Source: Bacteroidetes Order II. bacterium
Lineage (GTDB): Bacteria; Bacteroidota; Rhodothermia; Rhodothermales; UBA2364
Length of the DNA stretch: 64,000 bases
Reading direction: 5' to 3'
Assembly (NCBI GenBank): GCA_016788705.1
Contig: JAEUSQ010000039.1
Coordinates: 1 to 64,000 of the forward strand
The position numbers and the translations under genes are program-made. Positions within the stretch are counted from its first letter, which is position 1, and the number at the start of each line of letters is the position of its first letter. Of the stretch, positions 1-64,000 are shown piece by piece. The notes beneath the pieces were generated by a model that had not been told where the DNA came from, searched no databases, and was given only the letters and a program-made list of their open reading frames with translations.

Positions 1-1
1 A

Positions 2-292
2 AAAATGGCGGAGTCGGATGTATTTGCGTATGAACAAAGCCTGAAGGTCTTCAGAGACAATAAGGCAACTTTTGACTATGCCTTGGAACAAGCCAAGAAG
101 GAAGGAAGACAAGAAGGAAGACAAGAAGGAAGACAAGAAGGAAGGGAAGAAGGAAGACAAGAAGGTAGGGAAGAAGGCCAAAAAGCGGCACAACGGGCAA
201 TAGCACAAAAAATGCTTGCACAAGGATTAGACGTATCAATGATACGAGACATTACAGGTTTATCTATATCTGAGATTCAACCACTGGACTGA
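2..292 (+). CDS. C-terminal part of an Rpn/PD-(D/E)XK-family nuclease or putative transposase (partial)
   Basis: The frame is open to the left edge of the window, so only the C-terminal ~96 residues are seen and the ATG at position 5 is probably internal. The visible part has a short helix (YEQSLKVFRDNKATFDYALEQ), a tandem EGRQ/EGRE repeat, then a helix-turn-helix-like end with residues such as IAQKMLAQGLDVSMIRDITGLS. This tail is typical of Rpn-family recombination-promoting nucleases (PD-(D/E)XK fold), where the charged repeat varies in copy number and the end resembles a small DNA-binding helix pair. The catalytic domain lies outside the window, so activity cannot be judged. Family assignment rests only on this tail. 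Confidence 0.6.
   Translation, partial: KMAESDVFAYEQSLKVFRDNKATFDYALEQAKKEGRQEGRQEGRQEGREEGRQEGREEGQKAAQRAIAQKMLAQGLDVSMIRDITGLSISEIQPLD
101..177 (+). repeat. In-frame 12-bp tandem repeat encoding EGRQ/EGRE
   Basis: About six copies of a purine-rich 12-bp unit (gaaggaagacaa and variants with gggaag) encode a charged EGRQ-type linker in the Rpn-like protein. Copy number in such repeats often varies between strains by slippage. Confidence 0.85.
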
Positions 293-685
293 GCAACTTC
301 TCCCATTTTATATATTGGGCTCGACCAGATAAGCACATCAAGGTATGTACCCATCGTCTTGACACTCAAATATTACCACTCCTATACACCATAACGGATA
401 TTAATTTTCAGACATTTGTACTTCATGCTGCTTACACAAGAATCACTCCTATTAATGATATTACTAATGTCTAATAAAAAAATACACCTGTCAAAAAAAA
501 ATATTTTGCCTATTGCATTCTTATTTACAATTGTTGTATTATACCAGAGCTAAACAAATTTAAACCAAAACAGCCATGTTCATCATTCACAACCTAAATA
601 CAAACCATTCCTCATCAGCGAGTCGGAGCGAGATTCGTATGGGGCGTATAAATGTACGGGGCAATGATCAAAAATATGGCTATAA

Positions 686-773
686 GGGCTTACACACGCA
701 CAGATTAAGAAAGGATTAACCATATCAATCTGTCACCATGTGCAAGCCCACTCCAAAAGAGTCGGGCTTTTTT
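686..773 (+). ncRNA. Candidate small structured RNA 1 upstream of rsr
   Basis: The two ends pair: GGGCTT (686-691) with AAGCCC (744-749), then CACA (693-696) with TGTG (739-742), then ACAGATT (700-706) with AATCTGT (727-733), leaving a 20-nt loop. An intrinsic terminator follows directly and reuses the 3' strand of the closing stem. A long imperfect stem formed by the RNA ends, encoded just upstream of a Ro60 gene, fits a Y RNA without a tRNA-like module, but I see no diagnostic Ro-binding sequence. It could also be a leader with attenuator. The structure is seen; the identity is inferred. Confidence 0.5.
745..773 (+). terminator. Rho-independent terminator of candidate RNA 1
   Basis: AGCCC (745-749) and ACTC (750-753) pair with GAGT (759-762) and GGGCT (764-768) around a CAAAA loop with one bulged C, followed by six T. 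The 5' arm overlaps the closing strand of RNA 1, so the two folds exclude each other. Confidence 0.85.
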
Positions 774-887
774 GTTGCTCCATTTGCAAACCGGATACGA
801 CATGCGCGACATCCACGTAACACCCATGCCTCCATACATGGGTTGTAAATACGATTTATTGAAACAATTTATTGAATCCTATTTAAT

Positions 888-981
888 TTTCGGAAGGATA
901 TATTTTCGATCCTGACAGGTATTTTATTGCCTATCAAATTCGATTTATCCCGACCTTCCGAAAGAAAAGTCGGGTTTTTTT
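888..981 (+). ncRNA. Candidate small structured RNA 2 upstream of rsr
   Basis: A perfect 10-bp stem, TTTCGGAAGG (888-897) with CCTTCCGAAA (954-963), closes a ~56-nt interior that contains a second hairpin (GACAGG near 914-919 with CCTATC near 930-935, one mismatch). The design matches candidate RNA 1: ends pair, then an overlapping intrinsic terminator. It lies 36 bases upstream of the Ro60 start codon. A Y RNA is the obvious guess from context; an rsr leader with attenuation is the alternative. Confidence 0.5.
949..981 (+). terminator. Rho-independent terminator of candidate RNA 2
   Basis: CCCGAC (949-954) pairs with GTCGGG (969-974), followed by seven T (975-981). The hairpin competes with the 10-bp closing stem of RNA 2, whose 3' strand is in its loop. 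It lies between RNA 2 and rsr, so it separates the RNA from the gene or attenuates rsr. Confidence 0.85.
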
Positions 982-1016
982 ATTCACTAAACCGCAACCT
1001 TTAACTCTTGTGTGCT

Positions 1017-2609
1017 ATGCGATTTAATCAAACCACGCGCCACCAAACTAAGGTCTTGAACCATGAGGGAGCGGTGGCCACCCAATTACATCCGAAGATG
1101 GAATTGTATGCAGCAGTTGTTACCTCGCTGCTCAATGACAGCTTTTACGAAAAGGGAACAATCCGACTTGAGCGCCTGAAAGAACTCGTCGCCTTAAACG
1201 ATCCGGTATTTGTGGCCCAATTAGCGGTCTATGCCCGCGAAAAAATGTATCTCCGTACCACGCCATTGGTTCTGTCGGTAGAATTGGCGAAAGCACATAA
1301 TGGCGACGACTTGGTAAGAAAATTAGTGTCGCGGGTGGTACAACGGGCAGACGAAATCAAGGAATTATTGGCCCACTACGCGATTGCCAACCAGCGGAAT
1401 GGTGTAAAAAAGCTGAATCGGCTTTCTAAGCAAGTGCAAAAAGGATTAGCCGCCTCGTTTAACCGCTTTGATGGCCACCAGTTTGCTAAATACAACCGTA
1501 AAACGGACGTTACGCTGAAAGATGCCCTGTTTTTGGTTCACCCGAAAGCAAAATCCGACCAACAACAATTGCTCTTTGACAAGATTATCCGAGACGAATT
1601 GGAAACGCCTTATACATGGGAGACCGAGCTTTCCCGTGTTGGGCAAATGGACTTCGAGACGGAAAAACAGAAAAAGGTGGCGGTTTCTGCAACATGGGAG
1701 GCATTGGTATTGAGCCGGCGACTGGGGTATCTGGCACTCTTACGAAACCTCCGTAATATCCTTCAAACAGAACCCTCTACTAGCGTTCTAAAAGAAGTTT
1801 GCCGACAAATTAACGATCCGAAAGCTATCGAAAAAAGTAAGGTATTTCCTTTCCAATATCTGGCTGCTTATCGCGAGTTAGACGAGCCAGACCAAGTGGT
1901 TACGGAACCGAGACGGTCCATTTTGGGGTGGGTGCTTGGCGAAGTTTCTGCTCGTCCGAAGCAACAAGAGTCCGTTTCCATCATTCGAGAGGCGTTGGAG
2001 CAGGCTGTGCTGACCTCGACCGAGAACTTGGCGGGATTTGATGTCGAAACCAGAATCTGTGTAGCCTGCGATGTCTCGGGTTCTATGTTCCAGCCTGTTT
2101 CTCGCAATAGCAAAGTAACGCTTTTTGATGTGGGATTGATGTTGGGTATGTTACTTAAAAGCCGTTGCAAAACCGTTTTAACAGGCATTTTTGGGGATAC
2201 TTGGAAGATGGTCTCACTGCCTAACAAGGATGTTTTGGAAAGTGTAAGCTACCTAAAACAACGCGAAGGAGAAGTGGGATATGCCACGAATGGGCATAGG
2301 GTCTTGCAGGACTTGTACCGTCAACGAAGAATTCTCGACAAGGTGATGATCTTCACCGATTGTCAGATGTGGAACTCGGTTGAACATGCTTCGGATGCGT
2401 TTACACGAGCATGGAAGCAGTACAAAGAGGTGGCTTCTGATGCCAAACTCTACCTATTTGACCTTGCAGGATATGGGCAATTGCCGCTATCCCAAGCCAC
2501 GGAAGACGTTTTTTTGATTGCCGGTTGGTCCGAGAAAATCTTTGAAGTCTTGGAACGTCTCGATAATCCGGAAAAGACACTTTCGATGATCGAAGAAATT
2601 GAACTGTAA
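1017..2609 (+). CDS. rsr: Ro60-like TROVE domain protein (bacterial Ro ortholog)
   Basis: 530 aa from the ATG at 1017; a TTG three codons earlier is less likely. Residues ~10-330 form the TROVE HEAT-like ring (for example VFVAQLAVYAREKMYLRTTPLVL, typical of the family). From ~345 there is a von Willebrand factor A domain with the MIDAS motif DVSGSM (D352, S354, S356) and the later strand MIFTDCQMWN. Length matches bacterial Rsr. Ro60 rings bind the ends of misfolded RNAs in the central hole and Y RNA on the outer surface; bacterial Rsr works with exonucleases such as PNPase in RNA quality control and stress survival. Here it heads a locus with a helical protein, a YrlA-like RNA, further tRNA-like elements and a PcfJ protein. 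No rtcB or rtcA is adjacent. The family call is secure; its clients are not known. Confidence 0.95.
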   Translation: MRFNQTTRHQTKVLNHEGAVATQLHPKMELYAAVVTSLLNDSFYEKGTIRLERLKELVALNDPVFVAQLAVYAREKMYLRTTPLVLSVELAKAHNGDDLVRKLVSRVVQRADEIKELLAHYAIANQRNGVKKLNRLSKQVQKGLAASFNRFDGHQFAKYNRKTDVTLKDALFLVHPKAKSDQQQLLFDKIIRDELETPYTWETELSRVGQMDFETEKQKKVAVSATWEALVLSRRLGYLALLRNLRNILQTEPSTSVLKEVCRQINDPKAIEKSKVFPFQYLAAYRELDEPDQVVTEPRRSILGWVLGEVSARPKQQESVSIIREALEQAVLTSTENLAGFDVETRICVACDVSGSMFQPVSRNSKVTLFDVGLMLGMLLKSRCKTVLTGIFGDTWKMVSLPNKDVLESVSYLKQREGEVGYATNGHRVLQDLYRQRRILDKVMIFTDCQMWNSVEHASDAFTRAWKQYKEVASDAKLYLFDLAGYGQLPLSQATEDVFLIAGWSEKIFEVLERLDNPEKTLSMIEEIEL

Positions 2610-2714
2610 TTTGTCAACTAAAGTTTTAAGGAGGATTCCGGGCGCGGGTGTGGCCCAAAGGTTGCACCTCACCGGAAAATCGCTAGATTTTCACCCTTTT
2701 AAACGGAGAAAAAC

Positions 2715-3350
2715 ATGAACACACAACGCATGACCATACACCGTGGGCTTTCCGAATTAAAATTGTTGGATGTCCGCATCACCAAAACCATCCAAAACTT
2801 AAAACCTGCGGAAGTACGTCAGAAAGACAAACTCATCGGAGGTCGGACGCCAGAGGCAGAGTTTGTACAAGAGGCAAAGTCTAAGTTTCAGGCGATTCAA
2901 GACCTTATCGTCCGCAAAAACAAAATTAAATGCGCGATTGTGGAAGCGAACAGCAAAACCATGGTGGAAGTGGCAGGTCGGAAGATGACCATCGCCGATG
3001 CCATCAACTACAAAAGGCTGGTGGAGTACCAAAAAAGCCTGATCGAAGCCATCCAAAACGGACACCGACGAGCAGTGGCAGAACTCAACACCCGAAACAC
3101 ACAGGTGGAGCAAAACCTCCAACACATTTTAGAAACCACCTTCGGAAAGGACAACGTTAAAGTTGGAAAAGACGACATCGAGTCCATCCGCAAACCGTTC
3201 CTCGAAGCCAATGCCTACCATTTGGTAGATCCGTTGGAGGCCGAGAAAACCATCGAGCGACTCGAAAAAGAAGTGGGCGAATTTGAAGCTGAGGTAGATG
3301 CCATCCTCTCGGAAGCAAACGCTGTCACCTATATCGAGATCACGGTCTAA
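2715..3350 (+). CDS. Helical/coiled-coil protein of the Ro60 locus, function unknown
   Basis: 211 aa. The start is supported by CGGAGAA seven bases before the ATG. The sequence is highly charged and mostly helical: a helix near residues 1-30, a segment around 60-85 (EAKSKFQAIQDLIVRKNK), a small beta-like piece (KTMVEVAGRKMTIADAIN, ~87-104), then long heptad-like helices to ~200, and a terminal beta strand (TYIEITV). No signal peptide, membrane segment or catalytic motif is visible. It lies 105 bases after rsr on the same strand and before the tRNA-like array, so co-transcription is likely. I do not recognise a named family. A structural or adaptor role with Ro60 or its RNA is only inferred from position. 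Confidence 0.8.
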   Translation: MNTQRMTIHRGLSELKLLDVRITKTIQNLKPAEVRQKDKLIGGRTPEAEFVQEAKSKFQAIQDLIVRKNKIKCAIVEANSKTMVEVAGRKMTIADAINYKRLVEYQKSLIEAIQNGHRRAVAELNTRNTQVEQNLQHILETTFGKDNVKVGKDDIESIRKPFLEANAYHLVDPLEAEKTIERLEKEVGEFEAEVDAILSEANAVTYIEITV

Positions 3351-3429
3351 CGAAATTGGGGGTGGTTTGCCCATCCCCAACTTCGGGTCGGCGGCACGAA
3401 ATCCGCGAATAACACCATATTGCGCAAAG

Positions 3430-3572
3430 AGTTTGTAAGACTTTTTCCGCTCCATACCTGGATGACTTCGGGGTAGCTGGTTCGATTCCGGCCTCGGCGG
3501 CCCAAGGCCAGGCCAATGCCGAGTAGCTCATCGGTAGAGCACGAAGAGGGTATTTTCTGAAAAGCCCAAAGT
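3430..3572 (+). ncRNA. Circularly permuted tRNA-like RNA, probable YrlA-type Y RNA (element A)
   Basis: Read in tRNA numbering, the 3' half comes first: anticodon-stem strand CTTCG (3466-3470), variable GGGTA, T-arm GCTGG-TTCGATT-CCGGC (3476-3492), acceptor CTCGGCG (3493-3499). A 17-nt loop follows, then the 5' half: acceptor TGCCGAG (3517-3523), U8-A9, D-arm GCTC...GGTA..GAGC (3526-3540), and CGAAG (3542-3546), which pairs perfectly with CTTCG. All four tRNA stems form. The outer ends continue as a stem: ATACC (3454-3458) with GGTAT (3549-3553), CTTTTT (3441-3446) with GAAAAG (3559-3564), TTTG (3432-3435) with CAAA (3567-3570). Known YrlA-type Y RNAs have this topology: a tRNA mimic joined to a Ro-binding stem. 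Placement two genes after rsr supports it. Ends are approximate. Confidence 0.85.
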
Positions 3573-3633
3573 TCAAGGATGAAAGTAGAGAGTTTAACGT
3601 CTAAAATTCTTTTGTATAAAGCTAAAAGTACAA

Positions 3634-3661
3634 ACCACAAAGGTTCTACAAACCCGGTGGT
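3634..3661 (+). other. Small two-stem hairpin resembling a tRNA minihelix
   Basis: ACCAC (3634-3638) pairs with GTGGT (3657-3661), and inside it GGTT (3642-3645) pairs with AACC (3651-3654). The outer stem repeats the acceptor sequence of elements C-E (ACCACAG/CTGTGGT). It may be a decayed tRNA-like unit or part of the 3' tail of element A. Confidence 0.4.
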
Positions 3662-3673
3662 ACGTTTAGTGGG

Positions 3674-3725
3674 CGGGGTGTCGCCCCGTGGATTGCGACC
3701 GGCTGTGCCGTCGGCCCGTTTTTTT
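3674..3725 (+). terminator. Intrinsic terminator after element A
   Basis: CGGGG (3674-3678) pairs with CCCCG (3684-3688). A second hairpin, CGAC(C)GGC...GCCGTCG (3696-3713), is followed by GCCC and seven T (3719-3725). It would end transcription coming from rsr and element A. Element B starts at the very next base, so B to E need readthrough or their own promoter. Confidence 0.75.
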
Positions 3726-3799
3726 ACCGCAATGGCGCAATGGTAGCGTATCAGGCCCATATCCTGATGGTTGTAGGTTCAAATCCTGCTTGCGGTACA
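3726..3799 (+). tRNA. tRNA-like element B, anticodon CAU with C33
   Basis: A full cloverleaf in normal order: acceptor ACCGCAA (3726-3732) with TTGCGGT (3790-3796), all seven pairs; D-arm GCGC...GCGT with GG at 18/19; anticodon stem TCAGG/CCTGA; T-arm GTAGG-TTCAAAT-CCTGC. The anticodon is CAU (3758-3760), but residue 33 is C instead of the nearly invariant U. The end reads A-CAC, not CCA. It is not an initiator, since position 1:72 is a normal A:U pair. It abuts the T-run of the preceding terminator and is followed by an 11-bp hairpin. Whether it decodes Met (or Ile after modification) or is a mimic is open. Confidence 0.65.
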
Positions 3800-3807
3800 C
3801 CTCTCGA

Positions 3808-3841
3808 ACGGAGATTTTTATTCCGGAAAGAAAATCTCCGT
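3808..3841 (+). ncRNA. 11-bp perfect hairpin following tRNA-like B
   Basis: ACGGAGATTTT (3808-3818) pairs perfectly with AAAATCTCCGT (3831-3841) around a 12-nt loop containing TTCCGGAA. There is no T-run, so it is not a classical terminator. It occupies the same slot as the hairpins after C, D and E. Confidence 0.7.
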
Positions 3842-3847
3842 CGGAAA

Positions 3848-3922
3848 ACCACAGTAGTATAAATAAGGCCATACACCGGATAAGTTCGTAGAAAGACACA
3901 GGTTCGACTCCTGTTTGTGGGT
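3848..3922 (+). ncRNA. tRNA-like element C with collapsed anticodon loop
   Basis: The T-arm is intact (ACAGG-TTCGACT-CCTGT, 3898-3914) and the acceptor pairs over six positions (ACCACAG 3848-3854 with TTGTGGG 3915-3921, mismatch at 1:72). The D-arm is short and odd: GTAT/ATAC around AAATAAGGCC. The total length between D-stem and T-stem is that of a normal tRNA, but no 5-bp anticodon stem with 7-nt loop forms; the best pairing is CGGA-TAAG-TTCG (3877-3888), a tetraloop. It therefore cannot decode. It is either a decayed tRNA or a tRNA mimic that keeps only the acceptor/T-arm half. Confidence 0.6.
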
Positions 3923-3927
3923 CTATG

Positions 3928-3979
3928 CAATCTCGGAAAATCATTCTTGGCTTCAACCAAAGGAGTTGTTTCCGTATTG
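3928..3979 (+). ncRNA. Hairpin following tRNA-like C
   Basis: CAAT (3928-3931) with ATTG (3976-3979), CGGAAA (3934-3939) with TTTCCG (3969-3974), and TTGG (3947-3950) with CCAA (3957-3960) around CTTCAA. A long interrupted stem in the same slot as those after B, D and E. Confidence 0.6.
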
Positions 3980-3989
3980 TTCCCCAAAA

Positions 3990-4063
3990 GCCACAGAAGC
4001 GCAATCGGGAAGCGCATCGGAATACGAATCCGGAGGATGCAGGTTCGAGTCCTGCCTGTGGTT
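3990..4063 (+). tRNA. tRNA-Arg(ACG)-like element D
   Basis: Full cloverleaf: acceptor GCCACAG (3990-3996) with CTGTGGT (4056-4062), D-arm GCGC/GCGC with GG at 18/19, anticodon stem TCGGA/TCCGG, loop ATACGAA with U33 and anticodon ACG (4024-4026), T-arm GCAGG-TTCGAGT-CCTGC. Position 8 is A instead of U, which should disturb the U8-A14 contact. The 3' end reads T-CTA with no encoded CCA. The anticodon loop and variable region look like a genuine tRNA-Arg(ACG). The acceptor is nearly the same as in E, although they specify different amino acids. Confidence 0.7.
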
Positions 4064-4067
4064 CTAA

Positions 4068-4144
4068 CAAAGTGCCGTAAATACGGGTTGCTTCGAAGAC
4101 TGCTAATCTTTGTGAAACCACGCCTGTATTGCTTGTTGCCTTTG
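4068..4144 (+). ncRNA. Hairpin following tRNA-like D, covarying with the one after E
   Basis: CAAAG (4068-4072) pairs with CTTTG (4140-4144); AATACGGG (4080-4087) pairs with CCTGTATT (4123-4130). The 5' strand (CAAAGTGCCGTAAAT..GGGTT.CTTCGA) is nearly the same as after E, and the changed bases are compensated on the other strand. A U-rich stretch follows. Confidence 0.75.
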
Positions 4145-4151
4145 TTTTTGT

Positions 4152-4258
4152 AAGTCGAGAAGCGCACCATCGGATGTTCATGGCGTGCCGTTTAAGCGGG
4201 CTCCTTCCTTTGGGATGATTGTCCTGCTTTGCTTATTGCCGTCCTGATTTTTCGACTT
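4152..4258 (+). other. Closed-stem segment between units D and E
   Basis: AAGTCGA (4152-4158) pairs with TCGACTT (4252-4258), enclosing ~93 nt with an inner hairpin (GCACCAT with ATGG-C-GTGC, ~4164-4187). The words AGAAGCGCA and CATCGGA recall the D-arm/anticodon stem of element D, so this may be a heavily decayed sixth tRNA-like unit. I cannot rebuild a cloverleaf from it. Confidence 0.4.
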
Positions 4259-4262
4259 TCAT

Positions 4263-4338
4263 ACCATAGTGGCGCAAATGGTGGCGCAACGGACTTTTAA
4301 TCCGTGGGTTGCAGGTTCGAGCCCTGCCTGTGGTACCA
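4263..4338 (+). tRNA. tRNA-Lys(UUU)-like element E with encoded CCA
   Basis: Full cloverleaf: acceptor ACCATAG (4263-4269) with CTGTGGT (4328-4334, one G-U), D-arm GCGC/GCGC, anticodon stem ACGGA/TCCGT, loop CTTTTAA with U33 and anticodon UUU, T-arm GCAGG-TTCGAGC-CCTGC, then A73 and encoded CCA (4336-4338). Position 21 is G instead of the usual A. This is the most tRNA-like unit of the array and may be chargeable. A standard bacterial tRNA-Lys has GGGTCG-type acceptors and a GCTC D-stem, so this one is atypical for its anticodon. Confidence 0.75.
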
Positions 4339-4412
4339 GCAAAGTGCCGTAAATGTGGGTTACTTCGATGCCTGTCACGCACCAATACCCCCACATTGTC
4401 TGTCGCCTTTGC
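4339..4412 (+). ncRNA. Hairpin following tRNA-like E
   Basis: GCAAAG (4339-4344) pairs with CTTTGC (4407-4412); AATGTGGG (4352-4359) pairs with CCCACATT (4390-4397), all Watson-Crick. It begins directly after the CCA of element E. Paired with the hairpin after D it shows compensatory changes, which points to selection on structure. Confidence 0.75.
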
Positions 4413-4421
4413 TTCTTTTAC

Positions 4422-4440
4422 TCGGATCAATCCGATTTTC
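4422..4440 (+). terminator. Short hairpin with U-tract ending the tRNA-like array
   Basis: TCGGA (4422-4426), loop TCAA, TCCGA (4431-4435), then TTTTC. A weak intrinsic terminator that would end the E transcript before the PcfJ gene. Confidence 0.5.
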
Positions 4441-4543
4441 ACCATAATCCATACGAAAATGCAACGTAGCCTTGATACCACCGGCTCTCCCGCCGGAAAA
4501 CCCCGTCAATTATTGATTATCATGCAAAAACCCATACTAAACC

Positions 4544-5845
4544 ATGAATGCCCCAAAGAAATATCGGGCAAAGTACAATACACGGGGGCGCGCCCGTCGC
4601 CAGAAAGTGGCTAACCAGCGCCTTGCCCGCCTTGCCCGACAACAATCTGATTGCGAAATAGATAAAGCCTTTCTCCGTAATCCATCACTTTTGGATGCAA
4701 CGCTATTACGACAATTAGCACAAGGAAAAGCAAAATTTTTCGATTATCATCATCCCTTGGCCGATTTACGCCCGCTCGGTTTGAATCGGCGTGTATGGAA
4801 AAAAGCCGTCCAACTCCTAAAAGTGATGATGGAAAAAAAGGTGAAAGCACTTATTACGCCAGCCTATATTGTGGCGCTTTGTAGGGCGGCACAACTTCCT
4901 ATGATCCGTAAACCAGAAGACTGGAAACCCAAGGAAAAAGGTGCTTGGAAGTTGTTTAAGTCGTTGTTGGATCATCTTTTTGTACGATATAAAATACCGG
5001 AATCTTTCTACCACCTGCTTTATTTTGAACAAGAAGTGGCGTTAGAGGTGGTTTTAGCACTCTTCGAGACGGCTGCAAGCGGAAAAAGCGTGGCCAAACT
5101 GGGCCTCAAAGGAATCTGTGGAGCGAAACTAACCCGCCACATGAGCCATCAGTTGCTGAATTTGCAATTTTCTAATCTTTGTGAAGCCATCCGATTTGTA
5201 CAAATTACTGGCCAAGGTGGATCGTGTGCTTTGGCTTCCGCCTTCACAAAAAACCGGTGTGTCCGTAAGCAAATGGTTTATGAGCATGCTTATGCTCGTG
5301 CTTTAGGCTACTTTGCACGACAAACCACCCATGAGGTGGAACAGTTGGAAAAGATTTTGTTGTGGTTGTTAGAACGTTTTCCCGAAGGAAACCTACCGGA
5401 TCTTAGCCGCCGCACCATTGCATCCCTTCAGCGGGAAATGGATCAATTCCGCCATGACGAACGGTTGGCGAAACGTGCTACCGTAGCCGCTTATACACCA
5501 TCAGGAATTCAAGGGGGAACGATCTGTGCTTTTGGTGAGGAAAATATTATTCTTGCGCAATACGAGTTCCTTGAAATGAGTGGTGATCATCAGCTCTTGG
5601 CCGAAGGCCGTGCCATGCACCATTGTGTGTTTACCTATCGGGATGAAGTGCTAAGCGGCAAGACCTCTATCTGGGGCTTACGCAAAAACGGCTATCGTTT
5701 GGCCACTATCGAGGTGCAAAACAACTCCCGAAGCATCGTACAAGTACGCAAGAAGTGTAATAATCTTGCAGATAAAATGACGCAAAACATTATCCGACAA
5801 TGGGCAAAAAAAGCGGAATTGACCATTCCTGAAGGTATTTTTTAA
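4544..5845 (+). CDS. PcfJ-like domain protein
   Basis: 433 aa. The N-terminus (1-40) is rich in Arg/Lys/Gln and likely binds nucleic acid or is disordered. The middle is helical. The C-terminal third carries the PcfJ signature: LAEGRAMHHCVFTYRDEVLSG followed by a strand resembling SIWGLRKNGYRLATIEVQ and VQVRKKCNN. The His-His-Cys of MHHC is the conserved core of the family and could be catalytic, but no biochemical role is established. PcfJ proteins were first named from conjugative plasmids of Firmicutes; chromosomal copies are common in varied contexts. This gene follows the Ro60-associated RNA array on the same strand, which links it to RNA rather than conjugation here; no conjugation gene is present. 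It ends before a bidirectional terminator. Confidence 0.85.
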   Translation: MNAPKKYRAKYNTRGRARRQKVANQRLARLARQQSDCEIDKAFLRNPSLLDATLLRQLAQGKAKFFDYHHPLADLRPLGLNRRVWKKAVQLLKVMMEKKVKALITPAYIVALCRAAQLPMIRKPEDWKPKEKGAWKLFKSLLDHLFVRYKIPESFYHLLYFEQEVALEVVLALFETAASGKSVAKLGLKGICGAKLTRHMSHQLLNLQFSNLCEAIRFVQITGQGGSCALASAFTKNRCVRKQMVYEHAYARALGYFARQTTHEVEQLEKILLWLLERFPEGNLPDLSRRTIASLQREMDQFRHDERLAKRATVAAYTPSGIQGGTICAFGEENIILAQYEFLEMSGDHQLLAEGRAMHHCVFTYRDEVLSGKTSIWGLRKNGYRLATIEVQNNSRSIVQVRKKCNNLADKMTQNIIRQWAKKAELTIPEGIF

Positions 5846-5855
5846 ACATCAAGAA

Positions 5856-5889
5856 AATGGGGCCTTCTACAGAATAGAAAGCCCCATTT
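5856..5889. terminator. Bidirectional terminator between PcfJ gene and pdhC
   Basis: AAATGGGGC and GCCCCATTT form a perfect 9-bp stem around a ~16-nt loop, with A-rich bases on the left and TATGTTTTC on the right. It serves the two convergent genes. Confidence 0.8.
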
Positions 5890-5933
5890 ATGTTTTCATC
5901 TTATTTTTGATCTTTCGTGTGCAAGTGGGAGGG

Positions 5934-7226
5934 TTAGAGGAGGAGCAAATTAGGTTCTTCGAGATATTGCTTCACCTCCGAAAGGAAAGCTGCCCCAACA
6001 GCGCCATCCACTACCCGATGATCGCACGAGAGACTCAAGGCCATGCGCTTACCCGGAACGATGGCACTGTCTTTAACAACAGGTACATCGCGGATGGTTC
6101 CGATTGCCAGAATAGCCGCATTGGGCGGATTGATAATGGCCGTAAACCGCTCAATGCCAAACATCCCTAAATTGCTTGTCGTAAACGTAGAGCCTTCCCA
6201 ATCGGCAGGTTCGAGGGTACGGGCGCGGGCGCGTCCGGCAAGTTCTTGCGTTTCGGCGGCAATCTGAGACAAACCTTTTTGGTCTGCATTTCGGATTACT
6301 GGCGTGACCAAGCCCTCATCTACAGCCACCGCAATGGCCACATGTACATGATCATATAGCCTAATTTCACCCTCAGACTCCAAGTATGATGCATTGACCA
6401 TTGGATGATTGCGCAAAGCAACCGCACAGGCTTTTGTAACCAAATCGTTGAAGGAAATTTTGGACAACTTCCGCGACTCGGCTAGTTTGTTCATCTCGCT
6501 ACGGAATGCAATGGCACGTTCCATGTCTGCTTCCACTTGTAAATAGAAATGTGGTGCTGTGAACTTGCTTTCGGCCAATCGGCGTGCGATAGTACGGCGC
6601 ATCGGCGTAATTTTAAGCGACTTGTGCCCGCCTCCAATAGCCATAGTAGGCTTGGGTGCAGGTGTGGGCGCAACGGGTGTGGGCTTGGGCGCAGAAACAG
6701 AAGCCGGAATAGGAGCAGGAACCACAACGGGTATTGCTACTGGCTCAACATTTTCGACATCCCGCTTCACAATACGGCCTTCGGGACCACTTCCGGCAAT
6801 GCCTGAAAGCGATACCCCCTTTTCCTCTGCCATTTTCCTGGCCAAAGGAGAAGCCTTGATCCGGCCATCCTCTCCCACCACAGGTCCTGGAACCAATACA
6901 GGAGGCGCACTTTCTACTGGCATTGCAACTTCAGGAGAAGCCCCTTCGGCTTTTCCATACTTCGCTAAAATCGCCGAAAAGTCTTCGTTTTCTTTTCCAA
7001 GAATGGCAATAAGCCCACCGATAGGCACAGATTCGCCCTCGCCAATCAGCCGTTTAAGTAAAACACCATCATCATAGACTTCGAGGTCCATGGTTGCTTT
7101 GTCTGTCTCTACCTGTGCCACGACATCGCCAGACTTCACTTTCGCGCCTTCATCCACCAACCATGCCACTAGGAGTCCTTCCTCCATGGTGTCGCTCATT
7201 TTAGGCATTTCAACCGCAATAGCCAT
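5934..7226 (-). CDS. pdhC: Pyruvate dehydrogenase complex E2, dihydrolipoamide acetyltransferase
   Basis: 430 aa. Residues 1-80 are a lipoyl domain with lipoyl-Lys K43 in ETDKATMDLE. Residues ~119-158 are the E1/E3-binding domain (RIKASPLARKMAEEKGV...GSGPEGRIVKRDVE). A Pro/Ala/Val-rich hinge follows (~160-195), then the acyltransferase domain with DHRVVDG (H403, D407). It transfers acetyl groups from lipoate to CoA in the cytosol. It is the third gene of a pdhA-pdhB-pdhC operon, 50 bases after pdhB. A branched-chain E2 is possible in principle, but the gene set fits pyruvate. There is a single lipoyl domain. Confidence 0.93.
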   Translation of the reverse strand: MAIAVEMPKMSDTMEEGLLVAWLVDEGAKVKSGDVVAQVETDKATMDLEVYDDGVLLKRLIGEGESVPIGGLIAILGKENEDFSAILAKYGKAEGASPEVAMPVESAPPVLVPGPVVGEDGRIKASPLARKMAEEKGVSLSGIAGSGPEGRIVKRDVENVEPVAIPVVVPAPIPASVSAPKPTPVAPTPAPKPTMAIGGGHKSLKITPMRRTIARRLAESKFTAPHFYLQVEADMERAIAFRSEMNKLAESRKLSKISFNDLVTKACAVALRNHPMVNASYLESEGEIRLYDHVHVAIAVAVDEGLVTPVIRNADQKGLSQIAAETQELAGRARARTLEPADWEGSTFTTSNLGMFGIERFTAIINPPNAAILAIGTIRDVPVVKDSAIVPGKRMALSLSCDHRVVDGAVGAAFLSEVKQYLEEPNLLLL

Positions 7227-7276
7227 AAGATTAATTTTTTGGGGTTAGCAATTTTGTAAAAAGCAAGGGATTAACC

Positions 7277-8260
7277 TCAGTTGGCGTACATCACGGCTTT
7301 ACAAGCCTTCACGATCTCGTCCACCGTAGGAACCCAAAGTTCGATCAGGTTTTTCGCATAGGGAGCCGGAACGTCCTTATTCGTCACCCGTAAGACAGGC
7401 GCGTCTAAATGATCGAAGGCTTCGGCCTGAATGCGATAGGCCACTTCTGAGGCGATAGATGCCAGCGGATTACTTTCGTCCACAACCACACACCGATTTG
7501 TTTTACGGATGGACTGTAAGACCGCCGGGATATCCATCGGACGAATAGTGCGAAGGTCAATCACCTCGGCCTCATATCCTATTTTGGCAAGTTCCTCGGC
7601 GGCGGCCATCACCGTCCAATAGACTTTATTCCAAGTCACAATCGTAACATGTTTACCTTCGCGACCCACACGGGCCTTCCCAATAGGAATCAGGTATTCT
7701 GGGTGGTCAGAAACCTCTCCCTTCATGCCATACATCACTTCCGATTCCATAAATAGCACAGGATCTTCATCCCGAATTGCAGACTTTAGAAGCCCTTTAG
7801 CATCGTCCGGGTTAGAGATTGACACCACTTTTAGTCCGGGGACATTGGCATAAAAGAATTCAAAGGAATTGGAGTGCGTAGCGCCCAATTGTCCAGCCGA
7901 GCCGTTTGGCCCTCGAAAAACGATGGGAATGCTATACTGTCCGCCGGACATATACCGAATCCGAGCGGCATTAGACAATATCTGATCAGCTGCGACCATG
8001 CTAAAGTTCCAGGTCATGAATTCGATGATTGGACGTAAGCCCATCATGGCCGCGCCCACGCCCAGGCCCGAGAACCCTGTCTCCGAAATGGGGGAGTCTA
8101 TTACCCGTTTGGCACCAAAATGGTCCAACATACCTTGGCTTACCTTGTAAGCACCATTATATTCTGCCACTTCCTCCCCAATGAGAAACACGTTTGGATC
8201 GCGTTCCATTTCTTCCCACATCGCCGCACGAAGGGCTTCCCTTAATTGTAATACTGCCAT
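7277..8260 (-). CDS. pdhB: Pyruvate dehydrogenase E1 beta subunit
   Basis: 327 aa from the ATG at 8260 (MAVLQLREALR), the usual start of the family; the frame is open further upstream but that extension would overlap pdhA. It has the GEEVAEYNGAYKVSQGM segment of the ThDP site, MTWNFSMVAADQI, and the transketolase C-terminal domain (RTIRPMDIPAV...VVVDES). With E1-alpha it decarboxylates pyruvate using thiamine diphosphate. Middle gene of the operon, 44 bases after pdhA. Confidence 0.93.
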   Translation of the reverse strand: MAVLQLREALRAAMWEEMERDPNVFLIGEEVAEYNGAYKVSQGMLDHFGAKRVIDSPISETGFSGLGVGAAMMGLRPIIEFMTWNFSMVAADQILSNAARIRYMSGGQYSIPIVFRGPNGSAGQLGATHSNSFEFFYANVPGLKVVSISNPDDAKGLLKSAIRDEDPVLFMESEVMYGMKGEVSDHPEYLIPIGKARVGREGKHVTIVTWNKVYWTVMAAAEELAKIGYEAEVIDLRTIRPMDIPAVLQSIRKTNRCVVVDESNPLASIASEVAYRIQAEAFDHLDAPVLRVTNKDVPAPYAKNLIELWVPTVDEIVKACKAVMYAN

Positions 8261-8304
8261 AATACGTTTCGTTTGAAGTTTTTTAGCGTTTCGGAAGTCC
8301 CAAA

Positions 8305-9420
8305 TCAGCAGATGAATGGGTAATCTTGTTGTACATAAACATCTTCCCACATGGTTTCGACGGGTGGGAAGGGGCTGTTTTCGGCAAAGTTCACGCTTTC
8401 CAATGCAATTTGGTTGATTTCCTCGTCCCACCTATCAATTTCTTCTGGTGTGGCCAAGCCCTTGTTTTCGAGGTATAATTTCAGGCGGATGATCGGGTCT
8501 TGGTTCTGACGATTTTCCATCTCCTCTTTGGTTCGGTATTTCTGCGGATCCGACATGGAGTGCCCCCGATAGCGGTAGGTTCGAATTTCCACAAAGCTGG
8601 GTTCTCCTTTCCTTGCCCATTCTACATGTTGTTTGAGTTGCTTATACACTTGCAACACATCCATTCCATTGATCAGACCACAGTGCATGCCATACGCTTC
8701 ACCACGTTTGTAGAGTTCGAGCGTAGCAGAAGAGCGATCTACGGCGGTTCCCATGCCATAGATATTGTTTTCCACGATAAACACCACGGGCAGGTCATAT
8801 AATCCCGCCAAATTAGCGGCCTCATGCACCGCACCTTGTTGTGCAGCCCCATCGCCCATAAAGGCGAGACACACATTGTCGGTTCCCTTGTACTTGAGGC
8901 CAAAAGCAATACCAGCGCCTAATGGAATTTGTCCCCCTACGATACCGTGACCACCACACATGCCATTTTTCTTGTCAAAAAAGTGCATAGATCCTCCTTT
9001 TCCACGAGAATAACCATCAATACGTCCAAAAAGCTCGGCCATGCAGCCATCGGGCGTCATCCCCAACGCCAATCCGAGGCCATGATCTCGATAAGCCGTA
9101 ATAACTTGGTCTTCACCTATGCGCAATACATGCCGGACGGCTGCCGAGATGGCTTCTTGGCCATTATAGAGGTGGAGGAATCCTCCAATACGCTGGCGGC
9201 CATATGCCTGGGCTGCACGCTCCTCGAATCGCCGCTGTAGCATCATGTTACGGTACATATCCCGCACGGCCTCATCGCTCAGTCCTAATTCACGATGGTC
9301 ATTGTCCTCTATCGGAGCAAGGTCTATCAAATGGTCAATGCTGTCGTATGCGGACGCCGGAGCAGCACCATTGGTTTGGCCTGCTACCGTGTGGCCAGTT
9401 TCTTGATTTTTCTTTGCCAT
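8305..9420 (-). CDS. pdhA: Pyruvate dehydrogenase E1 alpha subunit
   Basis: 371 aa. The ThDP/Mg-binding motif GDGAAQQG...ENN is present (~188-218), as is the phosphorylation-loop region YRYRGHSMSDPQKYRTKEE. The first ~35 residues are a low-complexity extension (QTNGAAPASAYDS) not needed for the fold. First gene of the operon; a 238-base region separates it from the divergent membrane-protein pair and should hold its promoter. I see no clear operator there. Confidence 0.93.
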   Translation of the reverse strand: MAKKNQETGHTVAGQTNGAAPASAYDSIDHLIDLAPIEDNDHRELGLSDEAVRDMYRNMMLQRRFEERAAQAYGRQRIGGFLHLYNGQEAISAAVRHVLRIGEDQVITAYRDHGLGLALGMTPDGCMAELFGRIDGYSRGKGGSMHFFDKKNGMCGGHGIVGGQIPLGAGIAFGLKYKGTDNVCLAFMGDGAAQQGAVHEAANLAGLYDLPVVFIVENNIYGMGTAVDRSSATLELYKRGEAYGMHCGLINGMDVLQVYKQLKQHVEWARKGEPSFVEIRTYRYRGHSMSDPQKYRTKEEMENRQNQDPIIRLKLYLENKGLATPEEIDRWDEEINQIALESVNFAENSPFPPVETMWEDVYVQQDYPFIC

Positions 9421-9658
9421 GAATCCGGGTTTTAATTGTAAATGGTCTAAATCAGGATAATATACACCAGATACCCCATTCCCCGAAACCTACTGCTTAA
9501 AAAAACCGACCTTTAAGCGTCTTAGGCACCATGCGGAACCGCTTCCAAGCGATGGCTTCACGGATCTTTCAGTTTTTTTCGATACAAGGGTTCCGCTTTT
9601 GAACAAGATAGCGTAACTTAATCCGATCAAATAACCTCGGATTAATCCGTTTAAGTCT

Positions 9659-10642
9659 ATGATGAACTACATCTGGGCGGGCCTCATTATTCTGAGCCTG
9701 CTTTTTGCGTTGGGAAAAGATTTCTCTGACCTCCAGCAAGACCGATACCGGAATGGGCAATCTCTGCCTGTCACCCTTTCTTTCCCGAATGGTTTCCAGA
9801 AGCAAGAGACCCAGCAGCCTGTACAAATATCGGTTCAGGCTTCCACGTATAGCCGTTTTTATGGCGTAACGCAAAAAGAAGCCCTGCGCTACGAAGGGAG
9901 GCTGCGGATAACACCCAATGGCCAAGAGCTGAGTTTTGCAGAAGGTGCCACGTTGCCAGAACCGCTCGCTACCATCCAAAAGACAACCAATAAAAAAGGA
10001 AAAGACCTCTTGGCGTTTGTTGGCACACTTAACATAAAAGGTGACTCTGTGGCATATAGTTCAGTTCGATTTCAACCGGTTCGCTTTATAAAACTTCAGG
10101 CCATAACAGCCGCTGCACTGGAATTTGCAGATACCGCTGTCACCTTGGCCCTCAGCCTTATTGGGGTCATGGCCCTTTGGTTGGGCTTAATGCAAATTGC
10201 TGGAAAGGTAGGACTTATCGAGGGCTTGGTTAAATTGGTAGGGCCAATCTTCAGACCTCTTTTCCCTGGTGTTCCCAAAGACCATCCAGCAATGGGGATG
10301 ATCATCCTGAACATGGCCGCCAATATGCTAGGACTTGGAAATGCTGCTACACCGATGGGGATTAAAGCCATGCACGAACTTCAAAAACTTAATCCTTCGG
10401 AGGACACAGCAACCAACGATATGGTGATGTTCTTAGCCCTCAATACTTCGAGCGTACAGGTGGTTCCACCTGCTACATTGGTGGCCTTGATGGGCCTGGC
10501 GGTAAACGAATTGTTCTTTACCATTTTATTTGCCACGTTCTTTTCAACACTGTTTGGCATATTGGCGGCAAAAACACTTAGTAAAATGCCCAAACACCGT
10601 AAAACCGATCCGGGGGTTCGTTCTGAACCAATGACCGCCTAA
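9659..10642 (+). CDS. SpmA-like nucleoside-recognition (GATE) domain membrane protein
   Basis: 327 aa. An N-terminal membrane segment (~4-20) is followed by a non-membrane, probably extracytoplasmic domain (~30-145), then several hydrophobic segments with the family motif GLGNAATPMGIKAM and NTSSVQVVPPA. This is the spore maturation protein A family, which occurs in many non-sporulating bacteria; substrate unknown. The soluble insert is longer than in Bacillus SpmA. The SpmB-like partner follows 39 bases later, so the two likely form one membrane complex. Confidence 0.85.
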   Translation: MMNYIWAGLIILSLLFALGKDFSDLQQDRYRNGQSLPVTLSFPNGFQKQETQQPVQISVQASTYSRFYGVTQKEALRYEGRLRITPNGQELSFAEGATLPEPLATIQKTTNKKGKDLLAFVGTLNIKGDSVAYSSVRFQPVRFIKLQAITAAALEFADTAVTLALSLIGVMALWLGLMQIAGKVGLIEGLVKLVGPIFRPLFPGVPKDHPAMGMIILNMAANMLGLGNAATPMGIKAMHELQKLNPSEDTATNDMVMFLALNTSSVQVVPPATLVALMGLAVNELFFTILFATFFSTLFGILAAKTLSKMPKHRKTDPGVRSEPMTA

Positions 10643-10681
10643 GCCATCCGTTTCACGCCAACCCAATTAACCAGTTTTACC

Positions 10682-11215
10682 ATGCGCGACGCGTTAGACT
10701 TAATCGCCTTATTTGTTCTTCCCACCTTAATTGTGGGCATCCCACTTTATGGACTGTTTAAAAAAGTTCCGGTTTATGAAGAGTTTGTAACGGGCGCCAA
10801 AGAAGGCTTTAATATCGCCGTAACCATCATTCCTTACTTGGTGGCCATTTTGTTTGCCATTGGAATGTTCCGGGCCTCTGGTGCCATGGAAGCCCTTACC
10901 GAGGGCCTACGGCCTATCCTGGGGGCAATAGGATATCCGGTAGAAGTATTGCCGATGGCCATCATTCGACCCCTTTCTGGCTCTGGATCTACGGCCGTTC
11001 TTGCCGATATGATCAAGGAATATGGTTCAGATTCTATTTTTGTTAAGATGGCTGCAACGATGTTTGGGGCAACCGAAACCACCTTTTATGTAATAGCGGT
11101 TTACTTTGGGGCGGTTAGCATCAAAAAAACGCGCCATGCCATCCCTGCGGGACTGATCGCCGATCTTGCCGGGATGATTGCGGCCATTATCATTGTACGT
11201 TGGTTTTTTGGGTAA
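10682..11215 (+). CDS. SpmB-like nucleoside-recognition (GATE) domain membrane protein
   Basis: 177 aa with about four hydrophobic segments and the motif RPLSGSGSTAVLADMI...ATMFGATETTFYVIAVYFGAV, characteristic of spore maturation protein B. Paired with the SpmA-like gene just upstream. Gate-domain pairs are thought to move nucleoside-like or other small solutes; here the function is unknown. The gene ends before a strong terminator. Confidence 0.87.
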   Translation: MRDALDLIALFVLPTLIVGIPLYGLFKKVPVYEEFVTGAKEGFNIAVTIIPYLVAILFAIGMFRASGAMEALTEGLRPILGAIGYPVEVLPMAIIRPLSGSGSTAVLADMIKEYGSDSIFVKMAATMFGATETTFYVIAVYFGAVSIKKTRHAIPAGLIADLAGMIAAIIIVRWFFG

Positions 11216-11239
11216 GGTCCTAAATCCCAATACAACGCG

Positions 11240-11277
11240 AGGCTTTGGAAGGCAATCTACCAACCAAAGCCTTTTTT
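11240..11277 (+). terminator. Rho-independent terminator after the SpmA/B pair
   Basis: AGGCTTTGG (11240-11248) pairs perfectly with CCAAAGCCT (11264-11272), followed by six T. Confidence 0.9.
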
Positions 11278-11443
11278 ATGATGTTCGGATTTTCAGTTTT
11301 CAGGTAAATCGGTGATTAAAATCCCTATTGCGCCAATCAACCAAACCACTATCCGATTCACCGTTGTATCTTTCCAACACATACAGGCGCTCCTAAGCAG
11401 TTGCCTCCTTATCCACCTTATTTTATTGCTAAATTTTTTATAT

Positions 11444-12214
11444 ATGAAACACTTAGTAAAAAAAGCACTTCATTATATAGGTATCGAAATCAGAAAAGTA
11501 CAAGCTGGACAGATAGATGAAGTCGGTACTGATCGCCGGCCGATTGGTCATATCCACCTTTTCTTGGAAGACATTGCCCACCGAGGATTTGCTCCCAAAG
11601 GCATTTTGGATATAGGAGCGAACCGAGGTGAATGGACCGAAATGGCCAAACGCATTTTTCCGGAAGCGGCGGTGATTATGGTAGAACCCCAAGAAGAGAT
11701 GCGCAGGCTTTTACAAAAAGTGACCTCTCGTTTGGATCGGGTGGAATGGATTCAGGCCGGAGCCGGGGCCTCGAAAGGAGAAATGATCCAAACCATTTGG
11801 AAAGACTTGAATGGTTCTTCTTTCGTCCCAAAACCCGGAGACGTTCAGCCCGAATACCGCGAACAACGGGCCTCCCCCATCGTTACCATAGACGGGCTGC
11901 TCTCGGAACGCCCACACTTTGCACCAGATATGGTAAAGATGGACATTCAAGGCTTTGAATTGGAAGCCCTTAAAGGCGCTCATACTATTTTTGGTAAAAC
12001 GGAACTGTTCATCCTGGAAACTTCGCTCTTCCGTTTTTTAGGAGAAAACCAGCCTATAACCCATGATGTCATTGCCTTTATGCACGAAAGAGGGTACGAA
12101 CTGTATGACATTACCGAGTTCTTACGACGTCCCATAGATGGCGCATTGGGGCAGGTGGATCTGGCCTTTGCCCATAAGGAAGGGTTTTTAAGGCGCATAA
12201 AAAAATGGAACTGA
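11444..12214 (+). CDS. FkbM-family methyltransferase
   Basis: 256 aa from the ATG at 11444 (MKHLVKKALHYIGIEIRK); an upstream in-frame ATG would add a hydrophobic leader with no family counterpart. SAM-binding motif ILDIGANRGEWT (~50-60), then VEPQEEMRRLL, AGASKGEM, and the FkbM signature VKMDIQGFELEALKGA (~167-182). FkbM enzymes O-methylate sugars, lipids or polyketides; the substrate here is unknown. It stands alone between a terminator and tyrA. Confidence 0.88.
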   Translation: MKHLVKKALHYIGIEIRKVQAGQIDEVGTDRRPIGHIHLFLEDIAHRGFAPKGILDIGANRGEWTEMAKRIFPEAAVIMVEPQEEMRRLLQKVTSRLDRVEWIQAGAGASKGEMIQTIWKDLNGSSFVPKPGDVQPEYREQRASPIVTIDGLLSERPHFAPDMVKMDIQGFELEALKGAHTIFGKTELFILETSLFRFLGENQPITHDVIAFMHERGYELYDITEFLRRPIDGALGQVDLAFAHKEGFLRRIKKWN

Positions 12215-12277
12215 TTTTTTCCTTACCTCACTATATGGTTTTTTAATCATGAATATATCGAATATTTAACCTCATAA

Positions 12278-13399
12278 ATGTCACGGTCTTTTTTTTCCCG
12301 AATAAGCATTATCGGTACTGGTTTGATAGGCGCTTCGTTTGCAAAAGCATTGCGCGAACGGTATCCATACCCACTCCACATTACGGGTTATGACACCCCA
12401 GCGGTAGTTCAAGAAGCCTTTTCTTTGGGTCTTATTGACATTCCCGCATCTACCTTAAAAGAAGCTGTCAAAGATGCAGAATTGGTGTACGTGGCAGTTC
12501 CCATCCGTAGCATTCTGGAAATCCTTTCTGATATTGCACCCTTTTTATCCCCTGGCACCCTGGTCACAGATGCAGGGTCGGTAAAATCGCCTGTGATGCA
12601 ACACGCCCAAGAGGTGCTTAAGCCAGAGAATCCATTTATTGGAGGACACCCCATGGCGGGTGCAGAACATTCGGGACCGAAACACGCCGATGCGTTTTTG
12701 TTTGAAAATGCAACCTATGTCCTTTGTCCCCCCGACAAAACCTCCACAGCGGCTTTTGAGACCACTTTTTCTACCCTTATTTCCTTGATTTCGGCAACAG
12801 GTGCCCGGATTTTGGTACTGGATGCATCGCGGCACGACCATATTGCTGCCACCGTAAGCCACGTACCGCAACTACTTGCCGTTACATTAATGAATCTGGC
12901 AGCCGATAAGAATTTACAAGATGACGCCTTTTTGAAATTGGCGGCTGGGGGTTTCCGTGATATGACCCGGATCGCCTCTTCGGCATTCCCCATGTGGCGC
13001 GAAATCTTACATACCAACGCCACCGAAATCCAATCCGTTTTATTGGAGATGCAATTACGCCTCGCCACGCTCACCGATGTGTTGCAAAATAAAGAGCTAG
13101 GTTCGATACAGCAAGCCTTTGAGCAAGCAAGGGAAGTGCGAAATACCATCCCTAAAAACACCAAAGGCTTCCTCCATCCTCTTTCCGATGTATATGTTTT
13201 TGCACAAGATGTGCCTGGTTTTTTGTATCACCTAACCAAAACCATCTATGATGCCGGACTAAACATCAAAGACATGGAATTATTGAAGATACGTGAAGGG
13301 ACGGGGGGCGCATTCCGGCTTGCTTTCGACAATGCACGGGAAGCCGACCAAGCGGTTAGCGCTCTCACCATAGCAGGGTATGTGGCCTATCGCCTCTAA
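12278..13399 (+). CDS. tyrA: Prephenate dehydrogenase with C-terminal ACT domain
   Basis: 373 aa. N-terminal Rossmann fold with IIGTGLIGASFAKAL (~10-24), then GGHPMAGAEHSGP, the conserved substrate-binding segment, and FRDMTRIASS. Residues ~305-370 form an ACT domain (VYVFAQDVPGFLYHLTKTIYDAGLNIKDMELL), which usually mediates feedback by tyrosine. It oxidises prephenate to 4-hydroxyphenylpyruvate in tyrosine synthesis. No other aromatic-pathway gene is adjacent. Confidence 0.92.
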   Translation: MSRSFFSRISIIGTGLIGASFAKALRERYPYPLHITGYDTPAVVQEAFSLGLIDIPASTLKEAVKDAELVYVAVPIRSILEILSDIAPFLSPGTLVTDAGSVKSPVMQHAQEVLKPENPFIGGHPMAGAEHSGPKHADAFLFENATYVLCPPDKTSTAAFETTFSTLISLISATGARILVLDASRHDHIAATVSHVPQLLAVTLMNLAADKNLQDDAFLKLAAGGFRDMTRIASSAFPMWREILHTNATEIQSVLLEMQLRLATLTDVLQNKELGSIQQAFEQAREVRNTIPKNTKGFLHPLSDVYVFAQDVPGFLYHLTKTIYDAGLNIKDMELLKIREGTGGAFRLAFDNAREADQAVSALTIAGYVAYRL

Positions 13400-13501
13400 G
13401 CGCTATGTCCTTATCATCCATACCAAGGCCGCACCACATTATTCATGCCGCTATCAAACCGAATTGATGTATTTTCGACCTCCCATTATTCATTATCCTT
13501 C

Positions 13502-14188
13502 ATGAAAAGACATCTTTTTCTCCTCATCGGACAATCTAACATGGCCGGATTTGGCCCACTGCAACAAGTAAAGCCCATTCGCGATCCACGGATTGAGGTT
13601 TTTCGAAATGGGACTTTTATAGAGGCCACCGAGCCGCTCCATCAAGACCATAACCGAAATGGCATTGGTCTGGGGATGAGTTTTGCAAAAGTACTCGCAG
13701 ATCATTGGGTTACAGACCGTATTGGACTGATTCCTTGTGCGGTTTCCGGAACGGCCATTAGACGCTGGGCGCCGGGAGCAGACCTGTACCAACGTGCCCT
13801 TCGGAAAACCCAACAAGCCTTGCCATTTGGCACGCTCCGGGGGGTGCTGTGGTTACAAGGAGAGGCCGATGCCGCCACCAAAAAGACCACCCAAAATCAT
13901 TCCCTACTCTTCGAAAAAATGGTTCATCACCTGCGGGGCGATCTGGGCGATGCGCATCTCCCTTTTTTATCCGGTGGCTTAGGGGATTTTTTGGCCCACT
14001 TCCCCCCCTGCCGACGATTTGACCTCATTAACCAACAATACCAACATGCCGCCCTAACGGATTATGCCTTTGTCCCTTCTGTTGGCCTCAAGCATATGGG
14101 CGATGGCGTGCATTTTGATTCGCCTTCTCTACGCACGCTGGGCGAACGTTTTGCACAATCCTATTTACAGCTTACCCTGGCAACTTAA
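13502..14188 (+). CDS. SGNH/sialate O-acetylesterase-like hydrolase
   Basis: 228 aa from the ATG at 13502 (MKRHLFLLIGQSNMAGFG). The block LLIGQSNMAG holds the catalytic Ser; VLWLQGEADA is block III; MGDGVHFDSPSLRTLG holds the Asp/His pair (DGVHF). This is the carbohydrate-esterase/SASA family that removes acetyl groups from sugars. No signal peptide is visible from this start, unlike many secreted members. Substrate unknown. Confidence 0.85.
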   Translation: MKRHLFLLIGQSNMAGFGPLQQVKPIRDPRIEVFRNGTFIEATEPLHQDHNRNGIGLGMSFAKVLADHWVTDRIGLIPCAVSGTAIRRWAPGADLYQRALRKTQQALPFGTLRGVLWLQGEADAATKKTTQNHSLLFEKMVHHLRGDLGDAHLPFLSGGLGDFLAHFPPCRRFDLINQQYQHAALTDYAFVPSVGLKHMGDGVHFDSPSLRTLGERFAQSYLQLTLAT

Positions 14189-14302
14189 ACCACGAACTCA
14201 ACGGGTTACACAGGATTCTAACAGAACAAAATTCCTGAAAACCTTCCGGCAGCCGCTTTCTATTGTTATCTTGTGAAACCCCAAACACCAAACCCATAGG
14301 CC

Positions 14303-14767
14303 ATGCACACATTCACGGCAGAATTGATCCGACCGGAAGATCCTGGAACATGGACCTTTATCGTGATGCCCTTTAGTGTGGAAGAAACGTATGGTGTTCG
14401 GTCTCAATTTAAAGTTAGGGGTATCATAGATGAGGTGGAGTTTGCAGGGACCCTCATGCCACGCGGCGATGGAACCCATTTTCTTGTCATTAAACAGGCT
14501 TTACGCGAAAAAATTGGCAAAGAAAAAGGTGACTTTGTGCAAGTGGAGTTAGAACCAGATTCGGGTCTTCGCGAGGTAACAATTCCGGCTGATCTGGACC
14601 TTGCCCTTAAACTAAAGCCTGAAGCACTGACACGGTTCAATACCTTGGCCTACAGCCACAAAAAGGAATATATTGATTGGATCGAAGGTGCAAAACGTGC
14701 ATCTACACGGCAAAATAGAATTATTAAAACCCTTGAAAAAATTGAACTTGGCGAACGATTAAAGTGA
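14303..14767 (+). CDS. DUF1905 + YdeI/OmdA-type protein
   Basis: 154 aa. Residues 1-90 form a small beta barrel of the DUF1905 type (TFTAELIRPEDPGTWTFIVMP, KVRGIIDEVEFAGTLMPRGDG). Residues ~100-150 carry the helical OmdA/YdeI-like end (FNTLAYSHKKEYIDWIEGAKRASTRQNRIIKTLE). The family is widespread and its role is poorly defined. Its TGA overlaps the GTG start of the next gene. Confidence 0.85.
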   Translation: MHTFTAELIRPEDPGTWTFIVMPFSVEETYGVRSQFKVRGIIDEVEFAGTLMPRGDGTHFLVIKQALREKIGKEKGDFVQVELEPDSGLREVTIPADLDLALKLKPEALTRFNTLAYSHKKEYIDWIEGAKRASTRQNRIIKTLEKIELGERLK

Positions 14768-15729
14768 TTCCTTACGCGCTCCGCACCAAAATACGAACGA
14801 CAAGCCTCTCGGTTTGCCTTGTGGCTGGGCTTCTTTTCTCGTTAGGAGTGGCTTTCCTGCCTGCCCCTCGGCCCTACGTCATGGTCTTAGGCATTGCCCA
14901 AGATGCGGGTTATCCACAAGCGGGTTGTGAAAAGCAATGTTGCAAACCCTTCTGGCAAGGAAAGGCCACACGGAAATTGGTGACATCCCTAGCATTGGTG
15001 GATCCTGCTTTTGGAAAAGCCTATTTATTTGATGCAACACCCGATTTTCCAGCACAACTACAGCGACTACGAACCCAACTACAAAAAAGTGAACCGTGGT
15101 TACCTGATGGTATTTTTTTGACCCATGCCCACATTGGGCACTACACCGGACTCATGCATCTGGGCCGTGAAGTAATGGGCGCAAAGGAGATTCCTGTTTT
15201 TGCAATGCCTAAAATGAAGGTTTTTCTTGCCGCAAATGGCCCTTGGCAACAATTGATTGCCCTGCAAAACATCCGACTAAATCCCCTCAAACAAGATACG
15301 GCCACCGTTCTTCGCCTTGGTTTACAGGTACGCCCCATCCTCGTGCCGCACCGAGATGAGTATAGCGAGACCGTTGGTTTCAGCATTGAGCATGGAGACC
15401 GTAAACTGTTGTTTATTCCAGATATAGACAAATGGGAAAAATGGGAGCGCTCCTTATCTACAGAACTGAAGGAGGTTCAAACAGCACTTTTAGATGGAAC
15501 CTTTTTCCGGAATGGAGAACTGCCCAACCGAGATATGAGCGAGGTACCACACCCCTTTGTCGCTCAAACGATGACCTTGCTAAAAAACGCCTCGACTCGG
15601 GAACGTAAAAAAGTGGTTTTTATCCATTTTAATCACACCAACCCCTTGCTACGTGATGCTCAAGCACGAAAAGAAGTCATTCGCGCAGGTTTTGGGGTTG
15701 CCGAAGAATTACAACTTTTCTCCCTTTAG
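14764..15729 (+). CDS. MBL-fold metallo-hydrolase, PqqB-like, exported
   Basis: 321 aa starting with GTG in a 4-base GTGA overlap with the upstream stop. An N-terminal hydrophobic segment (~12-32) looks like a signal peptide or anchor. PqqB-like features: VLGIAQDAGYPQAGCEKQCC near 40-60, a metal site THAHIGHYTG (~120) where the usual HxHxDH reads HAHIGH, then LVPHRDEYSETVGF and FIPDIDKWE. The Asp of HxHxDH is Gly here, so metal binding may differ. No other pqq gene is near, so PQQ synthesis is unlikely. Confidence 0.83.
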   Translation: MIPYALRTKIRTTSLSVCLVAGLLFSLGVAFLPAPRPYVMVLGIAQDAGYPQAGCEKQCCKPFWQGKATRKLVTSLALVDPAFGKAYLFDATPDFPAQLQRLRTQLQKSEPWLPDGIFLTHAHIGHYTGLMHLGREVMGAKEIPVFAMPKMKVFLAANGPWQQLIALQNIRLNPLKQDTATVLRLGLQVRPILVPHRDEYSETVGFSIEHGDRKLLFIPDIDKWEKWERSLSTELKEVQTALLDGTFFRNGELPNRDMSEVPHPFVAQTMTLLKNASTRERKKVVFIHFNHTNPLLRDAQARKEVIRAGFGVAEELQLFSL

Positions 15730-16142
15730 GAATCTTTCTACTTTAACCATACTCAATAGTTTGGCACCTTTTGATGAACAAGGACATAGCTTTTGTATGA
15801 ATAAAACTTGTATGAACATTACCACCCCCTATCGTTTTTGAAAACATCCTAAATCTAATAAAAACAAATAACTAAATTAAAAAAGATTACTGGGGTATCT
15901 AAAGTAACGTGAGGTTGAGGCCAACGGGAGTAGAAAAACAGCATTTTTGACGCAATGGGAGGGTTTTTTATGAAGCCGTAATGTACGGCGCACCATTTCA
16001 GACCCCTTTAAGGCTTTGATTGATTTGTTGGAAGCCGGATTTAGCGTAATAGGCAAACAATGTTGTTGTAATCATGTTTAGTAACTTTGTACTAAATCAT
16101 CTACTTTAATATATAGATTTACCAGAAAACTTTCTTTATCTT
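15730..16142. other. Intergenic DNA left of the IS element
   Basis: No gene seen. It contains the left copy of a 15-bp inverted repeat (15906-15920) and a GCCGT/ACGGC hairpin near 15974-15988. From 15906 to the IS it appears to be the left part of an older inserted segment. Confidence 0.5.
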
Positions 16143-17202
16143 TAGGACTTTCGCTTGCGAAAAAAATTGCATAGTTTAGCGTGATAATAACGAAGAAAGA
16201 CTACATAGAGTACTTATTAAGTACGCCGTACAATTATACATGTACGAATATGGCGGAGCATAAAGATCAAGTAAGTCATGATGTTGTCAGTGATTTTTTG
16301 CGTCAGTCGAAGTTTACCCCGACCGAACTATGGAATGTAGTAAGCAGTCACATCCAAGATGATGAGAACTCTGTGATCATATTAGATGACAGTGTACAGG
16401 ACAAGCGGTACTCGAAACTTCATAGAATTAGTCACGCGGCAGTATTCGGGGAACGAACATGGCCTCATAAAGGGCATAGGCCCTGTGAACCTGGTTCATT
16501 CAACGGGAAACGAGGGTGATTTTTGGCCGATAGACTATCGGATATATCACCCCGAAACGGACGGCAAGAGCAAGAATGATCACTTTCAGGAGATGTTCAA
16601 ACGCCTGAACACTCACCAAAACATCAAGGCCCGAACCATTCTTTTTGACTCCTGGTATGCTTCTGTCAGCAATCTGAAGCTGATTAACGCTGCCGGTTGG
16701 ACGTTTTTCACCACACTGAAAAGCAACCGTCAGGTCAGTATCAGTCGGGAAGCAGGCTATAAGGCGGTGTCTAATATGGATTTTGATGAAAAGGCGCTTA
16801 TGCCAGGCATTTGGGTCAAATTGAAGCCCCCCCCCTTTTAAGGTGAAGTTATTCAAGCTGGTTGCCACAAACGGCGACATTGACTGGGTGATAACCAACA
16901 GTCCAGCCCCCTCTGTAAACCGGTTCGTCGTTGAGAACAAGAACGAAAACAGGTGGCAGGTGGAGGACTTCCACAGAGGATTCAAACAATTGACCGGATC
17001 GAAAAAATGCCAATGACGAAAAGCCTGCTCTCAAAGAAACCATTTGTCATGCTGCTATCACGCATGGATTTCGCTCCATGTTATGACTAAACAGATGCGA
17101 AAAACCATTTATCAAGTTCGTAAAGAACTCTTTTCTCAATACTTATGTGCACAACTTAAAAATCCATCCATCAAAGCAATTTGCTGACAAGCGAAAGTCC
17201 TA
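16143..17202 (+). mobile_element. IS701-family insertion sequence (inactive)
   Basis: Perfect 15-bp terminal inverted repeats TAGGACTTTCGCTTG (16143-16157) and CAAGCGAAAGTCCTA (17188-17202). The pentamer ATCTT flanks both ends (16138-16142 and 17203-17207), which looks like the target duplication. Length 1060 bp. It holds one transposase gene that is broken in three places. Confidence 0.85.
16181..17187 (+). pseudogene. IS701-family transposase, disrupted by two frameshifts and a stop
   Basis: It begins with GTG at 16181 (MIITKKDYIEYLLSTP). The first part reads to DDSVQDKRYSK; an extra base near 16422 (AAACTTC) shifts the frame, and QYSGNEHGLIKGIGPVNLVHS continues in another. A second shift falls in a nine-C run near 16828-16837, after which FKVKLFKLVATNGDIDWVITN resumes. 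Near 17011-17016 a TGA replaces the expected Cys codon in KKCQCRKA, and similarity continues to the TGA at 17185. The DDE-type core is all present, so the damage is recent, but three lesions make programmed frameshifting unlikely. Confidence 0.88.
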
Positions 17203-17224
17203 ATCTTGTAAGTACGTTGGGAGG

Positions 17225-17273
17225 AAGGTTTTATGATTGTGTCAATTGCGATTTGTTCACAAGATAAAACCTT
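17225..17273. terminator. Strong hairpin right of the IS
   Basis: AAGGTTTTAT (17225-17234) pairs with ATAAAACCTT (17264-17273), with TGTG/CACA inside, followed on the plus strand by TCTCTTTTTG. It may end transcription leaving the inserted segment. Confidence 0.5.
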
Positions 17274-17373
17274 TCTCTTTTTGTAATATCCTCAACCTCG
17301 CGTTCTGTAGAGATGTGTAGCAAATAAATTCTTTCCCTGAAGGGCATAGTTTTAACTAAGTACTTAAAAAATA

Positions 17374-17434
17374 AAGCAACGTGTACCCAGATGAGCCGTC
17401 ACCCCGTCGGCCCTGTCTCTGGATATCCGTTGCT
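17374..17434 (-). terminator. prpE terminator with a structured loop
   Basis: On the minus strand AAGCAAC pairs with GTTGCTT and is followed by TTATTTTTT. The ~47-nt interior forms its own stem (CCAGA with TCTGG, and a CCG/CGG pair), so the terminator carries a large structured head. Confidence 0.7.
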
Positions 17435-17463
17435 TAACCGGGTATGGCTAGTTGATCGGTTAC

Positions 17464-19362
17464 TTACTCATGGGGATGTGCAAATCCCATTTGTGTTAGG
17501 TTTTCGGTGATTTCCTCCAGAATGGTAGGATCATCAATCGTTGCAGGAACTTTATATTCCTCGCCATCTGCAATTTTTTTAATGGTTCCCCGCAGGATTT
17601 TACCGGATCGGGTTTTCGGCAAGCGCTTCACAACGGTCGCCAGTTTAAAGGCCGCAACTGGCCCAATTTTTTCGCGAACTAATTTCACCAATTCAGGAAC
17701 GATCACTTCAGCCGGACGCATCACCCCCGCTTTTAAGACCACCATTCCCATCGGAACTTCGCCTTTCAGGTCGTCTTTCACCCCAAATACAGCACATTCG
17801 GCCACATCGGGATGTGAAGCCAATACTTCTTCCATTGCACCCGTAGAAAGCCGGTGCCCTGCGACATTGATTATGTCATCTATTCGGCTCATAATCCATA
17901 GATATCCCTGCTCATCTATATATCCCGCATCACCTGTGAGATAATAACCATCATACATTGTCATATATGAATTCACAAAGCGGGCATCATTGTTCCATAG
18001 GGTCGGCAGACATCCGGGTGGCATAGGAAGTTTTACCACCACATTTCCAATGTCATTTACATCTTTTTGATTGCCCGAAATATCCAGTACTTGCACATCA
18101 TACCCCGGAACAGGCTTCGTCGCCGATCCTGGACGGATTTCAAATTGCTCGATACCGAGACAATTCGCGGAAATAGGCCAACCCGTTTCGGTTTGCCACC
18201 AATGGTCAATTACCGGAACCTTGAGTTGGTCCATAGACCAGATCAGGGTATCAGGATCGCACCGTTCACCTGCCAAAAAGAGGGTACGGAAGTGGCTCAA
18301 ATCGTATTTTGCCAAATGGGTGGCATTGGGATCTTCCCGCTTGATGGCGCGAATGGCGGTAGGGGCCGTAAACAAGACCGATACGTTATGATCAGCGATC
18401 ACCCGCCAAAACGCACCGGGATCGGGTGTACCTACGGGTTTTCCTTCAAATACTACGGTTGTACTTCCATTTAACAACGGCCCATAAACGATGTAAGAGT
18501 GCCCTACCACCCAGCCCACATCCGAAGCGGCCCAGAACACTTCACCGGGCTGCACATTATAAATGTACTTCATACTCCACTGTAAAGCGACCATATGGCC
18601 GCCATTATCGCGGACAATCCCTTTTGGAATTCCGGTAGTACCACTAGTGTAAAGGATGTACAGCGGATCGGTCGCTGCCACCGATACACATTCTGCGGGC
18701 TGGGCACTTTCACAAGCCGTCTCAAAATCCACATCGCGACCTTCTTGCATTTCGGCCTGCAATTGGGGGCGTTGCAGGATTAAGCAAGCATTTGGCTTGT
18801 GGGTAGAAAGGGAAATAGCTTCATCCAATAACGGTTTATAGGCAATAATACGTTGTACTTCTATGCCACAACTGGCAGAGACAATAACCTTTGGCTTGGC
18901 GTCATCAATCCGAGTAGCCAACTCATTTGCTGCAAACCCACCAAACACCACCGAATGAATGGCCCCAATCCGCGCACACGCTAACATAGCCATGACGGCT
19001 TCAGGAACCATCGGCATATAAATCAAGACCCGGTCTCCTTTTTCCACCCCCAATACACCAAGTGCGCCAGCTAATTTTGCCACCCGATCTCTTAATTCAC
19101 GATAGGTATAAGTTTTTTTTGAGTTTGTAACAGGGCTATCATAAATCAACGCATCCTGATCGGCACGTCCATTTTCTACATGTCGGTCTAAGGCATTGTA
19201 ACAGGTATTGGTTTCTGCTCCGTCGAACCACCTATAAAAGGGTGGGTTCATACGATTCAACACACGATCCCACTTCTTATACCAATGAATGCTTTCTGCG
19301 GCTTCGCCCCAAAACCCATCGGGGTCTTGGATGGAGCGATCATATATTGATTGATAACTCAT
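17464..19362 (-). CDS. prpE: Propionyl-CoA synthetase (AMP-forming, PrpE type)
   Basis: 632 aa. The sequence follows PrpE/ACSS3 rather than Acs: IHWYKKWDRVLNRMNPPFYRWFDG and TNTCYNALDRHVE near the start. ATP/AMP motifs YTSGTTGIPKG (~240) and WWQTETGWP; C-terminal [12 protein letters not shown] holds the catalytic Lys that is often controlled by acetylation. It converts propionate (possibly acetate or other short acids), CoA and ATP to acyl-CoA. It lies downstream of an MHS transporter, a small membrane protein and a porin on the same strand, so uptake and activation are linked. Three hairpin units separate it from those genes. Confidence 0.87.
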   Translation of the reverse strand: MSYQSIYDRSIQDPDGFWGEAAESIHWYKKWDRVLNRMNPPFYRWFDGAETNTCYNALDRHVENGRADQDALIYDSPVTNSKKTYTYRELRDRVAKLAGALGVLGVEKGDRVLIYMPMVPEAVMAMLACARIGAIHSVVFGGFAANELATRIDDAKPKVIVSASCGIEVQRIIAYKPLLDEAISLSTHKPNACLILQRPQLQAEMQEGRDVDFETACESAQPAECVSVAATDPLYILYTSGTTGIPKGIVRDNGGHMVALQWSMKYIYNVQPGEVFWAASDVGWVVGHSYIVYGPLLNGSTTVVFEGKPVGTPDPGAFWRVIADHNVSVLFTAPTAIRAIKREDPNATHLAKYDLSHFRTLFLAGERCDPDTLIWSMDQLKVPVIDHWWQTETGWPISANCLGIEQFEIRPGSATKPVPGYDVQVLDISGNQKDVNDIGNVVVKLPMPPGCLPTLWNNDARFVNSYMTMYDGYYLTGDAGYIDEQGYLWIMSRIDDIINVAGHRLSTGAMEEVLASHPDVAECAVFGVKDDLKGEVPMGMVVLKAGVMRPAEVIVPELVKLVREKIGPVAAFKLATVVKRLPKTRSGKILRGTIKKIADGEEYKVPATIDDPTILEEITENLTQMGFAHPHE

Positions 19363-19386
19363 AATATCAACGGTTTAACACAAAAA

Positions 19387-19626
19387 GAGGCAGCATTACC
19401 GGGGCGCGATCACCTTATAGTATAGCTGCCTCCCCCCTACATTGAATATATCTGTTTTGCAAAAAAATGGGCGGTTATAAAACCGTTGGATTTGTTTTTA
19501 CAACCGCCTTTTCCCCTGCATTGAATTTCTGATAGTGCAATTCAGGTTTTGAAAATACAGTGGTGGAGAGATATTGTCATCAAGACGCCATACCCACCAC
19601 CACCGTCCCCTGCATTGAATTTGTGC
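19387..19626 (-). repeat. Three tandem units: conserved 14-mer plus variable hairpin, upstream of prpE
   Basis: On the minus strand ATTCAATGCAGGGG occurs three times (19607-19620, 19513-19526, and 19434-19447 with one change). Each copy is followed by a hairpin of different sequence: GGTGGTGG/CCACCAC, GGCGGTT/AACCGCC and GAGGCAGC/GCTGCCTC. The last two are followed by T-runs, so they look like terminators. Spacing is 79 and 94 bases. The layout suggests sibling small RNAs with a shared 5' end, or repeated leader/attenuator units for prpE. Confidence 0.7.
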
Positions 19627-19633
19627 CTTGCGG

Positions 19634-19651
19634 CAGCGCAAACCACCGCAA
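19634..19651 (-). terminator. Hairpin after the small membrane protein gene
   Basis: TTGCGG and CCGCAA pair around a ~12-nt loop (about 19628-19651) just downstream of the 73-aa gene on the minus strand. No clear T-run follows, so it may be a processing or stabilising hairpin. Confidence 0.4.
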
Positions 19652-19667
19652 GACTAAGTTTTTGAAC

Positions 19668-19889
19668 TTAACTTTCTTCGTTGTATTCCCCTGTCAGCGA
19701 GTAATACCCAAACAAGACCAAACTTCCCACGATGATGGGCGTGAGCACGAGCAGAATGATCCACCCAAAGATCACATCGTCCATTGTTTCGCCGCCAATG
19801 CGCTTAAAACTGTCCACGACACGGTCGTATCCGGCATACAGACCCAGAGCGATCCAGACGACACCGAGGATTTTTTTAATCATATCCAT
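19668..19889 (-). CDS. Small two-helix membrane protein next to the MFS transporter
   Basis: 73 aa. A GGAG motif precedes the ATG. Two hydrophobic segments (~5-20 and ~40-65) flank a short polar loop. Small proteins of this kind commonly sit next to MFS transporters in Bacteroidota and may be accessory subunits. It lies 51 bases after the MFS gene and is probably co-transcribed. Confidence 0.8.
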   Translation of the reverse strand: MDMIKKILGVVWIALGLYAGYDRVVDSFKRIGGETMDDVIFGWIILLVLTPIIVGSLVLFGYYSLTGEYNEES

Positions 19890-19940
19890 GATTTTTCTCC
19901 AATTTAATTAGGTTTAACGTAAACAGAGATTGATGGCAGA

Positions 19941-21467
19941 TCACTCTTCATCAACGGCTTTGTTGGATAAATAGAGGGCACCAATTACCAGGCACACCCC
20001 TGCAATAATGATGGGGTACCACAATCCGGCGAGGTACGGCATGGGGGTTCCTGCTGTTTTTGCCTGTGTGACCAAGGCTGTTCCAATGAATGGCATCAGC
20101 CCACCAAAGATACCGTTTCCAATATGGTAAGGCAGCGACATAGAGGTGTAACGGATACGCGTGGGGAACAATTCGACCAAGAATGCGGCGATTGGCCCAT
20201 ACACCATTGTCACATAAATAACCTGGATAAGGATCAGGAAGATGAGCGTCCACTGCTGTCCAGAGGGCAGCGTAATCGCTTTTTTCACAACGGGTTTCTC
20301 GGCGGTTGTACTCCCTGCTGGCGTGGTCGTCGTTGTGGTTTCTTTAAATTTGGTTCCATCGGTATAGGAACGGGTCACCACTTTTTTCTCAACTTTATTG
20401 CCGTTTTCGGCGGTCGAATTGGTGACATCCGTTTTTTCACTACCTTCAACAACGGTTTTCTTGGTAAGATCGGCCGTGTCGTACATCATGGTATAGATAG
20501 GACGATAGGAGATAATGGCAAGTAGCATACCAGCCATCATAATCCATTTCCGGCCAATTTTATCCGAAAGCCAACCAAAAAGAACAAAGAATCCTGTTCC
20601 AAAGGCGAGGGCGTAAATCAAAATCCATGAAGCCTGTGCCGTATCAAGTGCCATGGTGTTTTGCATGAACGAGAGCGCATAAAACTGACCCGTGTACCAG
20701 ACAACCCCTTGCCCCATCACTGCACCCAAAAGCGCAAGCAAAACCATTTTCATGTTTTCTTTCTTGGTGAAAGACTCTTTCAATGGGTTTGTGGAAATTT
20801 TGCCCTCGGCCTTAATCTTGGTAAATGCTGGAGATTCAGCCATTTTGAGACGAATATAGATCGAAACCCCAACCAATAAGATCGAAATCCAGAAAGGAAT
20901 CCGCCATCCCCAGTCTTCAAACGCTTCTACTCCCAGTGCATTCCGGCACGTAAGAATCACGCCCAACGATAGGAAGAGTCCTAATGTTGCCGTGGTTTGA
21001 ATCCACGAGGTATATAACCCTCTTTTTCCAACTGGCGCGTGTTCGGCCACATAGGTTGCCGCACCGCCATATTCACCTCCCAATGCCAAGCCTTGAATCA
21101 GGCGAAGCACCAAGACAATAATGGGCGCAGCCATTCCAATGGATTCATATCCGGGAACCAAGCCAATCAAAAAGGTTGATCCCCCCATCAGAACTAGGGT
21201 TACGAGGAAGGTGTATTTCCGACCAACAATATCACCAAGACGTCCAAAGACTAGCGCACCAAACGGGCGTACCACAAATCCGGCTGCAAAGACGGCAAGC
21301 GCAGAAAGTAGAGCAGCAGTAGGATTTCCTTTAGGGAAAAACTGTGTCGAGATAATGGCTGCCAACGAGCCAAAGATATAAAAGTCGTACCATTCGATCA
21401 GGGTTCCTACCGAAGAGGCCCCAATGACAGTGCTTATGCCTTGACGGCTATGTGGAGAAGAGGACAT
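19941..21467 (-). CDS. MFS transporter of the metabolite:H+ symporter (MHS) type with a large soluble insert
   Basis: 508 aa, with about 12 membrane segments and the MHS-type start ASSVGTLIEWYDFYIFGSLAAI (~18-38), followed by FGRLGDIVGRKYTF and GLALGGEYGGAATYVAEHAP. Between the two halves, residues ~336-399 form a hydrophilic insert rich in Thr, Lys and Glu (KETTTTTTPAGSTTAEKPVVKK) that MHS members normally lack. Context (porin upstream, prpE and acs nearby) suggests a mono- or dicarboxylate such as acetate or propionate. The substrate is inferred. Confidence 0.87.
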   Translation of the reverse strand: MSSSPHSRQGISTVIGASSVGTLIEWYDFYIFGSLAAIISTQFFPKGNPTAALLSALAVFAAGFVVRPFGALVFGRLGDIVGRKYTFLVTLVLMGGSTFLIGLVPGYESIGMAAPIIVLVLRLIQGLALGGEYGGAATYVAEHAPVGKRGLYTSWIQTTATLGLFLSLGVILTCRNALGVEAFEDWGWRIPFWISILLVGVSIYIRLKMAESPAFTKIKAEGKISTNPLKESFTKKENMKMVLLALLGAVMGQGVVWYTGQFYALSFMQNTMALDTAQASWILIYALAFGTGFFVLFGWLSDKIGRKWIMMAGMLLAIISYRPIYTMMYDTADLTKKTVVEGSEKTDVTNSTAENGNKVEKKVVTRSYTDGTKFKETTTTTTPAGSTTAEKPVVKKAITLPSGQQWTLIFLILIQVIYVTMVYGPIAAFLVELFPTRIRYTSMSLPYHIGNGIFGGLMPFIGTALVTQAKTAGTPMPYLAGLWYPIIIAGVCLVIGALYLSNKAVDEE

Positions 21468-21533
21468 GAATTTATGGATTTAGGATGAACAAAATGTTCG
21501 TTTTAGGGAATCATACTTAGGAAAAAAGACAGA

Positions 21534-22763
21534 TCAGAAGAACACGTAGGCAGCAGCCAAAAGACGCATGTTCATAACAGCTCCATCATTTGCATTGTTG
21601 CTCACAATGGTTGGTGCGCCTTTGGCATCTCGGCCCGAGCCATATTCCGCACCCGTAAAATCTGCTTCGAGGGCCAACCGGAGTTTACCTGCATTGTGTA
21701 CGATGCGTGGAGATACCCGCCAAACATTGAGGATACTGCTTCCACGTGCATTATTGGTAAAGTCTTTGGTTGAGTTTGAGATCAAGTCCTCGGACGCACC
21801 ACTATTAACCAAGTAACCTGCAAAGAGACCTACGGACGTAGGCTTTTTGGTTTGTATATCCACCCAAGCAGTTGTGGTATTCAGGGCTGCATAAGTAGAG
21901 ACATTATTAACGGTTTCCTTTACCCAACCACCTACGGAAAGATGATCGCTCATATCGCCCCCATATGCACCTTTGGCCATAAAGGTCACTTTTTTGTTAT
22001 CTAATTTCAGATAAACATCTGCCGCGCCTGTCGAGATATTATCTGCCAGATTTGCCGGACGAAGGGTTTTATGCATGATGTCTGCCCCAAGGGTCAGGTC
22101 GCCAGATTTGGCCTGAAATCCCAATACAGCCGCTGGTAATACCGCTCTTTGCTGTGCTTTACGCCCCAAGCCAACCGTCTCAAAAACATCCCGCTGCTGC
22201 ATCAACGTTCCAACTAATTTAAAATTGGCGCTTGGTTTCAGGGCTAACTGAATCTGCGGATTGCGGGAGAAGGGTTGCATCGGCGCACCCGTATTAAAGT
22301 TCACCGTTCCCGGAAAAACACTACCGAACAGTGGTGACCATGTCTGGCCGATCAGTACTTCTTTTTTCTTCCATTCCATCTTGGCCCAAGCATGGCGCAA
22401 AACGTAATGGCTAATCGTGGCCTCGGAGGCACCAAAAAAATCGCCTTCAAAATAACCGGATACTTTTGCTCCCATTGCATCGGGCGCGGCGATTTTTCCG
22501 AACAGACGGGTTTGGAACATGGCAAACAATAAATTTGCATTGGCATTTTGGTCTTCATTGTTGCTCATGCTCTTTGCAGTAGGATATAGCAACAAATGGC
22601 CTTCCCGTGCTGAAGCCACCTGACGACTATCCAATATGCCATCAAACTTAACAAAACCACCAAAAGTTACGCCCGGCTGCTGGGCAAACAAGATGGGCAT
22701 TGATAGCCACATCAACATGAAAAAAGAAAGAAGCCTCTTCTGGGCAAATAGCTTTGGGAACAT
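21534..22763 (-). CDS. Outer-membrane porin, DcaP-like
   Basis: 409 aa from the ATG at 22763, which has GAGGA seven bases upstream. Signal peptide ~1-28 (LLSFFMLMWLSMPILFAQ). The mature protein starts GVTFGGFVKFDGILDSRQ and alternates beta strands to a terminal aromatic pair (AAAYVFF), the C-terminal signal for barrel assembly. DcaP-type porins admit small carboxylates. It heads the cluster porin, MHS transporter, small protein, prpE. Confidence 0.8.
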   Translation of the reverse strand: MFPKLFAQKRLLSFFMLMWLSMPILFAQQPGVTFGGFVKFDGILDSRQVASAREGHLLLYPTAKSMSNNEDQNANANLLFAMFQTRLFGKIAAPDAMGAKVSGYFEGDFFGASEATISHYVLRHAWAKMEWKKKEVLIGQTWSPLFGSVFPGTVNFNTGAPMQPFSRNPQIQLALKPSANFKLVGTLMQQRDVFETVGLGRKAQQRAVLPAAVLGFQAKSGDLTLGADIMHKTLRPANLADNISTGAADVYLKLDNKKVTFMAKGAYGGDMSDHLSVGGWVKETVNNVSTYAALNTTTAWVDIQTKKPTSVGLFAGYLVNSGASEDLISNSTKDFTNNARGSSILNVWRVSPRIVHNAGKLRLALEADFTGAEYGSGRDAKGAPTIVSNNANDGAVMNMRLLAAAYVFF

Positions 22764-22857
22764 GACGGATCCTCTTTTGTTTTGAGGATACAACAAAAGG
22801 GTAGCGCTCCTGCCACATTAAGAGCGATCTTTTGGTGTATCGTTATTGTTGAAAGGA

Positions 22858-22900
22858 CGGCTTGCATGGTTTCGTTGCCACACTTTTTCCATGCAAGTCG
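22858..22900. terminator. Strong hairpin between acs and the porin gene
   Basis: CTTGCATGG (22861-22869) pairs with CCATGCAAG (22889-22897), followed on the plus strand by TCGTTTTTG. Both neighbours are on the minus strand, so its direction is unexpected; it may shield the porin promoter. Confidence 0.5.
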
Positions 22901-22926
22901 TTTTTGTATTGTCTTCTGTGGTTAAA

Positions 22927-22959
22927 GAAGCCCGCCATTTACCACAACAAACGGGCTTC
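22927..22959 (-). terminator. Hairpin at the end of acs
   Basis: GAAGCCCG (22927-22934) pairs with CGGGCTTC (22952-22959). On the minus strand a short TTT follows. Probable acs terminator. Confidence 0.6.
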
Positions 22960-22994
22960 GTATCATATCACCACTTTTTTTAACGGTACTCGTT

Positions 22995-24938
22995 CTATTT
23001 ATTGGCTCGATTCTCAATGAGATCTTCCACCACATTGGGGTCTGCCAGTGTAGAAGTATCTCCAAGATTAGAGAATTCGTTCTCGGCTACTTTCCTAAGA
23101 ATCCGTCGCATAATTTTTCCGGAGCGGGTTTTGGGAAGACCGGGTGCCCATTGTAAAAGGTCAATGGTTGCAATCGGCCCAATTTCTTTACGAACCCAGC
23201 CAATTAATTCTTTTTTAAGCGCATCCGAAGGATCGGCATCTGCATTGAGGGTTACATAGGCATAAATCCCTTGTCCCTTAATGTCGTGTGGATAACCCAC
23301 AACGGCTGCTTCTGCAACCAATGGATGGGCGACCAATGCGCTTTCCAATTCTGCCGTTCCAATGCGATGTCCTGAAACGTTTAGGACATCATCCACCCGT
23401 CCAGTAATCCAGTAATATCCATCCTCGTCTCGACGACAGCCGTCTCCAGTGAAATACATGCCGGGATACATCGAGAAATAGGTTTGGATGAAACGCTCGT
23501 GGTCTTTATAAACGGTACGCATTTGGCCGGGCCAACTATCCAATAACACCAAGTTTCCAGAGGTTGCCCCTTCCAAAATGGTCCCTTTTTCGTCCACTAA
23601 GGCCGGACGTACGCCCGGAAGCGGTCGTGTAGCAGAACCAGGCTTAAGGGGTGTTGCGCCGGAAAGCGGAGAAATCAGGATACCTCCGGTTTCGGTTTGC
23701 CACCATGTATCCACAATCGGGCAGCGTTCATCGCCCACGGTGCGGTAATACCACAACCACGCTTCCGGGTTGATTGGCTCGCCTACAGAACCCAGCAAGC
23801 GGAGGCTAGAACGGCTCGTTTTTTTAACGGGTTCATCACCCAAACGCATGAGGGCACGAATGGCTGTGGGTGCTGTATAAAAAATGGTAACCTGATGTTT
23901 ATCAACCACTTCCCAAAACCGAGAAGCGTCTGGATAATTCGGAATGCCTTCAAAAATCAGTGAAGTAGCGCCATTGGCAAGCGGACCATAAACAATGTAC
24001 GAGTGCCCAGTAATCCATCCTACATCTGCCGTACACCAATAAATATCGCCATCTTTATAATCAAAAACCATTTCATGGGTATAGGAAGCATATGTTAGAT
24101 AGCCACCGGAAGTATGCAATACCCCTTTAGGTTTTCCGGTAGATCCCGATGTATAAAGGATGAAAAGTGGGTCTTCGGCATCCATTACTTCGGGTTCGCA
24201 TACAGAGTCGGCTTTGGCCATTTCGTCATGCCACCACAAGTCGCGTCCTTCCTCCATGTGAACATCTGCTTCGGTACGATGAAAGACGAGTACTTTTTGA
24301 ACAGAAGGACATTTTTCGAGTGCAATATCCACATTTTTCTTAAGTGGAACCACCTTCGTGCCCCGTAAGCCCACATTGGCCGTAAGCACCACAGAGCTAT
24401 CACAGTCCTGAATTCGGCCAGCGATGGAATCCGGTGCGAACCCACCAAATACGACCGAGTGAACCGCGCCAATCCGTGCACACGCCAACATGGCATAGGC
24501 TGCTTCCGGAATCATCGGCATATAGATGGTAACACGATCTCCTTTTTTTACGCCAAGTGATTTCAGCACATTGCTCAACTTAGAGACCTGCTCGTGTGCT
24601 TCTCGGTATGTGATGCTTTGTGCGGGTTCATTGGGGCTATCCGGCTCATAAATAAAGGCCACCTGGTCTCCCCTTTCGGCTAAATGCCGGTCTAAGCAGT
24701 TGTACGACACATTTAATTTTGCATTTTCATACCAACGGATCTGGACATCACCTTCATAAGATGTGTTTTTCACTTTGGTCCATGGAGAAATCCAATCAAT
24801 ACGTTGCGCCACATTAGCCCAAAATGCCTCGGGATCTGATACGGATTTCTCGTATAAGTCCTCATACGCCGCCATTGAAGAGACATGTGCGGCTTCGCTA
24901 TAGGCCGGGGCGGGGCTGAATACCATTTCATCTGCCAT
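22995..24938 (-). CDS. acs: Acetyl-CoA synthetase (AMP-forming)
   Basis: 647 aa from the ATG at 24938, preceded by AAGGAGT at good spacing; the frame is open 30 codons further but the extension is not like Acs. Features: [18 protein letters not shown] (~260), the [10 protein letters not shown] motif, [20 protein letters not shown], and [15 protein letters not shown] with the catalytic Lys. It activates acetate. Together with the glyoxylate-shunt genes at 46771-49803 it permits growth on acetate. It is followed by the porin/MHS/prpE cluster on the same strand. Confidence 0.95.
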
Positions 24939-25514
24939 GTTATTACTCCTTATATTACCATTTGGCAATTTATTAACTTCGTTCTTTTTGGCGTGGTGCA
25001 ATATTTTTGGGGCTTTGGCCAAATGCAAACGCTTTCACTGACGAAAAACTATGGCAAATCAAAGCCTTATGCAAGTCATCACTCTTTAATCAGGGCTAGA
25101 TAAGGCACTTTTTTTTGAATTACATTACTCAATAGCAATATTTAAATAAAAAGATGGTATTTTTTGAAAAAAAATTGAAGTGAATTGGTATTTTTTAAGG
25201 ATTTCAACACATAGAATTGTATAAGCGGTGGAAAATCTAAGACAAGCGGTCATAAAACGACAAAATCAAGAGTCTTCTCCAAAATGGGAAGCCTCCATAG
25301 CCATTGTATTATAAGGCGCCAAGAACGATCCACGTACAATGATTGGTAGGCGTTTGACATTAGACATGAAACAATAATCCCATAAAACCAAGACAAGAGC
25401 AATGCCAAAACTGACCTTGCAGATCATTTAAGGCGACCTATGCCCATGCTGGATCCTGAAGGGCGATCTCCCTTCACCAGACGCGGCATTTGCAAACAGC
25501 AAAAGACAAATATT
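24939..25514. other. Intergenic region upstream of acs
   Basis: 576 bases with no gene. The acs promoter should lie in the right part. Two words resembling TTGCAAA-type sites occur (near 25021 and 25490), and a GAAGGG/CCCTTC hairpin lies at about 25457-25474, near the end of the fibronectin-III gene. The middle is AT-rich with no structure I can support. Confidence 0.4.
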
Positions 25515-27500
25515 TCATTTTCCGGAAACAAATAGGGAGGCCCGGCTTTCGTTCCCAGCGGTGTCCAATGCCCGAATGTGGTAATAGCCTTTTTCGGGCG
25601 GCTTGGGATCTATCCATTCTGACGTTACGGCGTCGGTTTCAGCGACCAATTGATAAACCCCAGTAGGTAATCCTGCCGTTCGGTAAATCCGATAACGGGC
25701 TATATCTATAGTGGGTAATTTTTCCCAACGGATGCGAACCCCATTCGCCTCCACGCGAGATTGCACATTTTGAACAATGGGTGGTGGTACATTGTCTTTT
25801 AAAGTGATGGCTTGCGAGACCATTGGTTTACTCACATTGCCGTTGGCGTCGGCAGCGGTGACATAATAGGTATAGGTTTCTCCGATGGTAACGGCTTCGT
25901 CGCGGAACGGTAAAGCCTGACTCCGAACACGCTGAAGGGATTTCAACGGACCACTCCCAATCTGGCGAAACAATTCGTAGTGGACTACATCCGGCGAAAG
26001 CGAGGCCCCATAAGAAACGGAGATATAGCGCCCATCTATATTTTCTGCGGTTATTTGCAAAGGCGAGTCAGGAGGGGTAAGGTCCTTAATGTCTAATACT
26101 ACACGCGCAGAATCACTAAAATTTTGCCTTTTATCCATCGCCGTTACCACATACTCATATTGCACCCCTTCCGATATCTGGCCTTTGGCAAGGTCTTCAT
26201 CCACAAATTGATTGCCAATAAAATTGCGCGTAGTGAGTTGAGAGAAAAGTTCAGGCGGAGTTTTCACTTGTCGTCGCAAGAGTACATAGGCAAGAAAATC
26301 CTCTGCCTGCGCAGGAGTTTGCCACAAAAGATTGATTTTTCGATCTGATGAAATGGTTGCTTTTAGGTTTTGAGGAGGCCGAGGCGGTATGTTATCCAAA
26401 CTTTCGGCCATTACGGCATTGCTCTGTTTACTTTCGTTTCCAGCCGCATCCACCACCGTCACCCGATAATAATAGGTACTACCCGCTTTAAGGGTTTTAT
26501 CGGTATAAATCGTTTGAAGCGGCCCCAGCATTATATCGTTCATCCGGACAAAATCCTTTTCGATATGGGTACTCCGATAAACAAAGTAGCCCGCCAATTG
26601 TGGATCGGTACTAAGAGGAAATGTGACCGTTGCTTCATTCCCTTTTTTCGAGACCACTACTTTCACTTGCTCTAAGACCTCTGGTGGTAAATTATCTTTC
26701 AGGACTAAGGGAAAGACATTGCTCCCTGCACTTGTGGTTCCTGCGACATTTACAGCCATCACCCGAAACCGAAGCATTTGCGCTCTTCCTGTTTCTGAAT
26801 AAACAAAAGCGTGACGCGTCTGGTTTGCATCACGAAGCAGCCAAGCATCTTGTATGACAACAAATTTACCATTTTCCTCCTGCCGTTGCACTTCAAATCG
26901 CACCACTTGATCGGCTATGTCATCGGTAGATTTTGGGAAATCCCATTGTAGTGTGACGCGGGGGCCTTCGTGCGTGACAGACAGGTTTTCGGGAGCTGGT
27001 GGAATTTCGGGACGGATGCGAACGGTTCCGGTTATGGCTTGGCCACGAGGTTCCCCTTGCCCGTTTATCCATTCCACTTTATAGGTTACGGTTTCCCCAA
27101 TTGGCGCTTTTTCGTCCACAAATAATTGCCCCAGTGCCCGACCCAACTCTGGTAATGCATAGCCATATAACTTTGCACGTAATCGATCTGACTGTAAACG
27201 TAAGAACACAGCCTGCGGATCGGTTTCGTCTAACTGTTTGCGAAAACCCTCGAAAGCCAATCCCATTTTTGCAACCAATTCCGTACCTGAAGTAACCGAC
27301 GCTACTGGAGAATCGGTGAGTTTCAAAAAGGCTCCATCTCCGGTTTTTCGATAAACATGGTATTGCTCGTCTTGGCGAGGTGCCCGGTCTAACCACACAA
27401 AAACCTTATTTCCTGCTGCATCTGGCACCAACCTCAACTGAGAGAATACCGGAATCGCTGTCAGTAAATACAGATAAACAATGGCTCTTTTCATCATCAT
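25515..27500 (-). CDS. Secreted fibronectin type III repeat protein
   Basis: 661 aa. Signal peptide ~1-21 (AIVYLYLLTAIPVFSQ). After an N-terminal region come about five fibronectin-III domains from residue ~165 on; telltale strings are PENLSVTHEGPRVTLQWDFP, GSTYYYRVTVVDAAGNESKQS, GETYTYYVTAADANGNVSKP and GYYHIRALDTAGNESRAS. No enzyme domain and no cell-wall or T9SS sorting signal is evident. Its ATG lies six bases after the stop of the giant gene, so it is the last gene of that operon. It is likely a surface or periplasmic partner of the giant protein. Confidence 0.88.
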   Translation of the reverse strand: MMMKRAIVYLYLLTAIPVFSQLRLVPDAAGNKVFVWLDRAPRQDEQYHVYRKTGDGAFLKLTDSPVASVTSGTELVAKMGLAFEGFRKQLDETDPQAVFLRLQSDRLRAKLYGYALPELGRALGQLFVDEKAPIGETVTYKVEWINGQGEPRGQAITGTVRIRPEIPPAPENLSVTHEGPRVTLQWDFPKSTDDIADQVVRFEVQRQEENGKFVVIQDAWLLRDANQTRHAFVYSETGRAQMLRFRVMAVNVAGTTSAGSNVFPLVLKDNLPPEVLEQVKVVVSKKGNEATVTFPLSTDPQLAGYFVYRSTHIEKDFVRMNDIMLGPLQTIYTDKTLKAGSTYYYRVTVVDAAGNESKQSNAVMAESLDNIPPRPPQNLKATISSDRKINLLWQTPAQAEDFLAYVLLRRQVKTPPELFSQLTTRNFIGNQFVDEDLAKGQISEGVQYEYVVTAMDKRQNFSDSARVVLDIKDLTPPDSPLQITAENIDGRYISVSYGASLSPDVVHYELFRQIGSGPLKSLQRVRSQALPFRDEAVTIGETYTYYVTAADANGNVSKPMVSQAITLKDNVPPPIVQNVQSRVEANGVRIRWEKLPTIDIARYRIYRTAGLPTGVYQLVAETDAVTSEWIDPKPPEKGYYHIRALDTAGNESRASLFVSGK

Positions 27501-27506
27501 GCAGGC

Positions 27507-30500
27507 TTATTGTTCAAGTGGGATAGAGAAGGTGCGGGTTAGGCCAAGTGGGTTAGAAACGGTGACCTCTATTATACCCGGTATAAAATCTTTGTTTATG
27601 TTCAATGGAACGGTGAAGGATTTGGTATCCACCTCGTTCGGGGCAATAGGGCCTACCCAAGTTTGTTGCGAAATCGTCCGATATGTCTGTGCACTTAATT
27701 GCCCCAAGTTATCGAGTTTGCGGTAAAGAAATACATAAGACAGCCGACCATTCACCCCAGACTCTTCGTCTTTGAGTTCCAAGGATACCTGAAGCGCTTT
27801 GGTGCGTGCATCCCAGACCGATTTTCCTTCTCCCAGAACAGGCGGTGAGTCGTCCTGCTTAAGAAGAATGGGGCCTACTACCGATAGACCCGATGTTTTA
27901 TTGTGCCCATTAACAACGCGGAAAGAAACATAGTAAGAATCAAAACCCAACTTCTCTGTTTCTGGTATCACAAACCTTCCAAAGTCTCCGCGATCGCAGG
28001 CTATTTTCCCCCAAGCCCGAACATCGGCCAAACCAACATCGGTCCCAATCGCATATTCGCAAGTTCCAATACCCGTTTCCTTGTCTTCGCTAGGTTCTGT
28101 GGTGACAAATACGGCTTGACTTAAGCCATGACTGATGCTCCGATAGGCTTGGATCATCGGCGCAAGCGGTCGGGTGGGATCGGGTGTTTCTCCTAAGTTA
28201 ACAACCATTACTGGGCTACGCCTTCCAAAAAAATCCTCGGAGAAGACGAATAAGCGTGCATCGGCATAGGGAACGGTATTCTGAATATTCAGCGTCATTG
28301 TCTCGCCTTCTATGCGGTCCACATACCGCACGGGTGGGTCTAAGTACCAAAATTGTGCCATATTCCGGCGTGCAAAGGCATCAGCAACCACCCCAGCAGA
28401 ATCCCGCTTGCTGGTGACAATATATCCATACCGCCGGATGATGTCACGTGGATTAGTAATTTCCACTTGGTATTGAGTGTATAAGTAAGGGTTCGTCCCA
28501 CGCTTTACATAGTTATTTAACTCCGCTTCCGCCACTTGTGGGAAGACCACAGGATCTGGCATCGGTACATCTTCCTCACCAGCACGGTTGTTTTCGAATC
28601 GGATAAGGGCAGGCAGCTTGGGCGGGCTGAGGTCTAAGCGCACCGGAGTTGGGATATAATAAACTGCTTGTAACCCTTGCCCATTCTCGGCAACCACACT
28701 AAAATAATAGTCTCGGTCTTCTTGTAAGTTCAACCCACTGGCCTCACCCAAAATCGTTGAAGTACTGCGGGTCCGGTCTATCACCCCAACCAGTGGTTGC
28801 CAAGTCTGTATATTGGTTTCGCCATAAGCAGATCCAATGGCGTATGAGAATGATTTGATGTCCGACTCGGAATCCGCTGCTGATGCGGACAAAGCCACGC
28901 GATTTTGTTTATTCACCCAAATGGGCGTAACGCCTTTTTCGGGATCAAGTACCCCTGTTTTCTGCGGAACATCTGGTCCTACGACAATCCATGCCGATCC
29001 AATAGTTGGTGGTGTATAATCTTGCGAAACCAGATTGCCATTTCCAGTGGGCATGGCCACTCCCAGTTGTAAGACATTTGGATTCATCACAATTCCTTCT
29101 TCGCTCACGTCCACATTAAACGAAACCGTTCGCCTGGTCACATTTCCGGCAGGTCCACGTGCTTGTAGGGTCACTTTGAGCGCCTGTACTTTTTCGTTTT
29201 CCAATAAACGGACGGTTTCAAAGCTCTGTGAAGTACTTTTGCCTACACTCAGCATGACTTGTTCTGGCAGATAAGAAGCCATTACATTGATAACGGGTGC
29301 AAACATAGCCCTTTGTTGCAGGAGCGGGAGATTCGCATCTACGACGGCCTCTTGGCTGGAGACCGCAGAAGCCCGAACGGTTGATATACCGCCCGAAACC
29401 GACAAAGCATATTCAGAAACCGATAGCGGATGTTGTGCCGCCCATGTCAGGTTGACCACCCCCAAATTGGTATTTCGTTGTGCTAAAAGATTGATTTGGG
29501 AAATGGAAGGGGCCTGTAACGCCAAGGCAAGTCCTGTTTTCAGGGATTCGAGCGGTTCATTACCTTTTAAATTGCTAGAACCCCGCCATGTGGCAAAGTC
29601 TGAGACCATTCCATATAAAGTAACCACCATCTGTGATTTCAGGCGCTGAATTTCGGCCATTCGGCGCGAAAACTGTTCCCATGGTGTGAGCAAGTTCTGA
29701 CGTTGTATAGAGAAGCTGCTGATTTCATTCTGGATTCTGGCTGGCCCAGTCGTTTCGATCAGTCGTTCTAAACCCAATTGAAAGCGCTCTATCCAGAACT
29801 CGCGCTGAATCCGGTTTACGTTTTCTTTGAATGCTCCTTCATTAAAAGAAACCGCATATTGTCGGATAGCATTGTTCAACGTTGTCGCATTTTCCGCCAT
29901 CGAATTCCACGAGATGTCCGTTCCAATCGTCATTCTTTGGTATAAGATTGAGGCCATCGCTCCAGCATCTACCCCTACCTCTTGTCCAGCAGCACCCAAG
30001 GCCACCCGTGTATTCCAAGCCGTATTAGAGGTGGTATTAATTTCGTCTAAGACGGCTGGAACCAAGCCATTTAATGTACTCAACCGCTGCTGATACGTTT
30101 TCCGTAAAGACCAGATATGGGCAATCCGACGGCTGTAATAGCTATAGACATTGTTCAGCGAGGCCGAGAAGAGGCGTGCGTTTTCCTCCAATTCTCCGTT
30201 TCCGGCGTTTGAAATCGCGGGAATATCTACTGGGCGTTCAAGGCCATTCATCCAAGCTGCTTCTCCCAATAGGTTGACCTCTGTTTTCCCAATGTGTTGC
30301 CAAACCTGAATAATGGCCTTTCGGTACTTGGCCTCGATGGCCTCGATGGAAAGTTGTAAGTTGCCCAACGATCTCCGGTTTTGGTCATCGGCGGCTGAAT
30401 CGTATTGATAGGAAGGTGGTTCTTCGCCTTGCCATGTTAGATTAAGATTTGAGATGGGGTTTTGAACCGATTGTATTTGTGCCTCCATGGTTTCCGATTC

Positions 30501-33500
30501 CTTCACCGACTCGATGGCAATGGCCTTTATTTCCTCTAAACGGGCTTGCATGGCCGCTTCTTTGTCTTTCAAAGCCGTCAGGGAGGCATTCATCAGATAG
30601 GCGTAATGGTCTTCGGAAATGAACTTTTCTGAAAGTTGCCCAGCCAATACTTGGTTATAGACATCGGTAAAGGCTTGTGGCCGATACGGACGTTGTGGCC
30701 ATCGGTAGTATTTTGCAGAATATCGCCAAGTATCACTGTTCTGGTCTAAGAGGCTCTGTTTTTGGTCTGGCCGGAGAAGCAAGAGGTTGGCACCGGAGGC
30801 AGCCAATTGCTCCCTGCTCATAAACGCTGCGGCTGTAATGGCGGCTTGCAGGGCTTGCTGGGCTTGATTGGCCTCGTTTTTCATATTTTCGGCATCTTGC
30901 ATGGCTTCTGCAATCATGGCTTCGTATGCGGAGTTAGAACCGAGACCTCCATCCCACTCACCATCATAATTGGCGATATAAACCGATATTTTTCCAAACA
31001 AGACTTTTACCCGTGCTCCTGCATAAAATAGTGTTTTGTTGTTTCGGCTGATAAAGGCCCCTTTTGCCGTGACACTGGCCAATTCAAAGCCCAGCACTTC
31101 TATACCTGCCGTCATTTCTCCATAAGCTCCCATATTCTTGCCATTGCTTCGCCACCACACCATAAAGTCGAAATGAACCGTTGTGGATACAATGGCCAAT
31201 GAAAGCCCCGCATCAATAGACAGTTTAAACAAGAAACCTGGATCTCCTACAAAAAACTCGCCTTCCATCCCCACAAACAAGACCCGCGCCTTCACATTGC
31301 CCCAAATGGCCCATTTGGTATTTCCATTTTGGGAAATCAGGTTAAAACCCACCTCCGCACCAGCATACAATAAAAACCCAAAATCCAACTTAGCCCCCAC
31401 TTCTCCAGCGATCCGGAAGAGATTGGGTTCTTTATGAATGTTCAAGTACATCCCCGCCTGAAAGACCGGCAGGTCAAAAATGGTAACATTGGCATTGACT
31501 GTAAAATCAAATTTATCAAAGCCATCGCCAAAACTAAAGGCCAGCAAAGCCCTTCCTCGGACCATTTTTAGTACATCAATTTGTGCAAACAGCAGTGCCG
31601 TAAAATCCATCCCATCAATTTGTGGCACCCGATCCGGTTTATACAGTGCTTCGCGTAAACCGGGCAAAGTCATCACCAATTCCATATCGGCTTGTTCTGG
31701 GCGAATAAAAAAGCCTGCCCCAATACTGGAAAGTGTGAGTACCCCCGGAAAAATCTCGATTGGGAAGTCTATCTTGGCGAAAAGCCCCATCGTTACTTTG
31801 CCATCCCGCACCCCGATTTTTCCTGCCAAAGCACCTCCAATACCCGGAGCCATTTCTACGCCACCTGCTACCCGCAGTACAAAGCCCCGTGCATCGGTCA
31901 GATATTGCATAGAGGCCGTCGCTTTCGCAATCCCACCTAGTTCCAAATGTGCGTTTTTAATAGATAAGAAAAACCCGCCGTTTTGCTTTTCATAGACCAG
32001 CACTTCATCTACGCCCCCACCAAGGCCATCGCCAATCGTAATGGTAGCACCCGCTTTTAGGTAGTATTTTACCGGAATAGATTCGGTATTTTGTTGCACA
32101 CCACTTGGCCCTCCACTACTGGTGGGCAAAGTAAGGGTTGTGGGAGTGCTGCTAAAAGCGAAACCATTTAAGGTAAGCGAAACCACTTCCATTAGTTTTA
32201 CACTGACCTCGCCTGTTGGGCTTCCGGAATCTATAATTCCATTGGTTCCAATCGTTAGCCCTTGATAGCCAAAGGTACCCGAGGAACCCGCTAAATTTAG
32301 GCTGGCTGTTCCGCCAATCACTACCGCAAATCCATTTTGCGCTTTAAAGCCAATGCTCAGATTGGTCACTTTAAATACACCCGCATCTACGTCGAAGCGA
32401 AATTGGGCATTGGGGAACCGCCATTCTACTCCCTGATTAACCGACAACTTGAAGCCCCAGTTTTGGTCTATATTTGCCGGAGATCCAAAGGCAATGATCT
32501 TCGACTCATCGTTCCCAAATTTAAGTGAAGCCGAGGCCATAATAGACGTATTGCTTGGATTGCTCCAATCGGCCACAAACTTGATTCCCGTCAATTTCAA
32601 CTTGGCCATACCGCCCAAATCCACCTCCGGCGCACCAGCTATGCGTTCATCTTTCCCAAAATCGAACGTGGGGTAGATGGGTGTAAAGACAGGTATTCCA
32701 TCTTGTCCAAGGGCAACCGTTAGACCCGCTTCTCCAGAGGATTTGAAGGGTTCGGGCAACGTGACAAGACCGGATGCCGTGATTTTAGGACGGTTGTTCT
32801 CGACCCCAATTTTCAGGGTATTAAAGACAAAGAGGTTTGGTATGATGCTGATTGGGTCATTCGGATTGAGGAGGTTGAGCGTGGCATCGCCAACCGAGAA
32901 AGAGCCATCCGTTCCAATTACGAGGTTATTAATGGGCAAGGCTTTACCAAGAAATGTAAGGTCTCCATCCAATCCAAACCGTAAAATACTATTTTGGATA
33001 CTGAGGCGCATTCGCCGAATGAGTAAGGGGAATTGCTCTCCTAAGAACTTGGTTTGTTGTTGGTTATTGAATTCGGCTTGCGTAAGTGATACCCCACTTG
33101 TGCCGATTTTCAGCCCACTTACGCCCAGCGCAAAGCCTTTTCCGAGCATTTCTTCCATCTTGAAGGTTCCGTCCAACATCAAGGCAAACTCGGAATCACT
33201 ATTAACCAAGCCAATACGCGAGGGCACAAAATCCGCAAAGCCAAGCGGAATGCCTTCCAAAATCACTGACCCAGTGGCATTCCAGGCATCCTCGCCGGAA
33301 TTACCCATGTTTTTGCCGCTAAATCTTGGATCTACCAAGACATCAAAATTCCAGGCATTGTTGTAACCGCCGACCAACTGGAAGCGCCCCGGCTTTCCGG
33401 CATCATCCTTAAAGAAAGACGTAGCCAATTGTCCGCTTAGTGCCACACCACCAAACCCATTGTTCTGGATGGTAAACGATACACCACAAATGGAAATCTG

Positions 33501-36500
33501 TACCGCATCTCCACCAAAGTTCATTTTTTTCAAGGGGTTATCTGCACAACTTTGCTGAAATTGGATACTGGCATCACCAAGAGAAAGGATGGCATTGTCA
33601 AAACCACGGTCAGTAAGGCGAAGTCCGGTAAGTTCTAATGGCGCATCCCGATCCAACATCTTGGGCAATTTAACGAAGGCATCTGCCAATAGCGCCGGAG
33701 CACCATTGACCAATTGGAAACGCAATTGTTTGAGCGTAAGCGGGGTGTCTTTGAAGAGTTTTTGGTTAAGGGCATCGGTCACTTCCACGTCCAATTTTTC
33801 GAAAGACTCCACCGAGGCGCCATTAAAAATGGCACTAAAGGAGGTCTTCGCATTGGGTGCGCGCGCAATCCCGGCCAACACCAAATCATTGGATTGCCCA
33901 GGTCGGGTAAAAATCCGCATCCGACCATTGCCTAAGTTCTCGGTGGCAATCAGTAGGTTATTGCCTTGTTTGAGTTGGATATAGGCCACCGAGGTGGTGG
34001 GGACGGGCAATTTTTCGGGTAATAGGTCTGCAATAGCCTCCCCGATATTATCCGGATGGAAGCCATCTTGGTCTAAATAAGCCACCCGTTCCTCTTGCCC
34101 ATCGTCGCGGGTACGGAAGTACTCCACCTTGCCATCTCGGACATAGACCGAGCCAAAACCGAAGGCAACTGGACCAAATTTCTGTTTGAGTTGCGGGAAG
34201 TTTAGGCTTCCTATCCGCATTTGGGCAGAAGCTTCACCCGATAAGGCCATCCCGTCTTTGGTGATCTGCACATTGGCTGGAATCCCCATTTTGAGTAAGT
34301 TTCCGGAAGCAGGCAATGGCGTATTCGCATCAGTGATGCTCCATTCTCCACGATCAAAGAAAAACTGAAAAGCCAATGGCGCTGAAATTTGAATGGAACC
34401 ACTTTGCAAAACATTGCCGGCAAGGCCAAAAACAGCCTCATTGAAAGCCGTATTAACGGTTCCGCCACCTACCCGCAACCCACCTTGGCCATTTAGTTTC
34501 AACCCACCTTCCGTCAGGCTGGCATCTGCAACCGAAAAGGCAAAAATGGGATTATTTTTAGGGTAATGCCATGTGAAGGGTTGGTTGATGACGATCGAAG
34601 TGGGAGCCAGTATGTCGCCATTAAGGAGGTTAACCGCCAAATTTCCATTGCCTCGTACCGCGCCGCCTTCATTCTCAATAACGGCCTCGGCAGATCCGGT
34701 TAAGAGAAACGACGCTTCGCCATTCCCGAGTTTCAGCGATAAGGTGGATTGCTGAAACTGAAGTGATACCGCCCCAAACCGGATCGTGCCACACGGCGAC
34801 ACATTCGGCACAACAGCCTCTATCCTGCCCGAAAGCCGCAAGGTCGCGGTCATATCGGTTTGGCAGCCATTTGCATTTTCTACTACTTGCGGCCATTTCA
34901 ACGTACCCTTCAGGTGGATTTCCCCTTCTTGCACCCCATTTTGACCCAATAACCGACCGCTGATTTTTGTTATCCGGAGGGCAGCCTCTCCCCCCAACCC
35001 CAAAGATTTTTCCTGCATCAATTCCAATTCATTAAAGGAGCCACTCAAAAGGCCCTTTTCAAAACCAGCATTCCGGATCACCAATGTTTGATTGGCCAAC
35101 TCTGGTGAGCGGTCAGCAAGACCCGATGGTTTGATCCGTAAATCTAACTGGGGTGCAATATTGGGTGGATTTGCGTCAAAAATATTAATTCGGGTCTTTG
35201 CCAATCGTGCCCCAATGGTCTGAACCTGAATGGCACCAAGGTTTACATAAGGAGCACTCAAGGGAGGGGTCGTGCCTTCGTGTAGGTCTGTTTCTGGAAA
35301 GTCAAGACCCGCCTCGGTCAATTCCACCCCATTCAACGGAATTTCCAGACCACGCCCATTGGCCAAACCGAGCCATAATGCCGCTGCCAGACCCATTCGG
35401 AACGAAAACTGTTCTTGCCGATAGTCCAATTGGACATGCTGAATTCCGGAAAGCCGTAGGCCCCAATCCCCTACCGTTACGTTTTGCGCTTCTGCATAAA
35501 GTGGCTCAAATCGGGAAAGCGAAAAACCATCATGCGTATATCGAAAACCTGCCAAGGCCGAAGCCACCACCGCACTCGATTGGCTGCGGATTTCAATATT
35601 TGTTTCGCCCGTGATAAGGTACGTAGAGGGTCCGCCTTGGATTGGTAGGGCCATCTGGAGATTTATAGAGCGGAGGTTCATTCCCACCCAGCCTTTACCG
35701 GGGAGAAAAGGTATAAATTGATCTGGATTACAGGTAGCAGCAACTTTCCAGTGTTGATCTGTTTGCGTGAATAATTGTATCGGGCACGCATCGCCAAGGG
35801 TTTGTCCAAACAAGGACAACCTCCCAGCTATGGTCAGTTTGCCTTCTTCAAATCCCAATATCAAGGAGGTAAACGGGAGATTTTCCGGCAATTTGAGGTC
35901 CGCTCGATTGGCCACGGGAGCCGTCAGACTGCCCCCCGTCACTTGTCGGGTATTGGGGTTATACACCAGATTATCAAATGCCAACTCTACTACGGGCGGC
36001 GTTGCTTGATTGCCCTGAAGTGCGGGCAAAACCCAACGGGCTTTTTTTCCAGGAAGTGTAAAGAGGCGTAACAACCCATTTCCCATATCTTCAGAAGAGA
36101 TCACGGCCACCCCATTGGTTTTGACCAAGAGGTGCGAAACCGATTCCAAAGGCAGGGCAATCTGATCCGGTAACAAGGCCGATGCCAAATTGGTGGCCAT
36201 CCGCAAACCAAGTGCACTGAGCGTTGCAATTCGGTTGTCCTCTTGATCAAAACCAACTTCTCCTTCCAAAATACCAAGGGGCGACAAAGAAATCCGGAAT
36301 TCCGCCGAGGCTTGGGCCGTTAGCCCTGTGAGGGTGATTTCACCAACCCGAATGTCACCATTTTGAACAAGATTAGCCGCGCCATCTCCCGGATTGGGTT
36401 GAGGGAATACCCATCCTAATGCTGAAATTTGAGAAGAAGCAGGCAACCAAAAGGTTAACCCTTCGGGACGTTGGGTGGCGGGTAATGAGGAATTGTTCGA

Positions 36501-39491
36501 CAGCGAAATTCGTCCTGATTGTCGGTCAACAGCGGCAAACATCTCTACGCGACCATCCAAGGTAATCGTTCCAGATAAGATGCGGTGCGTGGCAGGGTCT
36601 AAGACCACTTCGTCGAAGGTTGCACCACCCAAAGAGGTGGCTGTTTGACCACCAGAATTACCGATTCCCAATAAACTTCCCCGGCCATTGATCCGAATGC
36701 GCTCTTCACTAAATTGTATAGCATTTGCCTGAAAATGAAAGGCAGGGTTATTTTTGGGAATTGAAAGTTCTGCGGATATCGTACCTCCAGCAGTCGCCCC
36801 CAATTGCCAATTATCAAATTGCCCGGTCATCAGGTCCAAGTCCACATTGACAGGAATCGTACCAATGCCCAATAATTCACCTTCTCCGGTCGCTCCCAAG
36901 AATCGGGCCGATTGCCGACCATTTTCTTCCCCCAATACCACTCTTGCGGTTCTCAAACGAATGCCATACCCCTCGTGCTGCACCGTAACTTGTTGCACAA
37001 TGTCGCCCGATGCGGCATTTGAGACCCAAAAACCCCGCGTATTAAGAGAAATTTGCGCCAGGTCTTGCGTGGGCAATAAGGTGGATGTTCCTCCGATGAT
37101 AATGCCGCGTTCAGGTGACAAAGGTCCAGAAAGCTGTAAGCTCCCTGTGGGCTGGGCGAATCCACTAACGGTGAATTGGTCATTGTCTTCATAATTTACA
37201 TTTACCACTGCCCGTAGTTTTTCCACTGCTATCTGCGCCACCGGTTCAGCCAACTCAGGCGATTTTAAACCAGAGACACAAGGGTGTGGCAGTTCAGAAA
37301 GGTTACTCGACCAACCAAAAAACTTGCCATTCCACTGACCATTTTGTACAGTAAAAACGGTGGTTTGCAAACAGGTAGGAATCCTCGAAAGGCCACTACC
37401 GAAGCGAAAGTCTAAGTCCACTTGTGCGTTCCACGGGCCTGCATCACGACTTGGCATCCCCAACCAATCTACCAGAACCGGAGGTTGTCGGAATCCTGTA
37501 AACCGTCCCTCGAAAGGTGCAATCAAGAAGGTTGAGGACGGGGCCAAGTGTCTTTGCGACAAAGCAATTTCTGGCAATTGAAAGGGCGTGCCGTCAAAAA
37601 TCAGGTTTGAGAATGTAACAAAAGGCTCCCCGCCCAACAGCCTATTCACCAAACCCACTTGCAAATTCAATCGGTAGGTCCAGCCAAAGTCATCCCTAAA
37701 TCCAAAAGACTCCAACCGTATCCGCCCGATTAAGAAGTCTATGGTTCCCGTCTCCAAATACGTCTGCCGGTCACAATTTTGGATACCTAATTCTGGTTGA
37801 GATGTAGTGACTTGGTCTTGTACACGGATTGGAAAAAGCACGCCGCAATATTTTCCATCGCGGTTCAACAAGGCCAATTCAGCCATCAAAGTCAGGTCTG
37901 TGGATAATTGGTTTTGTATAGCATCAACCGAAAAATTACCTGTAAGTTGTTGTATGTTAAGTCTTATTTTAGATTGATCTGGCAAGTTAGATAGCGATAA
38001 ATCCAAACGGCAAGAAATCGGAATTTGCCCAGCCAGATCGTCTAAGGCCACCCCTTCCACCCGACAATTTGTTGGCTTCCCAAAGAGAGCAAGAGTGGCC
38101 ACGCCAGTGGTTTCGCCTCTGGGAAGTCGAACCCCCAGACGACCCATGAATAATTTGACAGGACCATTTTCATAGACCACCGGATTGGGTAAGTTGGCTT
38201 CTATGAGGCCGGAAAATCCGGTGGCATCAAATAAAACTTGTCCAGTAGCTGGCAAGAAGTTTCCTGTTTGCGGATGTTTAATTTTCGCCTCGACCACAAA
38301 TCCTTGCACACGATCCCAATAAAATACTTGTAGTTGTACGTTTTCCTTTGGAAACGGTACACCAAGCGCATGTATGGCATTGTCTATATGAACCTGCCCG
38401 CCGATGACAGCCAAAGATTGTGGCTGAATTTGTACGTTTTGGAGCCGGACCCGAAGGTCTTTTGGGCCATCCGGCATCTCAAGGCGTAGGGTTGCAAAAC
38501 CAGAAAGCGTTTTTAGTCCCCCAATATCCTGCGAAAACGCTGCTGAAAGCCCTCGTAATTGCGCAAATCCGGGGATTAAGGCAACCTGATCCCAAGCAGG
38601 CGGGGCATTGGGGTCTTCTCCGGATGGATTTATGGGATCTTGAACAATATTGACGGCACTTTTGGTGAAGGTCACAATTTCCGAAAGCCCATTACGAGTA
38701 ATAGGTGCGTTGCGGCTCGTCTCCTCGGTTTTCAGCCGAACGGCGTAGGCTGCCCCTTCTTCCAATGCCGGATAGGCCGCCGAGTACACAAAAGTCGTTT
38801 GATTGGTGCGAATTACTTGTCCAGTAGCCAGAGGATTGCTGCTTAATGCTTGTAACGGGCTTTGATTGGGCAAGATTTTTGCGATATACAGGCTGTACTG
38901 AAAACGATCAGCAATCCCGCCAATAACGGGCGTCCATGAAAACGTCATGGGCGACTCGGCCACCTGCGACTCATGAAGCGGCGAAACCAATACAGATGGC
39001 TCCGGATACAGGATCTCGGTGGTTCCAACCGCTGGCGTTGTGAGGATCGCTGCATCCGCCAATGGCTCAATTTCCAGTTCATAGGCTCCTTCTGGTATCA
39101 ATCCAGAACGCAATGCCACTGCCTGATACTTGCTTTCCAACTGGTTGATCACATCCTGAATACCCACTTCAAAACGGATCGAAGGGGTATCCTTAAAGGT
39201 GCGATACGTATAAATGCCCGGCGCATATGAATTGGGGCGTGAGGTGGTCGAATAGAGCACCTTGCCATTGTGCCGAAAGGTTACTTTGAAGCGAAAGGCT
39301 ACAGGTGTGGCGTCCAAAGGGTTTTGATAGACAAATTGGATTTGGTATTTCCCCGAGTCATATTCACGGAGCAAATCGGTATAGGTAGAAAAACTGGCCT
39401 GTGGCAAAACACCAATCAGATTCACTTGGGCCGTTTGCGACCAAGCCGTCGGCCCAAGGAGGAAGAGGAAAAATAGAAAGGATCTTTTCAT
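27507..39491 (-). CDS. Giant (3994-aa) secreted beta-rich surface protein, function unknown
   Basis: Start taken at 39491, where MKRSFLFFLFLLGPTAWSQ gives a clear signal peptide; the frame is open 66 codons upstream. Residues ~100-280 are fibronectin-like (SPLHESQVAESPMTFSWTP). Residues ~300-2500 are a long run of irregular beta repeats in which phrases such as SGLLSGSF-, LRLTDRGFDNA- and GNGLLRLFTLPG/GNGRMRIFTRPG recur, suggesting duplication of a large unit. Around 2500-2800 hydrophobic, Gly-rich strands look barrel- or sheath-like. A helical/coiled-coil section starts near 2850 (EAMQDAENMKNEANQAQQAL), and the C-terminal ~700 residues return to fibronectin-like domains. There is no catalytic motif and no recognisable T9SS tail. 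It is flanked in an operon by a barrel protein and a fibronectin-III protein. I do not recognise the family. Confidence 0.85.
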   Translation of the reverse strand: MKRSFLFFLFLLGPTAWSQTAQVNLIGVLPQASFSTYTDLLREYDSGKYQIQFVYQNPLDATPVAFRFKVTFRHNGKVLYSTTSRPNSYAPGIYTYRTFKDTPSIRFEVGIQDVINQLESKYQAVALRSGLIPEGAYELEIEPLADAAILTTPAVGTTEILYPEPSVLVSPLHESQVAESPMTFSWTPVIGGIADRFQYSLYIAKILPNQSPLQALSSNPLATGQVIRTNQTTFVYSAAYPALEEGAAYAVRLKTEETSRNAPITRNGLSEIVTFTKSAVNIVQDPINPSGEDPNAPPAWDQVALIPGFAQLRGLSAAFSQDIGGLKTLSGFATLRLEMPDGPKDLRVRLQNVQIQPQSLAVIGGQVHIDNAIHALGVPFPKENVQLQVFYWDRVQGFVVEAKIKHPQTGNFLPATGQVLFDATGFSGLIEANLPNPVVYENGPVKLFMGRLGVRLPRGETTGVATLALFGKPTNCRVEGVALDDLAGQIPISCRLDLSLSNLPDQSKIRLNIQQLTGNFSVDAIQNQLSTDLTLMAELALLNRDGKYCGVLFPIRVQDQVTTSQPELGIQNCDRQTYLETGTIDFLIGRIRLESFGFRDDFGWTYRLNLQVGLVNRLLGGEPFVTFSNLIFDGTPFQLPEIALSQRHLAPSSTFLIAPFEGRFTGFRQPPVLVDWLGMPSRDAGPWNAQVDLDFRFGSGLSRIPTCLQTTVFTVQNGQWNGKFFGWSSNLSELPHPCVSGLKSPELAEPVAQIAVEKLRAVVNVNYEDNDQFTVSGFAQPTGSLQLSGPLSPERGIIIGGTSTLLPTQDLAQISLNTRGFWVSNAASGDIVQQVTVQHEGYGIRLRTARVVLGEENGRQSARFLGATGEGELLGIGTIPVNVDLDLMTGQFDNWQLGATAGGTISAELSIPKNNPAFHFQANAIQFSEERIRINGRGSLLGIGNSGGQTATSLGGATFDEVVLDPATHRILSGTITLDGRVEMFAAVDRQSGRISLSNNSSLPATQRPEGLTFWLPASSQISALGWVFPQPNPGDGAANLVQNGDIRVGEITLTGLTAQASAEFRISLSPLGILEGEVGFDQEDNRIATLSALGLRMATNLASALLPDQIALPLESVSHLLVKTNGVAVISSEDMGNGLLRLFTLPGKKARWVLPALQGNQATPPVVELAFDNLVYNPNTRQVTGGSLTAPVANRADLKLPENLPFTSLILGFEEGKLTIAGRLSLFGQTLGDACPIQLFTQTDQHWKVAATCNPDQFIPFLPGKGWVGMNLRSINLQMALPIQGGPSTYLITGETNIEIRSQSSAVVASALAGFRYTHDGFSLSRFEPLYAEAQNVTVGDWGLRLSGIQHVQLDYRQEQFSFRMGLAAALWLGLANGRGLEIPLNGVELTEAGLDFPETDLHEGTTPPLSAPYVNLGAIQVQTIGARLAKTRINIFDANPPNIAPQLDLRIKPSGLADRSPELANQTLVIRNAGFEKGLLSGSFNELELMQEKSLGLGGEAALRITKISGRLLGQNGVQEGEIHLKGTLKWPQVVENANGCQTDMTATLRLSGRIEAVVPNVSPCGTIRFGAVSLQFQQSTLSLKLGNGEASFLLTGSAEAVIENEGGAVRGNGNLAVNLLNGDILAPTSIVINQPFTWHYPKNNPIFAFSVADASLTEGGLKLNGQGGLRVGGGTVNTAFNEAVFGLAGNVLQSGSIQISAPLAFQFFFDRGEWSITDANTPLPASGNLLKMGIPANVQITKDGMALSGEASAQMRIGSLNFPQLKQKFGPVAFGFGSVYVRDGKVEYFRTRDDGQEERVAYLDQDGFHPDNIGEAIADLLPEKLPVPTTSVAYIQLKQGNNLLIATENLGNGRMRIFTRPGQSNDLVLAGIARAPNAKTSFSAIFNGASVESFEKLDVEVTDALNQKLFKDTPLTLKQLRFQLVNGAPALLADAFVKLPKMLDRDAPLELTGLRLTDRGFDNAILSLGDASIQFQQSCADNPLKKMNFGGDAVQISICGVSFTIQNNGFGGVALSGQLATSFFKDDAGKPGRFQLVGGYNNAWNFDVLVDPRFSGKNMGNSGEDAWNATGSVILEGIPLGFADFVPSRIGLVNSDSEFALMLDGTFKMEEMLGKGFALGVSGLKIGTSGVSLTQAEFNNQQQTKFLGEQFPLLIRRMRLSIQNSILRFGLDGDLTFLGKALPINNLVIGTDGSFSVGDATLNLLNPNDPISIIPNLFVFNTLKIGVENNRPKITASGLVTLPEPFKSSGEAGLTVALGQDGIPVFTPIYPTFDFGKDERIAGAPEVDLGGMAKLKLTGIKFVADWSNPSNTSIMASASLKFGNDESKIIAFGSPANIDQNWGFKLSVNQGVEWRFPNAQFRFDVDAGVFKVTNLSIGFKAQNGFAVVIGGTASLNLAGSSGTFGYQGLTIGTNGIIDSGSPTGEVSVKLMEVVSLTLNGFAFSSTPTTLTLPTSSGGPSGVQQNTESIPVKYYLKAGATITIGDGLGGGVDEVLVYEKQNGGFFLSIKNAHLELGGIAKATASMQYLTDARGFVLRVAGGVEMAPGIGGALAGKIGVRDGKVTMGLFAKIDFPIEIFPGVLTLSSIGAGFFIRPEQADMELVMTLPGLREALYKPDRVPQIDGMDFTALLFAQIDVLKMVRGRALLAFSFGDGFDKFDFTVNANVTIFDLPVFQAGMYLNIHKEPNLFRIAGEVGAKLDFGFLLYAGAEVGFNLISQNGNTKWAIWGNVKARVLFVGMEGEFFVGDPGFLFKLSIDAGLSLAIVSTTVHFDFMVWWRSNGKNMGAYGEMTAGIEVLGFELASVTAKGAFISRNNKTLFYAGARVKVLFGKISVYIANYDGEWDGGLGSNSAYEAMIAEAMQDAENMKNEANQAQQALQAAITAAAFMSREQLAASGANLLLLRPDQKQSLLDQNSDTWRYSAKYYRWPQRPYRPQAFTDVYNQVLAGQLSEKFISEDHYAYLMNASLTALKDKEAAMQARLEEIKAIAIESVKESETMEAQIQSVQNPISNLNLTWQGEEPPSYQYDSAADDQNRRSLGNLQLSIEAIEAKYRKAIIQVWQHIGKTEVNLLGEAAWMNGLERPVDIPAISNAGNGELEENARLFSASLNNVYSYYSRRIAHIWSLRKTYQQRLSTLNGLVPAVLDEINTTSNTAWNTRVALGAAGQEVGVDAGAMASILYQRMTIGTDISWNSMAENATTLNNAIRQYAVSFNEGAFKENVNRIQREFWIERFQLGLERLIETTGPARIQNEISSFSIQRQNLLTPWEQFSRRMAEIQRLKSQMVVTLYGMVSDFATWRGSSNLKGNEPLESLKTGLALALQAPSISQINLLAQRNTNLGVVNLTWAAQHPLSVSEYALSVSGGISTVRASAVSSQEAVVDANLPLLQQRAMFAPVINVMASYLPEQVMLSVGKSTSQSFETVRLLENEKVQALKVTLQARGPAGNVTRRTVSFNVDVSEEGIVMNPNVLQLGVAMPTGNGNLVSQDYTPPTIGSAWIVVGPDVPQKTGVLDPEKGVTPIWVNKQNRVALSASAADSESDIKSFSYAIGSAYGETNIQTWQPLVGVIDRTRSTSTILGEASGLNLQEDRDYYFSVVAENGQGLQAVYYIPTPVRLDLSPPKLPALIRFENNRAGEEDVPMPDPVVFPQVAEAELNNYVKRGTNPYLYTQYQVEITNPRDIIRRYGYIVTSKRDSAGVVADAFARRNMAQFWYLDPPVRYVDRIEGETMTLNIQNTVPYADARLFVFSEDFFGRRSPVMVVNLGETPDPTRPLAPMIQAYRSISHGLSQAVFVTTEPSEDKETGIGTCEYAIGTDVGLADVRAWGKIACDRGDFGRFVIPETEKLGFDSYYVSFRVVNGHNKTSGLSVVGPILLKQDDSPPVLGEGKSVWDARTKALQVSLELKDEESGVNGRLSYVFLYRKLDNLGQLSAQTYRTISQQTWVGPIAPNEVDTKSFTVPLNINKDFIPGIIEVTVSNPLGLTRTFSIPLEQ

Positions 39492-39516
39492 GATGACATG
39501 TATAGCTAAAAGAGGC

Positions 39517-41238
39517 TCAAAAACGGTGTTCGTACCGGAGCGTGCCCCGGAATTCTGTAAAAGAGGCCAAGTCTCCCCCTGCAGAACTGGAAAGCAACTG
39601 AACCCCCATCGAAAATCCATCGCGCTGGGTAAGAGCATAATGCCCTTGCAACAACGCCGTCCGCTGCTTACTGGTGATAGCAATTCCATTTGTAGGCTCG
39701 GTTTGGTTCTGGTTTAGCGAAGCGGTTAGGCTGAGGTTTAGTTTGCGTTTTAGCAATTGCGTCCCCGTTCCCAAATTCAACCCCGAAGTAGCCGTCTCGG
39801 CAAATTGATTGCGATTGCGCATCAAACTCCCCCCTATGTTCAGCGTAAGGCCCGATGGTAAACTTAGCGCATAAGCGGCATTCAAGGTGCGGGTATTAAA
39901 GTCCGGTGAAGGTCGTTTTCCTAAAATCACAGAAGGGCTAACATCGGAAAATTGCTGAAGACTGAGGTTTGTACTAATCGCATGTCCGAGGTTACCCATT
40001 CGCAAGGTGAACATGGGCATCAAGGTGAAAACCTGTGTTTTCTGGTCTTGGCGTAGGTTTTCGGCATCTGGGAGTCCCGCTTCTGGCTTCGAAGCATGTT
40101 GCATCTGGTTCCAAATGGCCGAAACCAATACATTCTTCGATAGTCTGGCTTGTAGATTCGCCCCCATTTGGGTGCGAATCAACGTGGAGGTACGCTGCCC
40201 CAACAAATTGTTTGCCTGCCGATTGAACTGAAAGCCAATATTTAACCTTCGCTTCAATAGCCGCAAAGTGGGCTGTACATACCAAATTTCGCGGTCATCC
40301 TGAATGGCAGAAACCCCCAATGACTGGAAATTCGGCTGGATGCGTTCGTAGCCAGTCCGCAGTCCGAAAGTAGGATACGTAACCCGGAGTTCACCATTTG
40401 CCGCAAAATCGGCACGGGTAGAGGTATGAAGGGTAAAACGACGCACCACTTTGTTTAATGCCTCGGTGAGTCGTGCATCCAAATTTACATTGGCAATCGA
40501 AAGGGTGTCTAAAGAGATGTCAGAAGAAAAGGCAGAAAGGGTTCCCTGAAGTTGAAGGACGATTTTATCTGGCACAATGGGCAATTGAAAATCAGGCGTG
40601 AGGGTGGCATTTTTGACAGGATTGACCGCCGGACGGAACAAAGTGACACTGGTGGTGTCGTCATAGGCATAGGTAAGGGTCAAGCCAATGTATCCCTTCG
40701 GATCCCCAAGCGCAAGACGGCCCGCATAGAGCCTTTGGGCAAAACTCCCATTGCTGAACAAGGATTCGGTAGAGCCTTTGGTGGCCCGTTTGGTTTGTCC
40801 GACAGCCACATTTAAGATAAAAAAACGCGGGCTTAGTTCGAGAGAGCCACCCATCATCGAAACGCCATTGAGGGCAAAACGGCCCAATACAGGACTTACT
40901 GAACCAAGGCCAATTTTGCCCCACTTCCACTGAGAATGAAAACCAACCTGATTGATGCTTTGGCGGAGTTGGTTATCTTCGGAAGAATAAAGCACATTGA
41001 TACCAGACTGAAGGCCCAATAAATTGAACTGGACATTCCCAAAAGCTTGTGCACTGCTGCCCGGACGCCGTGCTTCTATACCAGATACCCGGTACAATTC
41101 TCCCGTAAAACCTGTACTCCCACTTACTTTAAGAATCTGTTTTTTAACCTCTTGTGCAAAAGCCATACAGGGAACCAGCACCACAAAAAGGAGGATTCCC
41201 GGCAACAAAACCCGAATGGTTCTAAATAAAATATCCAT
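39517..41238 (-). CDS. Outer-membrane beta-barrel protein of the giant-protein operon
   Basis: 573 aa. Signal peptide ~1-28 (GILLFVVLVPCMAFAQ). The rest alternates amphipathic strands and turns and ends FRGTLRYEHRF, a typical BamA-recognised C-terminal strand with terminal Phe. No plug domain or known transporter motif. It is the first gene of the operon; the giant protein starts 25 bases after its stop. It may anchor or export the giant protein, by analogy with other barrel/partner pairs, but that is inferred. Confidence 0.83.
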   Translation of the reverse strand: MDILFRTIRVLLPGILLFVVLVPCMAFAQEVKKQILKVSGSTGFTGELYRVSGIEARRPGSSAQAFGNVQFNLLGLQSGINVLYSSEDNQLRQSINQVGFHSQWKWGKIGLGSVSPVLGRFALNGVSMMGGSLELSPRFFILNVAVGQTKRATKGSTESLFSNGSFAQRLYAGRLALGDPKGYIGLTLTYAYDDTTSVTLFRPAVNPVKNATLTPDFQLPIVPDKIVLQLQGTLSAFSSDISLDTLSIANVNLDARLTEALNKVVRRFTLHTSTRADFAANGELRVTYPTFGLRTGYERIQPNFQSLGVSAIQDDREIWYVQPTLRLLKRRLNIGFQFNRQANNLLGQRTSTLIRTQMGANLQARLSKNVLVSAIWNQMQHASKPEAGLPDAENLRQDQKTQVFTLMPMFTLRMGNLGHAISTNLSLQQFSDVSPSVILGKRPSPDFNTRTLNAAYALSLPSGLTLNIGGSLMRNRNQFAETATSGLNLGTGTQLLKRKLNLSLTASLNQNQTEPTNGIAITSKQRTALLQGHYALTQRDGFSMGVQLLSSSAGGDLASFTEFRGTLRYEHRF

Positions 41239-41496
41239 AGGCGGTGATTTTGAATCCAGAACGAGTGGATCAACAGATTAGCGAATGGGGCCAACGTTCC
41301 ATCCATTTCTTACCTTTCCCGGAAAGCGGGTTCAGTAGATAAACACCTCATTTTGTACCCTCATATGTATAATTCGACAATCTCTGTCCAAATTCATCAT
41401 CATGCCCCCAATTTGTTGAACCTTTTTTTGTGGTTCTTTCCGATAAGTCGTTAAAGAACGTATTTTCTTTTCTCCCATGACAGTAAAATTTCGATT
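41239..41496. promoter_or_regulatory. Divergent promoter region between the barrel gene and the sigma factor gene
   Basis: 258 bases between two divergent transcription units. No repeated or palindromic site stands out. If the ECF sigma factor controls the giant-protein operon, its promoter should be here. Confidence 0.4.
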
Positions 41497-42099
41497 ATGC
41501 CCACTTCCACACCTCAAAATGATTTTTCCGCATTATTCCAACGCTACCGAGACGGCGATCGCACCGCATTAGACGAACTTTGGCCATTGGTATATCCTCA
41601 GTTGCGGCAAGTTGCCCACCGACACCGTGTGCAATGGAAACAAGACGAAACCCTGAACACGACCGCCTTGATACACGAAGCCTACCTGCGTTTGGTCGAG
41701 AACCATTTACACGTTGCACAAGATCAGGTCCATTTTTTTGCCTTGGCATCACGGGTCATGCGGTCTATTATTTTGGATTACGCCAAACACCGGAACCGCC
41801 AGAAAAGAGGTGGCAATGCCCTGCATGTACCGCTTGATTTTGCCATCGAATTGTCTGACAATGAAGCCGAACATCTGATTGAATTAGACGAAGCACTACA
41901 GAAATTGGAAGTTTTTGATGAACGGGGCGCACGGATTATCGAAATGCGGATTTTCGGGGGTATGTCTCTCGCAGAAACCGCCGAAGCACTGGCCATTTCT
42001 ATTCCGACCGTTACCCGAAACACCAAGTCTGCACAGGCATGGCTATACCGCTTTATGCACGATGAGGACCTCCCCAATCTGGAACAACGGAATGGATGA
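41497..42099 (+). CDS. ECF-family RNA polymerase sigma factor
   Basis: 200 aa. Region 2: ALFQRYRDGDRTALDELWPLVYPQLRQVAHRH and TTALIHEAYLRLVE; FFALASRVMRSIILDYAKHRNRQKRGG is typical of the ECF subgroup that is often linked to Ser/Thr kinases. Region 4: RIIEMRIFGGMSLAETAEALAISIPTVTRNTKSAQAWLY. No anti-sigma gene is adjacent; the next gene, overlapping by 8 bases, is a kinase-TPR protein, so control is probably through phosphorylation or protein contact. Confidence 0.93.
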   Translation: MPTSTPQNDFSALFQRYRDGDRTALDELWPLVYPQLRQVAHRHRVQWKQDETLNTTALIHEAYLRLVENHLHVAQDQVHFFALASRVMRSIILDYAKHRNRQKRGGNALHVPLDFAIELSDNEAEHLIELDEALQKLEVFDERGARIIEMRIFGGMSLAETAEALAISIPTVTRNTKSAQAWLYRFMHDEDLPNLEQRNG

Positions 42100-44704
42100 T
42101 CGCGCCCGGTGGTTGCAAATTCAAGCAGCCTTTGATGACCTTTTAGACCTACCCGAAAGCGCACAGGCGGAAGCCTTATCCCATTTGCCCCTTCCACTTC
42201 AGACAGAAGTAGCGGCCCTGCTACGGGCTGCCGAAAAAGCAGAGGCCTATTTGGGAGAAGCCGAACAAACCATTCGCAAAAGCATTCGTCCGCCCAACCG
42301 AACAGATGTTCAGGTAGGACCATACCTGCTTCAGTCATTATTGGGAGAAGGGGGGATGGGTACGGTGTATCGCGCCAAACGTATTGATGGTGCTTACGAC
42401 CAAGAAGTGGCCATAAAAGTTTTACAAAACACGCTAAGTCCAGGATTACGTCAGCGGTTTTTGGCCGAACGACAAATTTTGGCCAATCTTCGGCACCCCC
42501 ATATTGCACAATTAGTGGATGGCGGCACCACTTCGGAGGGTCTCCCTTGGCTAGCGATGGAACTGGTAGAAGGTGAACCCATTACGTCCTATTGTGTTCA
42601 AAAGGAACTACCGCAAGAGGCGCGCATCCAATTGTTTTTACAGGTTTGTGAAGCGGTACGGTTTGCACACCGGAACTTAGTGGTTCATCGAGACCTTAAG
42701 CCGTCTAATATCCTTGTCACTCCCGAAGGAAAGGTTAAATTATTGGATTTTGGAATCGCAAAACTGATTGAATCCGATACACCCCAATACCAAACCGTTT
42801 CCCGCCATATCTGGCTGACGCCTGCCTATGCCAGCCCCGAACAATTGCAGGGCGAATCCATCACCACATCTTCGGATGTCTATCAATTAGGACGCATTCT
42901 TTATGAACTCCTAACGCCAAACCAAATTTCTTCAAGTACCCGAAAATCAGGCCATACCTCTCAAAAACAGCCATTTACATCCAACTCATTACCCCGCAGT
43001 CGGGAAAAGTATTTCCCAATCGGCAAACGTTTTTTCTTTGCCAAAACTGCCGTTCACGAATTGGACGCTATTTGCCAAATGGCCTTGCGAACCGAACCCG
43101 AACGCCGATACGGAACCGTAGAAGCATTGATAACCGATTTGCAACATTTCTTAGAGGGCCTTCCCGTAGCCGCCCAGCGCGACACGCTTGGCTACCATGT
43201 TAAGAAATTTGTATCACGTCATCGGCTTCCTGTTGTCATTGGCATCGCAGCCATACTCATTGTCTTTGGATCAGCCATTTTTATGGCCCTTCAGCAGCAA
43301 GAAATCCGCGAAGAACGAGACCGCGCCCGCTCAGAAGCCGAACGTGCGCAATTGGTCGCTTCGTTTATGGAAGAAATGTATGCACTGGGGGAATCGGATG
43401 CCGCACGCGGGGGCATTATTCAGGTGAACCGACTTTTGGAACAAAGCGAAGCCAAATTACACCGTATTGGGGCGTATAATCCGGGTGTTCGGGGGCAGTT
43501 GATGGATGTCATTGCCCGCGCCCATACCCAACTTGGAAACCACCGTAAAGCCTTGTCTTTGCGGTTTCAATCCTTAAAGTTGAAACAACAAACCTTTGGC
43601 GAACAGCATGTAGAAACCGCCATTACCTTAGAAGACCTTACCTCCTCGTACATGTACCTGTTTATACCGGATAGTGCTGCTCATTACATGGAAAAGTCCC
43701 TAACCTTATATAAAAAACTGTTGCCGCCAAACGATCCCAAAACCCTTTATGCACGCCTTCACCTCGGCACCGTCCGCGAAGCACAACACCGCCATCCGGA
43801 AGCCATTGCCTTGTACCAACAAACAGAAGTTGGATACCAATCACTGTCCAACCCTCCCCAAAAAGACATTGCAAACTTATATAATTCATGGGGATATGCC
43901 TTGCTCACCAATCGCCAATATGATGCTGCTGAACCCATTCTGGCCAAAGCCCTTTCCGCCGCAATCAGGCACAACAATGGCCATCACGAAATCACCCCCA
44001 TGATCTTAGGCTCTCATGGACTGATGTATGCAGGACAACGCAAATTACGCCCCGCCGCCGATATGTATGCCCGCGTTGTAGAAACCCGCGCCGGATTGCT
44101 GGGCTGGCATAACAAAAGAATCGTTCTAAGCCTTCATTACCTCGGAAATTTTCAATTGGCGGCGGGCATGGACCGTGAAGCGCTAAAAACTTATCAAAAA
44201 ATTGCCGAAATTCAACAAAACCTTGCCACTTTCACAGCCGAAGAAAAGGGATTGAATGCTTTTTACCAGGCCCTTTTGTACTACCGTCTATCCGAATTTG
44301 CACCCGCAAAACAGGCATTTTCCGAGGCAAAATCCCTGCTCGTAGCACAAATAACACCATCCACCGACCTCAAACGACGCCTCCAACATATCCGTTTGTT
44401 GTTTCTTCGCACCCTCTTTGAGGCGCCAAACGTTTTTCCTATACTCGAAAATGAACTCTACTTACTGAATGCTACCTATCTCAATGCCCCCGAAGCGTTG
44501 GAAGCCAAGGGCCTGCTCGCCGACCTATACCTGCAAAAAGGGGACTTAGAACGTGCTGAAGAAACCCTTTTATCTGCACACGAAGCCTTAGAACAACTAC
44601 CGGGAATGAACCTCCGCTTTCAAATTCAAATCTGGTCTCGCCTACACCGCTTATATATACGTTGGGGGAAACTTGACCTGGCCAAAAAATGGCGCGTTTC
44701 CTAA
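42092..44704 (+). CDS. Membrane Ser/Thr protein kinase with C-terminal TPR repeats
   Basis: 870 aa from ATG 42092, translationally coupled to the sigma gene. Kinase domain ~77-355: GEGGMG loop (85-90), K109 in VAIKV, HRDLKPSNIL (H199, D201), DFG (219-221), and ASPEQ. The activation segment is followed by an unusual Ser/Thr/Gln-rich piece (~280-310). Membrane segment 380-400. The outer part (~410-870) is a series of TPR-type helical repeats (YNSWGYALLTNRQYDAAEPILAKAL). Such ECF-kinase pairs occur in Rhodothermota and planctomycetes. Signal and substrate unknown. Confidence 0.92.
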   Translation: MDDRARWLQIQAAFDDLLDLPESAQAEALSHLPLPLQTEVAALLRAAEKAEAYLGEAEQTIRKSIRPPNRTDVQVGPYLLQSLLGEGGMGTVYRAKRIDGAYDQEVAIKVLQNTLSPGLRQRFLAERQILANLRHPHIAQLVDGGTTSEGLPWLAMELVEGEPITSYCVQKELPQEARIQLFLQVCEAVRFAHRNLVVHRDLKPSNILVTPEGKVKLLDFGIAKLIESDTPQYQTVSRHIWLTPAYASPEQLQGESITTSSDVYQLGRILYELLTPNQISSSTRKSGHTSQKQPFTSNSLPRSREKYFPIGKRFFFAKTAVHELDAICQMALRTEPERRYGTVEALITDLQHFLEGLPVAAQRDTLGYHVKKFVSRHRLPVVIGIAAILIVFGSAIFMALQQQEIREERDRARSEAERAQLVASFMEEMYALGESDAARGGIIQVNRLLEQSEAKLHRIGAYNPGVRGQLMDVIARAHTQLGNHRKALSLRFQSLKLKQQTFGEQHVETAITLEDLTSSYMYLFIPDSAAHYMEKSLTLYKKLLPPNDPKTLYARLHLGTVREAQHRHPEAIALYQQTEVGYQSLSNPPQKDIANLYNSWGYALLTNRQYDAAEPILAKALSAAIRHNNGHHEITPMILGSHGLMYAGQRKLRPAADMYARVVETRAGLLGWHNKRIVLSLHYLGNFQLAAGMDREALKTYQKIAEIQQNLATFTAEEKGLNAFYQALLYYRLSEFAPAKQAFSEAKSLLVAQITPSTDLKRRLQHIRLLFLRTLFEAPNVFPILENELYLLNATYLNAPEALEAKGLLADLYLQKGDLERAEETLLSAHEALEQLPGMNLRFQIQIWSRLHRLYIRWGKLDLAKKWRVS

Positions 44705-44775
44705 ATGTGTAACATTCTTACGGAAACGGATACAAACTAAGGTAATCACTTTAATCTTTTAAAACCTGACGTCCT

Positions 44776-45303
44776 ATGAAACCCCTTCTGCCGATCTTCT
44801 TTTTTGTCTTCATCCTCGGTTGCGATAACACCCCAACACCCGATCCTGATCCCAACCCCAATCCGGATACCCGCACCACAGATCAGGTTTTGTACGATTT
44901 TGCCAAGTCCGCAACAGGATATGTCTGGTATAAAAAATCGGATGCACTTCTCCCCAAAAGCTCGGGAAGCGGGCACACCGCCCCATTGATGCGCACCCGA
45001 TTTAATACCATTGCCTCTGCCAAATTAGATGCCACAGGCAAAGTACAAGCCAGCGCCAATTTTCCTGATGGCTCGGTCATTGTGAAAGAATTGATAACGT
45101 CAAGTGGAGACCTTTCTTTATATGCAATACTCTACAAAAAAACGGGACACCAAGATGCCGACGCAAAAGGATGGGTATGGGGCTATATCAATCCCGATGG
45201 CAGTACTCGGATATCGGCTTCGCAAAAAGGAAATGCTTGTATCTCGTGCCATTCACAAAATGGGAACATAGACTATGTGCTGATGAATAAGTTTTTTCCG
45301 TAA
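44776..45303 (+). CDS. Cytochrome P460-like lipoprotein
   Basis: 175 aa. Lipoprotein signal with LGC (Cys ~17), then a Pro/Asp/Asn linker (TPTPDPDPNPNPDTR). The mature domain contains GYVWYKKSDALLPKSSGSGH, KELITSSGDLSLYAILYKK and a C-terminal haem c motif CISCH. This is the P460/cytochrome c' beta type, which handles nitrogen oxides or hydroxylamine in some members. It may be transcribed with the kinase gene 71 bases upstream. Confidence 0.82.
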   Translation: MKPLLPIFFFVFILGCDNTPTPDPDPNPNPDTRTTDQVLYDFAKSATGYVWYKKSDALLPKSSGSGHTAPLMRTRFNTIASAKLDATGKVQASANFPDGSVIVKELITSSGDLSLYAILYKKTGHQDADAKGWVWGYINPDGSTRISASQKGNACISCHSQNGNIDYVLMNKFFP

Positions 45304-45322
45304 AAGAGAAGAAACTTGCCTG

Positions 45323-45528
45323 TCACCCGTTCTCAAACCGCTTGCGTAACGGGATATTAACCCAAATAAAAATTGCCCACAAATACTGGATGACGGGGTG
45401 TTTCAATTGTATCAGCAGCATTTGCGTACCATCCGGACGCCCATCATAAATGGCTAATCCGGCAGGGGGTCTTCAATCAGCAACTGCTCGCATATTGGCA
45501 GATCGGGGATGAGGAAAAAGAAATCCAT
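45323..45528 (-). pseudogene. Remnant of a small protein gene, frameshifted
   Basis: On the minus strand a start near 45528 reads MDFFFLIPDLPICEQLLIED to a stop; in another frame GLAIYDGRPDGTQMLLIQLKHPV continues to WAIFIWVNIPLRKRFENG and the TGA at 45323. The C-terminal part reads like a real membrane-protein end. The two frames together suggest a decayed gene. Family unknown. Confidence 0.3.
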
Positions 45529-45613
45529 GTTTCTTTACTATAAAAACAAAATATCTTATGATACCTATATCTATTTTTATACTTTTATCTTGATTCAAAA
45601 ATAGTTTTTTGAT

Positions 45614-46618
45614 TTATACATTCACCCAACCGCCAGTCGTCTTACTCGCAAATACGGCATCTATCGCTCGCATATTGGCAACAGACGCAGCAAGGGAAAT
45701 AGGGACCGAGAATTGTCCCCAAATGGCTTGGGAAAAAGCCTCGCACATTTGCACATAGTTATTCACAGGCTCGGTTGTGTGGTCTTCTGCCCTGCCATCC
45801 TGCACCAATGTAAGTTTGGCGGACTGGTTATCGGGCTGAAAAAAGGGCATTTCGAGTAGGATGCGTCCAGTCGTGCCCATTACCTCCACTACCTGTTGTC
45901 GCTCGGCTTGGGTGCCGCAAATAAAAGAGGCCTGCACGTCGCCAAAATCCACCAAAGCCGTCACTAAGCGATCTACCTTAAATACCGGATCGTCCTCTAC
46001 TAAAGCCAGCACCCGTTTTGGTTCCCGATCCAACAACAACCGCATCGCCGAAAGGCAATAACACCCCACATCCAAAAGCCCACCCCCACCTGGCAAAGCC
46101 CCATTGCGGATATTCGTTGGATCATCGTTGAAGTAGGTAAACACCGAGCGAACCGTTTGCACCCGCCCGATTCGCCCCGTGTCTATCCATGTTTTCACCA
46201 GGTCCCATTGTGGATGAAACCGATACATAAATGCTTCCATGATCTTGAGGGAGGGGAATTGTTCGGCGATTTGGGCCATCTCGACCGCTTCTTCGGTGTT
46301 GAGCGTGAGCGGTTTTTCACACAAGACATGTTTTCCGGCTTTCAGTGCGGCGCGTGTATAGGGCAGGTGCAAGTGATTGGGCAACGGATTGTACACCACA
46401 TCCACTTCCGAATCCTGAAGCAAATCCTCATAACTACCATAGGCTTTGGGAATGCCCACTTTTTCGGCAAGAGCCTTCGCTTGCGCAAGATTTCTGGAGG
46501 AAATAGCCACCACTTCGGCAAATGGGCTGGTTTGCAAGGCCGGAATCACAGCATTCAGACCAATTCGGGAGGTACTTAATACGCCCCAACGCAGGGGCTT
46601 TGGCGGTAAATGCGTCAT
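45614..46618 (-). CDS. Gfo/Idh/MocA-family oxidoreductase
   Basis: 334 aa from ATG 46618 (MTHLPPKPLRWGVLSTSRIG). Rossmann fold with WGVLSTSRIG (the usual GxG modified) and the signature GKHVLCEKPLTLN (~93-105) with the catalytic Lys of EKP. The C-terminal alpha/beta domain carries GGGLLDVGCYCLSAMRLL. These enzymes oxidise or reduce sugars or related compounds with NAD(P). No pathway neighbours, so the substrate is unknown. Confidence 0.88.
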   Translation of the reverse strand: MTHLPPKPLRWGVLSTSRIGLNAVIPALQTSPFAEVVAISSRNLAQAKALAEKVGIPKAYGSYEDLLQDSEVDVVYNPLPNHLHLPYTRAALKAGKHVLCEKPLTLNTEEAVEMAQIAEQFPSLKIMEAFMYRFHPQWDLVKTWIDTGRIGRVQTVRSVFTYFNDDPTNIRNGALPGGGGLLDVGCYCLSAMRLLLDREPKRVLALVEDDPVFKVDRLVTALVDFGDVQASFICGTQAERQQVVEVMGTTGRILLEMPFFQPDNQSAKLTLVQDGRAEDHTTEPVNNYVQMCEAFSQAIWGQFSVPISLAASVANMRAIDAVFASKTTGGWVNV

Positions 46619-46723
46619 TTCTTTATAGGACTTAGGAGGTAATGGAGAGAGTGAATGTACGAGCATTCGTGCGACGAATCCGCCTAAAATCTACACTTAA
46701 CACAACGATTTCAAAAACAAAAA

Positions 46724-46749
46724 GGCGTTATTCCCGAAGAAATAACGCC
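46724..46749 (-). terminator. Rho-independent terminator of aceA
   Basis: GGCGTTATT (46724-46732) pairs with AATAACGCC (46741-46749). On the minus strand it is followed by TTTTTGTTTTTG. Confidence 0.88.
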
Positions 46750-46770
46750 CCATTATTCGTTGGCCACACC

Positions 46771-48042
46771 TTAATGGAATTGTTCTGTCTCGGTAGATCC
46801 AGCCAATGCGGTTGTGGAGGCCGTTCCCCCGGACACGATATTCGTCACTTCGTCGAAGAAACCAGTGCCCACTTCCCGTTGGTGCTTCACCGCCGTAAAA
46901 CCCCGTTCCGCAGCAGCAAATTCTTTGTTTTGCAACGCCACAAATGCCGACATTTGGTTGCGTGCATAGCCATAGGCCAGATCGAACATACCATAGTTCA
47001 GCGCATGGAAACCTGCGAGGGTGATAAACTGGAATTTATAGCCCATTGCACCCAACTCGCGTTGAAATTTGGCGATGGTAGTGGCATCTAAGTTCTTGCT
47101 CCAGTTGAAAGAGGGCGAGCAATTATACGCCAACATCTTGCCCGGAAACTCTTTATGAATGCCTTCTGCAAACGTCTTTGCCTCTGCTAAGTCGGGCTTA
47201 GAGGTCTCACACCAAATTAAATCTGCATAGGGTGCATAGGCCAAACCACGTGCAATGGCCGTTGGAATCCCATTTTTGATACAGAAAAAGCCTTCGGTCG
47301 TCCGTTCTCCAGTACAGAATGGACGGTCACGCTCGTCAATATCGCTTGTCAGCAGGGTTGCGGCATCGGCATCCGTCCGGGCGACTAACAAGGTTGGTAC
47401 ATCACAGACATCAGCAGCCAAACGGGCCGCGACCAATTTTTTGATGGCTTCATTGGTAGGAACCAGCACTTTCCCCCCCAAATGCCCACATTTTTTCTCG
47501 GAAGAAAGTTGGTCTTCAAAGTGAACACCCGCAGCGCCGGCCTCGATCATGGCCTTCATCAGTTCGTAAGCATTGAGCACACCACCAAAACCGGCTTCGG
47601 CATCGGCAACGATGGGGGCAAGCCAATGAATATCACTTGTCCCGCCTTCGGCGCTGATAACTTGATCTGCACGCAAAAGCGTATTATTGATACGCTTAAC
47701 AACTGCTGGAACACTGTTGGCAGGATACAAACTTTGGTCCGGATACATGTCTCCTGCAAGGTTGGCATCTGCGGCCACTTGCCATCCGGAAAGGTAGATG
47801 GCCTTTAGCCCTGCACGTACTTGTTGCATCGCCTGATTTCCGGTCAATGCACCAAGTGCATTCACAAAGTCCTCGGTATGCAGCAGGTTCCAAAGCCGTT
47901 CTGCACCCAATCGGGCAATGGTATGTTCAATTCTAAAGTTTCCGCGTAGCCTCAAAACATCCTGAACGGTGTATGGACGTGTAATGCCCGCCCAACGTGG
48001 ACTGTTGGCCCAATCAGTCTGCATGTAATGTTGGATTTCCAT
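46771..48042 (-). CDS. aceA: Isocitrate lyase
   Basis: 423 aa. AAGGAG lies upstream of the ATG. Active-site signature [16 protein letters not shown] (~185-200) with the catalytic Cys; other family blocks are [15 protein letters not shown] and FNWSKNLD. It splits isocitrate into glyoxylate and succinate. With the upstream malate synthase it forms the glyoxylate shunt required for growth on acetate or fatty acids. It lies 123 bases after aceB and ends at a strong terminator. Confidence 0.96.
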
Positions 48043-48165
48043 GAGAGAACTCCTTATTTTGAAATGTTATAAAAAGAGGTGACCTCGGTTAAATTGCGGG
48101 ATTTGGTTGTTGCGCAGTTTTATCGGGGTCTTTTTTTATGGGTTAATTTCGGTTTTTCGACAAAA

Positions 48166-49803
48166 TTACTGCGCCAAACTGGAAGCAATGGCCAGATGTG
48201 GCCTAAAGTCCTCCTGCAAAAACAACGATTCGGCATCGAATGCAGCTTTTTTAAAGGCGGTTAGTACTTGTATGCTGGCATTGGCGTCCACCAATTCCTG
48301 TTCAATTTTCTGAAGTTCCTCTTCAAAAACCAAAGAAACCAGGGCCTTGGTGACCATCCGCCCATCTTCCAAAGTGATGCCATGTTTCAGCCATTGCCAC
48401 ACTTGTGCCCGCGAAATCTCCAGCGTCGCCAAATCTTCCATCAGGTTATCCCATGCCACACAACCAATACCACGGCTCCACCCTTCCTGATAAGCAATCC
48501 CCACACGTACATTGGTTCGTAGGCCTTCGATGGTATATGGCCCTCGGCCTTGCGGCAACAAGTCCGGTTGGTTTTCCAAATCGTGTTGAAGCACCTCCAA
48601 TTGGTTGTCCCGTGTAAATTGTTCCAAAGCTGGTCTAATGAAATATGGGTGCGATACCCAGCAACCATCATGCCCCAGCGACACCTCCAACTCTTTGTCC
48701 GCCACTACTTTTGCCGTCTGGGCAGCCCGTAGCTCTGGCGTTTTACCTGGCGTAAAGGCGGCCATCCCACCAATAGCAAATGCACCATGTTTATGACAAA
48801 CCTGAATCAGCCGACGGGCATATTGGTACATCCAAGGCGTATCGGGCTGAATGGTAATCGTGGCCCGATCACCCATTACGCGATTGGGATGGTTTTTGAG
48901 GACTTTGATGTCGCTAAAGATTTTGTCCCAACGCCCCACATTCATGCCAGCAGCATGGGTACGAAATTCGTACAAAATTTCTTCCATTTCGAAAGCAGCA
49001 GGAAGGGTTTCAATCAAAAAAGTGGCCCGGAGCGTGCCTTCAGGAACCCCAATTTCTTCTTCAAGGGCGACAAAAACCGCATTCCACCAACGTGCTTCCT
49101 CGTGGTATTCGGTCTTCGGAATGTAATACTTGGGCGTCTTGCCCTGTGCAATCAGTTTTGGGGCCGTATGCATCCATGTCAGCACCAAATCAAAAAGCCC
49201 GCCTGAAATGGGTTCCCCGTTGATGCGAAGATTGGATTCTTCGAGTGCCAGCCCACGAACCCGTACCATCATTACGGCCTGATCATCTGGATTGAGCACA
49301 TAATGTTTTCCATTTTCTATGGTCTGTAGGCGGTTTTCGGCTACAGCAATCACATTCAACACCCCATCCACCACATTTTCCCACGACGGCTTCATAGAGT
49401 CTTCAAAATCTAACATGGCGGTATCCGCCCGATATCCGGCCTCATTGCGGTTGAGCATTTGAACCACCATTTTGGCACTGTTTACAGGCCCCGTGATTTC
49501 GACCCGTCGCTTCTGTAAATCAGCCGGGATGGCAGGAACCTGCCAATTCAAACGCGCTTCCGGATTTGTTTCGGTAGGGTAGTCGGGTAAAACGCCTGCA
49601 TCATATGCCAATTGCCGCACTTTGCGTACTTCTAAAAGCCTTTTCCGCTCTGGCTGAAACTGGATATGTAATTTTTCAAGTACCTGAACAACACGTGGAG
49701 GCAAAATTGCAATGGCTTTCTTCGTTTTAGCAGACTGATGAATATCTACATTATCCGCAAGCGCTTCCGGAATAAAAGCAACATTTTCCATCAAGACTTT
49801 CAT
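48166..49803 (-). CDS. aceB: Malate synthase A
   Basis: 545 aa from the ATG at 49803 (MKVLMENVAF); the frame extends 17 codons further. Blocks of the family: VEITGPVNSAKMVVQMLN, DTAMLDFEDSMKPSWENV, LRATFLIETLPAAFEMEEILYEFRTHAAGMNVGRWD and FAIGGMAAFTPG. It condenses glyoxylate with acetyl-CoA to malate. First gene of aceBA; the divergent regulator gene begins 197 bases away and the intergenic region carries palindromes. Confidence 0.95.
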   Translation of the reverse strand: MKVLMENVAFIPEALADNVDIHQSAKTKKAIAILPPRVVQVLEKLHIQFQPERKRLLEVRKVRQLAYDAGVLPDYPTETNPEARLNWQVPAIPADLQKRRVEITGPVNSAKMVVQMLNRNEAGYRADTAMLDFEDSMKPSWENVVDGVLNVIAVAENRLQTIENGKHYVLNPDDQAVMMVRVRGLALEESNLRINGEPISGGLFDLVLTWMHTAPKLIAQGKTPKYYIPKTEYHEEARWWNAVFVALEEEIGVPEGTLRATFLIETLPAAFEMEEILYEFRTHAAGMNVGRWDKIFSDIKVLKNHPNRVMGDRATITIQPDTPWMYQYARRLIQVCHKHGAFAIGGMAAFTPGKTPELRAAQTAKVVADKELEVSLGHDGCWVSHPYFIRPALEQFTRDNQLEVLQHDLENQPDLLPQGRGPYTIEGLRTNVRVGIAYQEGWSRGIGCVAWDNLMEDLATLEISRAQVWQWLKHGITLEDGRMVTKALVSLVFEEELQKIEQELVDANASIQVLTAFKKAAFDAESLFLQEDFRPHLAIASSLAQ

Positions 49804-49873
49804 ATCTATTACAGGTTTAGAACTAAAGGATGTCGGCCTAATCACTGGTATCACGGTAACAATAAGATAATAA

Positions 49874-49983
49874 GCGAAAATATTTTATGCAAGCGAAATT
49901 TCGCTAATAACTAAATTTTCCGCCCTAAACTAAATTTATTCACAATCACGTTCCCCATTTGTCGTATTTTCGCCATTAGCGAA
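49874..49983. promoter_or_regulatory. Operator-like palindromes between aceB and the ScfR/RamB-type regulator gene
   Basis: AGCGAAATTTCGCT (49892-49905) is a perfect 14-bp palindrome. A single half-site GCGAAAA lies at 49874-49880. TTCGC-CATTA-GCGAA (49969-49983) places the same half-sites in the opposite arrangement close to the regulator start. These are good candidates for binding of the adjacent regulator to control aceBA and itself. Confidence 0.7.
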
Positions 49984-50000
49984 CATTTACCCCAATACTC

Positions 50001-51509
50001 ATGACCTCAGAGAACCTCCGCTTCATCCTTGGACTCAAAATCAAAACACAACGCACCGAGCGCCACTTGTCTCTCCGCGATGTTGCCGAAAAAACAGGCC
50101 TTTCCATCTCGTACCTCAGCGAAATTGAAAAGGGCAAAAAATACCCCAAACCGGAAAAGTTATTATTGCTGTCTCAAGTATTGGATTTATCCTTCGACAA
50201 CCTCGTTTCTACCCAATTAACAGACCAACTCGATCCGCTAAAAACCCTCCTTGGGTCCGAGATGATGCGCTCTTTTCCTTTTGAAATTTTTGGAATAACG
50301 GGCCAAGATTTGCTTGAATTAGTGGCAGGCGAACCCCATAGTGCCTCTGCCCTCATCCAAACCCTTTCCGAAATTGTGGGTGAATACGACATGCACATAG
50401 ACCATTTCCTTCATGCGGCCCTGCGTTCGTTTCAGGCCATGAAGCGGAATTATTTTCCCGAACTCGAAGAAGCCGCCGTACAGTTCCGGAAAACCTATCA
50501 GTGGTCTATACAAAACGATCCAAGCGGCGACGCCTTGGTACACCTTGCCCAAAAGCATTTTGGACAACATGTATTTTTTGATGGCCTTCCCGACGCACTG
50601 GGTATGCCTGAAATTCGCTCGGTAAGAATCGAAGGGGCACCAGAACGGCTCTACATCAATCCCAAATTATGGGCTTCACAACGGATTTTCATCCTGTTAC
50701 GCGAATTGGGATTTAAAATATTGACCCTACCGGATGCGCCCGTGGTTTCAGGAAGCCAATTGGGGCCTCCTAAGACATTTGAGGGCCTGCTCTCATATTT
50801 TAAAGCCTCCTATTTTGCCGGAGCGGTCATGCTGGACGGCGATACCATTGTTGATGAGTTGCAAAAATTATTCTCTAAAACGCATTGGGACGTACAACAC
50901 TTCTCCCAAATTAAAGCACGTTATGCGGTAACGCCAGAACTATTTTTGTACCGACTCAGCCAACTCGTCCCCGGAAAACTGGGTTTGCGCCATTTGTACT
51001 ACCAACGGTTCACCCACCCCATCGGCTCCGATGATTTTTTGCTGACCAAGCGACTAAACCTTTCGCCTGTTTTTATGTACCACGGAAAAGGACTCAATGA
51101 GCACTATTGCAGGCGCTGGACGGCATTGGCCCAATTACGTGCATTGTCGCAATTCCCTCCCTCTAGCCCACACCAAGAGGCTGTCAGCCTAAAACGACTG
51201 GAGTTTATGGATGCACAAGCCAATTTTCTCAGTTTGTCCATCTCACGACGGCTACTCCTGAAAGAACGACATCTTTCCGCCATCACCATCGGCTTGATGA
51301 TGGACGAACAACTCAAGTCGGTCGTTAAATTCTGGAACGATCCTTCAATCGCCGTCGTCCAAGTGAATGAAACATGCGAAAGATGTAGCCTATCCCCGCT
51401 TTCTTGTACCGACCGTGTTGCTCCTGCACGCATCTATGACCAACACATACAAGAACAAAAGCAGCAAGAAATTTTCCAAAACTGGATCCAGAACATTAAG
51501 CAATCGTGA
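50001..51509 (+). CDS. XRE-family regulator with short-chain fatty acyl (ScfR) domain, RamB-like
   Basis: 502 aa. N-terminal XRE helix-turn-helix (LGLKIKTQRTERHLSLRDVAEKTGLSISYLSEIEKGKKYP, ~9-48). The long C-terminal region is of the IrrE-like/ScfR kind, ending with a Cys-rich segment CERCSLSPLSC (~458-468). Family members such as RamB of Corynebacterium control acetate and glyoxylate-shunt genes, and this one is divergent from aceBA. An effector such as an acyl-CoA is likely but not shown. Probably autoregulated through the shared palindromes. Confidence 0.88.
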   Translation: MTSENLRFILGLKIKTQRTERHLSLRDVAEKTGLSISYLSEIEKGKKYPKPEKLLLLSQVLDLSFDNLVSTQLTDQLDPLKTLLGSEMMRSFPFEIFGITGQDLLELVAGEPHSASALIQTLSEIVGEYDMHIDHFLHAALRSFQAMKRNYFPELEEAAVQFRKTYQWSIQNDPSGDALVHLAQKHFGQHVFFDGLPDALGMPEIRSVRIEGAPERLYINPKLWASQRIFILLRELGFKILTLPDAPVVSGSQLGPPKTFEGLLSYFKASYFAGAVMLDGDTIVDELQKLFSKTHWDVQHFSQIKARYAVTPELFLYRLSQLVPGKLGLRHLYYQRFTHPIGSDDFLLTKRLNLSPVFMYHGKGLNEHYCRRWTALAQLRALSQFPPSSPHQEAVSLKRLEFMDAQANFLSLSISRRLLLKERHLSAITIGLMMDEQLKSVVKFWNDPSIAVVQVNETCERCSLSPLSCTDRVAPARIYDQHIQEQKQQEIFQNWIQNIKQS

Positions 51510-51566
51510 ATCAGAACCGAAGAGTTGCTATTATGGTTTTCTTTCCCTATATTGAAAATCTTATAT

Positions 51567-51641
51567 CGCGGGGTGGAGAAGTGGTATCTCGTTGGGCTCA
51601 TAACCCAAAGATCGTGGGTTCGAATCCCGCCCCCGCAACCA
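51567..51641 (+). tRNA. Initiator tRNA-fMet (CAU)
   Basis: Full cloverleaf with encoded CCA (51639-51641). Initiator hallmarks: C1·A72 mismatch (CGCGGGG with CCCCGCA), A11:U24 in the D-stem, and three G:C pairs at the base of the anticodon loop (TTGGG-CTCATAA-CCCAA). Anticodon CAU at 51599-51601. It stands alone and is followed by a terminator. Confidence 0.97.
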
Positions 51642-51670
51642 AGCCGACCTAAAAAGTCGGCTTTTTTTTG
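51642..51670 (+). terminator. Terminator of tRNA-fMet
   Basis: AGCCGAC and GTCGGCT pair around CTAAAA, followed by a run of T to ~51670. Confidence 0.93.
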
Positions 51671-51903
51671 TGCTTTGCCTTTCTCTATTTCATCCATAAT
51701 CTTTTCGATTATTGCCTCGATAGCCTTTGTACTTTCTTGGACATATTCCAGGCCCTGAAAAATTTATGCGTTTTAGATGAATATGAAAAAACGATGTCTT
51801 CATATATTTTAAACATTAAACCTTTTCCCGATATTAGTACCGAGAATGCATTTTCAACCGCCATTCCTCTCATACTAATCAACACAAATCAATCCGTATT
51901 ACT

Positions 51904-52341
51904 ATGAAATTCATCACCAAACTAGGCATGGTCCTATGTTTCGCCTTTGTTGCAGGTCTATTAGGTCAAACAAATGCGCAAAGCCCCCTTTCTGCAACAC
52001 AAGTAGCCCAGCTCAAGGCTTCAAACAAAGGCTTTTTATTGGGCAGTGGTAACCTTCCGGCTGCTGAACGCAACCAGCTAAAAGCGCTCCTAAAGGATGT
52101 TGATCCTAAGCTCTATTTTGTCCGTTTTGCAGATGGTACAACAATGGGGAAAAAGAATCTTGGCTTATCTGAAGTCAAAGCCGTTTCCAAAATCCGCAGA
52201 CCGGGCAGCACACAAGGCATTACCTTCATTGTAGAAGGGCCTGAATATGTTTACATCTACACCACCGATTTTCAGGCGTTCCAATCCAAAATTGGTCAGG
52301 AAAAGGCCCTTAAGATCCAACAATTGGCCAATCGCTTTTAA
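51904..52341 (+). CDS. Small secreted protein, paralog 1
   Basis: 145 aa. Signal peptide ~1-25 (LGMVLCFAFVAGLLGQTNAQ). The mature part holds LKASNKGFLLGSGNLPAAERNQLKALLKDVDPKLYFVRFADGT and SEVKAVSKIRRPG, shared with the next gene. No known domain recognised. The 29-base gap to its paralog indicates a tandem duplication transcribed as a unit. Confidence 0.85.
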   Translation: MKFITKLGMVLCFAFVAGLLGQTNAQSPLSATQVAQLKASNKGFLLGSGNLPAAERNQLKALLKDVDPKLYFVRFADGTTMGKKNLGLSEVKAVSKIRRPGSTQGITFIVEGPEYVYIYTTDFQAFQSKIGQEKALKIQQLANRF

Positions 52342-52370
52342 TCAATCGCATTCATTCAAATAACCGAACC

Positions 52371-52811
52371 ATGAAAATCAATTTATTTTCCAAGTTAGCC
52401 TTCCTATGTTTATTGTTTTTGGTCATGGGAACTGCCTCCTACGCGCAACCCGCTTTAACAGACGCCAAGATTGCCACTTTGCGCCAGCAACACAAAGGAT
52501 TTATCCTTGGCCGTGGTACTGTTGATGCAGCCGACAAAGCCGAATTGATTAACTTATTGAAAGGTGTAAATACCAACCAATATTTTATCCGTTTTTCGGA
52601 TGGCAGCATTATCGGAACCAAAAACATGGGACTTTCTGAAGTGAAGGCTGTCTCCAAAATTCGTCGTCCAGGAGAATTACAAGGGATGACCTTCATTGCC
52701 CGCGATCCCGGTTATGTATTCATTTACAAATCCGACTTAAAATCTTTTGAATCGGTTGTTGGGCAAGCCAAAGCCCAAAAAATTCAGACGATTCTGAATA
52801 AGTACCAATAA
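52371..52811 (+). CDS. Small secreted protein, paralog 2
   Basis: 146 aa. Signal peptide ~1-25 (LAFLCLLFLVMGTASYAQ). About half identical to paralog 1 by eye, with the same core (YFIRFSDGS, GLSEVKAVSKIRRPG, YVFIYKSDLKSFES). Function unknown. The conserved charged motif SKIRRPG suggests a defined fold rather than a decayed copy. Confidence 0.85.
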   Translation: MKINLFSKLAFLCLLFLVMGTASYAQPALTDAKIATLRQQHKGFILGRGTVDAADKAELINLLKGVNTNQYFIRFSDGSIIGTKNMGLSEVKAVSKIRRPGELQGMTFIARDPGYVFIYKSDLKSFESVVGQAKAQKIQTILNKYQ

Positions 52812-52893
52812 ATCGGATGGTAATTATTTGGGGGAGGCCGCACCATTCGGTCTCCCCTTTCTTGTTTTGCGCCCTCAACCTTGTAAACGGCTT

Positions 52894-53388
52894 ATGAAAT
52901 ATCTTATCAGAACCCTGTTAGTTGTGCATTTTTGCTTTCTGACCTTGGCGCTTTTCCAAGTATTGGGTAAATTAGAACGCACCAACTTCAGCTATTTTAC
53001 AGCGGTTATGAATGATCTTTATTTCGGCGACTGGAGTTTTGGCTTCTTTTCACAAAAAGTAGGCAGTGTTGCTTTCGAGCGCTATACCTTGCACAAGTGG
53101 GGTGGTTCGAAGGTGGTTTTAGACACCCAAAAGGGGTTCCGGTATTTTACCCATGCCCACGAATCCTATAACCGCTTTTACGGCCTAAGCGTTTATATCC
53201 GGCAAGATACCACCTATCAAGACTTGCTCTCCCATACCGTAGCAGTGCGGATGTTAAACCAAAGGCGGGAGGCGGTAAAGGTGGATGTAAGTCTTTTGGG
53301 AATGCAGAATCCCAGTTTGCGAGAATGGAAAGCTGGCAAGCGAAACCAGCCTAAGGAAGTGTATTTTGCAGAATTCGCCGCTCAATAA
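52894..53388 (+). CDS. Membrane-anchored protein paired with the HTTM protein
   Basis: 164 aa from the ATG at 52894. One N-terminal membrane segment (~5-25, LLVVHFCFLTLALFQVL) and a soluble remainder (YFTAVMNDLYFGDWSFGFFSQKVGS, YGLSVYIRQDTTYQDLLSHTVAVRML). No family recognised. It ends eight bases before the HTTM gene, so the two are probably an operon. Confidence 0.78.
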   Translation: MKYLIRTLLVVHFCFLTLALFQVLGKLERTNFSYFTAVMNDLYFGDWSFGFFSQKVGSVAFERYTLHKWGGSKVVLDTQKGFRYFTHAHESYNRFYGLSVYIRQDTTYQDLLSHTVAVRMLNQRREAVKVDVSLLGMQNPSLREWKAGKRNQPKEVYFAEFAAQ

Positions 53389-53396
53389 ACACCAAT

Positions 53397-54338
53397 ATGT
53401 CTTCATTTTCCTTCAAGCCCCTCATCAATCGCGTAATAGCCTTTTTCGAGACGCCCCAATCTCCCGCCCCATTAGGATTTTTCAGGATCGCCATTTCGTT
53501 ATTTTGTATCGTACAGGCATTGCTATGGTTGCCAGACTGGGAGGCTTTTTTGGGGCGATATGGCTGGATACAATGGGAAATATCTCGTGCGCTTAACAAT
53601 CCTTGGGAGGTCCACATCGAACATATCAGCCAGTTGCTGGGATGGGTTGGTATTCCCGAAGAAGCCAGTATTTACGTATTTTTCTGGGTGTATGTAGCCG
53701 CATTAGGGATGGTGGCATTGGGCTTACTTACCAGAATCTTTGCGATCGTGACTTGGTTTCTACACATTGTAATCATGGCAAGTATTCCCACTTTTTTTTA
53801 TGGCTTAGACATTTTTATACACATCGCATTGTTTTACATGATGGTATTCCCTGTTTCAAAAGCATGGTCTTTAGATGTTAAGTTGGGCTTGGTCTCGTCC
53901 GAGGCCACTTGGGGGACAGGAGTAGCGATTCGCGTCTTACAAATACACATGTGTTTTGCATATCTTTCGGCAGGTGTCGGCAAAATGTGGAATTATGAAT
54001 GGTGGAACGGCGATATTTTGTGGCACTCCATGACACATCCTTTTTTTAAGAGTCTATTAGACATGTATTGGGTGGCCGATTATCCCTTTATCCCTATGTT
54101 TTTGGGCTGGTGGACGTTGTTTATCGAGACCTTGTATGGCGTTGGGATGTGGATTCCGCGCATCAGGGTCTTTTGGTTGTTCAATATGATTGCTTTACAC
54201 GTAGGTATTGCTGTTTTTCTGGGTCTTTGGCTTTTTGCTGGTATCATGATCCTGCTTTCGCTCTCGGCCTTCGGCCATGAATGCCTGCGCGACCTAAAAA
54301 AGTTCCCTAAACCAACACCAGAACATTTGGTTGCTTAG
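53397..54338 (+). CDS. HTTM-domain membrane protein (vitamin K-dependent gamma-carboxylase-like)
   Basis: 313 aa with about six membrane segments. Strings typical of HTTM: SPAPLGFFRIAISLFCIVQALLWL, HIALFYMMVFPVS, IRVLQIHMCFAYLSAGVGKMWNYEWWNGDILWHSM. HTTM is the membrane part of gamma-glutamyl carboxylase; bacterial stand-alone copies have no proven reaction. It overlaps the convergent crtZ-like gene by four bases. Confidence 0.88.
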   Translation: MSSFSFKPLINRVIAFFETPQSPAPLGFFRIAISLFCIVQALLWLPDWEAFLGRYGWIQWEISRALNNPWEVHIEHISQLLGWVGIPEEASIYVFFWVYVAALGMVALGLLTRIFAIVTWFLHIVIMASIPTFFYGLDIFIHIALFYMMVFPVSKAWSLDVKLGLVSSEATWGTGVAIRVLQIHMCFAYLSAGVGKMWNYEWWNGDILWHSMTHPFFKSLLDMYWVADYPFIPMFLGWWTLFIETLYGVGMWIPRIRVFWLFNMIALHVGIAVFLGLWLFAGIMILLSLSAFGHECLRDLKKFPKPTPEHLVA

Positions 54339-54817
54339 GTATTAGTTTTGTTTTTGGGCGAGAGACCCCTTCGTCGGAAGGGCGTCCAAAATTGTTTATA
54401 GGGAAATAAAAACAAGCCATAGGGTTCGTAGCCCTCTTTTTCAGTGGTTTGGTGGTGCCGCTGATGTGCTCGGCGAATTGTTTGTAAGGCTTTGTTATCG
54501 GACTTAAAGGGCCAAAATCGCTTGTGCGTAAACAAGTCGTGAATGATAAAATACAACATTCCATAAATGGCAATGCCAATACCCAGACCCAGCCAATAAT
54601 CAGGCACTTCTGGACGCCATCCATAGGCCATCATCGCAATGGAAACGGCTGCAAAACCTACCGAAAACACATCATTGGCTTCAAAAACACCCTGCGATGT
54701 TTCATGATGTGTGCGATGAATCCGCCAAAGCCATCCATGAAACACCCAGCGATGCAAAACATAGGCTGCTAATTCCATTAAACAGAATCCGGCGATAGTC
54801 CAAAGTAAAAGTGACAT
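54335..54817 (-). CDS. crtZ: Beta-carotene hydroxylase-like (CrtZ) fatty acid hydroxylase family protein
   Basis: 160 aa from the ATG at 54817. The four His clusters of the family are present: HRWVFHG (~20), HRTHHE (~34), HDLFTH (~93) and AHQRHHQ (~115). These bind a di-iron centre. It would hydroxylate carotenoid rings, fitting pigmented Bacteroidota/Rhodothermota. No other crt gene is in the window. The stop overlaps that of the HTTM gene. Confidence 0.87.
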   Translation of the reverse strand: MSLLLWTIAGFCLMELAAYVLHRWVFHGWLWRIHRTHHETSQGVFEANDVFSVGFAAVSIAMMAYGWRPEVPDYWLGLGIGIAIYGMLYFIIHDLFTHKRFWPFKSDNKALQTIRRAHQRHHQTTEKEGYEPYGLFLFPYKQFWTPFRRRGLSPKNKTNT

Positions 54818-55090
54818 AACTACGATATTTGATGACGGATCTGAAATTACATCCAAAATCAGTCTTATGTCCAACCGCCTGTCTTTTTTCAGCGTGGCTT
54901 GACCGCAAGGCATGATGATGAATATAGACCTTACCGATTGGATTCGAACGTTTTGAAAGGTCACAATGCCTCTTTTCGCTTGCCTCCAAAACAACACCTT
55001 CCATTGGCCTTGCTTCTTCTTCACAGAACGAGACAACCCTGTTTAATACCGTCCAGATACAAAAACAAGGAACAATAACCAACGCCGATC

Positions 55091-55285
55091 ATGACCGAAT
55101 TTGAGCGCTTAAAATTATCCATACACGAGGACGCAGACCTCCTATCAGATAAATACCGTGCCTGTGCACGCTACGGTTATATCATTGCCTTTGCTGAAAT
55201 GGGACACATCACCCCGGCAGACGTCATTGAGCTACAGAAGCTACTCGGTCTCACCAATGACGAAGCCTATGAGCTACAAGTTTAG
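55091..55285 (+). CDS. Small conserved-looking protein of unknown function
   Basis: 64 aa, acidic and helical (SIHEDADLLSDKYRACARYGYIIAFAEMGHITPADVIELQKLLGL). Good coding character but no known family. It stands between divergent crtZ and convergent scpA. Confidence 0.6.
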   Translation: MTEFERLKLSIHEDADLLSDKYRACARYGYIIAFAEMGHITPADVIELQKLLGLTNDEAYELQV

Positions 55286-55367
55286 ATTAGCAGGAGGGAT
55301 CGAACAACCTATTGCTTGAAAATCCATACTATTCGGAACACAATAGGCTATGGTTCCACGATGAACG

Positions 55368-56195
55368 TCATCCTTCTGGATCAGGGCGTATGATTCCTGT
55401 TTTATCGAACTGCTTTTTTTGTTTTTTGCTGGTAGCATCCGCCATGTCGGGTTCAAGCCCCGATGCGACATACGATTCTTCTTGAAACGGCTCTATAAAA
55501 AAATCGGACTCGGTTGTACGTTCAATAATCCAGATTATGCGCTTCCGGGCCATCTCCAAAATGGCCAAAAAAGTAGTAATAATAAAAGATTTGCTTTTTC
55601 CAACGCATGTGTCCACAAAACTCAACCGTCCTGATCTTTGCATTCTTTCCAGCAAAAACGATTCTTGGTCTTCGATTGAATAGGCTTCTGCCGCAATAGC
55701 ATGTACAGGCGGGGCTTCCTGAACCTGGCGCAAGACCCGTTGAAGTGCCGAGATGAGGCCAAAAATAGAAACCCGATACTCTATGGCTTCGGTTGGTTCC
55801 ACATATTCTTGTACCATTCCAGCCATTCCCCGTACAAACTGGTCTTTACGGGCTTCGTATGCCGTTTCCAAATGTGCCGCCCCCTCCTTAAAACGGATAT
55901 AAGCCAGCAGGCGCTCCACCAATTCACGCCGGGGGTCTAGAGGTTCGCCTTCTTCGTCCATTTCTTGTCTCGGCAGCAACATCTTTGTCTTGATACTAAT
56001 CAACAAAGCCGCCATATACACAAATTCCCCAGCCACATCTAAGTTGACCAATTTCAGGGCTTGGACATATTGTAGGAATTCTTGGGTGATATGAGCGATC
56101 GGAATATCAAAAACATCTATTTCGTCGCGCCGGATAAAATACAGTAACAAGTCTAACGGACCTTCAAATTCCGTAAGTTGGATACGGTAGTCCAT
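55368..56195 (-). CDS. scpA: Segregation and condensation protein A
   Basis: 275 aa. N-terminal motif FEGPLDLLLYFIRRDEIDVFDIPIAHITQEFLQYV is diagnostic of ScpA, the kleisin that bridges SMC heads. The C-terminal winged helix carries RSGRLSFVDTCVGKSKSFIITTFLAILEMARKRII. A short basic tail follows (TSKKQKKQFDK). scpB is not adjacent. It begins three bases after the M16 peptidase stop, so the two form an operon. Confidence 0.93.
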   Translation of the reverse strand: MDYRIQLTEFEGPLDLLLYFIRRDEIDVFDIPIAHITQEFLQYVQALKLVNLDVAGEFVYMAALLISIKTKMLLPRQEMDEEGEPLDPRRELVERLLAYIRFKEGAAHLETAYEARKDQFVRGMAGMVQEYVEPTEAIEYRVSIFGLISALQRVLRQVQEAPPVHAIAAEAYSIEDQESFLLERMQRSGRLSFVDTCVGKSKSFIITTFLAILEMARKRIIWIIERTTESDFFIEPFQEESYVASGLEPDMADATSKKQKKQFDKTGIIRPDPEG

Positions 56196-56198
56196 TTT

Positions 56199-57437
56199 TT
56201 ATTCCTGATTCAGCGTAGGTAAATAGACCACTTCGGCAAAATTTTCTGGTATAAAAAGCGCTTGTGCTGCCTGTTTCAGATCATTGGGCTGTACTGCATC
56301 CACCGCTTCCGCTATTTCCTCTGGCGAATAAAAGCGACCAAAGTACAATTCCATCCGACCAATGCGCATCATACAATTGGTCGTCCCTTCCAGTTCATAC
56401 ATCAAACCAGCCTTAATCTGTTTTATTGCCTGCTCCATCAAGCGAATAGGAATCGGTTCTTCCACAAAGCGGGCTAATTCGCGGTGTATCAGGTTTCGGG
56501 CGCGGTCAATTTTGGTGGCATCTGTGCCCATATATACACTAAAATCGCCTACATCCGAAAACACATTCAGACTGGAATAGATGCTATAACAATAACCGTA
56601 CTTTTCACGGATATTCAGGTTGAGCCGGCTCGACATACCACCACTCAGCATTGTATTCAAAACCGAAAGTACATTTCTACGAGATTCATCGCGCAAACCC
56701 GCACAAGTGGTTCCCAGTATCAAGTGCGCTTGTTGAATCGGTTTCGGTATTTCTTTTCTTTGGGCGGTTTCTGCATACCATATCCGCTCTGGGAAGCCTG
56801 CTTCGGATTGCTTCACCCCTGCTGTATATTTCTCTACCAAACGTACCACTTTTTCATGCGAAATGGCGCCAGCAATAGCCACTACCACACGCTGAGGCTG
56901 GTAGCGGTTTTCGACAAATGCCAATAACTGGCTTTGGGTAAAAGCCATTACCGTTTCAGGAAACCCAATGATAGGATTACCCATTGGCTGGTCGCCATAA
57001 ACAGCTCGCTCAAAGTGGTCGAAAATGGACTCTTCGGGGTCGTCTTCATACATTTTCATCTCCTCTACCACCACTTCCTTTTCTTTGTCCAATTCTGATG
57101 CAGGAAAAGTTGGACAAAAAACCAGATCTGTTAATAGGTCTATGGCCCGTTCTGCGTGCTCTGCCAGTGCTCGGGCATAATAGCACGTATTCTCTTTACC
57201 TGTAAAAGCATTCAAATACCCGCCCACCGATTCCAGATAGGCGGCAATTTGCTTCATCTTGCGTTTTTGGGTCCCTTTAAATACCATATGCTCGATGAAA
57301 TGCGTCATCCCCTCTTCCCCTTTCACTTCATCACGGCTACCACTATCCACCCAAACCCCTACTGATACGGTTCTGACTGTCGGGATCGTCTCCGTCACCA
57401 CCCGGATTCCGTTGGCCAGTACTGTTTTTTGCGTCAT
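56199..57437 (-). CDS. M16-family zinc peptidase (processing protease-like)
   Basis: 412 aa from the ATG at 57437 (MTQKTVLANGIRVVTETIP). The inverted zinc motif HFIEH (~49-53) with the distal Glu in KEKEVVVEEM (~125-133) marks an active subunit. Family size and order match the bacterial mitochondrial-processing-peptidase type (YmxG/PqqL-like). Cytosolic or periplasmic role unclear; no signal peptide visible. Followed closely by scpA. Confidence 0.92.
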   Translation of the reverse strand: MTQKTVLANGIRVVTETIPTVRTVSVGVWVDSGSRDEVKGEEGMTHFIEHMVFKGTQKRKMKQIAAYLESVGGYLNAFTGKENTCYYARALAEHAERAIDLLTDLVFCPTFPASELDKEKEVVVEEMKMYEDDPEESIFDHFERAVYGDQPMGNPIIGFPETVMAFTQSQLLAFVENRYQPQRVVVAIAGAISHEKVVRLVEKYTAGVKQSEAGFPERIWYAETAQRKEIPKPIQQAHLILGTTCAGLRDESRRNVLSVLNTMLSGGMSSRLNLNIREKYGYCYSIYSSLNVFSDVGDFSVYMGTDATKIDRARNLIHRELARFVEEPIPIRLMEQAIKQIKAGLMYELEGTTNCMMRIGRMELYFGRFYSPEEIAEAVDAVQPNDLKQAAQALFIPENFAEVVYLPTLNQE

Positions 57438-57713
57438 ATTTCCTTTTTTTTGATAGAACGATGAATATACCAAATCTCGGACAGGATCGGTTTGGAAGTC
57501 TTTGAAAAGTTCTGGTGATAATGGGCTACTTCCGCCCCAGTTTGGAGCAACGCCAACGGTTATTCGCTCTCCGCCATCACAGATCCGCAAAAAGATGACA
57601 ATTTATCCCCCTCTTGATAAAAAATGCCGTACTTTCGGATACCACCCACTCGTATGTTGATACACCCTCTGTCTCCCTAAATACAAGCGACGACCTCCTA
57701 TCCCGATACTGTT

Positions 57714-59486
57714 ATGTTTTGGCTACGCTACACCGAACCGATCCTCAACGTGATACGGAAACGACTCAGCCGAGGACAGTTTGTTATGGTCCTTGCAGCG
57801 CTTACCGGCATTACTTCGGGTGCAATTGCGGTCTTGCTCAAATCGTCGGTTCACTATATCCAACAGTTTCTAAGCAGTGTTAGTGTTTTTGGTTGGACCT
57901 ATGTGTTTTTTCCGTTTGCCGGAATCCTCTTAACGGTTTGGGTCATTCAGCAATTTTTTGAAGGAAAATTGGAACGTGGCGTCCCAAGTGTGTTATATGC
58001 CATTGCCCAGCGATCCAGTTTCATTCCCCGCGTTAACACCTATCTTCATGCCATTGCCAGTGCCCTAACGGTTGGTTTTGGGGGGTCGGCAGGGCTTGAA
58101 GCCCCTATTGTGGCTACGGGATCGGCAATTGGCGCCAATTATGGTAAAATTTATCGAACCAATTACCCAGAAAGAACTCTTTTGCTGGCATCGGGTGCAG
58201 CAGGGGGCATTGCTGCCGCATTTAATGCCCCTATTGCCGGGGTGATGTTTGCTATCGAAGTATTACTCACCGAAGCAGCCGTGAGTCACTTCATTCCGTT
58301 ATTAATCGCATCTGCAACTGGAGCGCTGTTTTCTAAATTACTCCTGAACGAAGGAATCTTATTTGCCTTTAGTATTTCGGATGGCCTCGAGGCGTACCAC
58401 CTGCCTTTTTATTTATGGCTTGGGGTGCTGGCGGGGCTTCAGAGTGTGTACTACGCCCGTGTTACCCATTGGATTGAAAGCTTTTTTTTACGATATAAAC
58501 GCCACCCCTACCGACGTGCTGCATTGGGTGGACTGGCCCTGGTTTTATTGTGTACCTTTTTTCCCCCCTTGTTTTCAGAAGGGTATTCCAGTCTTACGCT
58601 TCTGGCAGGAAATAATCCCAAAATGCTGTTACAACATCCGTTTCTACCCGATCTTCCGGAGACGGAGTGGATGCTATTGCTATTGGTCGCGGCCATTTGC
58701 CTCCTGAAAGTTTTTGCAACAGCCATCACATTGGCTTCTGGCGGCTATGGGGGGAACTTTGCACCTTCACTTTTTGTGGGGGCTTATCTGGGATTCTTCT
58801 TTGCCCGACTAATCAACTACTTTGATTGGATTCGGCTACCAGAAGCCAGTTTTACGGTGGTCGGTATGGCTGGTATCCTCAGTGGCGTCATGCATGCCCC
58901 CCTGACTGCCATTTTCCTTATTGCCGAAATCACCAGTGGTTATGCATTGTTTATTCCCCTGATGATTGTTGCATCGGTGGCACTGTTCATTTCACGACAC
59001 TTTGAACAATATGCCATGGACACCAAAAAATTAGCCACCAAGGGCGATATTTTTACCACCGACCGAGACCATAACGTACTCACACGACTTAAACTAACCA
59101 AATTATTAGAAAAAGATGTGGCCATTGTCCATCCGGATGGAACGTTGGAAGACTTGGTAGAAGCCATACGCAATAGCAAGCGCAATCTTTTTGCAGTTGT
59201 AGAACGCTCCGGCACATTTGTGGGGGTGATTACGCTGGATGATGTAAAAGATGTGATCTTTGACCGTGACCTCTATCATTGGCTCGTAATCGAAGATGTC
59301 ATGACACGTCCTCCCGTAACTTTAGAAGTACAAGAGGACATGGAAAGCGTCATGAAAAAGTTTGAAGAGACCAATAGCTGGAACTTACCCGTTGTAGAAA
59401 ATGGGCAATATCTTGGAATTGTCTCCAAGTCTGGTATTTTCAACCAATACCGGCAGTCACTCTCGGCCCCAAGGGAGGTTCTATAG
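57714..59486 (+). CDS. ClC-family chloride channel or antiporter with C-terminal CBS pair
   Basis: 590 aa. Ten or more membrane segments with the ClC selectivity sequences GFGGSAGLEAPIVATGSAIG (~119-138), GGIAAAFNAPIAGVMFAIE and GGYGGNFAPSLFVGAYLG. The canonical GKEGP motif reads GLEAP, keeping the gating Glu. Residues ~465-580 are two CBS domains (LVEAIRNSKRNLFAVVERSGTFVGVI; VIEDVMTRPPVTLEVQEDMESVMKKF). The last 47 bases overlap the convergent DinB gene. Confidence 0.92.
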   Translation: MFWLRYTEPILNVIRKRLSRGQFVMVLAALTGITSGAIAVLLKSSVHYIQQFLSSVSVFGWTYVFFPFAGILLTVWVIQQFFEGKLERGVPSVLYAIAQRSSFIPRVNTYLHAIASALTVGFGGSAGLEAPIVATGSAIGANYGKIYRTNYPERTLLLASGAAGGIAAAFNAPIAGVMFAIEVLLTEAAVSHFIPLLIASATGALFSKLLLNEGILFAFSISDGLEAYHLPFYLWLGVLAGLQSVYYARVTHWIESFFLRYKRHPYRRAALGGLALVLLCTFFPPLFSEGYSSLTLLAGNNPKMLLQHPFLPDLPETEWMLLLLVAAICLLKVFATAITLASGGYGGNFAPSLFVGAYLGFFFARLINYFDWIRLPEASFTVVGMAGILSGVMHAPLTAIFLIAEITSGYALFIPLMIVASVALFISRHFEQYAMDTKKLATKGDIFTTDRDHNVLTRLKLTKLLEKDVAIVHPDGTLEDLVEAIRNSKRNLFAVVERSGTFVGVITLDDVKDVIFDRDLYHWLVIEDVMTRPPVTLEVQEDMESVMKKFEETNSWNLPVVENGQYLGIVSKSGIFNQYRQSLSAPREVL

Positions 59487-60039
59487 CCATACCGTCTCCG
59501 GGATTGTACATCCGCTCTACCATCACTTCGATCGCTTGGCGATGATGTCGAATGTGGTACATGGTGAAATAAATCAATTCGCGGACTGTGATCTTTCCGA
59601 GCAATGGATGGGGCACGAGAAACATATCCATCTGATCCTCTTTCCATTTACTTCTTAAAATCTTCAAGTGCAATTCCACTTCCACAGCAAAGGCCCGAAG
59701 TAAGGTACTGCGATCGCCGGTTTCATGTGGCTGATAACGTTCGGGGGCACGGCCTCCAGATTTTAAGACGTTCCGGTAGGCTACAACGAGCATTTCATAG
59801 GTAAGAGAATCCCGCTGGGATGTGCCAGACATGAGTTTCAGCAACATCTTAGGCAATCGAAGGCCCAGATTGGTCTGATTCAGACAGATATTCAGATGTT
59901 CCACATTTTCGGCAATAGACCATTTATCTGGATGAAGTTTGCGGAATAAAACCTCCTCCGGTAGGCTCTCGATATAAATCTGAAATTGCGTAAAGGTGGT
60001 CTGAATCTCTCGGATCAGATTACTTTTAGAAGGTTGCAT
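59440..60039 (-). CDS. DinB-family protein
   Basis: 199 aa. Four-helix DinB/YfiT-type fold: WSIAENVEHLNICLNQT (~41-57) and the C-terminal MYHIRHHRQAIEVM with metal-binding His residues. Members act as metal-dependent thiol-related enzymes or have unknown roles. The 3' end overlaps the ClC gene by 47 bases on the opposite strand. Confidence 0.86.
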   Translation of the reverse strand: MQPSKSNLIREIQTTFTQFQIYIESLPEEVLFRKLHPDKWSIAENVEHLNICLNQTNLGLRLPKMLLKLMSGTSQRDSLTYEMLVVAYRNVLKSGGRAPERYQPHETGDRSTLLRAFAVEVELHLKILRSKWKEDQMDMFLVPHPLLGKITVRELIYFTMYHIRHHRQAIEVMVERMYNPGDGMAIEPPLGPRVTAGIG

Positions 60040-60109
60040 TAGGTTAATCTACTGGTGGGGGCGTTGGTATTCCCTATGATACAGTTGGTCGCAAAAAGGA
60101 TGAATACAA

Positions 60110-60150
60110 AAGAGGCTTACAAATATTTTTTGCAAGCCTCTTTTGTATTT
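60110..60150. terminator. Bidirectional terminator downstream of pnp
   Basis: AAGAGGCTT (60110-60118) pairs with AAGCCTCTT (60134-60142). T-rich bases follow on both strands. Confidence 0.85.
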
Positions 60151-60165
60151 TATGAGCATATTGGG

Positions 60166-62418
60166 TTAACGACGACGGTCGCCGCCACCTCTACGGTCAC
60201 CACCACCGCCCCTACGATCGTCACGGCGGTCATCGCGACGTGGAGGGCGCGGTGAACGCTCCCGTTCCACATAACCTTCCGGTTTTTCGAGGAAAGGTTT
60301 GCGGGAAAGCCTGAGTTTTCCGTCTGGCAACACATCAATCAATTTCACCTTGAGGATATCCCCTACTTTCACCACATCTTCCACATTCTTCACATATTCG
60401 TAGCTCATTTCGGAAACATGAAGTAAGGCTTCTTTTCCTGGGAGAATTTCGATCAAAGGCCCAATTTCAAGGATTCGGGTGACAGGGCCTTCAAATTCAT
60501 CGCCCACTTCAGGCTTGGAGGCAATACCTTTTACAATTTTGGCAGCAGCCTCGGCCTTTAATCCATCCACGGCGGCAATGGTTACATATCCTTTGCCATT
60601 CCGTTCGTCTATAGAAATCACAGTTCCCGTTTCACGTTGGATGCCTTGTACTACTTTCCCACCTGGCCCGATCACCGCGCCAATAAAATCGGCATCAATT
60701 TCGATCACCGTAAGGCGTGGTGCAAACGGTTTGAGGTCTTCCCGTGGTTCCGAAATGGTCTCGCGCATTTTATTTAGAATGTGCAAACGTCCAGCCTTGG
60801 CTTGATTCAGGGCGGTTGCCATTGTTTCGCGGGAAAGAGACTTGATTTTGATGTCCATCTGGCACGCAGTAATCCCGTCTTCGGTACCCGTAATTTTGAA
60901 GTCCATGTCTCCAAGGTGATCTTCGGTACCCAAAATGTCCGACAACACCGCAACATGGTCGTCTTCGGCGATCAGCCCCATCGCAATACCCGCAACCATT
61001 TTCTTGACCGGAACGCCTGCATCCATCAAGGCCATCATACCCGAACACACCGAGCCCATAGAAGAAGAGCCATTTGATTCGAGAACTTCGCACACGATAC
61101 GGATGGTATAAGCAAAATCATCAATAGAAGGCAGAATATAAGAAAGGGCACGTTCCGCCAATTTTCCATGACCGATTTCGCGACGGCTGGTGCCTCGGAT
61201 CGGCTTTGCTTCTCCAGTAGAGTAAGGCGGGAAATTATAGTGCAAAAAGAAGCGACGATCCTGATTTTCAAATAATTGATCTATGGATTGCGCATCTTTA
61301 TCGGTTCCCAAGGTACAAGAGGCCAGCACCTGTGTTTCACCACGGGTAAAGATGGCAGACCCATGGACGCGGGGCAAATAACCCGCTTCGCACCAGATCG
61401 GGCGGATATCAGAGAGGGAACGACCATCTATGCGGCGACCATCATTCAGAATGGCCTTACGCATTACGTCTTTTTCTACGTTGCCTACGGCCTCTTTAAT
61501 TTGCTTCAACGTCCAACCTTCTTCGGTTGCATCTGCCTGCACCGTACCCGCTTCTTCATCGGTTTTGCCGAGTAGAGTCGCCACCACGGTTTGGGTGATG
61601 GTTTCGATGCCTCCATAAAAGTTGGCTTTATTATAAGGTTGGTTCAGGTGTTCATCTATTTCATGCACACACAACCCGGCCACTTTTTCCACCAGGCCTT
61701 CCGGCAAAAGGTTGAGAGTATAGGCTTTGGGTTCGATCGTTCCTACTTGGGCAACCAAATCTAATTGTGCTTGCACGACCCCACGGATTACCCCGTGCCC
61801 AAAGTCTAATGCAGCCATCATATCTTCTTCGCTCACCTCCTTCATCTCCCCTTCTACCATCACCACCGAGTCGGCAGTACCTGCTACCACGAGATCAAAA
61901 TCGCTCATGGATAATTGGGAGATCGTGGGATAGGGCACAAATTCCCCACCAATACGCGCAACCCGAACTTGGGCAACCGGTCCATGGAAAGGCGCACCCG
62001 ACAACATCAGGGCCATCGAAGCCCCCGTAGCTGCAATTACATCAGAATCGTTTTCCCCGTCGGCAGAAAGTACCGTAAGCATAATCTGCACTTCATCCTG
62101 GTATCCATCCGAAAACATGGGACGAATGCAACGGTCGGTTAACCGTGCAGAAAGGATTTCTTTTTCACTTGGACGTCCTTCACGTTTGATAAAGCCACCC
62201 GGAATCTTCCCGCCCGCCGAAAAGCCTTCACGGTATTCAACGGTTAAGGGGAAGAAGTTAATGCCATCTCGTGGTGGACCTACCACAACGGTACAGAGGA
62301 CCATCGTGTCTCCCAAACGGACAACAACCGAGCCATCGGCTTGTTTGGCCAAACGTCCGGTCTCAATAGATAATTCCCGGCCATCGCCGAGGTTCAGTAT
62401 TTGGTTAATACCATTCAT
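60166..62418 (-). CDS. pnp: Polynucleotide phosphorylase
   Basis: 750 aa from the ATG at 62418 (MNGINQILNLGDG). Two RNase PH domains (FFPLTVEYREGFSAGGKIPGGFIKREGRPSEKEIL; SCTLGTDKDAQSIDQL, and SDILGTEDHLGDMDFKITGTEDGITACQMDIK), a KH domain (IGAVIGPGGKVVQGIQRETG, ~590), an S1 domain (~630-700), then an Arg/Asp/Gly-rich tail. It degrades RNA 3' to 5' by phosphorolysis. PNPase is the known partner of bacterial Ro60/Y RNA complexes (RYPER), which ties it to the locus at 686-5845, although it is far away. Gene order ribF-rpsO-pnp is common. Confidence 0.97.
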   Translation of the reverse strand: MNGINQILNLGDGRELSIETGRLAKQADGSVVVRLGDTMVLCTVVVGPPRDGINFFPLTVEYREGFSAGGKIPGGFIKREGRPSEKEILSARLTDRCIRPMFSDGYQDEVQIMLTVLSADGENDSDVIAATGASMALMLSGAPFHGPVAQVRVARIGGEFVPYPTISQLSMSDFDLVVAGTADSVVMVEGEMKEVSEEDMMAALDFGHGVIRGVVQAQLDLVAQVGTIEPKAYTLNLLPEGLVEKVAGLCVHEIDEHLNQPYNKANFYGGIETITQTVVATLLGKTDEEAGTVQADATEEGWTLKQIKEAVGNVEKDVMRKAILNDGRRIDGRSLSDIRPIWCEAGYLPRVHGSAIFTRGETQVLASCTLGTDKDAQSIDQLFENQDRRFFLHYNFPPYSTGEAKPIRGTSRREIGHGKLAERALSYILPSIDDFAYTIRIVCEVLESNGSSSMGSVCSGMMALMDAGVPVKKMVAGIAMGLIAEDDHVAVLSDILGTEDHLGDMDFKITGTEDGITACQMDIKIKSLSRETMATALNQAKAGRLHILNKMRETISEPREDLKPFAPRLTVIEIDADFIGAVIGPGGKVVQGIQRETGTVISIDERNGKGYVTIAAVDGLKAEAAAKIVKGIASKPEVGDEFEGPVTRILEIGPLIEILPGKEALLHVSEMSYEYVKNVEDVVKVGDILKVKLIDVLPDGKLRLSRKPFLEKPEGYVERERSPRPPRRDDRRDDRRGGGGDRRGGGDRRR

Positions 62419-62640
62419 GTTTTTTTCCTTCGCGCGTTCACAACATAGAGGGCACAAGCCTAAGCCTGGGAAACATCAACATTACAACGCAGCTTGTTTA
62501 GTGGTTGGTTCAACAGACGGATTCCATACCCGCTTCAACTTGTATGACTTTTAACCAAAACAAGTATTTACAGACAGATGGATCCGTTAAAAGAAAGACA
62601 GCGACTCCCACCAAGAAGCCGCTGCCATTTTTGGATTCGA

Positions 62641-62904
62641 TTATTTCCGGATACCGAGGTCTTTCAGAATTTGGCGATATTGTTCCACATCTTTTTTGTG
62701 GAGATAATCCAACATATTCCGGCGCTTCCCTACCAGTTGGATTAAGCCACGACGAGCGGCATGATCTTTCTTGTTTTTTTGCAGGTGCTCGGTAATTTCA
62801 GCAATGCGTTTGGTATAAATGGCGATCTGAACATGGGTTTTGCCCGTATTTTTTTCGTCGCCACCATAGGTTTTCACCAATTCGACAATTTGTTCTTTGG
62901 TCAT
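62641..62904 (-). CDS. rpsO: Ribosomal protein S15
   Basis: 87 aa from the ATG at 62904 (MTKEQIVELVKTYG). Family sequence HVQIAIYTKRIAEITEHLQKNKKDHAARRGLIQLVGKRRNMLDYL. Usual length. It lies between ribF and pnp on the same strand, and its leader contains a hairpin that could take part in S15 autoregulation. Confidence 0.97.
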   Translation of the reverse strand: MTKEQIVELVKTYGGDEKNTGKTHVQIAIYTKRIAEITEHLQKNKKDHAARRGLIQLVGKRRNMLDYLHKKDVEQYRQILKDLGIRK

Positions 62905-62916
62905 CGTAGGTCTCCG

Positions 62917-62941
62917 TCTTCCGAATCGTCTATCCGGAAGA
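62917..62941 (-). promoter_or_regulatory. Hairpin in the rpsO leader
   Basis: TCTTCCG and CGGAAGA form a 7-bp stem (62917-62923 with 62935-62941) ending 12 bases before the rpsO ATG. Leader structures bound by S15 are known in several phyla, though their shapes differ; this one is a candidate only. Confidence 0.45.
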
Positions 62942-62972
62942 AGATTTTTGTGAATAAATTTATATAGACTAA

Positions 62973-63908
62973 TTAATATAAGGAGGAGAAGTATGCTTTG
63001 CAATCCATCTCATCTTTCTTCAACGCTTCTTGCAACAAGGCCAGCGTGCCAAACCGTTCATCTGGGCGAATAAAGGCATGAAAATACACCTTGACTGTTT
63101 GCTGATAGAGGTTATCAGAAAAGTTAAACAGGTTTACCTCCAGCCCCCGTTCGCCATTGGATTCAACTGAGGGCCGTCTTCCGACATAGGCCATGCCTTG
63201 AAGGTGGACGCCACTTTCTAAGGTGGCCGTCACGGCATAGCTACCATTTGCTGGCAAAATTTTTCGCGGGTGTTCTATGAACATATTCGCCGTAGGGAAA
63301 CCAATGGTTCGGCCCAGTTTACGGCCTACAACCACCACACCACGCACTTCATAGGGCCTTCCCAACAGCCGTGTAGCTTCTTCCACCTGCCCTTTTTTCA
63401 GATAACGCCGGATTACCGTAGAGGAAACCACCTCATCCGAGACCATTTGTGCAGGAATTTCGTAGGTCTCAAAACCAAAATCGGGGCCTTTTTGGCGGAG
63501 TAAAGAAAAGCCTCCTTCGCGCCCACGACCAAAACGATGATCATGTCCTATCACCAATGCCTTTAATCCGATTTTGTCCACCAGATAGCGACGAATGTAT
63601 TCTTCCGGAGGAGTCTCTGCAAATTCACGGGTGAAAGGAACAACCACCATGCGGTCTAAGCCCAGATGTTCAAGATACACAGCCCGCTCTCGAATGGTTG
63701 AAAGTAGTCCTTGGGGTTGTTGGGTAAGTACCTCTCTTGGATGTGGGTCGAAGGTGACCACAGTACTCACCCCCCCAATCACACCCGCCCTCTGTTTCAA
63801 AAATTGAATAATGGCTGCATGCCCGAGGTGAACCCCATCAAAAGTCCCCACGGTCAAAACACTTTCCGGATTGGGACGAATCTGCTCCCAGCCTTCCTCT
63901 ATTGTCAT
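62973..63908 (-). CDS. ribF: Bifunctional riboflavin kinase/FAD synthetase
   Basis: 311 aa from ATG 63908. N-terminal FAD synthetase (nucleotidyltransferase) domain: VLTVGTFDGVHLGHAAII, VVTFDPHPREVL, VIGHDHRFGRGREG, VVSSTVIRRYLKKG. C-terminal riboflavin kinase domain: GRTIGFPTANMFI and GMAYVGRRPSV, ending EVNLFNFSDNLYQQTVKVYF..FIRPDERF. It makes FMN and FAD. First gene of the ribF-rpsO-pnp series within the window. Confidence 0.95.
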   Translation of the reverse strand: MTIEEGWEQIRPNPESVLTVGTFDGVHLGHAAIIQFLKQRAGVIGGVSTVVTFDPHPREVLTQQPQGLLSTIRERAVYLEHLGLDRMVVVPFTREFAETPPEEYIRRYLVDKIGLKALVIGHDHRFGRGREGGFSLLRQKGPDFGFETYEIPAQMVSDEVVSSTVIRRYLKKGQVEEATRLLGRPYEVRGVVVVGRKLGRTIGFPTANMFIEHPRKILPANGSYAVTATLESGVHLQGMAYVGRRPSVESNGERGLEVNLFNFSDNLYQQTVKVYFHAFIRPDERFGTLALLQEALKKDEMDCKAYFSSLY

Positions 63909-64000
63909 AATTACAATAATCTTTGATACCGCATACCTTATAAGCATGTTAAAATTAACCCTGCCCTCCGTTCGTAAAGCGGCATTAACGGATAATTCAG

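Follow-up and report, generated by a model that had tools for sequence, protein, structure and literature searches.

A genus-restricted array of three tagged hairpins, probably an RNA gate, upstream of an acyl-CoA synthetase gene in Rhodothermales

Three hairpins that carry the same short sequence at their foot stand in series before a single metabolic gene, which raises the question of whether they are a set of small RNAs or a control element of that gene. They lie in the window analysed here, a 64,000-nt stretch of contig JAEUSQ010000039.1 from a Bacteroidetes Order II. bacterium of the Rhodothermales. The original prediction favoured sibling small RNAs, each with its own promoter and terminator, and named repeated attenuators as the alternative. 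Judged by sequence anatomy and conservation, the array is probably an RNA gate on the synthetase gene and not a small-RNA set.

Three tagged hairpins between two genes

On the minus strand, 305 nt of non-coding DNA separate a DUF6814 gene (19889-19668) from an acyl-CoA synthetase gene (19362-17464). This region contains three hairpin units, each made of a 14-nt head, a stem-loop and a U-rich tract. The predicted threefold recurrence of a 14-mer on this strand holds for two exact copies of ATTCAATGCAGGGG; the third copy has a single mismatch. The heads are spaced by 94 and 79 nt in the window and lie 0-4 nt from their hairpin in every unit. No 14-mer in three near copies arose in 300 dinucleotide shuffles of the intergenic region, and the folding of the whole 305 nt against shuffles gave z = -5.6.

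The first head (ATTCAATGCAGGGG, 19607..19620) is followed by a terminator-like stem-loop (19557..19606; -24.6 kcal/mol) and by the weakest of the three U-rich 3' sides, AUUUUC (19551..19556). The second head (ATTCAATGCAGGGG, 19513..19526) lies inside a 29-nt run that is invariant in the three genomes of the genus, and precedes the terminator-like stem-loop GGCGGTT...AACCGCC (19470..19508; -17.1 kcal/mol), in which two-sided changes keep the pairing. Its U-tract (CAUUUUUUU; 19461..19467) has seven T, nine in G001, and continues into the invariant TTTTGCAAAACAGATATA. Beyond a link (19469-19448), the third head (ATTCAATGTAGGGG, 19434..19447) carries a C where the other two genomes have T. It is followed by the terminator-like stem-loop GAGGCAGC...GCTGCCTC (19386..19433; -23.3 kcal/mol) and by TTTTT (19382..19386), which by its sequence is the last U-tract and ends ~20 nt before the synthetase start codon. 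All these features lie on the minus strand, and the U-tracts and G.U pairs are sensible only in RNA of that strand, on which the flanking genes also lie. A simple terminator scan, with loops limited to 8 nt, for this reason listed no stem but that of unit 2 on this strand; an ad hoc terminator count over the window was too permissive for use.

A further hairpin that the original prediction had not described precedes unit 1. This hairpin 0, GUCUUGCGGUGGU-UUGC-GCUGCCGCAAGGC (19625..19654, minus strand), is invariant, lies directly upstream of head 1 and folds at about -21 kcal/mol in the window's genome (G000). The similarity said to reach upstream of the heads (TTGCA...CAGA) does not extend to all copies, since GAAACAAAACCATAG takes its place at unit 2 of the third genome.

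The gene behind the array (17464..19362, minus strand) encodes an AMP-forming acyl-CoA synthetase of the AcsA/PrpE kind (PF00501, PF16177, PF13193). It had been named prpE, and its best NCBIfam score is indeed for propionate--CoA ligase, although this score of 772.8 is under the curated cut-off of 955, versus 671.6 against the acetate--CoA ligase subfamily, which is above its cut-off of 657. Its putative substrate is acetate or propionate. A contig search with the synthetase returned only distant relatives. In the region downstream of it, overlapping frames at 16181-16985 resemble, by inspection, a broken transposase.

Upstream of the array, on the same strand, are the genes for the small membrane protein with DUF6814 (19668..19889; PF20664, 1.5e-24), for an MFS transporter resembling metabolite:H+ symporters (19941..21467; PF00083/PF07690; TIGR00883 at 371.7 bits, below cut-off) and for a porin-like outer-membrane protein (21534..22762, ATG at 22762), which matches no Pfam family and was named by inspection from its position and sequence. 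These three genes are presumed to form one operon for carboxylate transport. Further upstream lies an acetate--CoA ligase gene, behind which its own terminator-like hairpin was recognised by eye. A neighbouring protein on another contig has a C-terminus resembling a sorting domain, which together with DUF6814 points to Bacteroidota, perhaps Rhodothermia. In its C-terminal half the MFS transporter contains a long, hydrophilic insert rich in Thr, Lys and Glu, TEKTDVTNSTAENGNKVEKK...TTTTTTPAGSTTAEKP, and its matches to transporter profiles break near this insert. Elsewhere in the window, a single open frame of ~4060 codons occupies 27507-39689 on the minus strand.

The leader of the porin-like gene (22905-22763, minus strand) is near-invariant in the three genomes, with perfect runs of 48 and 28 nt; it is conserved more than the surrounding genes and folds with z = -3.45. 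Two competing helices can be seen by eye, one of which would cover a GAGG just 5' of the ATG. The leader belongs to no Rfam family, and nothing truly related to it was found in 241 further genomes of the class. It resembles a leader of the riboswitch type that would serve the entire operon. Pairing of the array's head with this leader was also considered and rejected, as a loose 7-bp match is at chance level (about one expected by hand estimate).

Conservation within the genus

The three-unit array occurs at the identical place in both other genomes of the genus, G001 and G002, with identities of about 90% and 76-78%. Its geometry is nearly fixed: head-to-head spacing is 94/94/93 and 79/81/78 nt across the three genomes, differing by 1-3 nt, and the distance from head 3 to the synthetase ATG is 83/85/85 nt. 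Heads 1 and 2 are invariant in 14/14 columns each and head 3 in 12/14 (100%, 100% and 86%), its variation consisting of one substitution in G000 and one 1-nt deletion in G002. Invariant columns make up 64%, 60% and 66% of stems 1, 2 and 3, only 43% of the link before head 2, and 100% (22/22) of the link before head 3. Hairpin 0 with its link is 93.5% invariant and includes a 24-nt core, TTGCGGTGGTTTGCGCTGCCGCAA, that does not differ among the three genomes.

The basal pairs of all three stems are kept, and every stem shows two-sided changes, at least four of them in stem 1; for example, G-C becomes A-U in unit 1, A-U becomes G-C in unit 2, and the basal A-U of unit 3 becomes C-G in G002. The pairs were counted on folds of single sequences, each anchored at the head. 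The stems diverge with their pairing kept and the heads are near-invariant; the stems therefore seem to be maintained for their structure and the heads for their sequence, a pattern that is suggestive and, with three genomes, not statistically strong. The combination of conserved head and variable stem, as first proposed, is strongly supported by this comparison.

A search for further copies of the 14-mer beside hairpins had been suggested, and it gave no second conserved locus in the genus. When the head core was sought with at most one mismatch in the three genomes, the only sites outside reading frames were the array and one unconserved site, and all remaining one-mismatch sites lay inside reading frames. 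The unconserved site, on another contig of the window's own genome (C21:76999), does have a hairpin, but G001 reads GTTCAACTCGGCC there and we regard it as chance. The tandem-head pattern was absent from 111 other genomes of the order. A looser pattern, applied to 394 genomes drawn from the phylum (a draw that partly overlaps the order's 111 and adds ~350), found the genus and two single matches, and the reversed control also gave two. With no second locus in these searches and the same array in three species, the array is thus, on these comparisons, a local triplication that predates the split of the three species and is seen only in this genus. A dispersed repeat of the REP, BIME or MITE kind is ruled out, the array being the sole conserved locus.

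No Rfam 15 family matches the array at or above its gathering threshold, and the window as a whole yields tRNAs only. At a permissive E-value the matches were weak and far under threshold, the best of them on the opposite strand. A G-quadruplex and a riboswitch aptamer were dropped as candidates, as the stems share no sequence and the G-runs are arranged differently. The array is a real and conserved RNA element, restricted to the genus and without a match among catalogued families.

Candidate functions of the array

The main rival to a gate is a group of sibling small RNAs, and we regard it as doubtful in each of its forms: that every unit is, or is processed into, an RNA of ~60-90 nt; that its 5' tag pairs with C-rich sites in target mRNAs and its stem serves as terminator; or that an RNase cuts the units out of the transporter mRNA at its 3' side. 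Multicopy small RNAs usually look like this, with a conserved 5' tag joined to divergent terminators, and tandem siblings have a precedent in NmsRA/B (PMC5362039). Processing has one too, since CcsR1-4 are processed out of the 3'UTR of a gene for a small protein (PMC8307010), and the units described here lie behind the DUF6814 gene. Against these likenesses, only ~24 nt separate the preceding U-tract from the head of unit 2 and ~13 nt from that of unit 3, the link between units 1 and 2 is the poorly conserved one (43%), and the genome has no further copies. Consensus scans, whose consensus may not be the host's, found no conserved promoter-like site before the heads or in unit 3. The proposal that each sibling has its own promoter is weakened by this lack of space, of a promoter-like site and of a second locus. 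Unit 3 also ends ~20 nt before a start codon, which would be odd for a free small-RNA gene.

The pairing of the tag with targets fares no better. Among the matches listed, no conserved gene-start site was complementary to at least 12 of 13 head letters, and a conserved target able to pair with most of the head was not seen either. Hfq was not found in the genus, though it is not a requirement for such RNAs. The expected G-rich unpaired 5' end is not simply so, for the GGGG of the head is predicted to pair with the U-tract. Small RNAs may be processed from the intercistronic RNA.

The same geometry speaks for a gate. With only ~20 nt between the last U-tract and the ATG, a promoter serving the synthetase alone would have to overlap unit 3. 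As units 2 and 3 leave no room for a promoter and the last U-tract lies near the ATG, synthetase transcripts most likely read through the array. The head could in principle be explained as part of its own hairpin through GGGG.UUUU pairing. Shuffled heads, however, fold equally well in 11-57% of trials for units 1 and 3, and it is only in unit 2 that they rarely match the real head (1-7%). The head sequence of units 1 and 3 is thus left unexplained by folding, and recognition by a common partner becomes likelier; the lack of any other conserved non-coding head site in the genus fits a dedicated cis element. Such a partner is not CsrA, as CsrA (PF02599) was found in none of the three genus genomes and the control genomes were positive, which rules out a CsrA/RsmA-controlled element.

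The explanation that fits best, and which we advance tentatively at just short of even chances, is a series of tandem conditional terminators, or attenuators, at which a putative trans-acting factor reads the tag and gates the acyl-CoA synthetase. The 305-nt region would then be an intercistronic RNA control element. As its anatomy suggests, polymerase arriving from the upstream genes would pass three serial intrinsic-terminator-like hairpins before the synthetase, each carrying at the 5' foot of its stem one copy of the 14-nt RNA tag. A factor acting in trans, in the simplest case an RNA-binding protein, may read the tag as it leaves polymerase and, bound at the 5' foot, may hinder formation of the hairpin (or, with the opposite sign, help it), so that both termination and readthrough would follow the signal to which the factor responds. 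Three serial tags would give a steep and tight gate, by which synthetase expression could vary independently of the transport genes. Repeated attenuators, which the original prediction had placed second, fit the locus better than sibling small RNAs. A few points stand against attenuators: the first U-tract is weak, that of unit 3 is interrupted in G002, the genomes number only three, and inspection of them recognised no conserved alternative antiterminator fold. Neither CsrA nor the ScfR family was found as a candidate factor, and a promoter inside the array may have escaped the scans.

Ribosome-controlled attenuation is a further reading, which we judge quite improbable. The tag contains an ATG (ATTCA-ATG-CAG-GGG) that would open a very short frame running into the hairpin, where an initiating ribosome would prevent the terminator from forming. 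The ATG is kept in 9/9 heads, and unit 2 reads, by eye, MQGKRRL-stop in all three genomes, with the changes in G002 all synonymous (TTG to TTA, TAA to TAG). The other units do not follow: unit 3 gives no more than ATG-TAG in the window but a frame of at least ~25 codons in G002, with a different length in G001 as well, and the peptides of unit 1 vary in residues and length (MQGTVVVGMAS, MQGMVVVSLASR, MQGTMVVSA). A conserved short frame overlapping each terminator, as a leader peptide would show, was therefore not found in units 1 and 3. Moreover, the CAGGGG after the ATG is stricter than initiation needs, and an ATG is expected by chance in about one 14-mer in five.

Intercistronic processing with stabilising stems is another, unlikely, explanation. 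Here the tag would be an endonuclease site and the hairpins would protect mRNA ends and set the ratio of upstream to downstream mRNA, with terminators that are incidental or constitutively leaky. A repeated conserved motif beside a stem would suit it, as would a position between genes that perhaps need different amounts of product, yet it requires neither three copies nor U-tracts, and a cleavage site with no other conserved genomic locus would be unusual for a general RNase.

At the level of DNA, the heads could be three direct-repeat sites to which a transcription factor binds, the terminators doing no more than closing the upstream operon. The repeats are conserved and an invariant palindrome, TTTTGCAAAA, lies between units 2 and 3, but we give this reading very little credence: the repeats stand 0-4 nt from RNA stems in 9/9 units, no conserved promoter is nearby, the window has 8 copies of TTTGCAAA where 4 are expected, and the ScfR family, whose members are the known readers of a TTTGCAAA-like site, was not found in the genus. 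Two of the TTTGCAAA palindromes are at 19463-19456, within the invariant TTTTGCAAAA, and at 25496-25489, in the gap that precedes the acetate--CoA ligase gene. Processing sites, ribosome-controlled frames and DNA-binding sites are all less likely explanations than tandem terminators.

Within the preferred reading of tandem terminators, one more specific and speculative version, which we regard as doubtful, is an undescribed lineage-specific antitermination or termination-enhancing system, composed of one putative RNA-binding factor, a linear tag and three serial terminators. Tag and terminator could then evolve independently and produce a multi-step gate on acetate or propionate activation, and the invariant hairpin 0 could possibly be a loading site.

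The literature that we found records little on RNA-level control in this part of Bacteroidota. If the units are attenuators, they would offer a clean and testable example of intrinsic termination being controlled in a sequence-specific manner with no RNA antiterminator involved; if they are small RNAs, they would be a new sibling family in an organism where no Hfq was found. Under either reading the locus predicts a specific RNA-binding partner, for which the 14-nt RNA AUUCAAUGCAGGGG is usable as bait.

Comparison with known systems

In the PyrR-controlled pyr operon of Bacillus subtilis, a protein controls transcription attenuation at repeated sites. Like that operon, the array comprises several terminators with a related recognition sequence just upstream, among genes of a pathway. 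PyrR binds hairpins that have mutually exclusive antiterminators and stand before different genes, whereas the tag of the array is linear and abuts the stem, no antiterminator is seen, and all three units follow one another in front of a single gene.

Intrinsic premature terminators and orphan attenuators have been catalogued, including the tandem terminators of the rimP leader, a pair recorded in some Gammaproteobacteria, in a survey that makes no mention of Bacteroidetes (PMC2965389). The array resembles these attenuators in having 5' terminators close to a start codon, and differs from the rimP pair in its three units, identical tag and unrelated stems.

Among sibling small RNAs, LhrC1-5 of Listeria are likewise multicopy RNAs with a short common functional motif; theirs is CU-rich, their similarity extends over the full length, and copies occur beyond one intercistronic gap. 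NmsRA and NmsRB of Neisseria meningitidis share with the array a tandem arrangement, terminators and a link to central organic-acid metabolism, but they are near-identical, with 70% identity over their length, and have their own starts and UC-rich anti-SD regions (PMC5362039). In contrast, the units of the array share only 14 G-rich nt. The gonococcal siblings NgncR_162/163 show the same likeness in tandem order, terminators and central organic-acid metabolism (PMC9973317). CcsR1-4 of Rhodobacter sphaeroides are tandem related RNAs directly behind a small-protein gene, as here, and arise by processing of a common precursor. Unlike the array, in whose genus no Hfq was found, they are Hfq-bound; they also carry a different motif and have, in the available part of the report, no gated structural gene described immediately downstream (PMC8307010). 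The array belongs to a kind already known, whether tandem terminators or sibling RNAs, and its form is unusual, with an identical linear tag on unrelated terminators, three in series before one gene.
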